64,000 bases of DNA from Plumapathes pennacea (Eukaryota; Cnidaria; Anthozoa; Antipatharia; Myriopathidae): the NCBI GenBank assembly GCA_964036295.1, contig OZ038467.1, positions 3,291,501 to 3,355,500 on the forward strand, written 5' to 3'. Of this stretch, positions 1-64,000 are shown one piece after another. The notes beneath the pieces are model-generated. The model did not search any database. It was not told the origin of the DNA and worked only from the letters and a program-made list of their open reading frames with translations. How positions within the stretch are numbered: position 1 is the stretch's first letter; each line of letters starts with the position of its first letter. The translations under genes were made by a program, and so were the position numbers.

Positions 1-389
1 TTTTAATCAGCTGTCATTTTAGCAAGGTATCAAATCCAAATTTTCAATATGGTATGATGTATCTCTGGTGGGAGACTGAAAAGAGAAAATTGAAGCTGAT
101 CACTCTTTGGAGTGAAAATGATAGAGTACTGTTACATACTTTTTGCTAAGTAAAAGGGCTAGCGCTTAAAACATCAGCTTCAAATTCTTTCAGGGTGCCC
201 AGCCTTCATCTAGTTCTCTTTAGAACTGGTTTTCTATTTTATTATTATTGCCTTTGGCTGTTAATCTTATCTAAACATACAAGAGGTGGTCACTTTACAA
301 GACATGGTTGCACTGTATGCCTCTCTTACAATAAAATATTTAAAAGTATTGCTCTGATTTACGTTGGTAACAATGTTTCCATGAAATAC

Positions 390-1197
390 CTTCTGACTCA
401 TCGACCATATCCACACCAATGGCTTCTAAAATTTGTGCCTCAGCAAAGTGGCCAATCCTGGACTTTGCCATTACAGGTATTGTTACAGCAGCCATGACCT
501 CCTTGATCATCTAACCAGTGAAGGACAATAAGAGAACTATAAGCATTTGATTTCTTTTTCTTTTCTTTCTTTTTTTTTTTTTTCTTTTTCTTTTTTTGAT
601 TAATTTTTTTTGTTGCAAAAAGTGTAATTTACACAAACACAGCCACAGTTTAGTCAGATTGGATTGTAGTTTGCGTGATGTAAAGTATAGTGCATCCACA
701 GGTTTAACGTAGGTGTACCTTTGGATCTGACATGCGAGCAACTCCACCCATTTTACGGATGTCAGCTGGTATTCTTTCTAAAGCCATCACAGCACAGGCC
801 TAAAAATAACACACATCACAAACCAGTTATAATATCAAAACATAGAAATGTTCATACTTTCTTTACAATCACATAAAAAAATTGAGCTAAATCACTGGGA
901 GTATAGATACATACTCCAGCTTCCTCCGCGATCCTTGCTTCTTGTGCATTGGTGACATCCATTATTATCCCACCCTTGGCCATCTGGGCCAATCCTGCCT
1001 TCACCTTGAAGGTTCCTGAATTTAGAACAACCTATGTTAACATTTATGCAAAACAACCAAGTTTAATTACAGCACAACTACAGTATATCACAGCTGAAGG
1101 TCACCTGTCTTATGCAGAACAGCGGGGGTTAATTGTGTGGAGGGTTTTGTGGAATCAGCATCTTTGAGAGACAGGTTACTGACTTCTGATTCCCAGC
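390..1197 (-). CDS. PDX1: PDX1 (pyridoxal 5'-phosphate synthase, lyase/synthase subunit), partial, four exons
   Basis: Exons read on the minus strand are 1105-1197, 915-1015, 719-799 and 390-510. All junctions have GT/AG ends and the phases agree throughout (1, 1, 0, 0, then 1 into the next exon, off the left edge). The joined frame carries PDX1/SNZ signatures: [20 protein letters not shown] (its Asp matches the catalytic Asp of bacterial PdxS), [25 protein letters not shown], and [19 protein letters not shown], whose Lys matches the one that forms the Schiff base with the pentose phosphate. In this family the enzyme condenses ribulose 5-phosphate, glyceraldehyde 3-phosphate and ammonia into PLP, with ammonia coming from PDX2, which is encoded at 15.1 kb. 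The C-terminal half, including the second active-site Lys, lies outside the window. The start exon was not found with confidence. A short exon near 2465-2513 (ATGs at 2502 and 2511) is possible, but its best donor does not fit the required phase. Confidence 0.9.
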
Positions 1198-4100
1198 CTA
1201 AAAATGCAAAACATTGTTACATGGCTTAGCAATACATAGGTAAACATTATAAAATCATTATGCATATAACCACAGCCCTTTTCACTCCCAAACAACTTAC
1301 AGTAAAGTACTCCTCTCACGATCTTCCAAGGGTATAATGCAATAACTCAATCAGTTTCTCCCAGCTTTCAAAAGGAAAGAGTATGAGAGATGTAGTGAAA
1401 AATGATAGTTCAATCAAACTTTTTCTGTTTCTGAACTCGAGTCTCATGAACTGGTAGTCTGCATAATTTACAGTACGATGATTTGACTCAGAGAAACATT
1501 GTTTGGAGAACTAACAGCATAACATCCTTCAAAATCAGGCAAGAGCAACACATGACCATGAGACTGAGACAAGTGAACAGTGGCAAATGAGAACATTCTG
1601 ATAATTACTACACCGGTCCAACAAGAAAAATCCAGTTTAAAAGAGGAGGTGTGTGTGTGTGTGGGGGGGGATTAATAATTAGCCTGTGTAGCAAGCATTT
1701 CCATGGATTTCTCAGTGCATAAAAAGACTTTTAGATTTGCATAGTCAAAAATTGAAAAAAGCCTTCGTATGCAATGAGAAACTCACAGAAATGCTTGCTG
1801 GGTGGGTTACTTGAAATGATATACAATACATTGCATATTTGGAAGAGATTGACTTTTCCTCACTTTATTTCCAGCTACAACTTATGAAAAGAGTTATGCA
1901 GATCAGAACTCAAGTTTCTGATGTTATCAACTTTTCTGCCCTTGGTGAAGTTTAATACTGATCAGTCCACAAGGATTTGTTTGTTATATAATATTTCTAT
2001 ATATGAGCAGTCAAGCTATGCAGTATAACGTGCCCTTGGGAGAGGGGAAATGCAGTAACATTGTGCCAATATAATCAGGTTCACTCGTTCCAGTCTTTGT
2101 TATGCATATTTTCTGTTGAGCAGCACAAGAAGCTTTGTTGTTCGTAACTAAAAGCAGCATTTCAATTTCCTCATAAGCCGTATAACTTTGGAAACAGCAG
2201 CTTCATCAGCAGTTTTAATAGCAAAGCCGTCATGGTGATACCAATGAATGATTATAAGCATCCAGAAAAAAATATCACTTGGTTATTACTTTTGTCACTG
2301 AAACAGTTTTCGACTATTGCATAAGACTGGGCTTACGTAACTTCAGAAACGGTGGCTTGCTCCTAAAACAGCAATACACTGTGCCAGAAGGTAACGTATA
2401 TCAATACCGTATTAATGGAGTTGGACTAATCGCGTAAAGAAAACGACTCGTCGCGATGCTCATTTAGGCTCTTACAAACAAGCGTTCATTTCGGACGTTC
2501 CCATTTTTCATCGTAGATGCAATCATCAAAAAAATCTTTCGAAGTGCTCAAAACTAAAGCTAACAGCATTAAGATCAAATGATAACCGAACTGCAAACCT
2601 CGGGCCCAACTATAAACTCTATAAAAGACTATCGAGTTTATATACGGTATTGTGCATGTTCGACAGCAGAGTTCGCGTACAAGCAAAACTTCAAGTCGAT
2701 TTTTTTGTTTAAAACAAAACACTTACCGTTGGTACAGCTTCTTGAAGCCTCACTTGGTAGAATTTCAGACATTGTTGAGCAGTGCGTTCAAACAAAATAC
2801 GGCCAAGAGCACGTACGGCTGGATTATGAAAGGTTTCACGTGGGAAAGGAACTGACCAATTTAACGCGGGCGCATTAGCACTCCCCCTCTCCCCACTCCC
2901 CATATCTGTTTGTCCGTCTCAGCCTCAACACCACGAATTTTGGGGGGCCAGGTCTGGAAAATGGTGTGGAAAAAATCGAAACTCTTGTTCGTCAGGTGCG
3001 AAAACCCATCTTGGAAGAATCCTCCTAACCCTACCCACATCCACACACACACCCTCCGACCTCTGGTTTCCGGCTATTTCTTATTCTGTTCACGTTTACT
3101 CACGCATAGTTTGAATGTCTTTTAGTTTTAGGTTTAAATTTTCTCTCTCTGGCAACTGTTTTGATAAGATGCAGTAATAAAAAATTAACGCATCACCGGC
3201 GTAGAAGACGCACAAAGACTGCCGCTGAAAGTTGCAAAACCAGCGGGAAAGATCAATAATCGGTCGTTTTGATAACCCAAGTATCCAAGTACCCTGGCGT
3301 GGTTTCTTTTGAATCAGGAAGGTCAACTGAAACCAACTTATCAATCAAAGCCAAATAGAAATTACCCCACGCTGAAAAACAAAAGATTATTGATAAATCG
3401 ACGATGAGACTAAATGATGAAGTGTTCACAAAAATAAGCGGAAAATGGCAAAACAAATCTATTAAAGCTTCAAAGACACATTGAATTAGATGAGGATTAA
3501 ACTTCCTAATTTGAACGACTATAAGTGAAATTGTGTAGGCCGGTCAAACCCTCTTCTGACAGTGTGTCACAGCCATTCAGGCACGATTTCCTGCCATCGG
3601 CCATCAAGTCCAAGGAACCTATAGTACAGTGCGTTCTAACTATATGTACATCTGACCAAATAAAAGCTCTTAATAAGTACATTCTAATAGTCTTGATGCC
3701 GATTTCAGTGTAATGCGGACTTTGAATCATATCAGTGTTAAAACAGCGGACTTGACCACGTTAACATGAGACAATACGGGCAGCCTTCTAATGAGTCTGT
3801 GTGTTTGTGTTTACCAGCGCTGACCTGTATTTGCAGTGTTTTAAACTTTTAATTTAAAAGTTAAAACATCTAAACCCCAGTATGCAAGCCTCATGTCCAA
3901 ATTCCTCGGCTCTGTCAAGGTCAAGAATTTGCACGCGCTTATAGTGTGGTTTGTGGTTAGAAGTTTGTGTTGATCTTCGGAGAAGATGCGAACCTTTCAT
4001 CGATTAGCCCGGGATGTGCTAAGCAAAGCTTTCTGCGGGAAAAAGAGACCTTTGACTAGCTAGATGAAAAGGTCAACGAAAATTGACCTCATCAGTCAAC

Positions 4101-4430
4101 TTACTACAGTTCTACCCCTGAAAAAAAGAAGAAAGAGAAAGACTGAGATTACTCAAAGCATCAAGGAGACGGTAAAAATAAGAAATCTGAATCCCAGCCG
4201 TAACTACGTTGACGAACTTAACAAAATTAGAAAGCAAAATTACATGGGAGGATACTTGTACGGATTAAAGACACGAAGCTGTTATTGATTACTAAACTGA
4301 GTGGCCCTAATCTCTCCCCGAAGGGGCGTGGTTTCTTTGAATAAATAAGTAAACGAAAACCACTAATCAATTAATTTTGGCAACCGTTGAATAGGAATCA
4401 ACCCATGCTGACTAAACAAGGGAAGTCAAA
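1198..4430. other. Gene-poor stretch upstream of the identified PDX1 exons
   Basis: About 3.2 kb in which I can support no gene. It probably holds the first PDX1 intron and promoter. A short GT run lies near 1650-1664. Several ORFs under 100 codons occur, but none has a recognisable domain or coding character. Confidence 0.5.
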
Positions 4431-4816
4431 GGCTTCGTCCACACTAATCCGGATAAATTTGAAAACGGATATTTATTTATCCGTTTTGGCCTCCCGTCCA
4501 CACTAAGACGCGTTTTCGGTGACCGAAAACGGATATTTTCGAAAACGCTCTCCAGAGTGGATATTTTCGAAAACTCCGGTTTCATGGTGTATTGTGGACG
4601 GCGAAAACGGAGCTTTTCGAAAACGCATGACGTTATAATGTCAGTGATCTCTGTGTGCATGCTCAATTCGGGCATTTAGCGTTTTTGGTCAGTCCAGCGT
4701 ATTAGTGTGGACAGCGAAAACGATTCGAAAACGATAGTGTGGACGGAAAACTTTCGATGCGTTTTTCGTATGAAAACTCCGTTTTCAATTTTATCCGGAT
4801 TAGTGTGGACGGGGCC
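4431..4816. mobile_element. MITE-like element with about 36-bp terminal inverted repeats
   Basis: The left end contains CGTCCACACTAATCCGGATA. The right end (4780-4816) is its near-perfect inverse, reading TATCCGGATTAGTGTGGACG. The interior has several further inverted pieces built from GAAAACGG and TTTTCGAAAAC units, so the whole 386 bp can fold back on itself. There is no transposase, so it is non-autonomous. I do not see a convincing target-site duplication beyond a possible AAA. A minus-strand 87-codon ORF inside it is a by-product of the repeat. Confidence 0.75.
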
Positions 4817-5265
4817 AAAGAATCGATGAGGAAAGCGCGGAATTTAGAACTCACAAATTGTATTGAAGAAATCACGAAGGAATCGGCGACTAGAAGAGAC
4901 CCGTCCTCGGGAAACTATTGTTTCAGGCTGCGAAGCCTTAGCAAATCAAACCCACATAAAAGTTGTGTCTCAAAAATTCTACATACGTGATCAATCTCAT
5001 AGAGAGATCTCAAGTTCCACGACAAACTAAGAGCAGCCAGAAAGAACAGTTACAGAAGCAAATTGGGCACTGCATGTACACGACAAAGAGCAGTGAATTG
5101 CGTGAGAAGATACAAGTAATCTTTATTTATATTTCTGGTACTAGGCATTTGTTTGCTCTTTATCAGCATGGGATCTTCATATCAGCACGTACGCAGCACA
5201 GTGGCATAAAAAAGAGGCGGTCTCATCCCAACAAAGAACACTTGTACCTAAAATTAGAACAGTAG

Positions 5266-5274
5266 TATAAATAG
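5266..5274 (+). promoter_or_regulatory. TATA box of the class V aminotransferase gene
   Basis: TATAAATAG, 70 bp before the ATG at 5344. The distance leaves room for a start site about 30 bp downstream and a short 5' UTR. It is the clearest core promoter element I saw in the window. Confidence 0.6.
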
Positions 5275-5343
5275 AAGCACTGGTAACACTAGTTTGCCAC
5301 AGAACCTTGGTAGAAGTCAGAAGGAGACAAAGCCCACAACGAG

Positions 5344-7100
5344 ATGACCACGCCACAAGAACGACCGACTTTTCAAGTCGCGTATCGGCTGCGCTGTCTT
5401 GGAATCATTGGTCGTGATTCCTTCTTGTCTTTTCAGACAGACTTCGAGACTATAGTGAACAAAATAACGAGCACCGACGACAAAGAGCTTTGGGAGTACG
5501 TAGCTACTCTTTTTGATGTTTCAGACTACGCCGACTGCGTCCCAATCAACTCCGCAAATTTGTCCATCACCTGGGCGCCAGTGATAAAATGCCTGAACAA
5601 CATGACGGTCGATTGGAACCGAGATATTTCCATCCAGAAACGAGAAAACATCTTTGCACCAATCATCAGCCTTGCCCGAGATCTTATCGCCAAGCAACTC
5701 AATGTGAGCAGTGACGAGGTGGCCATGTGCAGGGGCTCCTCTGACGCCAACAGCGTCATCAACAACGGCCTGGATTTTAAAGGTACTAGAAATCAAGTCG
5801 TCGTCTGGTCGGAGAACCATCCTACCAACAACATCGTTGCTTGGTCAATAAGGAAGCAACGATTTACCAACATGGAGATCGTCGAAGTCAACACCACAGG
5901 AAAACCATTTGAGAACGAGGATAAGATCGTGGAGTACTTCAAGGAGAAAATCGACAAAAAGAAAACTCGCATAGTTACTTTCAGTCAGGTGAGACAGTGC
6001 TTCTCTTTTTTTTTTTTTTTTTTTTTGTCACAAGTGAAGCATTTCTTAAGGTCTATGGCGATAGTGCTTTATGTGATTCAGCGGCACCCGAGGGGAGAAT
6101 GATTGCAGTGTACAATGATCAGTTGTCATAAAGAAATGTAAACTTTTAAAAGTCAAAAATGGCTTTTTATCACAGTGGAAAATATGTTTTGTTTGACCAA
6201 AGCATGAAACTGTGGGACACCCATGTACATGCACCACTCCACGCCCTTTTTGGTAAAGGTTTGAAACTGCGTGTAATGAGCAAAAGAAGGTTCTAAATCC
6301 CCTCGAGATCGTTCCTGAAATTGATATATTTTTTCTATATTTATCATACTAAGATTTCGCACTTGAGTGGAACGCGCCTTCCGGCCCAAAGACTGTGCAC
6401 GGAAATACACCAAATAAGCCCGGAGATCCACGTCCATTGCGACGGAGCACAAGCTTGGGGAGGCGTGGAACAGGACCTCTACCACATGGGCTGTGACAGC
6501 AGCTGCGGCAGTTGCCACAAGTGGATGTTGGGCCCTAAGGAGACTGGGTTTCTCTACGTGAAGAAGAACAGGATCACAGATTTCTGGCCCAAAGACATCG
6601 GCTATAACACCAAGGTCGAGTCGCCCACAGTTGACCTGCCGAAGGACGCCTCAAGATTCGAGTTGATTGGTCAACGAAACGACCTAAGCATCTTGGGTAT
6701 GCTGTACACTGCAGACCTGATGGGGCTGATCGGCTACGACAAAATCGAAAAGAGAATCAAAGAGCTGTCTACAAAGCTGCGAGAAGAGCTGGCTACCGTG
6801 ACACCGAAGTGCTTCCAAGTGGAAACACCTGAGAATACGGCGCTCTACCATGGAATCATTGTGCTCAAATTCGATGACAGTTGGTACTTACCCTCTGCGC
6901 CGGATGAGGAAATATCCAAAGCGATTTTCGACGCCCTGTACAACAATTACAAGATTGGCGTATCACCCAAGAAAGGAAACAGAATGAGATTTTCTCCACA
7001 CATCAACAACACCATGGCGCACATGGTGAGGGCTGTGGAAGCCGTTAAGGTAATCTTATCCGAAGCTGCCCAAAAAAACAAGCGTTCCAAAAAAAAATAA
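5344..7100 (+). CDS. PLP-dependent class V aminotransferase (isopenicillin N epimerase / cysteine desulfurase-like fold)
   Basis: There are two coding exons, 5344-5988 and 6354-7100, joined in phase 0 by a 365-bp GT/AG intron with a T-run near its 5' end. The product is 463 aa. The splice restores VTFSQ-ISHLSGTRLP, the typical strand leading into the active site. Downstream, HCDGAQAWGG (Asp245 would contact the PLP pyridine nitrogen) and GSCHKWMLGPKETGFLYV (Lys271 would form the internal aldimine) define a fold-type I class V enzyme. The N-terminal half has MCRGSSDANSVINNGLDF, where GT-rich PLP-phosphate binding is expected. The tail is basic (KNKRSKKK). Relatives include epimerases, desulfurases and C-S lyases, and the sequence alone does not choose between them. 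It lies between PDX1 and PDX2, which make its cofactor. No signal peptide is visible. The ATG at 5344 sits 70 bp after a TATA box. Confidence 0.85.
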
Positions 7101-7944
7101 GTAATCTTGCTTGGACATTGACACTTGATTCCAAACGTTGAAAGCTAGCTAGGATTGTAGAAAAAGACAGTAACTTCTGTCAAGGGTGAAATTTAGGGGC
7201 ACTATAACCAGTTTTGATATTTTAAAACCGATGGCCGTGAACGCGAATATTTCAGGTCTGTTTTTGATAGAGGTATTAGTGTTTTTTTAAAAGACAAAAA
7301 AGTAAGCTAATTTTTCTTGACAGTGATGTGATTTCGGTATAGCACATTCACATCTGACTTTAACTTGTTAGCAGAGCTTACTTTGTACTTGTCTTGTTAG
7401 GCTTTTCTTAGTTAAGTTGTCGTAGTTTTGCACTGCAAGCCCAAAGAACTGCAGTCTTAGACCCGGATATTCCGATCCATTTGAAACCGACCATTTTCAG
7501 TTTTTTGAGACTGTAGGGCATAAAAAAGCACTTTTAAAAACCGTGTATTCAGAATAGCTGATTAAAATGTTCACATGGTGACAAATCCAGTTTGTGACTC
7601 ATTACTGTGTAGTATATAGTATAGTAAGTGAATTGGAGAACGGCTTTACATAGAAAAATGGGCACGATTCCATGAAAGTGTCAATAGAAAACTTTGCCAT
7701 GTGTCACGGCTGCAAAACAGCGCTTCTTATTTAATCGGATGCCCGGATCACAGTGACCGATACGAATCCCTTGTAAAAATAGTATAAAACAGTCCAAGCC
7801 TGTGCCGCACCCGAAGAAAGCCAGACATCAATTTCTGAAGATTCTGCCAAAATCAACGTTTTATCGCCATCTCGTTTTCGTGAGAGCGAGGTCGGTACAG
7901 AGCCCGTTCACCGATCGACTATCAACCGAGACCTTGTGTTTAGC
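7101..7944. other. Intergenic, no gene seen
   Basis: AT-rich stretch after the aminotransferase stop codon. It holds its 3' UTR and spacer. No ORF with coding character and no clear repeat is visible. Confidence 0.5.
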
Positions 7945-8188
7945 CCCGGGGGGGGACTCCCAATATGAGCCATATAGGTATGTGCCGCCCCAAAGGGTAT
8001 CATTTTCAGCATTTTAGTCAGAAACAGGGTATCGATTTTAACCTTTGGTCTGGAATAGGGTCGGAGATTTTGATATTTGGTCAGAAATAGGGTCGAAAAT
8101 TGCACATTTTGGTCTGAAATAGGGTAAGAGTTTTCAGTCCCGGGCGGCACACTCCCACCCAAAATTTTAAGGAGTACCCCCGGGGGGT
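7945..8188 (+). repeat. Dispersed repeat, GGTCTGAAATAGGG family, full-length copy
   Basis: Contains internal sub-repeats of TTTGGTCTGAAATAGGGT about every 35-50 bp, ends in a CCCGGGCGGCACACTCCCAC block, and is framed by CCCCGGGGGG at both sides. Related copies are at 19395-19520 (same orientation, short), 33455-33690 and 35461-35697 (inverted). The latter two flank or sit inside the PCMT gene. No coding capacity. Confidence 0.7.
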
Positions 8189-8620
8189 GTTTAAGCTCGC
8201 TTCGTTCACACGAGTAAAGCAAACGTAAGCGCAAGCGACGGTTCACAAGGTAAAATTTGTGACGCACGCGCACTAAGAAAGTATCAGCAAAATATAGAAA
8301 CTAAGTATATTAATTATCTATACTCAAGTCGTGACCTACAAATTGGATTCTCAAAAGCGATCTCCCCGAGTTTGAAAATTGTGATCCGTTCCATTTTGCA
8401 CTACTTTTTTATCTTGCTTTAATATAAAAGCCGTTCTTTAAACCATTTTGGTGCTTTTTATGCGTACTATATTCAGTTTAATTTCACGAGAAATGCAGGT
8501 CAACAAAACATTGAAAGAGCAGTCTAAGCTGATCTATAGTGGATTCTTCTACGCGAAACTGATTTTAGTCGAATGATGCCGGGTTGATTTGTGTAAGTTC
8601 CGTACCGAGAGGTTTGGGAG

Positions 8621-8733
8621 ATACCCTGGTTCCCAAAACTCCTCTCGCTTTCGATGGAAGGTCTGAGCACCGAATGCGCAAACGAGTGTGAGGCGAAACC
8701 ATTCTGAGAGAGAAGCTCTGGGAACCAGGGTAT
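8621..8733. mobile_element. Short foldback element (MITE-like)
   Basis: The left end ATACCCTGGTTCCCA is mirrored at the right end by TGGGAACCAGGGTAT (8719-8733). The inverted similarity continues inward (ACTCCTCTCG against GAGAGAAGCT). It is 113 bp long and non-coding. I found no target-site duplication beyond the terminal bases. Confidence 0.55.
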
Positions 8734-9089
8734 TTGAGAAATTGAAGATAATGACTTCAGAACTCATTTTGAAACTTTTATTTTCATCCCAGCTGCAAAT
8801 CGCAGACATATACAAATGGGTTATAATACTTATAATGTATTTACACCAAAGATAATTTAACAGGGCAGATCATGACGGAATATGGAATATTCACAGAATT
8901 ATAGGTTTACAGATCACGTGTTCGCAAGCTTCTCCGATAGATGTTTCGTATGTAACATTCGTTGCTTTGACTATCATCACCAGAGCTATTACTATATTGT
9001 TTGTTATGATGAACAAGAAATTGCTAACTTATGTTTGTAAAAGGTTATTTTCCCTACAGCTGGTGCGACTTCAGGGTCCGATTGTTTGT

Positions 9090-10900
9090 CGAGCTCGGCT
9101 GATGAAGTTGATCCAGGACTAACCTCTTCTCTAGGGTTTTGATTAAAATAAACGAATTTGTTCTACTGAGCAAAAGACATATAAGTCATTTTGTTAGCGA
9201 AAATTTCTCATTTGAGGCTTAAAATACAGTGGGGGTACTCTGGGCGGACACTCCTATGCGGACAACCCTACTAGTGAGGCCACTACGAAACCTTGTTTAA
9301 ACTCTAGCTCAGTAAAACTGAGGCCTCCAACATCTGAGCTGATGTAAACTGCTTTGGAATTCAAGGATTTACTACATTGTTAAATCTCTGAGTTATTGGC
9401 CTAACGACTCTTAACATGGCTGATTGAATCTCAGCACTCCTCCAAAAATAAACGAAAACATTAAGAGACGAATTGGACGCTGCGATCGTAACGGTGATGT
9501 AAAAGAGTTGCTGATTAATTACCTTTGTGTCCACTGTATTTTCTACCTGCAAGATCCAGGCTCGAGTTCTACGGAACAGCAAATATAGTAACGCGGGAAT
9601 ATAACAGAAGAATAGCAATCCCAGAATAATACCTACAGTTTTAGCACTTTTTCGTTCCCTCGCTTTCCTCGCTTCCTCTGTCTCGTTTGCTGCAACTACA
9701 GGGTTAGCTTCGAGACGGCGAATTTCCTTATACATTTTATAATATAGAATGACAATGAAAATAACATTTGTAGGAAATATAATTAATGTTGACAAATATG
9801 CCTTTCTAATGAGTACGGCTGCGGCTGTGATAGTAATCAAACCCAACCATAATGGCAGCAAAACTTTTAGAACTCGCCTATTTGTCACAAGTTCTGAATA
9901 TCTGTAGCTGTGTAAAACGGCGATGTAGCGATCCAAAGTGCTGAGTGACAGATTAAGTAACGTCGCCCCAAACAGAAGTATCATGGTGAAGTTTGTCAGC
10001 TGTCCTACTAAACAAATTTCTTTAGTACAATTTGTCAGTATGAGGATCTTTTCGTAAATGAAGACTGGCTGACTGAGAGCACCAGTTAAGAAGTCAGTGA
10101 CGGCCAAACTCAACAAGATCGTGTTGGCAGGTCTTCGAAGTGATCTGTTCTGATAATATGCAACGAAAATGAGTCCGTTGCCCAGAACTGCGGTCAAACC
10201 TAAAAGAACGTTAAATATAATAGCGACAATGGCGGGTGTGTACATGGCTGACCTGAACGATTCTTGACACCAGAACTCTTGTACAGAACATGTGGCAAAG
10301 ACAGACGGCTGATCGGCGACAGTTGAGTTATTTAGAGTTCCATCCATGTTTTAGGCGCTGTGAGGTCTGTTTGAAGGCTTTAGACTGAGTTTGTAAAGTT
10401 GATGTCTCGTGGTTTCACTTCAAGGTTCTCCAAGAGATAATTTTAGTCTAAATCGGTTATAATTTGTAGTGTCAATATTTTGCCTTTTTCTCGAGTCAGC
10501 TTAGTTTCTTTTCCTCTCTTTAAGTTTCTTTTCTAGTCGGTTTGATGTAGTCACCAGCCTTGCCTTCACAGTGTTCGGCTTCCCGGCTCTGGCGCTTTCT
10601 CGTTGATTTTTCTAAGAGTTCCCTGCAATTTATACAGACAGCAGAATAACTGTGCTTCGCGGCGCTAAAAGTGGAAATGCGATAAAAATTAGGGTTGAGT
10701 CATTTATAAAACTTCTCCGACAAAAGGTAAAGGCACCAGATGGCAAACAAAGTCCTGTATTTACATTTCTCACAGGCCACTACGAAGCCTTCAACAAGAC
10801 GTTCTCAGAAACTGCATAGGAGAATTGGTTAAAAGTACGATTTCCGCTAATGGTTGTCAAAATTTATGCTAAGCCCCGGAAACTGGGCTACTCAACAAGA
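9090..10900 (-). repeat. Segmental duplication unit A (GPCR 1 with its flanks)
   Basis: The 3' flank (about 9100-9222, with CAGGACTAACCTCTTCTCTA) recurs at about 11615-11735. The 5' flank (10350-10900, with AGATGGCAAACAAAGTCCTG) recurs at 13250-13700. The receptor was therefore copied with its promoter and 3' region. Unit B is about 11615-13800 and contains receptor 2. The gap between the units holds the foldback element at 11011-11597. Confidence 0.75.
9361..10347 (-). CDS. Class A (rhodopsin-like) G protein-coupled receptor 1, intronless
   Basis: 328 aa from the ATG at 10347. Seven hydrophobic segments are visible: TM1 about residues 36-62 with the GN motif (LGNGLIFVAYY), TM2 with LSLAVTDFL, TM3 ending in LDRYIAVLH (the DRY motif), TM4 and TM5 with less standard sequence, TM6 with FFCYIPALL (a variant of the usual CWxP), and TM7 with NSSLNVFVYFWR, where NVFVY replaces NPxxY. 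The N terminus has glycosylation sequons (NNST). The ECL1 region and TM3 carry cysteines that could form the usual disulfide. Intracellular loop 3 is short and charged (NETEEARKARERKSAKTVG). Ligand unknown. Such single-exon receptors are greatly expanded in anthozoans, often named after adenosine, amine or melanocortin receptors by weak similarity. The tandem paralogue is at 12280-13248. Confidence 0.9.
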   Translation of the reverse strand: MDGTLNNSTVADQPSVFATCSVQEFWCQESFRSAMYTPAIVAIIFNVLLGLTAVLGNGLIFVAYYQNRSLRRPANTILLSLAVTDFLTGALSQPVFIYEKILILTNCTKEICLVGQLTNFTMILLFGATLLNLSLSTLDRYIAVLHSYRYSELVTNRRVLKVLLPLWLGLITITAAAVLIRKAYLSTLIIFPTNVIFIVILYYKMYKEIRRLEANPVVAANETEEARKARERKSAKTVGIILGLLFFCYIPALLYLLFRRTRAWILQVENTVDTKVINQQLFYITVTIAASNSSLNVFVYFWRSAEIQSAMLRVVRPITQRFNNVVNP

Positions 10901-11010
10901 GAACGTATGGACAATGCCCGACTTGTACAGTTCAGTCAGGAGGTCTGACAGAACAGGTGTCACAACAGCGATGTAATTTATTTAAAAAACAAGCACTTTT
11001 GATAACGATG

Positions 11011-11597
11011 TACCGTAAAATTCCGAAAATAAGCCACTCCAAATATAAGCCCCTCAGGTTCGAAGCGCAAAAAGCCCTCCGATAATAAGCCCCCCGGGGC
11101 TTATATTTGGGATTTGCCCTCAAATACAAAATATACCAAAGCAAATTACACATAAACGGTACCATAACGGTACCATTTATATTAAGTTTATTGTCGTTTA
11201 CGTAGTGCACTCTTCACTCTCGCCTCGGATTCACACGTTAGATTTCTATGAACTTTAAACTACCGTGTACCGTATGAACTATAAACTTAATACGGTATGA
11301 CATTTATATACGGTATTCCATTTTCAATAAAGTTTGTTGCTGTTGTGTTTGAAGTTGGCATATTCAGAGAAGTTTAAGTTGTCACGAATTTCTAGTTAAC
11401 GCCCCAATATTATCATTTTTACATGGAAACATTGCGGACGCAAATTTCCCTCCAATTACAAGCCCAGCAGATTTTGAAACGCAAAGTTGCCTCCGAATAT
11501 AAGCCCCTCCGAAAATAAGCCCCTCCCATTATAAGCTCCCCAAAAAAGACCTTTGAAAGATATAAGCCCCGGGGCTTATTTTCGGAATTTTACGGTA
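11011..11597. mobile_element. Foldback/MITE-like element with TACCGTAAAATTCCG ends
   Basis: Starts TACCGTAAAATTCCGAAAAT and ends with the exact inverse, ATTTTCGGAATTTTACGGTA. Inside both ends are arrays of AATAAGCCCCTCC-type units around a GGGGCTTAT palindrome. It is 587 bp and non-coding, and it separates the two GPCR duplication units. The ORF of 92 codons on the minus strand inside it is repeat-derived. The element at 14435-14707 has similar ends and may be a distant relative. Confidence 0.75.
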
Positions 11598-12279
11598 TTC
11601 CTTGAATAAAATGCTGATGAAGCTGATCCAGGACTAACCTCTTCTCTAGGGTTTTGATTAAAAGAACGAATTTGCTCTACTGAGCTCAAAACATATAAGT
11701 CATTTTGTTAGCGAAAATTTCTCAATTGTAGCTTAATAACGGCGAACTTTTCGGTACGCCACTACGTATAGAGTGAATATTTCGCAGTTAATTAACTACT
11801 AAACTTTGCATCTGTATCATATACAGATCTCTTTCTTTTCTAATTTCCATTTATCTCTTAGAGTGACTTTTAATGCAAAATTTGCATTTATGTTTCTATT
11901 GCTTTGAATTTTTCAAAGGATTGGATTGCCGAGGTTTGCCATCGGGAGTAAATGCACCTTCGCAAAATGAATACTCTTTTTCGTGCGTAACGCAACGCGA
12001 CTCTCAAAAACAAACTAGCAAACGAACGAATGGTATTAATGACAAATACAAAATCTGAAGAGTGTATTTTATTTATGATTCACATGATTGACCAAATGCA
12101 AACTCGAAAATGTATTTTCCCTAATTTCTGACGAACCCCCATTAAGCGGCCACTTGCCATTTCCCCGAGTGTGGCCGCTTAAGAGGCTGTACATCCAAAC
12201 GTAAAAAGAGTTTTAATCAGTATATACATATAAATATGCATATTATAAAGGCCACCAGCGGAGAAATCCAGTGCTACTG

Positions 12280-13248
12280 TTAGGCCGGATATACGTCATT
12301 GTTAAACCTCTGGCTTATTGGACTGACAACTTTTAACATGGCTGATCTAATCTCGGCGTTCCTCCAAAAATAAACAAAAACATTCAGTGACGAATTGGAC
12401 GCAGTGATGGTGAGGGTGATGTACAACAGTTTCTGATTGAATACTGGGTTCTTTCCTACCAGCTCAGTTCTAATGAAAGGCACTAAAAATATTATAATGG
12501 GAATGTAACAGAGGAATAATAATCCTAGAATAATACCTACAGTTTTAGCACTTTTTGTTTCCCTCGCTTTCCTCGCTTCCTCTGTCTCGTTTGCTGCAAC
12601 TACGGGGTTAGCTTCGAGACGGCGAATTTCCTTATAAATTTTGTAATACAGAATGACAATGAAAATAACATTTGGAGGAAATATAATTAATGCCGACAAA
12701 TATGACTTTCCAGTCAGTACGCCTACGGCTGTGATAGCGATAAAACCCAACCATGATGACAGCAAAACTTTTAGGACTCGCCTATTTGTCACAAGTTCTA
12801 GATATCTGAAGCTATGCAAAACGGCGATGTAGCGATCCAAAGTGCTGAGTGACAGATTAAGTAACGTCGCCCCCAACAGAAGTATCATGGTGAAGTTTTT
12901 CAGGTTTACTAATAAGCAAATTTCTACAGTGCAATTTGTCAGTATGAGGATCTTTTCGTAGATGAAGATTGGCTGACTGACAGCGCCAGTTAAGAAGTCA
13001 GTGACGGCCAGACTCAACAAGATCGTGTTGACGGGTTTTCGAAGTGATTCGTTCTGATAATACGCAACGAAAAAGAGTCCGTTGCCCAGAACTGCGGTCA
13101 AAGCTAGGACGACGTTAAAAAATATGGCGACAATAGCGGGTGTGTAGATGGCTGATCTGAACGATTCTTGACACCAGAGTTTTTGTTTGGAACACTTGGT
13201 AAAGACAGAGTGATCAGCAATAGTTGAGTTATTTAGAGCCCCATCCAT
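12280..13248 (-). CDS. Class A (rhodopsin-like) G protein-coupled receptor 2, intronless
   Basis: 322 aa from the ATG at 13248, a close paralogue of the receptor at 9361-10347 over its whole length. It keeps the TM1 GN motif (LGNGLFFVAYY), TM2 LSLAVTDFL, TM3 LDRYIAVLH, the identical NETEEARKAR loop 3, TM6 LCYIPIIIF and TM7 NSSLNVFVYFWR. The differences gather at the extracellular side: the N terminus, the loop between TM4 and TM5, and especially the TM6-TM7 loop, where receptor 1 has RRTRAWILQVENTVDTKV and receptor 2 has the shorter VPFIRTELVGKNPVF. That pattern is what one expects if ligand preference has diverged while G-protein coupling was kept. Upstream DNA is also shared (13250-13700), so the promoter was duplicated with the gene. 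Confidence 0.9.
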   Translation of the reverse strand: MDGALNNSTIADHSVFTKCSKQKLWCQESFRSAIYTPAIVAIFFNVVLALTAVLGNGLFFVAYYQNESLRKPVNTILLSLAVTDFLTGAVSQPIFIYEKILILTNCTVEICLLVNLKNFTMILLLGATLLNLSLSTLDRYIAVLHSFRYLELVTNRRVLKVLLSSWLGFIAITAVGVLTGKSYLSALIIFPPNVIFIVILYYKIYKEIRRLEANPVVAANETEEARKARETKSAKTVGIILGLLFLCYIPIIIFLVPFIRTELVGKNPVFNQKLLYITLTITASNSSLNVFVYFWRNAEIRSAMLKVVSPISQRFNNDVYPA

Positions 13249-13964
13249 GTTTCAGGGCGCTGTGAGGTCTGCTTGAAGGCTCTAGACTGACTTTGTGAAG
13301 TAGATGTCTCGTGATTTCGCTTCAAAGTTCTTATTCAGAAGATAATTCTCGATATTTTGCCTTTTTCTTGAGTTGGCTTCTTTTCCTCTTTCTCAATTCT
13401 TCTTCAGTCGGCTTGATGTTGTACTTACTAGAACCCTTGTCTTCATAGTGTTCGACTTCCCGGCTTTACCGCTTTCTCTTTGATTTTTCTGAACATTTCG
13501 TGCAATTTATACAGGACAACAGAATAATTACTGTGCTTCCCGGCGTTGAAGGTGGAAATGCAATAAAAGATTGAGCCATTTAAGAAACTTCAACAAAAAG
13601 TAAAGGCACCAGATGGCAAACAAAGTCCTGTATTTACGTTTCTCACAGGCCACTACGAAGTTGCTGTGCGGTTTCTGAGAAGATCTTGTTGAGGACAATT
13701 GGTTAAAATTAGAATTTCTCTAATGGTTGTCAAAATTGATGCTAAGCCCCGGAAACTCAACTAGAGAACTTGCGGCAACGCGCAAGGAGTGTAGAGTTCA
13801 GTAGAGGTCCGACACAACAAGGATAAATTTAAGAAATAATCATGCCATCATAATAACTTTACTTTCATTTTTAAGAAAATCACTTAAAAGGAAATAAATA
13901 TTCTTGAGCGGTTTTTAAGCAGGTCCATTACTCCTTGCACAGTCGATAATTTTAGTTCTTTGTT

Positions 13965-14434
13965 TAAACCTTCGCCTGTGACAAATGTAAATGCGGACTT
14001 TGTTTACCATCTGGTGCTTTTATTTTTCGTTGGAAAAGTTTCTTAATTTAGATCAGTTTCATCGCATTTCCTCTTTTAGCACTCCGAAGGACAGCTGTTA
14101 TTCTGCTGCCCCGAAAACCATTCCACAGCAGCATGTTTAGAAAAATCTACTGGACACGGTAAAGCCGCCGGGGAAGGAATCGGCTGTGAAGACGAAGATG
14201 ACTAAGTCAACAACACAAACCAACAACACAAACCGAAGAAAAAGAGCTGCGAAGGAGTAGAAGAAACTGGTCAACGCTAAAAAGGCAAAATATTGAGACC
14301 GACTGAACGAAGACAAAATCTCTTGGTCCCCGAGAACCCAACAGTGAAACCACGAGACATTTACTTCACAAAGTCAGTCTGGAGCCTAACACAGACTTCA
14401 CAGGCCCTAAAACATAGATGGAACTTTAATTAAA
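13965..14434 (+). pseudogene. Third GPCR copy, inverted: promoter, 5' UTR and about five codons only
   Basis: In inverse orientation to receptors 1 and 2, this stretch repeats their upstream region: GGACTTTGTTTACCATCTGG at about 13993, then GTGAAACCACGAGACAT and CCTAAAACATAGATGGAAC just before 14424. The last piece matches the start of the receptors (AAACATGGATGGAAC) with the ATG changed to ATA. After the matching codons the sequence enters the foldback element at 14435, so the rest of the gene is missing. It is an inverted duplicate cut at its first codons. Confidence 0.75.
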
Positions 14435-14707
14435 TACTGTAAATCCACAAATACCCCCCCCCCCCCCCCCCCCCCCCCCAAGCGCCCCTTCTCTCAGCTG
14501 GAAATACTGACTAAACAAAAATATTTACCAAGTGTCGCTATTACAACTATACGAACGGCTTTGCACATTACCAACGTCTTTTGTTTACGCATTACAAAAA
14601 TGAATGACCAACCTGGCCACGATTTGGGAATAAGCGCACCCGCTTTAACCTAAATTTGAAATAAGAGTTAATAAGCGCCCCGGGCGCTTATTCGAAGATT
14701 TACTGTA
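14435..14707. mobile_element. Foldback element with TACTGTAAATC ends and a long C run
   Basis: The left end TACTGTAAATCC faces the inverse GATTTACTGTA at the right end. The interior has GCGCCCC and GGGCGCTTATT blocks like the GCCCC units of the element at 11011. A run of about 26 C lies at 14454-14479. It abuts the broken GPCR copy at its fifth codon or so. Non-coding. Confidence 0.6.
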
Positions 14708-15147
14708 AGTTAATTTTCGACGATTTACAGAACTTTGTATGTCAACTCTGCAGAGAAATGTTTGTTACAGAGGTGCTGGGCAATGAATCAACAAACTCCA
14801 GTCTTCCACCTTATGAAAATAATTTCTTTGCAAATATTCATCGGTTTGACCTGCCGTGACGTCAGTCTCATGGGAACTAAAAGAACCAATCATCTGTCAA
14901 TAAAATCAAACGGAAGTTGTGACTAGAGCATTGACAAACAATCGAACGAAGAGGGAGGGTGAAAGGTAAGCCTGGCTTTTCTGTAATCGCACCGAAATGC
15001 ACAAGCTCGGACCAAAGATACAGATAGAATCCCGCCATTTCAAGTCGCGAGCATTCGGAGAATTTCGAACGAACCATGCAAGACTTCGTAAAACTGGATC
15101 CCAGGTCCTCTCGTTCAACATGGTGCAATGCTGTCACGAGTTGCATA

Positions 15148-16666
15148 ATGATGGCGGACGACGAGGTTTGTTTGCACGTGGGGGTTTTGGCGATTCAGGG
15201 TGCATTTTTTGAGCACCGTGCCGCGCTCTTGAAGGCGTTGAAGAACTGCAATTTCAGTGAGAAAGTAGAGATGGAGGTAAAAGAAGTGAGAGAACCAAGT
15301 GACCTTGAGAATTTAGACGGCCTGGTCTTACCCGGCGGAGAGAGCACGACCATGAGCATATTTCTCCGTTCGAACAACTTTGAGGACGTCCTGCGAGAGT
15401 GGGTGAACTCAAAGAAGAGGCCGCATGTGACGTGGGGAACTTGTGCTGGCATGATTCTGCTGTCTAACCAAATCTGCGGCCAGAAAGAAGGGGGACAGGT
15501 GAAGGTATGTCTCAGTGTATCAACGCATGAATATGAGTGATTTTAATGAGCACGAGCACGGTTTACTCCGGTTATGCAGGGTATACAATTTTAAAACTTT
15601 AGCGTCTTGAGCAGGGTCGCCTATTCCTAATGATGCCGTTCCCAAGCCTGGTGGTCTTATAACACACGGTGTTTCGGAGTTAGGAGAGAAAATCAACTAT
15701 ACGCTCATGAATTGCGTAATTCTTTGCTGTCACCAAAAGTTACGCTGTCACGTTGCCACGCCGGAATATGGGGTCTTAAACAGAGTTGCCAATTAAAATC
15801 CTTTTTCTTTAGTAAAATTGACAAGTATGTGTTACAAGGGTAGGAGTTTGAGGGCTCTTCCAAGGTCAGTCGAGTCCCCACCCCCCACCCCCCCATATAA
15901 TTATGTTTCTGGACCTTTTCAAAGTTCAACCAACTCCACACATCATTTTGTGAAGCACATTATTACCATGGAAACCATCATTTCTCATTAGCCAAAAAAC
16001 TTAATAAAATAATTTAATATAGATTTAAGTACAGATTTACATGTGTCATAAACATCAAGAAAGCTAAATACTTTGATATGTTTTAAGAGTGTTTTTCTCT
16101 GGTGCAGCCAAATAAGTTATTGTTCAAATCTGAAAATGCAACCATCTTTATTTTCATGAAAGAATGATGTCATTATATCAGAATTCTGCCTCAAGGAGCT
16201 GTACTCTAAGTTTCCTTGACTCAACATAGAGTTGATATGTACAGACACTTCTGTAAGTTCATACTTTGACTCACATCTTTTTCAGATTGGAGGTCTGGAC
16301 ATCACAACTTCCAGAAACTTCTTTGGGCGTCAGGTTTCCAGTTTTGAGGGAGATGTTACTCTGGAAGACGAATCACTGCACAACATCTTCCAAAATGGCT
16401 CAGGAGAGGGAAATGAAAACACTGGATACTCTAGCTGTCGAGGAGTTTTCATTCGAGCTCCAGCAGTCATGTCTGTAGACAATCCCCAGGTAAAAGTGCT
16501 GGCTACCGTGAAATTACCAGACAAAGAAAAGTCAGTAGTGGTTGGTGTACAACAGGGCAACCTCATTGCCACTGCATTTCACCCTGAGTTGACTGAGGAT
16601 CCCAGATGGCATGTTCACTTCCTGCAACAGGTCTTGCAAAATATCAAGTGTGGAATTGAATCCTAA
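15148..16666 (+). CDS. PDX2: PDX2 (pyridoxal 5'-phosphate synthase, glutaminase subunit), complete, two exons
   Basis: Exons 15148-15504 and 16286-16666 join in phase 0 across an intron with AAG/GTATGT and TTTTTCAG/A ends. The product is 245 aa, slightly above the usual 190-220 or so for SNO/PdxT. Class I glutamine amidotransferase features are all present: GVLAIQGAFFEH at the N terminus, LPGGESTTM (oxyanion region), GTCAGMILL with nucleophile Cys99, RNFFGRQVSSFE, FIRAPAV, and ATAFHPELTED with His218 and Glu220 completing the triad. It hydrolyses glutamine and passes ammonia to PDX1 within a joint complex. An upstream in-frame ATG at 15076 would add 24 residues without family similarity. The MM at 15148/15151 gives the better start. 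A second possible donor at 15498 (CAG/GTGAAG) would remove VK. Plant PDX2 proteins have two residues there, which favours 15504. Confidence 0.93.
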
Positions 16667-16702
16667 GGCTTTTAAACCCTCTCACTAGTGATCATGTTCA
16701 GT

Positions 16703-16708
16703 AATAAA
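16703..16708 (+). terminator. Polyadenylation signal of PDX2
   Basis: AATAAA 36 bp after the PDX2 stop codon, followed by a T-rich tract (TTATTATTATTTC), as expected of a metazoan poly(A) site. It implies a very short 3' UTR. Confidence 0.55.
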
Positions 16709-18534
16709 TTGATTATTATTATTTCATCCAGTTTTTCACTCACAATGTTGTATCAATCACACAGTTTTAGAGATTTGGCTTTTGGTAGCATCTTCATATG
16801 AACTGTCTAAAGTGCTTTTAAAGTACCATTACCTACTTTTTATTTATTGAACATTTGAGCACTATGTATTGCACACCCAGTAGTCAGTGTTGTTGATGTT
16901 TCAAATAGCACATGGAAGAAGTATTGAGTATCAATAATTTTCACAACATGACTCATACCATTTCTTCTTGCATGGTTGGGATAATCTACATGATAAACTT
17001 GCTAGGGGTGTAGCAAGCATTTTCATGATGTACACAGAAATATAATGTTCTGCAAGTGCCAAAGGCATGAGCTACTAGGGATGTGTGGGGGCATGGTCCC
17101 CTAAGAATTACTTGAATTTATGGGTTTAGAAATGCCATTACCTGCATTTTCGAGGGACATCATTTCCATAAATCAACTCATCCAAATATTTAAAAGCCGA
17201 TGTGTGTATATGGTTGCTAAATCTCAGTCAGTGCTAAGGCAGTGCCTTTGACAAAAATTGAATATTTTACTGCCATGAGAACCAGCAGACTGGAGCTGTG
17301 TTATTACAGCAATGTAAATTATTCTTCTGTTCTTCTTGCCAGGTCAGTGTGCCTCATTGGTGCTTGTCTTATACCAATGTAACTCAACATTGAAGTATTT
17401 TTGAAATTTCCAAAACAAATTGTTGCTTTGAATGTATGGTTTCATAATGGGTAATTAGAAACAGTATTTATATACAGCCTGGTTCACATGTATCAATAAA
17501 TTAAGCACAGGTTTCCTTAAAATCACTGACTATTTAACATTTCTACAAAACACTCTTTATGCATCAACTGGCTTCACAATCATTGATATACAGTTGAAGC
17601 TCTCATAGGCAACCCCCTTGGGAATTCAAAGGCGGTTGTAACTACAGCTGGTCGCTTACTAGAATGGGCTCTTGTAAGTGACTACATGCTTACAAGAGCT
17701 CTTAATTACAGAGTTTGAATGACAATTCAAACAGGGTTTCACAATGGTGGTTGTAACTAAAGCTGGTTGCTTATGAGGGTGGTCACTGACTGTACATTGA
17801 GTGCATATCCATAACTACAGCTATGTAATGGTTCAAATTTTAATGTTTTTCATGTGCGATCTGTGAGGGGATACCTTGTCATAGCAATAATATTACTAAC
17901 GGTAAAATTAGAAATGCAAATTACTCGCATTATCTTCCCTACTCAAATGGTCAGAGATGTGATCTAAGTATTTTTAGTTACAATACTTTGTGCAAGGCAG
18001 CTGCAAATTTGAGAATGCCATGCCTTGTGTTGCATGTAACAACTCAACCACTGTGGCAATTCATCTTGATGAAAGTCCAGTCAAACCCTGAACTACTGTA
18101 AGCTATGACAGACTGAAAACAGCATTGTGGATTCTTTATTAAAGGTTTGATACATGTCTTTTTCTCTGTACTTATCAATGTGCTTTTTTTCCCTATCCTG
18201 AACTATTACATTTTTTCTATTTCTTTCCTATTGTATCTTTCATGACCCTTCTAGAACCTACTAATAATCCCCTGGTAGTTTCACCTAGAGCTTCTAGAAA
18301 TTAGCATGGGGCCTGGAAAATGTATTGCTGTTTTTTATTTTTTATTTTTTTGTAACACTCTACAACAGCTAGGAGTAGTTATTTCACACAAAACCATCTA
18401 CTGGAAATTACATTAGTTTAGACTTTGTTACGCCTCATTTTATGACAAGCATTAAAAGTCAAATGGTCTCTAACAAGCTATTTTATGAGCTGTTTGCTCA
18501 AATATAAAACTCCAGCTGAGTTGTTACTCACAGT
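16709..18534. other. Intergenic AT-rich spacer with a small direct repeat
   Basis: No gene seen. At 17634 and 17749 the phrase GGTTGTAACTA.AGCTGGT recurs about 115 bp apart, with GCTTA following. This looks like a decayed dispersed repeat occupying roughly 17600-17795. The rest is AT-rich and featureless to me. Confidence 0.45.
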
Positions 18535-19294
18535 TTATTTCTGACTATCATCTTCTGGCTCATAACTCCGCAGGTTGGCCTCCAGGATTTTACCCCAAAT
18601 TGTACCGACGGGATGAACGACAGTTGTCTTTTTCCCTGTGGCAGGTTGCACCAGGTCTTTTCCCTCATTTGCCCATTTAAAGATTGCCCCCTCCAAATTG
18701 AAAAGATTCACCCATTGAGCATCATCCTTCTGCTTCAGCTTTTCCAGATGCTCGGTAAGTTGTTCGATCATCAAACTTGCACGGTACCCCACTGCACAGT
18801 AGGCCACAACAGTTTTAGGCTGCTCAGTACTACCAACTAAATAGGAATATTATTGAATGGGTCAGCAGAAGAAGGCTTTTAGTGACTTTTTGAGATTTTT
18901 TTGAGGTTCTCGCTCTTATATTTATCATTTTGGCCAATAGACCTTTTAAAAATCTCAAAAACAAAACCTGACCTCAAATAGTCACAGGGTTTTCTGCTTG
19001 TGATACAAAAATATCTAGTACATCGGCATCTTTGACTATTGATAGCAGTTTCCCTAGGCTTTCAGGTAAGCCCCAAAAAACAGTCCTAAAGGGCCTGCAA
19101 CACCCAAGAAAGCCAATGTTCAGTAAGTCTTTATGCCCTACAAAGTTATCAAAGTTTTTTCAAGAGTGTCATTTACATTATATACCTTTTTCATTGATTT
19201 GCTTCATAACTCCTTGCATATCTTTTGTGTTGGGGCTGATGTGAATTGCACCTGGAAGCTGGCTCACTTTGAACTCCTCTTCCTCACGGACATC
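18535..19294 (-). CDS. Rhodanese-domain protein, copy 1, first exon not found
   Basis: Minus-strand exons 19186-19294 and 18535-18836 (GT/AG, phase 1) encode the last 136 residues of a single-domain rhodanese: DVREEEEFKVSQLPGAIHIS, then VVAYCAVGYRAS with the active-site loop CAVGYR (Cys is the sulfur-carrying residue), then NLEGAIFKWANEGKDLV and a GKKTTVVHPVGTIWGKIL tail. This family moves sulfane sulfur from thiosulfate or persulfides to thiol acceptors. The gene is a paralogue of the one at 31594-32540, with the same 109-bp exon and the same phases. That paralogue has a 126-bp first exon about 110 bp further upstream. At the matching place here (19295 to about 19500) there is a truncated dispersed repeat and no equivalent ATG exon. 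It is either broken or uses a distant first exon. Confidence 0.75.
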
Positions 19295-19394
19295 CTAGGT
19301 TTAACAATGCAGGGCAATACAAAACGGTGCTAAACACTCTGAATGCAGTCTGTGGCATTGTGGGAAGGCTGCTAACCAGGCCAGGATCTTAAGG

Positions 19395-19520
19395 GGCGTG
19401 GCTTTGCTAGAATTTGTAAATATTTGCATATTTTGGTCTGAAGCAGGGTCAAAATGTCATATATTTTGGTCTGAAATGGGGTAAGGGTTGTCAGACCCGG
19501 GTGGCACACTCCCACCTGAC
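19395..19520 (+). repeat. Dispersed repeat, GGTCTGAAATAGGG family, truncated copy
   Basis: Carries TTTTGGTCTGAAGCAGGGTC and TTTTGGTCTGAAATGGGGTA, then CCCGGGTGGCACACTCCCAC, matching the 3' half of the copy at 7945-8188. It lies immediately upstream of the rhodanese copy 1 exons, where a first exon would be expected. Confidence 0.65.
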
Positions 19521-20223
19521 TTGTAACACGCTCTCCATGTACATTTACGGAAAATCATACACTCAAGTACATTTTGAGCAATATCTTAACGTCGTCAAGA
19601 GTTACAGAACTAATTCTTGGACTGAAGCTAGGATACTAGTATATCTTGAGAATGACGTTTACGCTTGAAAACTATTTCGGATACAAAGTTCCCACTTTCG
19701 ATTCCGGATTCGTTTTCTCTCCGGATTCTCTAAAAATGACACCGGATTTATAAAAGCTATGTAAACGCTTTCACGAAACCGAGAACAAAATAATGTCACG
19801 AATCTGGATAAATTCGCTCTAGTGTAAACGGAGCCTAAAAATCATGTAAATTTTAGATGTAACGCGTAACACTTTGCACCGTAAGTTACCATACGGAGAA
19901 GTAAAACATGGATTGCAGCCACAAAAAAACTACTAAAGAAACCCCGTTGGCAGGAATTCTTGAAAAATGTAATACAAATTAACTAGCGAAGTTACAATGT
20001 TCTTTCCTTCTTTGTAACTCCGTAACACTAACTCTCTTAAAATTGCACATACACAAATGACTTGAAAACACCTAAAATTGCCTAAGAAGCAACAAAATGT
20101 GATAATTACTTCAAATTTTACCAATTATAGTGGTTTGAGTAACATATAGAAAATCTCGTGAAATAATCCCAATGTTACACAAATGTACATGGAGATTGTG
20201 CCCCAAGTCACCTATAGTTATAA

Positions 20224-21883
20224 TAATGTAACAGTGTAACGTTTTTGCACTCGATTAGCACACAACTAAGGTGAGTGATAATTACGCCCTTGCAGATCAC
20301 GCCCGTTATCTCCGAGTACCAGCAGATGTATGGTTTGAATGGTCTCCAAGTATGAGACATGAATACCTAAAAAATTTGCAGAAACTGTCCATCGAAGACA
20401 TTTTCAGAGAGAAAGAGGTACCATGGCCAGCCACGAAGTCCATCCCTTCCCATGCACAAGCAGAGTTCAGGCCTCTCACTATAGACCTTGCTGCAGAGCT
20501 GGCGCACAACTTCGGCTACACGAAGGAAAACGCAGAAACCCTGGAGAAAGAAATACTCAACCTGGTAAATCACCCTCTGGCGATACAGCGGAAGGCCAGC
20601 ATCGACATGGGAGGCGTCACGAAGTTGAAGTCGCCAGTGCAAGCTCCAAAAACGGAGCCCTGCAAGTCACTGTGTACAGCGACCATGCAGTGTGCGTGTG
20701 TGGAAGATTTCGCTACGATAAGATCTGCAAACACTCGCTGGCCGTAGCAGCCCTGCAAAGTCTTCTGCCTGCACATCTACACTTCATAGAAAGAAAATCC
20801 AGAGGAGAAGTGAGAGGGCGAACTGCTCTTGCCGAGCACGATGTCGACAAGAACACCGCAGGCAAGAAAGGTGGTAAGAACAAGTACAGCTACAGACCAG
20901 CAAGAGGTAAAGAGGCAGCCAATGGTCGTGACACTAAGGCTACACCAGAGACACCATTGTTCTCAGAAATCCACCACAACGACAACCCCTTTGTGCTCAG
21001 GTTCCTCCACGAAGATGCTAAGCGGTGTAAAGCCTGTGACACCGACTTTCGTCATCGGAAGAAAGTAATCCCCTTTGACCTGATTTTCGAACACAAGGAA
21101 CGGCGGTTTTATCCAGTCAACGGAGATTGGTCGAACCGTAGGGCTACGCAGAAGCAAACAACTCGCTACTATTACACCACCAGAAAATGTATGGTAGCAC
21201 GCTTTCCCTACTTCGAGGTGGACTATGTGCAAATTCCAGACGAGGTACTGGCCACACTTCGGGATTCGCATAAGAAGTACTTGTCTAGCGAGTTGGGGTT
21301 AGCATTTGAAGGATAGTCTTCTTAAATAACAGACCCGTTCAGTGGCTGAGTTGGCAGAAGTTTCAACTGTTAAAATGCTGTGCAGCGCACAAACATTCAA
21401 CGTTTTGTTCAAACTTTCAATTGTTAGACATCAGAATAACTTACAATTACAAAAATAGAAATGATTGAAGGCGACGAAAATGATTAATTTCAACACATGT
21501 TACAGACAGGCAGAAGTTGTGTTTACTAAAAATTTATACCCTCTTCGTTATTATACACACGAGATCAAAGAACAAATTCTGATATATCAGTAAATATATA
21601 ATGAGTAGAAACACTTGCTAGGTTCATCCTAAGATCAAACTCATCAATCATTAAAATATCATTATATCATTTATTATATAATTGATTAAGAAATTGTGAT
21701 GGGGAAAATTGTTTCAAAGCTGATTGCAAGTGCAATCCAAACTTATGCTGATTTCAGCTGTTTAATAAATAACAACAAAAACAAACCATGACCATGTCCC
21801 CAAACTAAAAACACCCTCCCCCTCCACCCAAAGTTGACTTAGTTGCGTGCTAATCGAGTGAAAAAACGTTACACTGTTACATT
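20224..21883 (+). mobile_element. TIR element carrying a broken SWIM-zinc-finger gene
   Basis: The left terminal inverted repeat is 20224-20270 (includes GTAACAGTGTAACG and CTCGATTAGCAC) and the right one is 21837-21883, its near-perfect 47-bp inverse. Between them lies one SWIM-type ORF, directed to the right, beginning flush against the left repeat. Two further copies of the right end follow downstream as part of the 166-bp array (from 22004 and 22169). The element looks like a deletion derivative of a DNA transposon, or a gene fragment caught between transposon ends. No transposase catalytic motif is visible. Confidence 0.65.
20271..21316 (+). pseudogene. SWIM-type zinc-finger protein fragment, frameshifted
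   Basis: Two frames together make one protein-like stretch. The first (20271 to about 20620) reads through RVPADVWFEWSPSMRHEYL and KEVPWPATKSIPSHAQAEFR. The second (about 20620-21316) continues with GALQVTVYSDHAVCVCG and CGRFRYDKICKHSLAVAAL, a SWIM zinc finger of CxCxnCxH form. It ends in a conserved-looking tail with a CKACDTDF.H cluster and YFEVDYVQIPDEVL. The switch near 20610-20630 needs one indel. There is no ATG: the first frame opens at a GTG directly after the terminal repeat. SWIM domains bind DNA or protein and are common in MULE-type transposases and in cnidarian repeat-borne genes. Read as a relic of a longer gene. Confidence 0.65.
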
Positions 21884-22302
21884 AAAGTATTTATTTGAGC
21901 ATTCAACACATTTTCAGAGGGGGTCTTCGTTTTGTAGAAAAGCACTATGAAATCTACAAAACGGAGACCCCACTAAAAACACCTCCCCCTCCCCCCAAAG
22001 TTGACTTAGTTGCGTGCTAATCGAGTGCAAAAACGTTACACTGTTACATTAAAGTATTTATTTGAGCATTCAACACATTTTCAGAGGGGTCTTCGTTTTG
22101 TAGAAAAGCACTATGAAATCTACAAAACGAAGACCCCACTAAAAACACCTCCCCCTCCCCCAAAGTTGACTTAGTTGCGTGTTAATCGAGTGAAAAAACA
22201 TTACACTGTTACATTAAAGTATTTATTTGAGCATTCAACACATTTTCAGAGGGGGTCTTCGTTTTGTAGAAAAGCACTATGAAATCTACAAAACGAAGAC
22301 CC
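21803..22302. repeat. Tandem array, about 166-bp unit, three copies, with a strong hairpin
   Basis: The unit repeats at 21837, 22004 and 22169 (spacings 167 and 165). Each copy contains the right terminal repeat of the SWIM element, then GAGGGGGTCTTCGTTTTGTA ... TACAAAACGAAGACCCC (19-bp stem, about 14-nt loop), and a C-rich CACCTCCCCCTCC stretch. A diverged copy of the same hairpin lies at 29692-29733, on the other side of the BEL/Pao insertion. Confidence 0.85.
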
Positions 22303-22374
22303 CAACAAAAAATCGCGCTTTCTATTAACAGACGACTTTGGGTACCGAATCGAGTTTGATCGTGTCTTTATTTC

Positions 22375-22747
22375 TGTCGCGTTCCCAAGCTTACACTTCG
22401 CGGGGGAAAGTAAGACTCGGAGATCGAGAAGTGTCAACCATGTTTAATAAATACACGGTGAAAACTGAAACGGAAAGTAGGGCGATCTAAGTACTAAAGA
22501 ATACAGAATGAAGCTCAGATCGCAGGACGGCTACTCACGTTCGGTTCCTGTACTGTGACTTGTAGAAAATTCTCCAGAAAAGATAACTGAAACGATCGAC
22601 TAAATGCTACGAAAAACACGCTGACTTGGCACAAACAGAAAGGGGCGGGCTAGACAAGACCTCGTGGGAAACTGAGCCCGCGAACGTTTGGGCCAGAACC
22701 GGAACTGAACTAACTATAACTATAAATAAACAAGACAGTCTTCCACA
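22375..22747 (-). repeat. 3' LTR of the BEL/Pao element
   Basis: 373 bp, TG...CA ends on the plus strand (TGTCGCG to TTCCACA), preceded by ATTTC. Differs from the other LTR at 22718 only. Confidence 0.93.
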
Positions 22748-22788
22748 CTCCTCGCCCAAGGACACTTTGTCCTTGTAATATTGTGAAT

Positions 22789-25700
22789 CTAATCCGGCGT
22801 GGACTTCTCCTGCTCTGAAGGTAGGATTAGGACGAGCTCGCAGATTGGACGAAGGTAGGTCTTCAGCTCCCTTCCTGACCACACCGTCACCTTAGCCTTC
22901 CTGACCTTCCCATCCTCGCTCCTTATGGCCTCCAGAACTCTCCCCATTGGCCACTCATTACGATGGGAGTCTTTGTCTCGAACTGTCACTATGTCTCCAA
23001 TGGCCAGGTTCCGTTCTTGTTTGTTCCACTTGGGTCTGGCTTGAAGGTTTGCGAGGTACTCCCGCTTCCATCGGACCCAGAATTGGTCCGCCAAGTATTG
23101 GGCCCTTCTCCAGCGTCGGCGCGCATAAAGGTCTTGAGGAGTGAAGGTGCCGGGCGGAGGGGCAAGAGGGCGAGTTTTCATCGTAAGCAGCATCGCTGGT
23201 GTTAGGGGTTGAGGCTGGCCGGCATCTGAAGGAATCGCAGCAATGGGGCGGGCATTCACGATTCCCGTTACTTCCGCCAACAAGGTCACTAATAGTTCGT
23301 GGGTCAGCTGTGAGCTTCCGATCTCTCGGAACATTGCCTCTAAGACACGTCGAATGGTGCCAATCTGACGTTCCCAAATGCCCCCGAAGTGTGATGCATG
23401 TGGCGGGTTGAACAGCCACTCGCATCCCTGCTCCGTAGTGTATCTTTGAATCTGCTTCTCATCCATCTCCGTGAGTGCTTGGTCCATCTCCGACTTCCCT
23501 CCGATGAAATTTGTGCCTCGGTCGCACCTGAGTCTGGCGGCTGGTCCGCGAATAGCAAAGAAGCGGCGTAGAGCGCAGATGAATGCGCTGGCATCCATGG
23601 CTTCCAAGACTTCAATATGAATAGCTCTGCTGGAAAGGCACGTAAAAACGAGTCCCCAGCGTTTGGAATGAGCTGCACCACCTCTTAACTTCCGAGTCTG
23701 TACTGTCCACGGGCCAAATACATCGAAGCCGACGTTTGTAAAGGGCGGGGCTGTCTCTGTTCTATCTGCTGGCAGGTCCGCCATGTGCTGCGTGGCTGTC
23801 GGTCCCCTAGCCTTCTTGCATGGTACGCATGTGCTGATCACCTTTGCCACTGCTCTGTGGGCGCCAACGATCCAATACCCGGCCTGGCGAACAGCTCCTT
23901 GTGTGATTTGGCGGCCTTGGTGGTAAATCTTCTCGTGGTGGTGTCTGATAACAAGTGTTGAAATGTGGTGTCCTTTGGGTAGGAGTGCTGGATGTTTCTC
24001 TGACAGCTGTAAGTCTGAACGACGGAGGCGGCCACCCACTCGGAGCACTCCGTTCGTATCGAGGAAGGGATCCAAGTTGTAGATGTTGGTCTTCTTCAAC
24101 ACCTTTGACCTGGCTTCACAGGGCTCTGGTTCCTTCTGGTCCTGCAATTTCCTGATTTCGGTGGCAAACTCCTCTGCTTGAACTGTCTTGATCACTACAG
24201 TGGCGGCTTTCTCAAGCTCGGCTGCCAGAGGGAGACGCGGTAGGACTGCTCCATTGAGTCGGGCACAGGTCCAGCTTTGGTTCTGGCGGTCAGCGTCGGT
24301 GCCGTGTCTGAATTCGACTCCATTCCTGGAGAGCTTGGTGGATCGGCGCACTTTGAATTCCTTAACCTTTACGATGAGGTTTGCGACTGCGCGGAGTATG
24401 GAGGACCACTTGGAAAAGCGGTCGAATCTGCTTGAGCCCAGTCCGTTGGTGAGTTTCACATCCGTTGAGTGGGTAGTTACTTGTCGGACTTCTGGGTCGT
24501 CTTCCCTAAGGGGGACCTCCTCCTCGCCAAGCCTGGAGACGGGAGAAACCTGTTGCAAGAATTCAGGCCCACTGAGCCATCGTGACTGCATGAGGTTGGT
24601 GGCATTGATTCCTCGGGAGGCGAGGTCAGCGGGGTTGGTGGCTGTATCGACGTATTTCCACTGGAATGGATCCGAGACGGCTCGGATTTTCTGCACGCGA
24701 TTAGCGACGTAAACATAGAAACGTCTGGTATCGTTTTGGATGTAACCGAGTACCACTTTCGAGTCGGTGTAGAAGGTGGTTTGGTCGATCTCCATGCTCA
24801 ACTCTTTGAGCAGTTTCTGGACGGTCTGGCAGGTTAGTACGGCGGCACAGAGCTCCAGTCGGGGAATGGTTGTTGAGTGTGTCGGGGCCACTCTTGCCTG
24901 CCCAAACAGAAAGCTTACACTGACTTGTGCTCCATTGTTGATTAGCCTGAGATAGATTGCGGTCCCAATTCCGTTTTGGCTGGCGTCAGAGAACGCATGA
25001 ATTTCTGCCCTTGCGATAGAGCCGAAGTTGTCTGGGTGGTAGCAGCGGGGAATGTGGACGTCTTCAAGTCCGGCTAGTGCGCTTTTCCAGCTCTGCCATC
25101 GTCGCATCTGGATCTCGGGGAGGGGATCATCCCATCTGAGAGGAACGGTGTTGCCTTTCTTGTTCCCCAGGACCACTAGCTCTCGCAGTAGAAGTTTTCC
25201 TTCCAAAAGTACTGGTGCCACAAGACCCAGTGGGTCGTACACAGAACTGATAATAGACAATACGCCTCTGCGTGTGAACGGTTTCTCTGGCACCGAGACT
25301 TGGAATGTGAAGGAGTCTTTGTCTAGGGCCCAGTACACGCCTAGGGAGCGTTGCGTCGGGAGAACATCGTGGCGGAGATCGAGATCGCGGATGTCCTTTG
25401 CTCTGTCTTCTACTGGCAGTGCCTCCATGACTGGTACAGAGTTCGAAACTACCTTGTGTAGTCGGAGGTTGGCGGTAGCTAGCATGTCCTGAGTCTTCCT
25501 TATGAGGTCGATTGCTTCCTCTACAGAGGACCTTGATGTCAGCCCATCGTCCACGTAAAAGTCTTTGTGAACAAAGTCCTTGGCAGCTGTGCCAAATTCC
25601 TCCTCGCCGACATCCGCGGTCTTTCTTAGGCCAAATGTTGCCACTGCAGGGCTGGGTCCATTCCCGAAAAGGTGCACTGTCATCTGGTAGGGTATGATTT

Positions 25701-28700
25701 CCTTTGCTGGGTTGTTGTCCTTAAACCATAGAAACCGCAGGAAGTCTCTATGTTCGGGATTCACATGGAATGAGTGAAACATTTGTTCCACATCGCACAT
25801 GACTGCAACATTCTCCCGACGAAACCGTAGCAGCACTCCGAGCAGGCTGTTCATCTGGTCTGGTCCAGTCAGAAGCTCCTTGTTTAATGACACTCCCTGG
25901 TATTCGGCGGACGAGTCAAATACCACACGCACTTGGTTAGGTTTCTTAGGGTGATACACTCCGAAGTGTGGGAGGTACCATATGCGACCAGAGGTCGTCT
26001 TGCCTGTTTCTGGGTCATTAGGGTTCAGGGCGCCCGCTGTGTCCAGACTGTTTATGGGAGGGCCAGTGTCCTGATTGGACGATTCCTTAGGGGGGACCGG
26101 AACAGCATGTCCACGCTCGAAGACTTTGGCCATGAACTCTAAGTAGTGTTGCTGTAGTTGTGGCTTCTTCTTGAAGGAGCGCAGCAGACTGTTGAGGCGG
26201 CTGAGGGCTTGACTTCGGTTGTCTGGCATAGAGACGTGGGAGCGGAAAGGAAGGGGCATCTCCCAGTTTCCTTGAGCGTTTTTGTGAATGCCACGTTCCA
26301 TTATGTCGAGGAAGCGGTGGTCTTCCTGTGACAGACTGACTTCTTCGTCGTTGCTCGTGGTGGAGAAGATGGTGTCTCCAACTTCCTTCTCCCGGTGGCC
26401 CTCACTGTATCTCTCCTTGATCCTGAAGTGGTTCCCGCAAGGGACGGTCTCGTAATGTAGAGAGTCTTGAGCTGTGGGCTTCTTTATCTCTGTGCGGCGT
26501 GAGGCGATGTGGACAGGTCCACCTATCCGGTCCAAGCAGACTTGGCCAGATATAGTCCATCCCAAGTCCAGTTTCTGGGCCCATGGTGCTCCTTTGGGTC
26601 CATTCTTGGAGGCCCTGACTTTCATAAGTTCTGGTGCATCTCGGCCAATTAGGAGTTGTATCTTTGCGTTGGGATCGAGAGGGGGGATGTGGTCCGCAAT
26701 TCCGTGCAGGTGAGGAAACCTTCTCGCTATCTGCGGCGTGGGCACTTCGGTCTTGTCCTGAGGGATGTGCTCACACTCCACCAGGGTCGGAAGCTTAGAT
26801 ATCCTTCCCTCCATCGACTTCACGAGCAGTCCGGGAGCGCGCCGGCCATACTTTACTTCTTTGTTGCTGTTGCAGGTTGAGAGGAAGTATTTTTCTTTGG
26901 GGCCGGTTATCCCTAGCTTGTCGACCAGTTCCGAGCTGATCATGGATGCGTTGCTCTGGTCGTCCACTATAGCGTAAGCGCGGTGTAGTTGCTCTGGCTG
27001 TTTGTCGAGGAAGACGTCTACGAGGACAATCTTACTGCATGATAGCCCTCCTTGCTCGTCACGGCAGACCGCAGTGCACGTTGACCGTATCTCCTCGCCA
27101 TGATTGCTCTCCCTCTCCTTGTGCAGTACTGCTAAGTGGCGGTCACTTCCACATTGGCTGCATTGGACGTTGGCCTCGCATTCCTTGGCTCTGTGTTTAG
27201 CCGCCAAGCAGCGATAGCACAGTCCAGCTGTCTTCACCCACTCTGTCTTCTCCTTCAAGGTCTTTCCGGCGAATGCCTTGCATTCTGTAAGTTCATGTCC
27301 TTTGCGTTCGTGGAAAGGGCATTGTTTGTCCTTGGTTGGCCTCGTTTCACTGGAAGCAGGGGATGGTAATGTATTTGTCCTCAGTACTCTTCTGTGACTG
27401 TCTTCGTCAGGTTTGGGGGCTAGCTTGCCCCGTGGTTTTTCTCCTCGGGTTCTTTGTAGGTCGGGCTTCGTACCGCTTCCAACCACAACATTTGGGTGGT
27501 TCTTTAACCTGGATTGTCGGCGCACCATTGAAGCGAAGTTGTGGAAGCCGGGGTAGGCATCCTGATGGTTCTCTGCGTGACGCACAACATCTTTCTCCCA
27601 CTTGGACCGCAGGAAGTTGGGGAGCTTCTCTACAATTGGGCATATGGCAGTTGGATAGTTGAGACAGGACAACCCCGGAAGGTAGGCAAGTTGGCTGTCG
27701 ATGTCGTCGCATAAGTCAGCGAACGCTTGAAGCTTCGTCTTATCTCGCTCGGTGAATTTAGCTGCCTCACTAAGTCTTTCGAGGAGAGCGTTGGTGATTG
27801 CGGCCGTGTTCCCGAAACGCCTCTCCAGTTCCGCCCAGACATCCTGTAGTACAGCGGTGGGATTCCTGTGCTGTCTCTTCCTGAAGTTGTCTACCAACAC
27901 CTGGGCCTGGCCTTTAGTATAACTGCGCAGGTAGTTAATCTCCTGGGTGGGGGGTACGTCAGCATCCAGTATCATTGCCTTGAAGGCACTTTTCCAGGGA
28001 TGGAAAAGTGTGACATCCCCGTCAAAGATGTCGGGATGACATTTAGGTAGACTCTGCTTTGCCAGACCGGCTACCAATTGCTGATTTGTCGTCGTAAACA
28101 TCTCCATATACTGGCTCGTAACCGCTTCTTTTGGGGTGGATGCTATCAGTGGGCGATGGACTGGCCGGTCAGTGGCTGGTTCCGTGGCCTGGACAAATGT
28201 CGTGTGTTCCTCCGGTTTTAAATGTTTGTTTTCGCACTCCGGCCCAGCCAACTTGTTCGGGGGTGGCAAGGCTTCTCCAGGTTCGTGGAAATGCGCAGAA
28301 TCTCTTCCGTTTTCGGTCTGATTGCCAGGTGGCGTGATGGTGTGTACCCACGTTTGCACTCGTTGTCTGGTATCTGTCGGTTCGTCATCTTCCAGGAAGT
28401 CGATTCGTCTGGTCCCATCTTCCTGTTCTTCTTCCAGGATTGACCTTTCTATAGCTTTTAGCTTTGCGTTGGCCACGGCTTCGACTTTATCCGCTGCTAG
28501 AATCGACATCTCGTGGTCGATTTGTGCTCGACGTCTTTCCACTTCGGCCTCGTGTTGTCTTCTTTCGTTCGCTTTCGCCGCCATCGCTCTATCGTACTCA
28601 GCTTGCTCCTTAGCGGCAGCGGCTTCTCCTAAGGCCTTGATCATCATCATTCTGGACGACGTAGAGGCCCGAGATGAGGATCCTCGTGATGATGACGTGC

Positions 28701-29133
28701 GGCGTGACTGCCCAGAGATCCGTGAGGCTGATTCGTCGGGGTCGCAGGTTTGTTTGTTAGTCGCTCTAGAAATTGCGGCACGCGCGTGTTCGAGGTTCTT
28801 GCGGCTGAATTCCCTGGTTAGGCGAGCCTCGTCGGTGAAATCGCCCCACCTATCCTGCTCGTAGAGCTCTCCCAGTGCAGCTAAGGTCCCTTCGTACTTA
28901 GAGGCGGCGTAACGTAGTATACGTACATGTTCTTCGGTGCAATCAGGTTTGTCGGCGCCGTCGTAGACTCTTTGTAAGTCTCGGGCGTCTTTCTCCAATT
29001 CTCTCCGTTTCGCGTCGATAGCGTTCTGTAGCGCTTTCTGTGTAAGCGGTCTCCTTCGGTGCACAACTCTTGTGACTTTCGACTCCTTTGAACGAGTGAT
29101 GTCCCCGGTATGCGTTACAGATTTGTTCTCCAT
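22789..29133 (-). CDS. BEL/Pao Gag-Pol polyprotein, 2114 aa
   Basis: One frame from the ATG at 29133; the frame stays open upstream to 29229 but without another ATG. In order, with rough residues: charged coiled region (1-250), DUF1759-type Gag (about 340-480, KCHPDIFDGD), CCHC zinc knuckle (about 635-670, CYRCLAAKHRAKEC), aspartic protease-like segment (about 720, IVDDQSNASM), reverse transcriptase (about 1050-1200, with the YVDD box in DFYVDDGL), A17-type linker, RNase H (about 1375, FSDASQNGIG), integrase zinc-binding HHCC (about 1730, HHHEKIYH...CVPCKK), integrase core with D, D, E in FDVFGP, RCDRGTNF and GGIWERQ (about 1800-1915), and a DUF5641-type tail (about 2030). All key catalytic residues that I can see are kept and no stop interrupts the frame. 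Several antisense ORFs over it are shadows. Confidence 0.94.
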   Translation of the reverse strand: MENKSVTHTGDITRSKESKVTRVVHRRRPLTQKALQNAIDAKRRELEKDARDLQRVYDGADKPDCTEEHVRILRYAASKYEGTLAALGELYEQDRWGDFTDEARLTREFSRKNLEHARAAISRATNKQTCDPDESASRISGQSRRTSSSRGSSSRASTSSRMMMIKALGEAAAAKEQAEYDRAMAAKANERRQHEAEVERRRAQIDHEMSILAADKVEAVANAKLKAIERSILEEEQEDGTRRIDFLEDDEPTDTRQRVQTWVHTITPPGNQTENGRDSAHFHEPGEALPPPNKLAGPECENKHLKPEEHTTFVQATEPATDRPVHRPLIASTPKEAVTSQYMEMFTTTNQQLVAGLAKQSLPKCHPDIFDGDVTLFHPWKSAFKAMILDADVPPTQEINYLRSYTKGQAQVLVDNFRKRQHRNPTAVLQDVWAELERRFGNTAAITNALLERLSEAAKFTERDKTKLQAFADLCDDIDSQLAYLPGLSCLNYPTAICPIVEKLPNFLRSKWEKDVVRHAENHQDAYPGFHNFASMVRRQSRLKNHPNVVVGSGTKPDLQRTRGEKPRGKLAPKPDEDSHRRVLRTNTLPSPASSETRPTKDKQCPFHERKGHELTECKAFAGKTLKEKTEWVKTAGLCYRCLAAKHRAKECEANVQCSQCGSDRHLAVLHKERESNHGEEIRSTCTAVCRDEQGGLSCSKIVLVDVFLDKQPEQLHRAYAIVDDQSNASMISSELVDKLGITGPKEKYFLSTCNSNKEVKYGRRAPGLLVKSMEGRISKLPTLVECEHIPQDKTEVPTPQIARRFPHLHGIADHIPPLDPNAKIQLLIGRDAPELMKVRASKNGPKGAPWAQKLDLGWTISGQVCLDRIGGPVHIASRRTEIKKPTAQDSLHYETVPCGNHFRIKERYSEGHREKEVGDTIFSTTSNDEEVSLSQEDHRFLDIMERGIHKNAQGNWEMPLPFRSHVSMPDNRSQALSRLNSLLRSFKKKPQLQQHYLEFMAKVFERGHAVPVPPKESSNQDTGPPINSLDTAGALNPNDPETGKTTSGRIWYLPHFGVYHPKKPNQVRVVFDSSAEYQGVSLNKELLTGPDQMNSLLGVLLRFRRENVAVMCDVEQMFHSFHVNPEHRDFLRFLWFKDNNPAKEIIPYQMTVHLFGNGPSPAVATFGLRKTADVGEEEFGTAAKDFVHKDFYVDDGLTSRSSVEEAIDLIRKTQDMLATANLRLHKVVSNSVPVMEALPVEDRAKDIRDLDLRHDVLPTQRSLGVYWALDKDSFTFQVSVPEKPFTRRGVLSIISSVYDPLGLVAPVLLEGKLLLRELVVLGNKKGNTVPLRWDDPLPEIQMRRWQSWKSALAGLEDVHIPRCYHPDNFGSIARAEIHAFSDASQNGIGTAIYLRLINNGAQVSVSFLFGQARVAPTHSTTIPRLELCAAVLTCQTVQKLLKELSMEIDQTTFYTDSKVVLGYIQNDTRRFYVYVANRVQKIRAVSDPFQWKYVDTATNPADLASRGINATNLMQSRWLSGPEFLQQVSPVSRLGEEEVPLREDDPEVRQVTTHSTDVKLTNGLGSSRFDRFSKWSSILRAVANLIVKVKEFKVRRSTKLSRNGVEFRHGTDADRQNQSWTCARLNGAVLPRLPLAAELEKAATVVIKTVQAEEFATEIRKLQDQKEPEPCEARSKVLKKTNIYNLDPFLDTNGVLRVGGRLRRSDLQLSEKHPALLPKGHHISTLVIRHHHEKIYHQGRQITQGAVRQAGYWIVGAHRAVAKVISTCVPCKKARGPTATQHMADLPADRTETAPPFTNVGFDVFGPWTVQTRKLRGGAAHSKRWGLVFTCLSSRAIHIEVLEAMDASAFICALRRFFAIRGPAARLRCDRGTNFIGGKSEMDQALTEMDEKQIQRYTTEQGCEWLFNPPHASHFGGIWERQIGTIRRVLEAMFREIGSSQLTHELLVTLLAEVTGIVNARPIAAIPSDAGQPQPLTPAMLLTMKTRPLAPPPGTFTPQDLYARRRWRRAQYLADQFWVRWKREYLANLQARPKWNKQERNLAIGDIVTVRDKDSHRNEWPMGRVLEAIRSEDGKVRKAKVTVWSGRELKTYLRPICELVLILPSEQEKSTPD

Positions 29134-29293
29134 GTCGTTGCAAATCTCGGTGTGAGTGGTTTTCTGTGGCGACTCAACTCCAAATTCGCCGATGCTCCGG
29201 TGAAAACGTGGACTCGACAAGATAAGCAAACTTACACTCCTAACTCCAGGATGGCGATTATCCGCTCCGGACGTTTCACTCCGAACTTTTCAC

Positions 29294-29666
29294 TGTCGCG
29301 TTCCCAAGCTTACACTTCGCGGGGGAAAGTAAGACTCGGAGATCGAGAAGTGTCAACCATGTTTAATAAATACACGGTGAAAACTGAAACGGAAAGTAGG
29401 GCGATCTAAGTACTAAAGAATACAGAATGAAGCTCAGATCGCAGGACGGCTACTCACGTTCGGTTCCTGTACTGTGACTTGTAGAAAATTCTCCAGAAAA
29501 GATAACTGAAACGATCGACTAAATGCTACGAAAAACACGCTGACTTGGCACAAACAGAAAGGGGCGGGCTAGACAAGACCTCGTGGGAAACTGAGCCCGC
29601 GAACGTTTGGGCCAGAACCGGAACTGAACTAACTATGACTATAAATAAACAAGACAGTCTTCCACA
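29294..29666 (-). repeat. 5' LTR of the BEL/Pao element
   Basis: 373 bp, identical to 22375-22747 apart from one base. Followed by ATTTC. In element orientation this LTR holds the promoter. Confidence 0.93.
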
Positions 29667-29691
29667 ATTTCAATATTTTACACCGATTTAA

Positions 29692-29830
29692 TGGGGGTCT
29701 TTGTTTTGTAGATTAAGCAGTACATTTCTACAAAACGAAGATGGTCTTAGGTCTTAGGTTTTCAGGGTCTTAGGTCTTAGGTCTTCGTTTTGTAAACACC
29801 CGGTTCGAACCCCGGCCGGACTAGCACTCG
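29692..29830. repeat. Diverged hairpin copy plus TCTTAGG microsatellite and a B-box-like motif
   Basis: GGGGTCTTTGTTTTGTAGA pairs with TCTACAAAACGAAGA, a relative of the hairpin at 21.9-22.3 kb. It is followed by several copies of GGTCTTA (29738-29785) and by CCGGTTCGAACCCCGG at 29802-29817. The last contains the RNA polymerase III B box consensus GGTTCGAACCC. No A box or cloverleaf is present, so it could be a SINE or tRNA relic at most. Confidence 0.5.
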
Positions 29831-30112
29831 GGGTCTTAAAATAACTAAGGAGAAGATGCTGCCTTTGTTTCTATCAGCAAATGGTGAGATCTTCACGTGG
29901 CTCGGATGACTGCGTATAATGGCGGTCCCGTCTCCCTATACTTCTATACTTGATTACAGGGGGGACGTAAAAGAACCACTGAGGACGTAAACAAATCTCT
30001 GGCAGTGACTACCCTCAGTGCCTGTACTCCACAGTAATATGGTGAAGCCAAATTGTTGCTGAAAAACCCCTTGAGGGGAGCATCAATAAAAATATGTATG
30101 TAATTGACTTCG

Positions 30113-30466
30113 CTAAACAGCTCGAGAAAAGTGGCCAGTGAATAATGCTCGTTCATCTTGTGTGTAAAAGTTAACTGCATCCCATCCAAAGTCAACACCG
30201 TTGGGCTGTGGAACATGTACGAATAAACTAGATTTTAGGGAACGATTTTGGCTTGCGTTCTTAAGTTCGCCGCGGAAGCTTTGAGAATAGCCGTAAACAA
30301 AATGTTTGATGGATACCGCTGGGGGATTGCAAATGTCTCTGTCGCCGCTAAATATTTGCAGTCCCGACGAAACTTTCTGTGGCGGCACGAAATACTTCTG
30401 GGAAGATAACAGGCCGAAAACGGAAACCAAAGCTACGATGAGCTTTAGCCGCAAAACAATGGCGAT
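30113..30466 (-). other. ORF with a secretory-type hydrophobic start but no ATG
   Basis: The frame reads LRLKLIVALVSVFGLLSSQ, a good signal-peptide-like stretch, followed by about 94 residues with DICNPPAVSIKHFVYGYS and HVPQPNGVDFGWDAVNFY, then stops at 30113. No ATG opens it: the codon at 30454 is TTG and a stop lies five codons upstream of it. An overlapping frame (29944-30216) continues with IFIDAPLKGFFSNNLASPYY. It may be an internal exon or a decayed gene. I do not recognise the family. Confidence 0.3.
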
Positions 30467-31593
30467 TTATGCTTTACTCTGTACATGACATCTGTTGCCT
30501 CATAACATTCTTCTGCTTATCGTACATTGCCTGTTGAAATGTTTCTTTCATTCGATCATGTAACCTTTGATTCGCAATAGTTGTATACCAGATATGAAAA
30601 ATACACCGAAATAGTCCTGAACACTGAGTTTGCAGTCACAAACGACTGAAAAGACTGTGAACAAAACCGCAATAATATTGTAAACAAGTGTCGTGTTACA
30701 TTCCTCGCTTTCAATTTTATATTTGTTACAGAACACGAATACTGGAAAGCCTGATAGAAGAAACGTATTCAGTTAATAAAAGAAAACACAAAAGTATTGA
30801 AGCAAAGGCTAGATTAATCGTGGCCTCTGGTTAGAAATAAGAGTTGAAGTCAAACTGTCAAAAATCGATTGTGCATAAAAAGATATGTCACACATTCTCA
30901 AAATGCAGGGTCGCTCAACCTTTAAGAAGCAAGTGTATGAGTGTTGTAATGATAATTTATAGTTTAATCAGGTTTCATTTGCAAGGTGTCAACAGCCAAG
31001 TTCTCTATGTGTGATATTTTTCTGGTGAGAAACTGAAAGTCTCTCTTGGGAGTTCCACTCTTGTCCCTACTTTCCATTTTAGTATATTCTGGTCTCGACG
31101 CAACTCACGCCGCAAGCTCACTGGCAATGCCAGTCTAGTTTCCAGTAGTAATTAAATTCACGCGCACTGCATGCCCGTGATGATACCTGTTGCAAGACGT
31201 CTGACAGTCACAGCACTGAAGAAAGGCGCGAAAAAAAGGTGCGAAGAAAAGGCACAAAGGACGCTGATAATTCAGGGTTCCGGTTAGGTGCGACCCAAAC
31301 AACTAACAGTCTACAGTATTTACACATTTTATTAGTTAGATTGGGAATATTGTTTTCATCAGGACTGGCTGTAATGTTATTCACCGGATAGATCGAGTAT
31401 CCAGTGGATGAAGTTCCCTTCTCTTCTTCTGCCTCCTGTAGACTAACCCCCCCCCCTCCCTCAACATGATCACATTATTTTTCTGGGACTGCTCTCAACT
31501 GGGAAATAGGCAGTCTGAATGTCTCCCTGGGATGTACAACACCTCTTTGTTTGCCAGCAACATAGAAAAAAAAAACGTTTCTTTGGAACAACA
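30467..31593. other. Intergenic spacer
   Basis: No gene seen. About 30958-31040 (AGTTTAATCAGG...TTTCTGGTGAGAAACTGAAA) resembles the first 80 bases of the window (TTTAATCAGC...CTCTGGTGGGAGACTGAAAA), which suggests a shared old repeat or duplicated flank. Confidence 0.4.
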
Positions 31594-32540
31594 TTATCCA
31601 TCATATTTGCACAAAGAAACATTATCCTCGTTGGGTGCTACTATACTTCGCAAATTAGGATCCAGAAGTTTCCCCCAAATTTCGCTGTAAGGGTGAACAA
31701 CAGTTGTTTTTCTCTGTGTATGGGGATGCACAAGTTCTTTTCCTTCATTGGCCCATTTAAAGATTGACCCCTCCAAATTGAAAAGATCCATGAGTTTGGC
31801 ATCTCCTTGGTCCACTTTTGCCAGATGCTCAGTCAGTTGCTGGATCAGGAAACTGGAGCGATATCCCACAGAACAGTAGGCAACAACAGTTTTAAGCTGG
31901 TCAGAACCACCACCTGAAAATTGGAATAATTATTATATTTACTTAGTCAAAAGATTCACCTGGTCTTCAATATTTGAGCTTAATCCTGCCTGCAGGTGCA
32001 GGTGGAAAATTTAATATGAAAGTAAAAAGAATTCGTTGTTTAAAATTTCACTTTCCATACTGCTACTAACTGTGGTTAATACTTTATCCTGAAAAATATG
32101 TTGACATCCCGATAGGGCAAATATTTAAATACCTAAACACTTCTACCACTCAGTTGTGTCGTCAAAATTTCGTCGTACGTCGCCATGCATATACCTTTTT
32201 CATTTATCTTCGTTATAACACTTTGCATGTCTTTTGTGCTGGGGCTGATGTTAATAGCACCTGGAATGTGGCTTACTCTAAACTCTTCTTCTTCACGAAC
32301 ATCCTGCGACAAAGCGATAGTTCGGCATGAACAATTAAAAATAAACTTTTGCGTTAAAAGATATTATTGTATCTGTTGCAGTAATACGCCTCGCACCTTC
32401 TACTCAGATCTTACCAGCAAAACGAGGTGCATGACTGAATTTTCCAACTTCATAATTTCCAACAACTGATCTGTTGACATCATGGCAACCTTCCCAAATC
32501 TTGTTCGGATCGTGGCACAAACCACTCGCATGGCCGCCAT
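31594..32540 (-). CDS. Rhodanese-domain sulfurtransferase, copy 2, complete (three exons)
   Basis: Minus-strand exons 32415-32540, 32195-32303 and 31594-31913, all GT/AG, phases 0 and 1, giving 184 aa. The N terminus (MAAMRVVCATIRTRFGKVAM) is basic and non-acidic, like a mitochondrial presequence; inner Met20/21 could give a cytosolic form. The rhodanese domain runs from LVLLDVREEEEFRVSHIPGA to VVAYCSVGYRSS, with the six-residue loop CSVGYR and Cys92 as the persulfide carrier. It continues with NLEGSIFKWANEGKELV and RKTTVVHPYSEIWGKLL. Copy 1 at 18535-19294 shares the exon lengths and phases. The gene runs head to head with PCMT, start codons 42 bp apart, so both must share one promoter. Confidence 0.88.
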
Positions 32541-32543
32541 CTT
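32533..32543 (-). promoter_or_regulatory. YY1-type site over the rhodanese start codon
   Basis: AAGATGGCGGC read on the minus strand, overlapping the ATG. This matches the YY1 consensus, often found at start codons of broadly expressed and bidirectional genes. It lies in the shared rhodanese/PCMT promoter. Confidence 0.5.
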
Positions 32544-32582
32544 GTTTTAGTGGTTCCCAGTCCTCCAGCTCCCCACACGAAG

Positions 32583-35114
32583 ATGTGGCTGAGCAGATGC
32601 ACGGTCGTGAACGTAGTGCTTCACGGTCTCAGTTTAGCGAGTCTTCTCGTCGCTACAAGCAAAGAAGGTGTCTGTGAAGCAGAAGGCTGCAATTCAGACG
32701 CGAGCCAAAGGCAAAGCGGAACAGAAGCAGAGTACAAGCTGTCAGACGACGCCGTGCACTCGACTGGAATGGAGTGGCGGTCTTCAGGCAAAGACAACAA
32801 TGATTTGGTGTCCCAACTAAAGCGTGGGACTATTATAAAGAGCGAGAGGGTTGAGCAGGCGATGAGGCGAGTTGACCGTGGGAATTTCAGCCCAACTAAT
32901 GCGTATAATGACTCCCCACAACTGATCGGTTTTGGAGTAACCATTAGTGCGCCTCACATGCATGCACACGCCTTGGAAGTGCTCAAGGACAAGTTGCAGG
33001 AAGGCTCCCGGGCTCTGGATGTTGGTTCCGGTGAGTGCAAAGTTTATTCTTTCCTGCCTATACTACCCGGCAAGGGGGGGGGGGGGGGGGTTGGGTAGTA
33101 GTGTATACTAGTGGGGATATGTTGCAGCTGAAGTCCCATACACATCCCTGCGACAAAACAAAAAACATGTCACACAAAACAACTTGATGCTGCAATGTCA
33201 CAGGTAATGCCATGATTGTGCCATGGTTTACTTACAGATTTGTCGCAGCGACATGCTGCACAAGTTTTGTCACACAAAAAACCAATATTGATTGTGCATG
33301 CGAAATTTTGTCTCTGCGACATTTCAAATGACTGCAAACTGTTGCAGCTGGGACATGTACTGTAACATAAAAAGATACAGTTAAGTGTCACATGAGGCTA
33401 TTTGTTGTGGATACATGGTCACAGGGACATGTCATCTCATGTAACAGAACCTTTTCCCTACTTCAGACCAAAATAGATGAGTTTTTGACCCTTTGACTCT
33501 AATATTTCAAGCCTGCATCCCCAAATACCAAAATGGTCACCCTAGTTTAGACCTGTACCCCAAAAATGTGCACCCTTTAGGCCAAATACCAAAACAAGCA
33601 AAATGTGCCACCCTTCGATACCTTTTTGGGCAGTGCCTATATGGCTTGTATTTTTTTTACTTTTTTCTTATTTTGGAAGTATCCCCCCTCCCCTCCCTCC
33701 CCCAAAATTAATTGTACAGCTTGGCAAAGGGCCACAGAAATGTGCAGTGAAATGCCTCTTACATTTGAGAAAAGTCGAATGGACTTGATACAGGTTCCTA
33801 GTACATAATATGACATATATTACACACCCTTACCACACATGCACAATACATGTATCAGCATCACTCATACGTTTTCTTCTATGGAAGAAGTTTTGAATAA
33901 TATTGTGATCTCAGGAGTGAAAGGTTTTCCAACATTTTTTTTTTTTGTCCATTTGTGCCTCTGTGGAAATGGTTTTTGTTTTTGTTTTTTTTGTGACAGG
34001 CAGTGGATATTTGACGGCTTGTATGGCTGAGATGGTTGGCAAAAGTGGAAAGGTTGTTGGTATTGATCACATCTCTGAACTCACAGAGATGTCAAGGGAG
34101 AACATCCTAAAGGGAAACAGTAACTTATTGGAAGATGACAGAATATCTCTAGTGACCGGAGACGGACGAGAGGGCTACGCAGCAGGTATGGAAAATTAAC
34201 TAAACTGAGTAGGCCTTTCCTGGGCAGTTTGGAAGTTGGAAGGGTGTGTTTGGTTGGGCTGAGGTGGGGGAGAGGGGGGGGGGGGGGGGGGGTAGGTGCT
34301 ACTCTCCTAAATTTGGATGACTGTAGAAAACGAAAACAAAGTGCACCGCCAATGAATTTATTGCAGAGGCTGGACAAAAACACTTTCAACCAAACTGAAG
34401 CCAAAGTATTTGTGTTTGGTTTTACTTTGAAAAAGACACCAATCAGGAGTGTGAGAACGTGCCATCACCACTTGCTTTTTTTTTTTGCATGAGAATATCG
34501 CAGTCAGGTTTTAATTTTGCTCTCGATTGACCAAAAATGCTGCTAAAGTTGTTTGGACCAATCAAGAAGGCATAGCAAACACAAAACAAAAGCAAAATAA
34601 ATATTACTTTTGACAGTCATCCGAAAACAGCTCTACACAGCAACCCAAAGAACCATACATGGCAAATAACACTACATGCATAAAGTCACCAGGCTACTGT
34701 AGATTGATCAGTAGAAGTGCAAAATGCATCACAATGTAACTACGGTTGATGCAAATGTACTGAACACCTGAAGAGCCATGGGCTGACATGTTCAGTGCTG
34801 GCCCATTTGCCTGTAAATAAACCAGAGTGGGTACTCATGGTTACAAACATCTTTCTTTTGCACCACTGCATATACAAATAGGTGGTCCTTATGATGCAAT
34901 TCATGTTGGTGCTGCAGCCTACCCAGTCCCTCAGCCACTGATGGACCAATTAAGTCCTGGTGGTAGACTCTTTATTCCTGTGGGCCCTTCCCACGGCGAT
35001 CAGTGGCTCGAGCAATTTGACAAACTGGCAGATGGCAGTGTAACAAGGAAACGACTCATGGGTGTCAGATATGTTCCACTCACCAGCAAAGAACAGCAGT
35101 ACTCAGGCTCTTAG
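32583..35114 (+). CDS. PCMT1: Protein-L-isoaspartate O-methyltransferase with an N-terminal hydrophobic extension
   Basis: Exons 32583-33030, 34000-34185 and 34882-35114 (GT/AG, phase 1 at both junctions) give 288 aa. The enzyme uses S-adenosylmethionine to methylate isoaspartate in aged proteins and start their repair. Visible motifs: [20 protein letters not shown] (residues 108-127, substrate site), [20 protein letters not shown] (SAM motif I), [39 protein letters not shown] and the terminal [15 protein letters not shown]. Met63 (MEWRSSGK) aligns with the start of the cytosolic animal enzyme. The first 62 residues are extra and contain a hydrophobic segment (about 8-24, [17 protein letters not shown]), so an ER-targeted or anchored form is likely. 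The in-frame region upstream to 32550 has no ATG. Intron 1 holds a G run, a TGCGACA-rich repeat and a dispersed repeat copy. Confidence 0.92.
33455..33690 (-). repeat. Dispersed repeat, GGTCTGAAATAGGG family, diverged copy in PCMT intron 1
   Basis: CTTCAGACCAAAATAGATGA, then degenerate sub-repeats, then TGCCACCCTTCGATACC and TATATGGCTTGTA: the inverse of the copy at 7945-8188, more diverged. Followed by a CCCCCTCCCCTCCCTCCC stretch. Confidence 0.55.
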
Positions 35115-35460
35115 TTTTCAAATTTTTACTGGTTAGAAAAACTGGAAAGTCATAGTGGATACAAAACTGTTACAGTATCATGCAGTTGGAAAGGAATTAT
35201 ATGACATGTCAAACTGAGAGAAGTCTGTAAAGCAGATACATAATTGCAGGCTGTGGTCCAACTTGTGAAATATAGTAAGGTTGTAAGCATCGTAGTTTTT
35301 TGTTTGGCCTCAGGAGTACTGTGAATTGTTTTCAGCAGTGATTACATTTTCAACCTCTTCATGCGTGGTGACACTGCATAACAGATTAAGTTTATTCAAG
35401 AAATCTTACTTAACAGAAATCAATGATGCAAACCAAGCCGATGACAACTTACTGTAAATC

Positions 35461-35697
35461 CCCAGGGGTACTCTCCTCAAAATTTCTAAATCAGACCAAA
35501 GTTTGTGATTTTCGATCCTACTTCAGACCAAAATTTGCAATTTTTGACCCTATTTCTGACCAAATCTCCAACCCTGTTCCATACCAAAGGCCCAAAAATT
35601 GATACCCTATTTCAGACTAAAATGCTGAAAAAGATACCCTTTGGGGTGGCACATACCTAAATGGCTCATATATGGAAGTACCCCACCCTCCCCAAGT
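35461..35697 (-). repeat. Dispersed repeat, GGTCTGAAATAGGG family, full-length inverted copy
   Basis: Begins CCCCAGGGGTACTCTCC, carries ATTTCTGACCAAATCTCC-type sub-repeats, and ends with TGGCTCATATATGGAAGTAC. Read in reverse it follows the copy at 7945 over its full length. It lies in or after the PCMT 3' UTR; a possible AATAAA poly(A) signal follows at 35734. Confidence 0.65.
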
Positions 35698-36669
35698 GTA
35701 AATCGTAGTACACCAAGATTGTACCAAGTCAAGAATAAACATCACTACTGTTATGATCCTGAACATTACAAGATACTACAGGCCGTATACACAAGGGATC
35801 TTGAAACCATGCTCTACATTATAGCTGGTAATACATCACACTAGACCAAAACGGCAGGGCACTCTTGCATTGAAAACTATTGGAAAGCAGTCTTGCCAAA
35901 GATATATCATACAGCAAGGAGAACCTGGCATTTGAGAGCTTGCTCAGATAAAAGATGATTGAACTAACCACTGTACATCACTCATACAGTACAGTACATT
36001 TTCTTCTTGAATGGTTGAGAATGTGTATTATGAACCCGGGTGCGAAAGGGTAAAAAGCCCCAGCTGAAATGTCTGACTTGAGGAAGAATTCTAATGAAAC
36101 CCTAAAACCCTGTGGCTTATACATAATGAAATGTGGTAAGTTCTGGCACTTCAAAATGCTCTTAATAATTAATCAGACTGTCTGTGGCCTCAAAATTCCA
36201 TAATTTAATGATAGCAAAATAGTGTAATTTTTTTAGAACCAGTGCAAAGACCATTGAGCAACACAAATATTGAAACATGGCATGACACAGTTCATTTTTT
36301 CACTCTACTTTCACTTTCTTGTATTTAATTTACATTTTACAGCACAACTTACACAGACAATAACAAGTTAAATCTGCCCTCTTACAGAAAGCCACAGTTA
36401 CAGCTGCCAGGATGAAAGGACTTACTATTAAGAAAATTTAATAAACCTATCTAAAGAATCAGAAAAGTAGAGTGTTGTATAATAATTATTACTTTTACAC
36501 TAATATTGCTGTTATACCTTCATGGATAGAAGTGAATGAAGCTTTGAAGCAAATACAACACCATTGCAACAACTAACAGTATTGTTGTACTACACGAGAC
36601 TAAAATGGCTGGGGAGACTGGACACAAAAGATCAGTTGCCTCAAGTTCTCAATCCCTATGATGGTTTCT
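35698..36669. other. Intergenic between PCMT and the acidic-protein gene
   Basis: The two genes converge here. It holds a candidate PCMT poly(A) signal (35734-35739). I see no other gene. Confidence 0.45.
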
Positions 36670-39600
36670 TCACTCTTCTGGCATGAAGTATTGTGTAGCC
36701 CAAGTCTTGTCAACACCATCAACTTTGACAATGCTGTAGAAATTTTGAGAGAGGATATTTTTGTTCTCTTTCTCATCTAACTCTCTAAGATCATATGCTT
36801 TGTCAAATTTGGCCTCCAACACATCAACCTGATGGAGTAAAAGTAATTAATGTTAGAAAATGTTCAAGTACAGTACTTTCTCATCTCTGGAAACTACAAG
36901 TATTTTTAAACTACAGGGTAGGTAATGAATCTTCCAAATCAACTAATTTGCATTTCTATATATGGCACACCATTTTCATTGGCTAAGATAAATGCCATTT
37001 CTTGTAATAAATTCAGAAGACATTAAACATTGGAAAAACAAAATTCATGTGAGCCCTTCATATTGCTGTATGATTTTCTGTCAGCATGTCTTACAATACA
37101 CATTTTTTAAATTTTGATGTTGACACAAAAATATTTAAGCAACCATGAAAAAAGAAAACCTGCATATCACACCACATCATGTACCACACCAATTTTTCAA
37201 ATTCCTCGATTCACAGACTATCTCTCTCTATTTTATATATATATAATTATATAGATTCTGATCAGTGACTTAGTATCATAGTAAAAAATATTCAGACAAG
37301 AAAAGGTTAGAGATCACATACAGTATTAGCCTGTCAATAGTCCATTTCCTCAAGGTTGTGCATGCATCCAAGTTTGACGGGCCAAGACTATCAAATTCAA
37401 CTTTTAGCTTTCTTTCATGATGAACTGTGTTCGACCTCAATGTAAATGCTACATGCTGCACTCTTATTTGAGTTAGGACGGCTATCTTGAGTTTAAAAGC
37501 TGTTTCTACAAGGTTCACCCATGAATGATCGCTAAACAATATTCTCATATTGAAGGTTGTGGCCCATCAAGCTTGGATACACGCGCAACCTTGAGAAAAT
37601 GGCTATACTAATATGCTGTGTTATTTTTAATTTTACATTATTTGAACCCTCACCTGGTATATCTCATCTGACTCTTCTATAACATCATACTTCTGCACTT
37701 GAAGGACTGGTATCTTTTTGCTTTCAAATGAAGTATAGAACACTTCATTGATATCCTCCAAAGTGTCCCGCATTTCTCCAGCAAAACATAATTCCAACTT
37801 TTGTAAAGCATCCTCTTTTTTTCTTAGAACATAACCAGGTGTATCTGGAGTACAAGACAGATAGTTTATCATTTGGGGGTCTTTATAATAGCTGTTGCCT
37901 CTGCAATGCATTAATGGATTTCACTTCCAGGTTAGTCAGGTCACCAAAAATAATATTACAAAGCTGATCAAACTATCAGTTATCATTACTTCACTCCAAG
38001 TTTCTTTTTGAAGGTTAGGAGAACTTGCATTATGAGTGGGAATGAAAGCTATGGTTAAATGGTTCCTTTGTATTCCAATTCACAGGTGCTAACAATAGTT
38101 ATTCGTTTAAAAACTACACCTCCTGTCTTTATGTTGCCATGGCAATAATTTATTCATTCCCACTTTCCTTTCTTTTAGATGTTGTCTAAAGAATTACTTA
38201 TCAGGGCCTTGACACTTAAAAGTTGTGGCACCCACCACACCAACATAATAAACATTCCATAATATTACTGAACCACCTGAAGTTTATCATTCAACAAACA
38301 AATTTTAAAAACTCCAAACTTATTTAATGCATTGAGTCATACATGTATATTATATAACTGGACTGGTCCAAACTGACAGACATTTTGGCTGCTTGACATT
38401 CTGTGCCTAAATATACCCCTAAAAAATGTAACTACTTGACTCCCTGAAACTGAATTGTTTTTCAAACTCAGCATAGAATGCTTCCAAATCGTGCTATTAA
38501 GCAAAGATATGTAGGACAGGGTGTCCAAAGCTCATACATCCAGCTCCAAAGTATTTCAGTTCTGTCTAATATGTTTGTCCTGAACACTACAGACAAAACA
38601 TTTTTACGAGCCCAGCACAACATTTTATTTTCAAGAGCTGTCTTGATTGCCATAAAAATATCTTTTGTCTAATTCCATTTAAAGATGAAGAATTGAATGC
38701 TGGATATGCAAATCAAAACCAAGTCAATGATAAGAACTTAGACATATCCAGTCATGGCTATAATCATGTAGACTACACAGTGGAATAATTCTTGTAAATT
38801 CTTCTATTCAAAGTTGTACACATTGTAAAAGGGAGAATTTAGTGCTTCTTTCGATTTACTGTAGAGACGAAGAAATGTCGAAATTTACATTATATTTGTG
38901 GAATTTTTGCTCACAAGCACAAATATTGAAGTTGCAGTTTTCTCAAATATAAACAAAATGTCCACAAATCAACCGGCCAACACGGCCCCTTGGTAGCTCA
39001 TAAAACATAAGTGAAGGGCACTAACAGTTGTTTACCAACAAAGTCCTTTATCGTGTAACCCATATTCCCACGAGTCCGAATTTATTTTGCTGTGACTTCC
39101 TCGAGTCGATTGGAAGCGGACACGCAAGAAAACCGTCGGGCGAAATGGCTTTTACCCCTGGGGCTAAATTGTTTGTATTTTTTTGATAACAAAGTACTAG
39201 AAAGGACTCAAAAACAAAAACAATATCAGAGCATACGGCGCAGAATTTACGGGAGTTCGGTATTGGCTTCGGTCAAGCTTGGTAAGAACATTATATTAAA
39301 GGCAGCGCGAACCAGCAATTTTCTCAAAAGCCACGTGCTTCTTTTCCCAAGAACAAAGGCAAAGAGATGCACATTGTTTGAGAAATTTTCCTTTGAACGC
39401 AATTTCTTCAAACCAAATATTTTGAGATCCAACATCGGGAATTTTACGTCAAAAGATCTCGAGATGTATTGCACGCGCGTTTGACATGCATGGCTGCCAG
39501 GAAAAAACACAGATTACTCAAACTTAGCAACTAAAAAGAAATTAGAAAGCATGAGCATCTGAGGTCACCCAAGAATAAGAAAGCAAAATCCGTGAACTAA

Positions 39601-39986
39601 CCTTTCGTCGGCTCTTCTAAGATCGCTTCGATGCAGTCCACGGGTTCCGCGTCGCCATCGTCATCTTCCTCTTCGTCGTCTTCGTCGTCTCCTTCTTTTG
39701 GCCTTAATTTTCCATCACCTGCTTCGTCTTCGTCTTCATCGCCATCTTGATCACTGTCCGCCTCGTCCTCATCGCCCTCTTCTCCTTCGTAATCCTCGTC
39801 GTCTTCATCGTCTTCGCCTTCGTCGTTGTCCTTGTCCTCGTCATCGTCGCTGGCGCCTTCATCGTTCGCAGCCACTCGATCACGTGCTGCTATTGCGGCG
39901 CGCCGCTTGGCCCGAACTCCGTTTTCCACATCTTCTGGCTCCTCTTCGTCGTCCTCCTCGCTCGAGTGCTTGCGTTTTCGGGGCAT
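36670..39986 (-). CDS. Acidic nuclear-type protein of unknown family, three exons
   Basis: Minus-strand exons 39602-39986, 37654-37898 and 36670-36828 join with consistent phases (1, then 0) to 262 aa. Residues 1-128 are extremely acidic (runs of D and E broken by G and S) with basic patches PRKRK and RAKRR, suggesting nuclear localisation and binding to histones or other basic partners. From residue 129 the protein is globular: NSYYKDPQMINYLSCTPDTP, then ALQKLELCFAGEMRDTLEDI, KIPVLQVQKYDVIEESDEIY and NFYSIVKVDGVDKTWATQYF. I do not recognise this domain. The acceptor of exon 2 is the inner AG of a GCAGAG pair (37899, not 37901); only that choice keeps the frame. The start ATG at 39986 faces the small ORF at 40712. 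Confidence 0.75.
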
Positions 39987-40296
39987 TCTGTCCGCTTATG
40001 ATAGTAAAAAAGACCTTTCGATCAAAATGGAGGTCAAAGAACTAAGCAGAACAAAGGAACACGCAAGAGACGCCGCATCGGCGTCACATCCGCGCGAACC
40101 TGGAACCGGGAACAAGTGACGCGGAATGGACACAGGAACCCGGAGCGCCAAAGGCACTCTGTTTTCGGTCCAGACTACATGTTTTTTTGTTTTTGTTGTT
40201 TTTGCTTTTTTGTCGGCCAACAGTTACTTATGGTCAAACTAGCCTGCCTAGCTGGCAGTTTTAGAGAATGCGGGCAAAACTGACACGTTCCGCAAA

Positions 40297-40307
40297 GCCG
40301 CCATTTT
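40297..40307 (-). promoter_or_regulatory. YY1-type site between divergent genes
   Basis: AAAATGGCGGC on the minus strand, 310 bp upstream of the acidic-protein start. Together with the AAGATGGCGGC at 40709-40719 it marks a probable bidirectional promoter region (about 39990-40710). Confidence 0.45.
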
Positions 40308-40708
40308 GTATTTCCAAGGGGAGACTGAGGGCGAACGACAAAGTGACGAGGGGGGGGGGGGGGGGGAGAGAGGTGAGGGGGCGGGCGGCTCTATAAAATT
40401 CGGAGTGAACCAGTAACCTCTCTCTTTTTTTTCTTTTTTTTTTTTTTTTTTTTTAACTAAAGAAGTACTGACGTAAAATTAGGAATTTAGAATGGATGGC
40501 AATGGAAAGACATGACCGTGTATTACTGTTGGATCCTACGTAATCACAAATCACAAAATGGTTAGTTACTTTGGCCTTTGATTCCTCAACCGGGATTGGG
40601 CTGCCTGTGCCTCGGAGGTCGCCTGATAATCCAAATCAGGCGCTCGGTCGGCGTAGACTGGGGCACACAAATTCTGCTACATGGAAGGCTGGTGACGAAT
40701 CGCGAAAC

Positions 40709-40719
40709 AAGATGGCGGC
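40709..40719 (+). promoter_or_regulatory. YY1-type site over a start codon
   Basis: AAGATGGCGGC, overlapping the ATG at 40712 in the same arrangement as at the rhodanese gene. Confidence 0.4.
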
Positions 40720-40939
40720 TCGACTGTGGTGCGGTCACGGATCGGATTTGGTTATTTGCGTATTTAGCACATTCATTCTCATAACAAGTACCAAAACATT
40801 CGTGTTTCCGTACGGAACAACTGTCGAGGATCTATGCTGTCCTGTAGATGTGGACTTGCATTCATGCAAAGCAAGAAATTATCGCTGGAGAACTGTGGCA
40901 TACGTACAAAGGCGAGCAGAACTTGTGAAGTTCCAGTAG
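40712..40939 (+). CDS. Small ORF, 75 aa, possible signal-anchored protein or first exon
   Basis: Opens at an ATG in a YY1-type context and reads MAARLWCGHGSDLVICVFST, with a hydrophobic stretch at about residues 13-28 (LVICVFSTFILITSTK). It is followed by FPYGTTVEDLCCPVDVDLHS and a basic C terminus. It could be a short secreted or membrane protein. A good donor (AAAG/GTGAGC, 40951-40952) lies just after its stop codon, so it may instead be a 5' leader exon. The in-frame region back to 40571 has no better start. No family recognised. Confidence 0.35.
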   Translation: MAARLWCGHGSDLVICVFSTFILITSTKTFVFPYGTTVEDLCCPVDVDLHSCKARNYRWRTVAYVQRRAELVKFQ

Positions 40940-41235
40940 TTCTTGCTTAAAGGTGAGCACACAGAGTTTTAATTAAGGCTCAATTAGTTAATAAAAATGA
41001 TGAAGGAGCAGGGGACTGCCTGGGGACCTCTTCCGGCACTGACTTTACTACAATTTCCTTGTTCGTCCATATAGTGTGGTTTATAAATGTGCACGTTGAT
41101 TTAAAATGTTACAGTGTGTCAATAACTTTTTGTAGTGGTGGGAAAATTTATATAGGGTTATCAGCAATACTCTTGAAGTGATCGATTTAAGGTGGGCAAT
41201 TATTGTTTGGGGGGCTGGGTGGGTGAGAACCTTAC

Positions 41236-41625
41236 ACAATAAAACAAAAAGAGGGAACCCTTATTCAAATAAAGCAAAGGGGTACCTTTACTCAAAACAA
41301 CTCAAAAAAACCAAAGGGGGACCCTTACTCAAAAAAAAACAAAGGGGGGATTTTTACTCAAAACAACTAAAGGGGGGACCCTTACTCGAAAAAGCCAAAG
41401 GGGGGACCCTTACTCAAAAAAACCAAAGGGGGGACTTTTAGATTGAAAAAATCCAGGGGGACCCTTACTCAAAACAACCAAAGGGGGGACCTTTACTCAA
41501 AAAAAACCTAAGGGGGGACCCTTACCAAAAAAATCCAAAGGAGGGACCCTTACTCAAAACAACCAAAGGTGGGACCCTTACTCAAAAATACCAGAGGGGG
41601 AACCCTTACTCAAAAAAAAAACCGC
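41236..41625. repeat. Minisatellite, about 30-bp unit, about 12 copies
   Basis: Degenerate copies of AAAGGGGGGACCCTTACTC followed by an A-rich stretch of about 8-12 bases. The GGGGGGACCC core recurs through the array with changes of one to three bases. The long ORF at 41178-41441 comes from the repeat. Confidence 0.85.
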
Positions 41626-41908
41626 ATCGTAGTAAAGTCTCTTTGCCTTGGAACGTAGCAGGTCACCACAGGCACTGGAGCATTGACAAGGACTACATGC
41701 GCCGCATCGCAGTAGAGTCCCCCTGCTTTGAAACATAGCACGTCACCACAGGCACTGGAACATTGCCGAGGACCACATGCGCCGCATCGCAGTAGCGTCC
41801 CCTGCCTTGATACATAGCACGTCACCACAAGCACTACCACATCGACGAGGACTACATGCGCAGCATCGCAGTAGAGTCCCTTTGCCTTGAAGCATAGCAC
41901 GTCACTAC
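41626..41908. repeat. Tandem repeat, about 80-bp unit, 3.5 copies
   Basis: CGCATCGCAGTAGAGTCCC starts at about 41626, 41703, 41783 and 41862. Each is followed by GCCTTGAAACATAGCACGTC and CACAGGCACTGGA..ATTG. The unit has no stop in one minus frame, giving a repetitive 96-codon ORF (41610-41900) that I do not regard as a gene. Confidence 0.85.
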
Positions 41909-42479
41909 AGAATTATTTCAACCATTTTTGCGGTGATTTTAGTTTCGAACGTGCAATCCACACAAGATTTCTGTGAAATACGCTTAGTGGCTGAATGATC
42001 AGTAGTGCAATACGTAATCACGCACACAGGCTGCCGTGCTTTGCCTAAGCTGCATGTTTTCTAGTTCGAAACGTAATTTCGCACATTAATGTTTGTCTCA
42101 TACGTTCCAGGGTCACTCTGAACTGCACGCCAAGACAATTCAAGTCAAGTCAAGTTCTTTATTCACACTTATTTGTATTTACAGCAAGATATTTGAAAAT
42201 AGTAGCTATAGATAAAATTAAGGAAGATGAAGAAGGAACAAATTACATTCATAAGAGAAAAAGTGCGTAGTGGGCAAAGGAGCAGAAGCTTTCGAGTTGT
42301 CCACTACCACAGTGAAATTACTGAGGGAGGAATACTTCATTGGAAGGAGGAAGGAGACTTGGAGCTATAACTAGTACTACGCCTTGAAAGAGTAGTCATT
42401 ACATACGCGGTATGTGGGCAAAGGAGTTGTTTCTGTACCAAGATCCGTTTGGAATACGCTCAATGAAGAGGTCAGAAGG
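41909..42479. other. Non-coding spacer before the satellite
   Basis: No gene seen. CAAGTCAAGTCAAGTTC at about 42141-42157 is a small microsatellite next to TTTATTCACACTTATTTG, a phrase that looks like the 3' end of a dispersed element. Confidence 0.4.
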
Positions 42480-42880
42480 AAACCTTCCCGGGACCGAAAC
42501 GAGAATTCTTGAAATTCATTTGCCTTATCTATCTTCAGCCGTTAACGAGATATAGAAAAAGACCACTTAATACTTTTGTAAAATTAGCTCCTTTGCTTGA
42601 AAAGTGCGATTAGCGTGTTAATCGATTATTTCCTTTTATTACTAGCGACCTTGGTGCATAAAATAGCACACACAGTATATCAAAACCTTTCCTATATTCC
42701 CAGGAACATTTCCTGAGAGTTTCATTCGATTCTAATATTTGGCCAAAAATTGTCAAATTTTCCAAAAATAGTAAGCCTATAGCCCATGCTTTTTGCCAAA
42801 AAATAGCCGATTTAGAGGAAAAATTTAAAGACTTGAAATTTTCTGGAAAACTTCCTGGGACTATAACGAGGCTATTTCCA
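42480..42880. repeat. Inverted, diverged satellite remnant at the array edge
   Basis: CATTTGCCTTATCTATCTTC at about 42518-42537 is the inverse of the monomer phrase GAAGATAGATAAGGCAAATG found throughout the main array. TTCCCAGGAACATTTCCTGA near 42700 is the inverse of the monomer's right arm. From about 42890 the satellite runs in the direct orientation. The edge therefore holds old monomer pieces in opposite orientation. Confidence 0.65.
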
Positions 42881-44532
42881 ATACATTGTCTTATAAAGCA
42901 AACATATTGGGGAAAGTCTTCTTATAGTTCCACGAAGGTTTCCTGAAAGTTTCAAGAGTTTTCAATTTTAAGCCAAAATCGGCAAAAAACCCTGGGCTAT
43001 TACCTTAGTATTTTGTCAAAAATCCGGTCATTTTTCGACCACCTCAGAATCGCATGAAACTTTCAGGAAATGTTCCTGGGACTATGCCGACGGCTTTTGC
43101 ATAGCTTTTGTAAACTTTGAGCCCGCGCGTCGTGAGAAATTACATCAAATCATCGACTAATTAAAACATCACACCTTTCAAAGTTTTAAGCGGTTTTGCT
43201 GCTATATCTCGCCAACGGATGAAGATACATAAAGCAAATGTATTGCAGAAAGTCTTCTTATAGTCCCAGGAAGGTTTCCTAAAAGTTTCAAGAGTTTTCA
43301 ATTTTTGGCCAAAATCTGCAAAAAAAAAACCCTGGCCTATAGCCTTAGTATTTTGTCAAAATCCGGTCATTTTTCGACCACCTCAGAATCGCATGAAACT
43401 TTCAGGAAATGTTCCTGGGACTATGCCGACGGCTTTTGCATAGTTTTTGTAAACTTTGAGCACGCGCGTCGTGAGAAATTGCATCAAATCATCGACTAAT
43501 TAAAACATCACACCTTTAAAAGTTTTAAGCGGTTTTGCTGCTATATCTCGCCAACAAATGTATTGCAGAAAGTCTTCTTATAGTCCTAGGAAGGTTTCCT
43601 AAAAGTTTCAAGAGTTTTCAATTTTTGGCCAAAATCTGCAAAAAAAACCCTGGCCTATAGCCTTAGTATTTTCTCAAAATCCGGTCATTTTTCGACCACC
43701 TCCGAATCGCATGAAACTTTCAGGAAATGTTCCTGGGACTATGCCGAAGGGTTTTGCGTAGTTTTTGTAAACTTTGAGCACGCGCGTCGCGAGAAATTGC
43801 ATGAAATCATCGACTAAGTAAAACATCACACCTTTCAAAGTTTTAAGCGGTTTTGCTGCTATATCTCGCCAACGGATGGAGATACATAAAGCAAATGTAT
43901 TGCAGAAAGTCTTCTTATAGTCCCAGGAAGGTTTCCTAAAAGTTTCAAGAGTTTTCAATTTTTGGCCAAAATTTGGAAAAAAAACCCTGGGCTATAGCCT
44001 TAGTATTTTGTCAAAGTCCGGTCATTTTTGAACCACCTCAGAATCGCATGAAACTTTCAGGAAATGTTCCTGGGACCATGCCGATGGCTTTTGCATGGTT
44101 TTTGTAAACTTTGAGCACGCGCGTCGTGAGAAATTACATCAAATCATCGACTAAGTAAAACATCACACCTTTCAAAGTTAAGCGGTTTTGCTGCTATATC
44201 TCGCCAACGGATGAAGACACATAAAGCAAATGTATTGCAGAAAGTCTTCTTATAGTCCCAGGAAGGTTTCCTAAAAGTTTCAAGAGTTTTCAATTTTTGG
44301 CCAAAATCTGCACAAAACCCTGGCCTATAGCCTTAGTATTTTGTCAAAATCCGCTCATTTTTCGACCATCTCAGAATCGCATGAAACTTTCAGGAAATGT
44401 TCCTGGGATTATACCGGCAAAGTTTGCATAGTTTTTGTATACTTTTAGCCCGCGCCTCGTGAGAAATTAGAGCAATTTCAAGCAAATCACGCACTAATTA
44501 ATTCATCACACCTTTCGGGGAAAGCAGCCAAG

Positions 44533-45925
44533 TTCAAGCTGCTATATCTCGCCAACGGATGAAGATAGATAAGGCAAATGTAATGCAAAAAGTCTTCTTA
44601 TAGTCCCAGGAAGGTTTCCTGAAAGTTTCAAGAGTTTTCAATTTTTGGCCAAAATCGGCAAAAAACCCTATGCTATAGCTTTAGTATTTTTTCAAAATTC
44701 CAACATTTTTCGACCACCTCAGAATTGCATGAAACTTTCAGGAGACGTTCCTGGGATTATGCCGACAAAGTTTGCATAGTTTTTGTAAACTTTTAGCCCG
44801 CGCGTCGTGAGAAACTAGAGCAATTTCAAGCAAATTACGCACTAATTAATTCATCACACCTTTCGGGGAATGGAGACAAGTTTAAGCTGCTATATCTCGC
44901 CAACGGATGAAGATAGATAAGGCAAATGTATTGCAAAACGTCTTCGTATAGTCCCAGGAAGGTTTCCTGAAAGTATCAAGAGTTTTCAATTTTTGGCCAA
45001 AATCGGCAAAAATCCCTGTGCTATAGCCTTAGTATTTTTTCAAAATTCCAACATTTTTCGACCACCTCAGAATCGCATGAAACTTTCAGGAGACGTTCCT
45101 GGGACTATGCAGACAAAGTTTGCATAGTTTTTGTAAACTTTTAGCCCGCGCATCGTGAGAAATTAGAGCAATTTCAAGCAAATCACGCACTAATTAATTC
45201 ATCACACCTTTCGGGGAAAGCAGCCAAGTTCAAGCTGCTATATCTCGCCAACGGATGAAGATAGATAAGGCAAATGTATTGCAAAAAGTCTTCTTATAGT
45301 CCCAGGAAGGTTTCCTGAAAGTTTCAGGAGTTTTCAATTTTTGGCCAAAATTGGCAAAAAACCCTATGCTATAGCTTTAGTATTTTTTCAAAATTCCAAC
45401 ATTTTTCGACCACCTCAGAATTGCATGAAACTTTCAGGAGACGTTCCTGGGATTATGCCGACAAAGTTTGCATAGTTTTTGTAAACTTTTAGCCCGCGCG
45501 TCGTGAGAAACTAGAGCAATTTCAAGCAAATTACGCACTAATTAATTCATCACACCTTTCGGGGAATGGAGACAAGTTTAAGCTGCTATATCTCGCCAAC
45601 GGATGAAGATAGATAAGGCAAATGTATTGCAAAACGTCTTCGTATAGTCCCAGGAAGGTTTCCTGAAAGTATCAAGAGTTTTCAATTTTTGGCCAAAATC
45701 GGCAAAAATCCCTGTGCTATAGCCTTAGTATTTTTTCAAAATTCCAACATTTTTCGACCACCTCAGAATCGCATGAAACTTTCAGGAGACGTTCCTGGGA
45801 CTATGCAGACAAAGTTTGCATAGTTTTTGTAAACTTTTAGCCCGCGCATCGCGGAGAAATTAGAGCAATTTCAAGCAAATCACGCACTAATTAATTCATC
45901 ACACCTTTTGGGGAAAGGAGACAAG
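44533..45925. repeat. Two-monomer higher-order repeat (696 bp)
   Basis: The variant AAGCAGCCAAGTTCAAGCTG occurs at 44523 and 45219, exactly 696 bp (2 x 348) apart. The alternating monomers share their private variants (CAGCCAAGTTCAAG against TGGAGACAAGTTTAAG). Two copies. Confidence 0.85.
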
Positions 45926-45929
45926 TTTA

Positions 45930-48900
45930 AGCTGCTATATCTCGCCAACGGATGAAGATAGATAAGGCAAATGTATTGCAAAACGTCTTCTTATAGTCCC
46001 AGGAAGGTTTCCTGAAAGTTTCAAGAGTTTTCAATTTTTGGCCAAAATCGGCAAAAATCCCTGTGCTATAGCCTTAGTGTTTCTTCAAAATTCCAACATT
46101 TTTCGACCATCTCAGAATCGCATGAAACTTTCAGGAGACATTCCTGGGATTATGCCGACAAAGTTTGCATAGTTTTTGTAAACTTTTAGCCCACGCCTCG
46201 TGAGAAATTAGAGCAATTTCAAGCAAATCACGCACTAATTAATTCATCACAACTTTCGAGAAAAGGAGACAAGTTTAAGCTGCTATATCTCGCCAACGGA
46301 TGAAGATAGATAAGGCAAATGTATTGCAAAACGTCTTCTTATAGTCCCAGGAAGGATTCCTGAAAGTTTCAGGAGTTTTCAATTTTTTACCAAAATCGGC
46401 AAAAATCCCTGTGCTATAGCCTTAGTATTTTTTCAAAAATCCAACATTTTTCGACCATCTCAGAATTGCATGAAACTTTCAGGAGACGTTCATGGGATTA
46501 TGCCGACAAAGTTTGCATAGTTTTTGTAAACTTTTAGCCCGCGCGTCGTGAGAAATTAGAGCAATTTCAAGCAAATCACGCACTAATTAATTCATCACAC
46601 CTTTCGGGGAAAGGAGACAACTTTAAGCTGCTATATCTCGCCAACGAATGAAGATAGATAAGGCAAATGTATTGCAAAACGTCTTCTTATAGTCCCAGGA
46701 AGGTTTCCTGAAAGTTTCAGGAGTTTTCAATTTTTGGCCAAAATTGGCAAAAATCCCTGTGCTATAGCCTTAGTATTTTTTCAAAATTCCAACATTTTTC
46801 GACCATCTGAGAATTGCATGAAACTTTCAGGAGACGTTCCTGGGATTATGCCGACAAAGTTTGCATAGTTTTTGTAAACTTTTAGCCCACAACTTTAAGC
46901 TGCTATATCTCGCCAACGGATGAAGATAGATAAGGCAAATGTATTGCAAAATGTCTTCGTATAGTCCCAGGAAGGTTTCCTGAAAGTTTCAGCAGTTTTC
47001 AATTTTTGGCCAAAATCGGCAAAAATCCCTGTGCTATAGCCCTAGTATTTTTTCAAAATTCGAACATTTTTCGACCACCTAAGAAATGCATGAATGTTTC
47101 AGGAAATGTTCCTTGGACTATACCGGCAAAGTTTGCATAGTTTTTGTAAACTTTTAGCCCGCGCGTCGTGAGAAATTAGAGCAATTTCAAGCAAATCACG
47201 CACTAATTAATTCATCACACCTTTCGAGAAAAGCAGCCAAGTTTAAGCTCCTATATTTCCCCAACGGATCAAGATAGATATCGCAAATTTATTGCAAAAA
47301 GTCTTCTTATAGTCCCAGGAAGGTTTCCTGAAAGTTTCAAGAGTTTTCAATTTTTGGCCAAAATCGGCAAAAAACCCTGTGCTATAGCCTTAGTATTTTT
47401 TCAAAATTCCAACATTTATCGACCATCTCAGAATCACATGAAACTTTCAGGAGACGTTCCTGGGACTATGCCGACAAAGTTTGCATAGTTTTTGTAAACT
47501 TTTAGCCCACAACTTTAAGCTGCTATATCTCGCAAACGGATGAAGATAGATAAGGCATATGTCTGGCAAAACGTCTTCGTATAGTCCCAGGAAGGTTTCC
47601 TGAAAGTTTCAAGAGTTTTCAATTTTTGGCCAAAATCGGCAAAAATCCCTGTGCTATAGCCCTAGTATTTTTTCAAAATTCCAACATTTTTCGACCACCT
47701 CAGAATCGCATAAAACTTTCAGGAGACGGTCCTGGGACTATGCAGACAAAGTTTGCATAGTTTTTGTAAACTTTTAGCCCGCGCGTCGTGAGAAATTAGA
47801 GCAATTTCAAGCAAATCACGCACTAATTAATTCATCACACCTTTTGGGGAAAGGAGACAAGTTTAAGCTGCTATATCTCGCCAACGGATGAAGATAGATA
47901 AGGCAAATGTATTGCAAAACGTCTTCTTATAGTCCCAGGAAGGTTTCCTGAAAGTTTCAAGAGTTTTCAATTTTTGGCCAAAATCGGCAAAAATCCCTGT
48001 GCTATAGCCTTAGTGTTTCTTCAAAATTCCAACATTTTTCGACCATCTGAGAATCGCATGAAACTTTCAGGAGACATTCCTGGGATTATGCCGACAAAGT
48101 TTGCATAGTTTTTGTAAACTTTTAGCCCACGCCTCGTGAGAAATTAGAACAATTTCAAGCAAATCACGCACTAATTAATTCATCACAACTTTCGAGGAAA
48201 GGAGACAAGTTTAAGCTGCTATATCTCGCCAACGGATGAAGATAGATAAGGCAAATGTATTGCAAAACGTCTTCTTATAGTCCCAGGAAGGATTCCTGAA
48301 AGTTTCAGGAGTTTTCAATTTTTTACCAAAATCGGCAAAAATCCCTGTGCTATAGCCTTAGTATTTTTTCAAAATTCCAACATTTTTCGACCATCTCAGA
48401 ATTGCATGAAACTTTCAGGAGACGTTCATGGGATTATGCCGACAAAGTTTGCATAGTTTTTGTAAACTTTTAGCCCGCGCGTCGTGAGAAATTAGAGCAA
48501 TTTCAAGCAAATCACGCACTAATTAATTCATCACACCTTTTGGGGAAAGGAGACAACTTTAAGCTGCTATATCTCGCCAACGAATGAAGATAGATAAGGC
48601 AAATGTATTGCAAAACGTCTTCTTATAGTCCCAGGAAGGTTTCCTGAAAGTTTCAGGAGTTTTCAATTTTTGGCCAAAATTGGCAAAAATCCCTGTGCTA
48701 TAGCCTTAGTATTTTTTCAAAATTCCAACATTTTTCGACCATCTGAGAATTGCATGAAACTTTCAGGAGACGTTCCTGGGATTATGCCGACAAAGTTTGC
48801 ATAGTTTTTGTAAACTTTTAGCCCACAACTTTAAGCTGCTATATCTCGCCAACGGATGAAGATAGATAAGGCAAATGTATTGCAAAATGTCTTCGTATAG

Positions 48901-49810
48901 TCCCAGGAAGGTTTCCTGAAAGTTTCAGCAGTTTTCAATTTTTGGCCAAAATCGGCAAAAATCCCTGTGCTATAGCCCTAGTATTTTTTCAAAATTCGAA
49001 CATTTTTCGACCACCTAAGAAATGCATGAATGTTTCAGGAAATGTTCCTTGGACTATACCGGCAAAGTTTGCATAGTTTTTGTAAACTTTTAGCCCGCGC
49101 GTCGTGAGAAATTAGAGCAATTTCAAGCAAATCACGCACTAATTAATTCATCACACCTTTCGAGAAAAGCAGCCAAGTTTAAGCTCCTATATTTCCCCAA
49201 CGGATCAAGATAGATATCGCAAATTTATTGCAAAAAGTCTTCTTATAGTCCCAGGAAGGTTTCCTGAAAGTTTCAAGAGTTTTCAATTTTTGGCCAAAAT
49301 CGGCAAAAAACCCTGTGCTATAGCCTTAGTATTTTTTCAAAATTCCAACATTTATCGACCATCTCAGAATCACATGAAACTTTCAGGAGACGTTCCTGGG
49401 ACTATGCCGACAAAGTTTGCATAGTTTTTGTAAACTTTTAGCCCACAACTTTAAGCTGCTATATCTCGCAAACGGATGAAGATAGATAAGGCATATGTCT
49501 GGCAAAACGTCTTCGTATAGTCCCAGGAAGGTTTCCTGAAAGTTTCAAGAGTTTTCAATTTTTGGCCAAAATCGGCAAAAATCCCTGTGCTATAGCCCTA
49601 GTATTTTTTCAAAATTCCAACATTTTTCGACCACCTCAGAATCGCATAAAACTTTCAGGAGACGTTCCTGGGACTATGCAGACAAAGTTTGCATAGTTTT
49701 TGTAAACTTTTAGCCCGCGCGTCGTGAGAAATTAGAGCAATTTCAAGCAAATCACGCACTAATTAATTCATCACACCTTTTGGGGAAAGGAGACAAGTTT
49801 AAGCTGCTAT
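45930..49810. repeat. Six-monomer higher-order repeat (1936 bp), two tandem copies
   Basis: The private variant GGCATATGTCTGGCAAAACG is at 47554 and 49490, 1936 bp apart. TTAGTGTTTCTTCAAAATTC, CCTATATTTCCCCAACGGAT and the 272-bp short monomers repeat at the same spacing. 4 x 348 + 2 x 272 = 1936, so each block has four full and two short monomers. Confidence 0.85.
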
Positions 49811-50119
49811 ATCTCGCCAACGGATGAAGATAGATAAGGCAAATGTATTGCAAAACGTCTTCTTATAGTCCCAGGAAGGTTTCCTGAAAGTTTCAGGAGT
49901 TTTCAATTTTTGGCCAAAATCGGCAAAAAACCCTGTGCTATAGCCTTAGTATTTTTTCAAAATTCCAACATTTTTCGACCATCTGAGAATCGCATGAAAC
50001 TTTCAGGAGACATTCCTGGGATTATGCCGACAAAGTTTGCATAGTTTTTGTAAACTTTTAGCCCACGCCTCGTGAGAAATTAGAGAAATTTCAAGCAAAT
50101 CACGCACTAATTAATTCAT

Positions 50120-52210
50120 CACACCTTTTGGGGAAAGGAGATAAGTTTAAGCTGCTATATCTCGCCAACGGATGAAGATAGATAAGGCAAATGTATTGCA
50201 AAACGTCTTCTTATAGTCCCGGGAAGATTTCCTGAAAGTTTCAAGAGTTTTCAATTCTTGGCCAAAATCAGCAAAAAACCCTGTGCTATAGCCTTAGTAT
50301 TTTTTCAAAATTCCAACATTTTTCGACCATCTCAGAATAGCATGAAACTTTCAGGAGACGTTCCTGGGACTATGCCGACAAAGTTTGCATAGTTTTTGTA
50401 AACTTTTAGCCCGCGCGTCGTGAGAAATTAGAGCAATTTCAAGCAAATAACGCACTAATTAATTCATCACACCTTTCGAGGAAAGGAGACAAGTTTAAGC
50501 TGCTATATCTCGCCAACGGATGAAGATAGATAAGGCAAATCTATTGCAAAACGTCTTCTTATAGTCCCAGGAAGGTTTCCTGAAAGTTTCAGGAGTTTTC
50601 AATTTTTGGCCAAAATCGGCAAAAATCCCTGTGCTATAGCCTTAGTATTTTTTCAAAATTCCAACATTTTTCGACCACCTCAGAATCGCATTAAACTTTC
50701 AGGAGACGTTCCTGGGACTATGCAGACAAAGTTTGCATAGTTTTTGTAAACTTTTAGCCCGCGCGTCGTGAGAAATTAGAGCAATTTCAAGCAAATCACG
50801 CACTAATTAATTCATCACACCTTTTGGGGAAAGGAGACAAGTTTAAGCTGCTATATCTCGCCAACGGATGAAGATAGATAAGGCAAATGTATTGCAAAAC
50901 GTCTTCTTATAGTCCCAGGAAGATTTCTTGAAAGTTTCAGGAGTTTTCAATTTTTGGCCAAAATCGGCAAAAAACCCTGTGCTATAGCCTTAGTATTTTT
51001 TCAAAATTCCAACATTTTTCGACCATCTGAGAATCGCATGAAACTTTCAGGAGACATTCCTGGGATTATGCCGACAAAGTTTGCATAGTTTTTGTAAACT
51101 TTTAGCCCACGCCTCGTGAGAAATTAGAGAAATTTCAAGCAAATCACGCACTAATTAATTCATCACACCTTTTGGGGAAAGGAGATAAGTTTAAGCTGCT
51201 ATATCTCGCCAACGGATGAAGATAGATAAGGCAAATGTATTGCAAAACGTCTTCTTATAGTCCCGGGAAGATTTCCTGAAAGTTTCAAGAGTTTTCAATT
51301 CTTGGCCAAAATCAGCAAAAAACCCTGTGCTATAGCCTTAGTATTTTTTCAAAATTCCAACATTTTTCGACCATCTCAGAATAGCATGAAACTTTCAGGA
51401 GACGTTCCTGGGACTATGCCGACAAAGTTTGCATAATTTTTGTAAACTTTTAGCCCGCGCGTCGTGAGAAATTAGAGCAATTTCAAGCAAATAACGCACT
51501 AATTAATTCATCACACCTTTCGAGGAAAGGAGACAAGTTTAAGCTGCTATATCTCGCCAACGGATGAAGATAGATAAGGCAAATCTATTGCAAAACGTCT
51601 TCTTATAGTCCCAGGAAGGTTTCCTGAAAGTTTCAGGAGTTTTCAATTTTTGGCCAAAATCGGCAAAAATCCCTGTGCTATAGCCTTAGTATTTTTTCAA
51701 AATTCCAACATTTTTCGACCACCTCAGAATCGCATTAAACTTTCAGGAGACGTTCCTGGGACTATGCAGACAAAGTTTGCATAGTTTTTGTAAACTTTTA
51801 GCCCGCGCGTCGTGAGAAATTAGAGCAATTTCAAGCAAATCACGCACTAATTAATTCATCACACCTTTTGGGGAAAGGAGACAAGTTTAAGCTGCTATAT
51901 CTCGCCAACGGATGAAGATAGATAAGGCAAATGTATTGCAAAACGTCTTCTTATGGTCCCGGGAAGGTTTCCTGAAAGTTTCAAGAGTTTTCAATTTTTG
52001 GCCAAAATCAGCAAAAAACCCTGTGCTATAGCCTTAGTATTTTTTCAAAATTCCAACATTTTTCGACCACCTCAGAATCACATGAAACTTTCAGGAGACG
52101 TTCATGGGACTATGCCGACAAAGTTTGCATAGTTTTTGTAAACTTTTAGCCCACAACTTTAAGCTGCTATATCTCGCAAACGGATGAAGATAGATAAGGC
52201 ATATGTCTGG
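50120..52210. repeat. Three-monomer higher-order repeat (1044 bp)
   Basis: GGAGATAAGTTTAAG occurs at about 50138 and 51182, 1044 bp (3 x 348) apart, with the flanking variants (TCCCGGGAAGATTTC, TTCTTGGCCAAAATCAGC, AAATCTATTGC) at matching positions. Confidence 0.8.
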
Positions 52211-55200
52211 CAAAACGTCTTCGTATAGTCCCAGGAAGGTTTCCTGAAAGTTTCAAGAGTTTTCAATTTTTGGCCAAAATCGGCAAAAATCCCTGTGCTA
52301 TAGCCCTAGTATTTTTTCAAAATTCCAACATTTTTCGACCACCTCAGAATCGCATAAAACTTTCAGGAGACGTTCCTGGGACTATGCAGACAAAGTTTGT
52401 ATAGTTTTTGTAAACTTTTAGCCCGCGCGTCGTGAGAAATTAGAGCAATTTCAAGCAAATCACGCACTAATTAATTCATCACACCTTTTGGGGAAAGGAG
52501 ACAAGTTTAAGCTGCTATATCTCGCCAACGGATGAAGATAGATAAGGCAAATGTATTGCAAAACGTCTTCTTATAGTCCCAGGAAGGTTTCCTGAAAGTT
52601 TCAGGAGTTTTCAATTTTTGGCCAAAATCGGCAAAAAACCCTGTGCTATAGCCTTAGTGTTTCTTCAAAATTCCAACATTTTTCGACCACCTCAGAATCG
52701 CATTAAACTTTCAAGAGACGTTCCTGGGACTATGCAGACAAAGTTTGCATAGTTTTTGTAAACTTTTAGCCCGCGCGTCGTGAGAAATTAGAGCAATTTC
52801 AAGCAAGTCACGCACTAATTAATTCATCACACCTTTTGGGGAAAGGAGACAAGTTTAAGCTGCTATATCTCGCCAACGGATGAAGATAGATAAGGCAAAT
52901 GTATTGCAAAACGTCTTCTTATGGTCCCGGGAAGGTTTCCTGAAAGTTTCAAGAGTTTTCAATTTTTGGCCAAAATCAGCAAAAAACCCTGTGCTATAGC
53001 CTTAGTATTTTTTCAAAATTCCAACATTTTTCGACCACCTCAGAATCGCATGAAACTTTCAGGAGACGTTCCTGGGACTATGCCGACAAAGTTTGCATAG
53101 TTTTTGTAAACTTTTAGCCCACGCCTCGTGAGAAATTAGAGCAATTTCAAGCAAATCACGCACTAATTAATTCATCACACCTTTCGAGGAAAGGAGACAA
53201 GTTTAAGCTGCTATATCTCGCCAACGGATGAAGATAGATAAGGCAAATGTATTGCAAAACGTCTTCTTATAGTCCCAGGAAGGTTTCCTGAAAGTTTCAG
53301 GAGTTTTCAATTTTTGGCCAAAATCGGCAAAAATCCCTGTGCTATAGCCTTAGTATTTTTTCAAATTTCCAACATTTTTCGACCACCTCAGAATCGCATG
53401 AAACTTTCAGGAGACGTTCCTGGGACTATGCAGACAAAGTTTGCATAGTTTTTGTAAACTTTTAGCCCGCGCGTCGTGAGAAATTAGAGCAATTTCAAGC
53501 AAATCACGCACTAATTAATTCATCACACCTTTTGGGGAAAGGAGACAAGTTTAAGCTGCTAAATCTCGCCAACGGATGAAGATAGTTAAGGCAAATGTAT
53601 TGCAAAACGTCTTCTTATAGTCCCGGGAAGGATTCCTGAAAGTTTCAAGAGTTTTCAATTTTTGGCCAAAATCAGCAAAAAACCCTGTGCTATAGCCTTA
53701 GTGTTTTTTCAAAATTCCAACATTTTTCGACCATCTCAGAATCGCATGAAACTTTCAGGAGACGTTCCTGGGACTATGCCGACAAAGTTTGCATAGTTTT
53801 TGTAAACTTTTAGCCCGCGCCTCGTGAGAAATTAGAGCAATTTCAAGCAAATCACGCACTAATTAATTCATCACACCTTTCGGGGAAAGGAGACAAGTTT
53901 AAGCTGCTATATCTCGCCAACGGATGAAGATAGATAAGGCAAATGTATTTCAAAAAGTCTTCTTATAGTCCCAGGAAGGTTTCCTGAAAGTTTCAGGAGT
54001 TTTCAATTTTTGGCCAAAATCGGCAAAAATCCCTGTGCTATAGCCTTAGTATTTTTTCAAAATTCCAACATTTTTCGACCACCTCAGAATCGCATGAAAC
54101 TTTCAGGAGACGTTCCGGGGACTATGCAGACAAAGTTTGCATAGTTTTTGTAAACTTTTAGCCCGCGCGTCGTGAGAAACTAGAGCAATTTCAAGCAAAT
54201 CACGCACTAATTAATTCATCACACCTTTTGGGGAAAGGAGACAAGTTTAAGCTGCTATATCTCGCCAACGGATGAAGATAGATAAGGCAAATGTATTGCA
54301 AAACGTCTTCTTATAGTCCCGGGAAGGTTTCTTGAAAGTTTCAAGAGTTTTCAATTTTTGGCCAAAATCAGCAAAAAACCCTGTGCTATAGCCTTAGTAT
54401 TTTTTCAGAATTCCAACATTTTTCGACCACCTCAGAATCACATGAAACTTTCAGGAGACGTTCCTGGGATTATGCCGACAAAGTTTGCATAGTTTTTGTA
54501 AACTTTTAGCCAACGCCTCGTGAGAAATTAGAGCAATTTCAAGCAAATCACGCACTAATTAATTCATCACACCTTTCGAGGAAAGGAGACAAGTTTAAGC
54601 TGCTATATCTCGCCAACGGATGAAGATAGATAAGGCAAATGTATTTCAAAAAGTCTTCTTATAGTCCCAGGAAGGTTTCCTGAAAGTTTCAGGAGTTTTC
54701 AATTTTTGGCCAAAATCGGCAAAAATCCCTGTGCTATAGCCTTAGTATTTTTTCAAAATTCCAACATTTTTCGACCACCTCAGAATCGCATGAAACTTTC
54801 AGGAGACGTTCCGGGGACTATGCAGACAAAGTTTGCATAGTTTTTGTAAACTTTTAGCCCGCGCGTCGTGAGAAACTAGAACAATTTCAAGCAAATCACG
54901 CACTAATTAATTCATCACACCTTTTGGGGAAAGGAGACAAGTTTAAGCTGCTATATCTCGCCAACGGATGAAGATAGATAAGGCAAATGTATTGCAAAAC
55001 GTCTTCTTATAGTCCCAGGAAGGTTTCCTGAAAGTTTCAAGAGTTTTCAATTTTTGGCCAAAATCAGCAAAAAACCCTGTGCTATAGCCTTAGTATTTTT
55101 TCAGAATTCCAACATTTTTCGACCACCTCAGAATCACATGAAACTTTCAGGAGACGTTCCTGGGATTATGCAGACAAAGTTTGCATAGTTTTTGTAAACT

Positions 55201-56699
55201 TTTAGCCAACGCCTCGTGAGAAATTAGAGCAATTTCAAGCAAATCACGCACTAATTAATTCATCACACCTTTCGAGGAAAGGAGACAAGTTTAAGCTGCT
55301 ATATCTCGCCAACGGATGAAGATAGATAAGGCAAATGTATTGCAAAACGTCTTCTTATAGTCCCAGGACGGTTTCCTGAAAGTTTCAGGAGTTTTCAATA
55401 TTTGGTCAAAATCGGCAAAAATCCCTGTGCTATAGCCTTAGTATTTTTTCAAAATGCCAACATTTTTAGACCATCTCAGAATCGCATGAAACTTTCAGGA
55501 GACGTTCCTGGGACTATGCCGACAAAGTTTGCATAGTTTTTGTAAACTTTTAGCCCGCGCCTCGTGAGAAATTAGAGCAATTTCAAGCAAATCACGCACT
55601 AATTAATTCATCACACCTTTCGAGGAAAGGAGACAAGTTTAAGCTGCTATATCTCGCCAACGGATGAAGATAGATAAGGCAAATGTATTTCAAAAAGTCT
55701 TCTTATAGTCCTAGGAAGGTTTCCTGAAAGTTTCAGGAGTTTTCAATTTTTGGCCAAAATCGGCAAAAATCCCTGTGCTATAGCCTTAGTATTTTTTCAA
55801 AATTCCAACATTTTTCGACCACCTCAGAATCGCATGAAACTTTCAGGAGACGTTCCTGGGACTATGCAGACAAAGTTTGCATAGTTTTTGTAAACTTTTA
55901 GCCCGCGCGTCGTGAGAAACTAGAGCAATTTCAAGCAAATCACGCACTAATTATATCATCACACCTTTTGGGGAAAGGAGACAAGTTTAAGCTGCTATAT
56001 CTCGCCAACGGATGAAGATAGATAAGGCAAATGTATTGCAAAACGTCTTCTTATAGTCCCGGGAAGGATTCCTGAAAGTTTCAGGAGTTTTCAATTTTTG
56101 GCCAAAATCAGCAAAAAACCCTGTGTTATAGCCTTAGTATTTTTTCAGAATTCCAACATTTTTCGACCACCTCAGAATCACATGAAACTTTCAGGAGACG
56201 TTCCTGGGATTATGCCGACAAAGTTTGCATAGTTTTTGTAAACTTTTAGCCAACGCCTCGTGAGAAATTAGAGCAATTTCAAGCAAATCACGCATTAATT
56301 AATTCATCACACCTTTCGAGGAAAGGAGACAAGTTTAAGCTGCTATATCTCGCCAACGGATGAAGATAGATAAGGCAAATGTATTTCAAAAAGTCTTCTT
56401 ATAGTCCCAGGAAGGTTTCCTGAAAGTTTCAGGAGTTTTCAATTTTTGGCCAAAATCGGCAAAAATCCCTGTGCTATAGCCTTAGTATTTTTTCAAAATT
56501 CCAACATTTTTCGACCACCTCAGAATCGCATGAAACTTTCAGGAGACGTTCCTGGGACTATGCAGACAAAGTTTGCATAGTTTTTGTAAACTTTTAGCCC
56601 GCGCGTCGTGAGAAACTAGAACAATTTCAAGCAAATCACGCACTAATTAATTCATCACACCTTTTGGGGAAAGGAGACAAGTTTAAGCTGCTATATCTC

Positions 56700-59600
56700 G
56701 CCAACGGATGAAGATAGATAAGGCAAATGTATTGCAAAACGTCTTCTTATAGTCCCAGGAAGGTTTCCTGAAAGTTTCAAGAGTTTTCAATTTTTGGCCA
56801 AAATCAGCAAAAAACCCTGTGCTATAGCCTTAGTATTTTTTCAGAATTCCAACATTTTTCGACAACCTCAGAATCACATGAAACTTTCAGGAGACGTTCC
56901 TGGGATTATGCCGACAAAGTTTGCATAGTTTTTGTAAACTTTTAGCCAACGCCTCGTGAGAAATTAGAGCAATTTCAAGCAAATCACGCACTAATTAATT
57001 CATCACACCTTTCGAGGAAAGGAGACAAGTTTAAGCTGCTATATCTCGCCAACGGATGAAGATAGATAAGGCAAATGTATTTCAAAAAGTCTTCTTATAG
57101 TCCCAGGAAGGTTTCCTGAAAGTTTCAGGAGTTTTCAATTTTTGGCCAAAATCGGCAAAAATCCCTGTGCTATAGCCTTAGTATTTTTTCAAAATTCCAA
57201 CATTTTTCGACCACCTCAGAATCGCATGAAACTTTCAGGAGACGTTCCTGGGACTATGCAGACAAAGTTTGCATAGTTTTTGTAAACTTTTAGCCCGCGC
57301 GTCGTGAGAAACTAGAACAATTTCAAGCAAATCACGCACTAATTAATTCATCACACCTTTTGGGGAAAGGAGACAAGTTTAAGCTGCTATATCTCGCCAA
57401 CGGATGAAGATAGATAAGGCAAATGTATTGCAAAACGTCTTCTTATAGTCCCAGGAAGGTTTCCTGAAAGTTTCAAGAGTTTTCAATTTTTGGCCAAAAT
57501 CAGCAAAAAACCCTGTGCTATAGCCTTAGTATTTTTTCAGAATTCCAACATTTTTCGACCACCTCAGAATCACATGAAACTTTCAGGAGACGTTCCTGGG
57601 ATTATACCGGCAAAGTTTGCATAGTTTTTGTAAACTTTTAGCCCGCACGTCGTGAGAAATTAGAGCAATTTCAAGCAAATTACGCACTAATTAATTCACC
57701 ACACCTTTCGGGGAAAGGAGCCAAGTTTAAGCTGCTATATCTCGCCAACGGATGAAGATAGATAAGGCAAATGTATTGCAAAAAGTCTTCTTATAGTCCC
57801 AGAAAGGTTTCCTGAAGGTTTCAAGAGTTTTCAATTTTTGGCCAAAATCGGCAAAAAACCCTGGCCTATAGCGTTAGTATTTTTTCAAAATGCCAACATT
57901 TTTCGACCACCTCAGAATCGCATGAAACTTTCAGGAGACGTTCCTGGGACTATGCAGACAAAGTTTGCATAGTTTTTGTAAACTTTTAGCCCGCGCGTCG
58001 TGAGAAATTAGAGCAATTTCAAGCAAATCACGCACTAATTAATTCATCACACCTTTCGAGGAAACAGACAAGTTTAAGCTCCTATATCTCGCCAACGGAT
58101 GAAGATAGATAAGGCAAATGTATTGCAAAACGTCTTCTTATAGTCCCAGGAAGGTTTCCTGAAAGTTTCAGGAGTTTTCAATTTTTTACCAAAATCGGCA
58201 AAAATCCCTGTGCTATAGCCTTAGTATTTTTTCAAAATTCCAACATTTTTCCACCATCTCAGAATCACATGAAACTTCCAGGAGACGTTCCTGGGATTAT
58301 GCCGACAAAGTTTGCATAGTTTTTGTAAACTTTTAGCCCGCGCCTCGTGAGAAATTAGAGCAATTTCAAGCAAATCACGCACTAATTAATTCATCACACC
58401 TTTTGGGGAAAGGAGACAAGTTTAAGCTGCTATATCTCGCCAACGGATGAAGATAGATAAGGCAAATGTATTGCAAAACGTCTTCTTATAGTCCCAGGAA
58501 GGTTTCCTGAAAGTTTCAGGAGTTTTCAATTTTTTACCAAAATCGGCAAAAATCCCTGTGCTATAGCCTTAGTATTTTTTCAAAATTCCAACATTTCTCG
58601 ACCATCTCAGAATCACATGAAACTTTCAGGAGACGTTCCTGGGACTATGCAGACAAAGTTTGCATAGTTTTTTTAAACTTTTAGCCCGCGCGTCGTGAGA
58701 AATTAGAGCAATTTCAAGCAAATCACGCACTAATTAATTCATCACACCTTTCGAGGAAACAGACAAGTTTAAGCTCCTATATCTCGCCAACGGATGAAGA
58801 TAGATAAGGCAAATGTATTGCAAAACGTCTTCTTATAGTCCCAGGAAGGTTTCCTGAAAGTTTCAGGAGTTTTCAATATTTGGTCAAAATCGGCAAAAAT
58901 CCCTGTGCTATAGCCTTAGTATTTTTTCAAAATTCCAACAATTTTCGACCACCTCAGAATCGCATGAAACTTTCAGGAGACGTTCCTGGGACTATGCAGA
59001 CAAAGTTTGCGTAGTTTTTGTAAAATTTTAGCCCGCGCCTCGTGAGAAATTAGATCAATTTCAAGCAAATCACGCACTAATTAATTCATCACACCTTTTG
59101 GGGAAAGGAGACAAGTTTAAGCTGCTATATCTCGCCAACGGATGAAGATAGATAAGGCAAATGTATTGCAAAACGTCTTCTTATAGTCCCGGGAAGGATT
59201 CCTGAAAGTTTCAAGAGTTTTCAATTTTTGGCCAAAATCAGCAAAAAAAACCCTGTGCTATAGCCTTAGTATTTTTTCAAAATTCCAACATTTTTCGACC
59301 ACCTCAGAATCGCATGAAACTTTCAGGAGACGTTCCTGGGACTATGCAGACAAAGTTTGCATAGTTTTTGTAAACTTTTAGCCCGCGCCTCGTGAGAAAT
59401 TAGAGCAATTTCAAGCAAATCACGCATTAATTAATTCATCACACCTTTTGGGGAAAGGAGACAAGTTTAAGCTGCTATATCTCGCCAACGGATGAAGATA
59501 GATAAGGCAAATGTATTGCAAAACGTCTTCTTATAGTCCCAGGAAGGTTTCCTGAAAGTTTCAGGAGTTTTCAATTTTTTACCAAAATCGGCAAAAATCC

Positions 59601-62600
59601 CTGTGCTATAGCCTTAGTATTTTTTCAAAATTCCAACATTTCTCGACCATCTCAGAATCACATGAAACTTTCAGGAGACGTTCCTGGGATTATGCCGACA
59701 AAGTTTGCATAGTTTTTGTAAACTTTTAGCCCGCGCCTCGTGAGAAATTAGAGCAATTTCAAGCAAATAACGCACTAATTAATTCATCACACCTTTCGAG
59801 GAAAGGAGACAAGTTTAAGCTGCTATATCTCGCCAACGGATGAAGATAGATAAGGCAAATGTATTGCAAAACGTCTTCTTATAGTCCCAGGAAGGTTTCC
59901 TGAAAGTTTCAGGAGTTTTCAATATTTGGTCAAAATCGGCAAAAATCCCTGTGCTATAGCCTTAGTATTTTTTCAAAATTCCAACATTTTTCGACCACCT
60001 CAGAATCGCATGAAACTTTCAGGAGACGTTCCTGGGACTATGCAGACAAAGTTTGCATAGTTTTTGTAAACTTTTAGCCCGCGCGTCGTGAGAAATTAGA
60101 GCAATTTCAAGCATATCACGCACTAATTAATTCATCACACCTTTCGAGGAAAGGAGACAAGTTTAAGCTGCTATATCTCGCCAACGGATGAAGATAGATA
60201 AGGCAAATGTATTGCAAAACGTCTTCTTATAGTCCCAGGAAGGTTTCCTGAAAGTTTCAGGAGTTTTCAATATTTGGTCAAAATCGGCAAAAATCCCTGT
60301 GCTATAGCCTTAGTATTTTTTCAAAATTCCAACATTTTTCGACCACCTCAGAATCGCATGAAACTTTCAGGAGACGTTCCTGGGACTATGCAGACAAAGT
60401 TTGCATAGTTTTTGTAAACTTTTAGCCCGCGCCTCGTGAAAAATTAGAGCAATTTCAAGCATATCACGCACTAATTAATTCATCACACCTTTCGAGGAAA
60501 GGAGACAAGTTTAAGCTGCTATATCTCGCCAACGGATGAAGATAGATAAGGCAAATGTATTGCAAAACGTCTTCTTATAATCCGAGGAAGGTTTCCTGAA
60601 AGTTTCAGGAGTTTTCAATATTTGGTCAAAATCGGCAAAAATCCCTGTGCTATAGCCTTAGTATTTTTTCAAAATTCCAACATTTTTCGACCACCTCAGA
60701 ATCGCATGAAACTTTCAGGAGACGTTCCGGGGACTATGCAGACAAAGTTTGCATAGTTTTTGTAAACTTTTAGCCCGCGCGTCGTGAGAAATTAGAGCAA
60801 TTTCAAGCAAATCACGCACTAATTAATTCATCACACCTTTCGAGGAAAGGAGACAAGTTTAAGCTGCTATATCTCGCCAACGGATGAAGATAGATAAGGC
60901 AAATGTATTGCAAAACGTCTTCTTATAGTCCCAGGAAGGTTTCCTGAAAGTTTCAGGAGTTTTCAATTTTTTACCAAAATCGGCAAAAATCCCTGTGCTA
61001 TAGCCTTAGTATTTTTTCAAAATTCCAACATTTTTCCACCATCTCAGAATCACATGAAACTTCCAGGAGACGTTCCTGGGATTATGCCGACAAAGTTTGC
61101 ATAGTTTTTGTAAACTTTTAGCCCGCGCCTCGTGAGAAATTAGAGCAATTTCAAGCAAATCACGCACTAATTAATTCATCACACCTTTTGGGGAAAGGAG
61201 ACAAGTTTAAGCTGCTATATCTCGCCAACGGATGAAGATAGATAAGGCAAATGTATTGCAAAACGTCTTCTTATAGTCCCAGGAAGGTTTCCTGAAAGTT
61301 TCAAGAGTTTTCAATTTTTGGCCAAAATCAGCAAAAAACCCTGTGCTATAGCCTTAGTATTTTTTCAGAATTCCAACATTTTTCGACAACCTCAGAATCA
61401 CATGAAACTTTCAGGAGACGTTCCTGGGATTATGCCGACAAAGTTTGCATAGTTTTTGTAAACTTTTAGCCAACGCCTCGTGAGAAATTAGAGCAATTTC
61501 AAGCAAATCACGCACTAATTAATTCATCACACCTTTCGAGGAAAGGAGACAAGTTTAAGCTGCTATATCTCGCCAACGGATGAAGATAGATAAGGCAAAT
61601 GTATTTCAAAAAGTCTTCTTATAGTCCCAGGAAGGTTTCCTGAAAGTTTCAGGAGTTTTCAATTTTTGGCCAAAATCGGCAAAAATCCCTGTGCTATAGC
61701 CTTAGTATTTTTTCAAAATTCCAACATTTTTCGACCACCTCAGAATCGCATGAAACTTTCAGGAGACGTTCCTGGGACTATGCAGACAAAGTTTGCATAG
61801 TTTTTGTAAACTTTTAGCCCGCGCGTCGTGAGAAACTAGAACAATTTCAAGCAAATCACGCACTAATTAATTCATCACACCTTTTGGGGAAAGGAGACAA
61901 GTTTAAGCTGCTATATCTCGCCAACGGATGAAGATAGATAAGGCAAATGTATTGCAAAACGTCTTCTTATAGTCCCAGGAAGGTTTCCTGAAAGTTTCAA
62001 GAGTTTTCAATTTTTGGCCAAAATCAGCAAAAAACCCTGTGCTATAGCCTTAGTATTTTTTCAGAATTCCAACATTTTTCGACCACCTCAGAATCACATG
62101 AAACTTTCAGGAGACGTTCCTGGGATTATACCGGCAAAGTTTGCATAGTTTTTGTAAACTTTTAGCCCGCACGTCGTGAGAAATTAGAGCAATTTCAAGC
62201 AAATTACGCACTAATTAATTCACCACACCTTTCGGGGAAAGGAGCCAAGTTTAAGCTGCTATATCTCGCCAACGGATGAAGATAGATAAGGCAAATGTAT
62301 TGCAAAAAGTCTTCTTATAGTCCCAGAAAAGTTTCCTGAAGGTTTCAAGAGTTTTCAATTTTTGGCCAAAATCGGCAAAAAACCCTGGCCTATAGCGTTA
62401 GTATTTTTTCAAAATGCCAACATTTTTCGACCACCTCAGAATCGCATGAAACTTTCAGGAGACGTTCCTGGGACTATGCAGACAAAGTTTGCATAGTTTT
62501 TGTAAACTTTTAGCCCGCGCGTCGTGAGAAATTAGAGCAATTTCAAGCAAATCACGCACTAATTAATTCATCACACCTTTCGAGGAAACAGACAAGTTTA

Positions 62601-64000
62601 AGCTCCTATATCTCGCCAACGGATGAAGATAGATAAGGCAAATGTATTGCAAAACGTCTTCTTATAGTCCCAGGAAGGTTTCCTGAAAGTTTCAGGAGTT
62701 TTCAATTTTTTACCAAAATCGGCAAAAATCCCTGTGCTATAGCATTAGTATTTTTTCAAAATTCCAACATTTTTCCACCATCTCAGAATCACATGAAACT
62801 TCCAGGAGACGTTCCTGGGATTATGCCGACAAAGTTTGCATAGTTTTTGTAAACTTTTAGCCCGCGCCTCGTGAGAAATTAGAGCAATTTCAAGCAAATC
62901 ACGCATTAATTAATTCATCACACCTTTTGGGGAAAGGAGACAAGTTTAAGCTGCTATATCTCGCCAACGGATGAAGATAGATAAGGCAAATGTATTGCAA
63001 AACGTCTTCTTATAGTCCCAGGAAGGTTTCCTGAAAGTTTCAGGAGTTTTCAATTTTTTACCAAAATCGGCAAAAATCCCTGTGCTATAGCCTTAGTATT
63101 TTTTCAAAATTCTAACATTTCTCGACCATCTCAGAATCACATGAAACTTTCAGGAGACGTTCCTGGGACTATGCAGACAAAGTTTGCATAGTTTTTTTAA
63201 ACTTTTAGCCCGCGCGTCGTGAGAAATTAGAGCAATTTCAAGCAAATCACGCACTAATTAATTCATCACACCTTTCGAGGAAACAGACAAGTTTAAGCTC
63301 CTATATCTCGCCAACGGATGAAGATAGATAAGGCAAATGTATTGCAAAACGTCTTCTTATAGTCCCAGGAAGGTTTCCTGAAAGTTTCAGGAGTTTTCAA
63401 TATTTGGTCAAAATCGGCAAAAATCCCTGTGCTATAGCCTTAGTATTTTTTCAAAATTCCAACAATTTTCGACCACCTCAGAATCGCATGAAACTTTCAG
63501 GAGACGTTCCTGGGACTATGCAGACAAAGTTTGCGTAGTTTTTGTAAAATTTTAGCCCGCGCCTCGTGAGAAATTAGATCAATTTCAAGCAAATCACGCA
63601 CTAATTAATTCATCACACCTTTTGGGGAAAGGAGACAAGTTTAAGCTGCTATATCTCGCCAACGGATGAAGATAGATAAGGCAAATGTATTGCAAAACGT
63701 CTTCTTATAGTCCCGGGAAGGATTCCTGAAAGTTTCAAGAGTTTTCAATTTTTGGCCAAAATCAGCAAAAAAAACCCTGTGCTATAGCCTTAGTATTTTT
63801 TCAAAATTCCAACATTTTTCGACCACCTCAGAATCGCATGAAACTTTCAGGAGACGTTCCTGGGACTATGCAGACAAAGTTTGCATAGTTTTTGTAAACT
63901 TTTAGCCCGCGCCTCGTGAGAAATTAGAGCAATTTCAAGCAAATCACGCATTAATTAATTCATCACACCTTTTGGGGAAAGGAGACAAGTTTAAGCTGCT
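56700..64000. repeat. Thirteen-monomer higher-order repeat (4524 bp), second copy cut by the window edge
   Basis: The rare variants all recur at a distance of 4524 bp (13 x 348): GACAACCTCAG at 56861 and 61385, ATTATACCGGCAAAG at 57601 and 62125, CGAGGAAACAGACAAG at 58057 and 62581 and again at 58752 and 63276. In regions I compared they match almost base for base. The match fails before about 61200 (TAGAGCAATTT against TAGAACAATTT 4524 bp earlier), which places the junction there. Confidence 0.85.

What the first reader, a model, noticed from the sequence alone, without database searches (positions are those of the whole stretch)
42881..64000. A 348-bp satellite with several coexisting tiers of higher-order repeat
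Read directly: a basic 348-bp period, a 272-bp deletion variant, and four nested block sizes (2, 3, 6 and 13 monomers) in separate parts of one array. The left edge is most diverged and the right most uniform, so amplification has moved in one direction, with the largest and freshest block at the right. Known centromeric satellites (for example alpha satellite) show this layout, but usually one dominant block per array. Coral and anemone centromeres are little described. Inference: this is a centromeric or pericentromeric candidate.
Basis: partly seen in the sequence, partly recalled or inferred. Interest (0 to 1): 0.85.

Follow-up and report, generated by a model that had tools for sequence, protein, structure and literature searches.

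The report
Ordinary layered 348-bp satellite array edge
The right end of this stretch is the edge of a long array of 348-letter DNA repeats, apparently from an animal genome, that grew by repeated copying of blocks of many sizes; it could belong to a centromere region, but nothing here shows that.

Summary
The array is real: 62 forward units from about 42893 to the window end (the last one cut), five of them 272 bp with one shared 76-bp deletion. Block duplications of 2, 3, 6 and 13 units exist, but so do 1, 5 and 7; 22 near-identical segments at 18 lags. The '13-mer' is one full block plus 8.2 units. No left-to-right freshness gradient is significant within the core. Every unit carries a 31-bp inverted repeat. 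Association between variant sites decays within a unit, so short-tract exchange also operates. Simulated random-size block duplication gives as many coexisting lags at similar identity, so coexisting 'tiers' need no special cause. No CENP-B box lies in the array. The host genome is not held, so abundance, position and centromere function remain untested. A new member of a known kind.

The parts
42477..42892 (-). Diverged, inverted unit (about 1.2 monomers) at the array's left end, head-to-head with the forward array
   Evidence: nhmmer minus-strand hits 42892-42588 (E 1.6e-24) and 42556-42477 (E 1.1e-11), against a weaker plus-strand hit 42675-42869 (E 3.2e-11) that the unit's internal palindrome explains; local score 175-186 inverted against 69 forward; 77-80% identity over ungapped columns to nine forward stretches tried
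42893..44251 (+). Older subfamily layer: a partial forward start (42893-42923) and units m02-m05 (320-337 bp)
   Evidence: 0.844 mean identity to m07-m63 but 0.951 among themselves; clade support 100/100 in a tree whose bootstrap had not settled
44252..44599 (+). Unit m06: recombinant, older-subfamily left part and core right part, switch between 44398 and 44419
   Evidence: 58 subfamily-diagnostic columns: left 15 columns 12 older, 2 core, 1 neither; right 43 columns 40 core, 2 older, 1 neither
44600..64000 (+). Core array, units m07-m63, running off the window
   Evidence: mean pairwise identity 0.954
44457..45851 (+). 2-unit block duplication (lag 696, 699 bp, 3 differences)
45854..50084 (+). 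6-unit block duplication (lag 1936 = 4x348 + 2x272; 2295 bp, 10 differences)
49549..51954 (+). 3-unit block duplication (lag 1044; 1362 bp, 5 differences)
53729..57605 (+). Overlapping 2-, 5- and 7-unit block duplications (lags 696, 1740, 2436)
59770..60927 (+). 1-unit duplication (lag 348; 810 bp, 8 differences)
56622..64000 (+). 13-unit block: full copy 56622-61145, partial second copy 61146-64000 (2855 bp, 4 differences)
46689..46960 (+). 272-bp unit m13 (others: 47309-47580, 48625-48896, 49245-49516, 51953-52224), same 76-bp deletion
56749..56909 (+). Example of the 31-bp inverted-repeat arms of a unit (arm A 56749-56779, arm B 56879-56909, 99 bp between)

Best explanation
This is the left edge of an ordinary, non-coding satellite DNA array. 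It grows and turns over by in-register homologous exchange of blocks of variable size (unequal sister-chromatid exchange or repair between misaligned copies, inferred), plus short-tract exchange between units (shown as association decay). New material expanded inside older material: an inverted relic and an older subfamily were left at the edge (order shown, direction in time inferred). The coexisting block sizes are footprints of successive random-size duplications, not separate programmed tiers. Whether the array is centromeric or pericentromeric is open; I put that at about 0.35.
For: Lags are sums of 348 and 272, apart from shifts of one base where units are 347 or 349-350 bp long, so exchanges were in register. 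The older subfamily is a clade and m06 is a recombinant with one main switch. Association between variant sites falls from r2 0.163 (under 20 bp) to 0.029 (120-180 bp) and four-gamete pairs rise from 0.21 to 0.74; 0 of 1000 site permutations as strong; 27 of 57 core units used after dropping near-duplicates, 23 sites. The same 76-bp deletion sits in units only 0.952 alike (m13 and m15), which show no mismatch in the 67 retained positions around it; at their overall 13 of 272 differences about 3 would be expected there, so this is modest support. Simulation (8 runs per setting): geometric block size of mean 8 at mutation rate 3e-5 gave 24-78 segments and 14-43 lags; its five runs at identity 0.948-0.965 gave 24-42 segments and 14-25 lags, against 22 segments and 18 lags observed at core identity 0.954. 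Mean 4 at 2.5e-5, five runs at 0.947-0.962: 28-68 segments, 9-30 lags. Single-unit duplication at 1.5e-5 (identity 0.938-0.958) gave 2-6 lags. No ORF of 110 aa or more lies in the array (33 listed in the window, the last starting at 40544; frames running off the window end were not listed).
Against: All ten matched runs at mean 4 and 8 gave more segments than the observed 22. Other models are not excluded: mean 2 at 2e-5 gave 5-15 lags in six runs at 0.939-0.956; single-unit duplication at the lower mutation rate gave 10 and 11 lags in two runs at identity 0.964; a fixed 6-unit model gave 3 and 6 lags at 0.945-0.946 but 11 and 20 at 0.961-0.964. The simulations scanned only multiples of 348 in 57 units, the real data all lags over 42400-64000, and few parameter values were tried. 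Only 21 kb is seen and the right end is missing. Assembly error cannot be tested without reads.
Confidence: 0.85

Rival explanations
1. The array is a functional centromeric (CENP-A-bearing) or pericentromeric satellite, its intra-unit dyad symmetry and inverted edge aiding centromere chromatin.
For: Higher-order blocks, layered edge, 348 bp = 2 x 174 bp (about two nucleosomes, recalled); a B arm at the expected place in 63 of 63 units cut at A arms; single-strand DNA fold of one unit z -3.05 with 0 of 100 shuffles as stable. Dyad symmetries and inverted satellite subarrays are discussed as possible centromere features in Tribolium (abstract and passages of PMC13081366). A passage of PMC12355185 says genomic-DNA hybridisation signals of repeats lie mainly in centromeric regions in Acropora.
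Against: No CENP-B-box match in the array: the 5 one-mismatch matches in the window lie between 7462 and 39916, with 7.4 expected by chance. The arms are not significantly more conserved than the rest (22 of 348 circular shifts as low). No abundance or position data.
Confidence: 0.35
2. A local, non-centromeric array (subtelomeric, or one of many scattered arrays) of a repeat derived from a foldback element.
For: Two unrelated minisatellites lie just left of the array (41230-41620, 41622-41910); recognised genes lie in the same window, the nearest Pfam match at 32478-33098, about 9.4 kb from the array; the unit consensus is an imperfect palindrome over about 160 bp (self-reverse score 54 against mean 22.7, sd 4.2, largest 42, of 300 shuffles).
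Against: No other copy found in bases 1-42476 (nhmmer, E up to 10), so no dispersed element is seen here. Target-site duplications and a transposase were not searched for specifically.
Confidence: 0.45
3. Part of the block structure, above all the 13-unit copy, is an assembly artefact such as two haplotypes joined end to end.
For: The 13-unit copies differ at only 4 of 2855 bases; no reads available.
Against: Several overlapping duplications of different sizes and divergence (0.14-0.99% in the nine measured); no N in the window.
Confidence: 0.12

Closest known systems
CEN178 satellite arrays of Arabidopsis thaliana (TRASH, PMC10199239, passages read)
   Same: Very many pairs of like multi-unit blocks in one kind of array (count from the passages; the variety of block sizes is recalled)
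   Different: Unit 348 bp, not 178; sequences were not compared; location unknown here; only 62 units seen
Human alpha satellite higher-order arrays (recalled)
   Same: Older, diverged layers at the edge of a homogeneous core
   Different: No dominant higher-order block seen; no CENP-B box; 348-bp unit
Tribolium madens TmSat1/TmSat2 with macro-dyad symmetry (PMC13081366, abstract and passages read)
   Same: Inverted repeats within units and a change of unit orientation; one side of the junction is degenerate (10.7% or 23.5% there, 20-23% here)
   Different: Here only about 1.2 relic units are inverted, not kilobases; arms 31 bp, not about 300 bp as in TmSat2; no second satellite seen
Coral FISH repeats near single centromeres: FP-9X (357 bp, Favites pentagona, PMC9005458) and MA-13C (Micromussa amakusensis, PMC12355185), passages read
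   Same: Centromere-linked repeats in stony corals, FP-9X of similar length
   Different: Their sequences were not seen here, so no comparison was made; FP-9X is reported as similar to the 5' untranslated region of an Orbicella mRNA

Membership tests
Satellite DNA (long tandem array) | Many head-to-tail copies of one non-coding unit | tested here: met
   62 forward units; no listed ORF of 110 aa or more in the array
Satellite with higher-order repeats | Multi-unit blocks more alike than their neighbouring units | tested here: met
   Nine blocks measured are 99.0-99.9% identical while neighbouring core units are mostly 93-97% (range 0.879-0.994)
Alpha-satellite-like array with one dominant block | One block size repeated many times | tested here: not met
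   18 lag values in 22 segments; the most frequent lag, 696, occurs in 4 places. Tested on 21 kb only
Centromeric satellite | CENP-A chromatin | not testable with these tools
   No chromatin data
Centromeric satellite | One major site per chromosome, high abundance | not testable with these tools
   Host genome not held
CENP-B-dependent satellite | CENP-B box (motif recalled) | tested here: not met
   None of the 5 matches with up to one mismatch in the window lies in the array
Foldback or miniature inverted-repeat transposon | Terminal inverted repeats with target-site duplication, dispersed copies | tested here: inconclusive
   Internal inverted repeats present; no dispersed copy in bases 1-42476; target-site duplication not tested

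The most novel reading that the evidence does not exclude
A centromeric or pericentromeric satellite of a non-bilaterian animal whose 348-bp, two-nucleosome-sized unit carries a dyad-symmetric 31-bp inverted repeat and whose array edge preserves a head-to-head inversion, so that dyad symmetry, not a CENP-B box, marks the site.
Probability: 0.15. Interest if true: 0.65.

Novelty: new member of a known kind. Interest (0 to 1): 0.3.

Why it matters
I found no print of the sequence: six 18-20-base stretches gave 0 papers in the main texts searched; supplements were not searched. Satellites of coral or anemone centromeres were scarce in the listings I saw (some searches showed only 25 of 36, 20 of 348 and 12 of 582 papers). 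If the repeat proved to be the major centromeric satellite it would give a probe for the chromosomes of its host. The behaviour of the array is what block exchange predicts and is not surprising.

Tried and rejected
Directional amplification: no significant trend in four rank tests, three on m07-m63 and one on m06-m63. Arms kept by selection: arm diversity 0.060 against 0.087 elsewhere in 33 of 63 units (near-duplicates dropped), but 22 of 348 circular shifts are as low, so not claimed. Gene conversion between the two arms of a unit: not seen; in the 33 units the arms keep 2-6 differences, mostly at the same arm-specific places. CENP-B box: none in the array. Coding repeat (348 is divisible by 3): no long frame listed in the array. 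Known RNA families at gathering threshold, and tRNA genes: 0 in the window. Relatives: the arm pattern gave 0 in viral contigs and 0 in prokaryote genomes, a second pattern 0 in viral contigs; neither collection is meant to hold animal DNA, so this says little. The first simulation run used mutation rates that were too high (mean identity 0.40-0.61) and was dropped; one search is used. Papers: searches; passages read of PMC12355185, PMC9005458, PMC8167085, PMC13081366 and PMC10199239; all others seen only as listings with the start of the abstract.

Full report
What is there. Tandem Repeats Finder gives a 348-bp period over 43555-52152 and 52153-64000. I cut the region into 63 units at the A-arm motif, allowing 8 mismatches of 31. 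The first (42694-42923) is mostly the inverted relic read forward, so 62 units are forward; the last is cut by the window end. Five units are 272 bp long and share exactly one 76-bp deletion. There is no N in the window.

Block structure. A scan of lags from 100 up over 42400-64000 found 22 near-identical segments at 18 lag values (17 if 1739 is pooled with 1740). The main ones are 696 (4 places), 1044, 1740, 1936, 2436, 2708, 348 and 4524; several longer lags are sums of these. The 13-unit block is one full copy and 2855 bp of the next, with 4 differences. It is the least diverged of nine measured, but not significantly so against the 6-unit block (p 0.058) or the 3-unit block (p 0.16).

Layers rather than a clear gradient. 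Units m02-m05 form a clade (100/100, bootstrap not settled, m01 left out). They are 0.844 identical on average to m07-m63 and 0.951 among themselves. Unit m06 has 12 older, 2 core and 1 other allele at 15 diagnostic columns up to 44398, and 40 core, 2 older and 1 other at 43 columns from 44419 on. From m07 to m63, Spearman rho with position is 0.06 (neighbour identity, p 0.65), 0.19 (best partner, p 0.17) and 0.05 (identity to consensus, p 0.71); with m06 included, neighbour identity gives 0.11, p 0.43. The window end also hides the right edge.

Inverted edge. Its inverted alignment scores 175-186 against 69 forward. It is 77-80% identical over ungapped columns to each of nine forward stretches tried, so it is not specially close to its neighbour, and it probably predates the split of the two forward subfamilies (inference). 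Both orientations meet at about the same place in the unit (positions 42-44 of the consensus), but the local 20-bp palindrome score at the junction was only 12 of 20, equalled at one other of the places scanned, so a recent fold-back is not shown.

Inside the unit. Each unit has two 31-bp arms, 93.5% complementary in the consensus, 99 bp apart. Since units were cut at arm A, the independent count is arm B: one in each of 63 of 63 units, 130 bp downstream in most and 130-140 in all. One unit folds as single-stranded DNA with z -3.05 (0 of 100 shuffles as stable), and the consensus against its own reverse complement scores 54 (300 shuffles: mean 22.7, largest 42). The arms are not significantly more conserved than the rest, so I do not claim a bound site.

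Mechanism. Lags built from whole units show in-register exchange. Variant sites lose association within tens of bases (r2 0.163 under 20 bp, 0.029 at 120-180 bp; 0 of 1000 permutations; 27 of 57 core units, 23 sites), so short tracts are exchanged too. The 76-bp deletion in unlike backgrounds is a modestly supported case. In simulations with 8 runs per setting, random-size block duplication at identity near the observed 0.954 gave 9-30 lags (mean 4 units) and 14-25 (mean 8), against 18 observed, though with more segments (24-68) than the 22 observed. Single-unit duplication gave 2-6 lags at identity 0.938-0.958 but 10 and 11 in two runs at 0.964; a fixed 6-unit block gave 3 and 6 lags at 0.945-0.946 but 11 and 20 at 0.961-0.964. 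These two are disfavoured, not excluded.

What it is not shown to be. Centromere function rests on analogy. The own genome is not held; no CENP-B box lies in the array; no eukaryotic collection was available. Coral cytogenetics papers describe centromere-linked FISH repeats (passages), but their sequences could not be compared. The nearest recognised gene match is about 9.4 kb left of the array; six further frames, two of them between 39059 and 40939 and one at 39597-39995, gave no match above a curated cut-off.

Verdict.

Noticed in passing
22374-29666: BEL/Pao LTR retrotransposon with one unbroken 2166-aa frame on the minus strand and long terminal repeats of about 374 bp (344 bp identical, one difference seen in the rest): a recent insertion.
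   Followed up: partly
41230-41910: Two unrelated minisatellites (28-bp and 80-bp units) lie back to back just left of the satellite array.
   Followed up: no
9361-10350 and 12280-13251: Two neighbouring single-frame rhodopsin-family receptor genes on the minus strand, about 2.9 kb apart and alike, so a tandem duplication.
   Followed up: no
15028-16666: Two frames that match the two halves of the SNO (PdxT-type) glutamine amidotransferase family, probably exons of one vitamin B6 synthesis gene, unusual for animals (recalled).
   Followed up: no
18565-19296 and 31645-32305: Two pieces (159 nt at 75%, 117 nt at 84%) duplicated about 13 kb apart; the right copy overlaps a frame with a weak rhodanese-like match below the curated cut-off.
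   Followed up: partly
21804-22312: A 166-bp unit in three tandem copies, with a related inverted stretch at 20224-20270, next to the retrotransposon.
   Followed up: no
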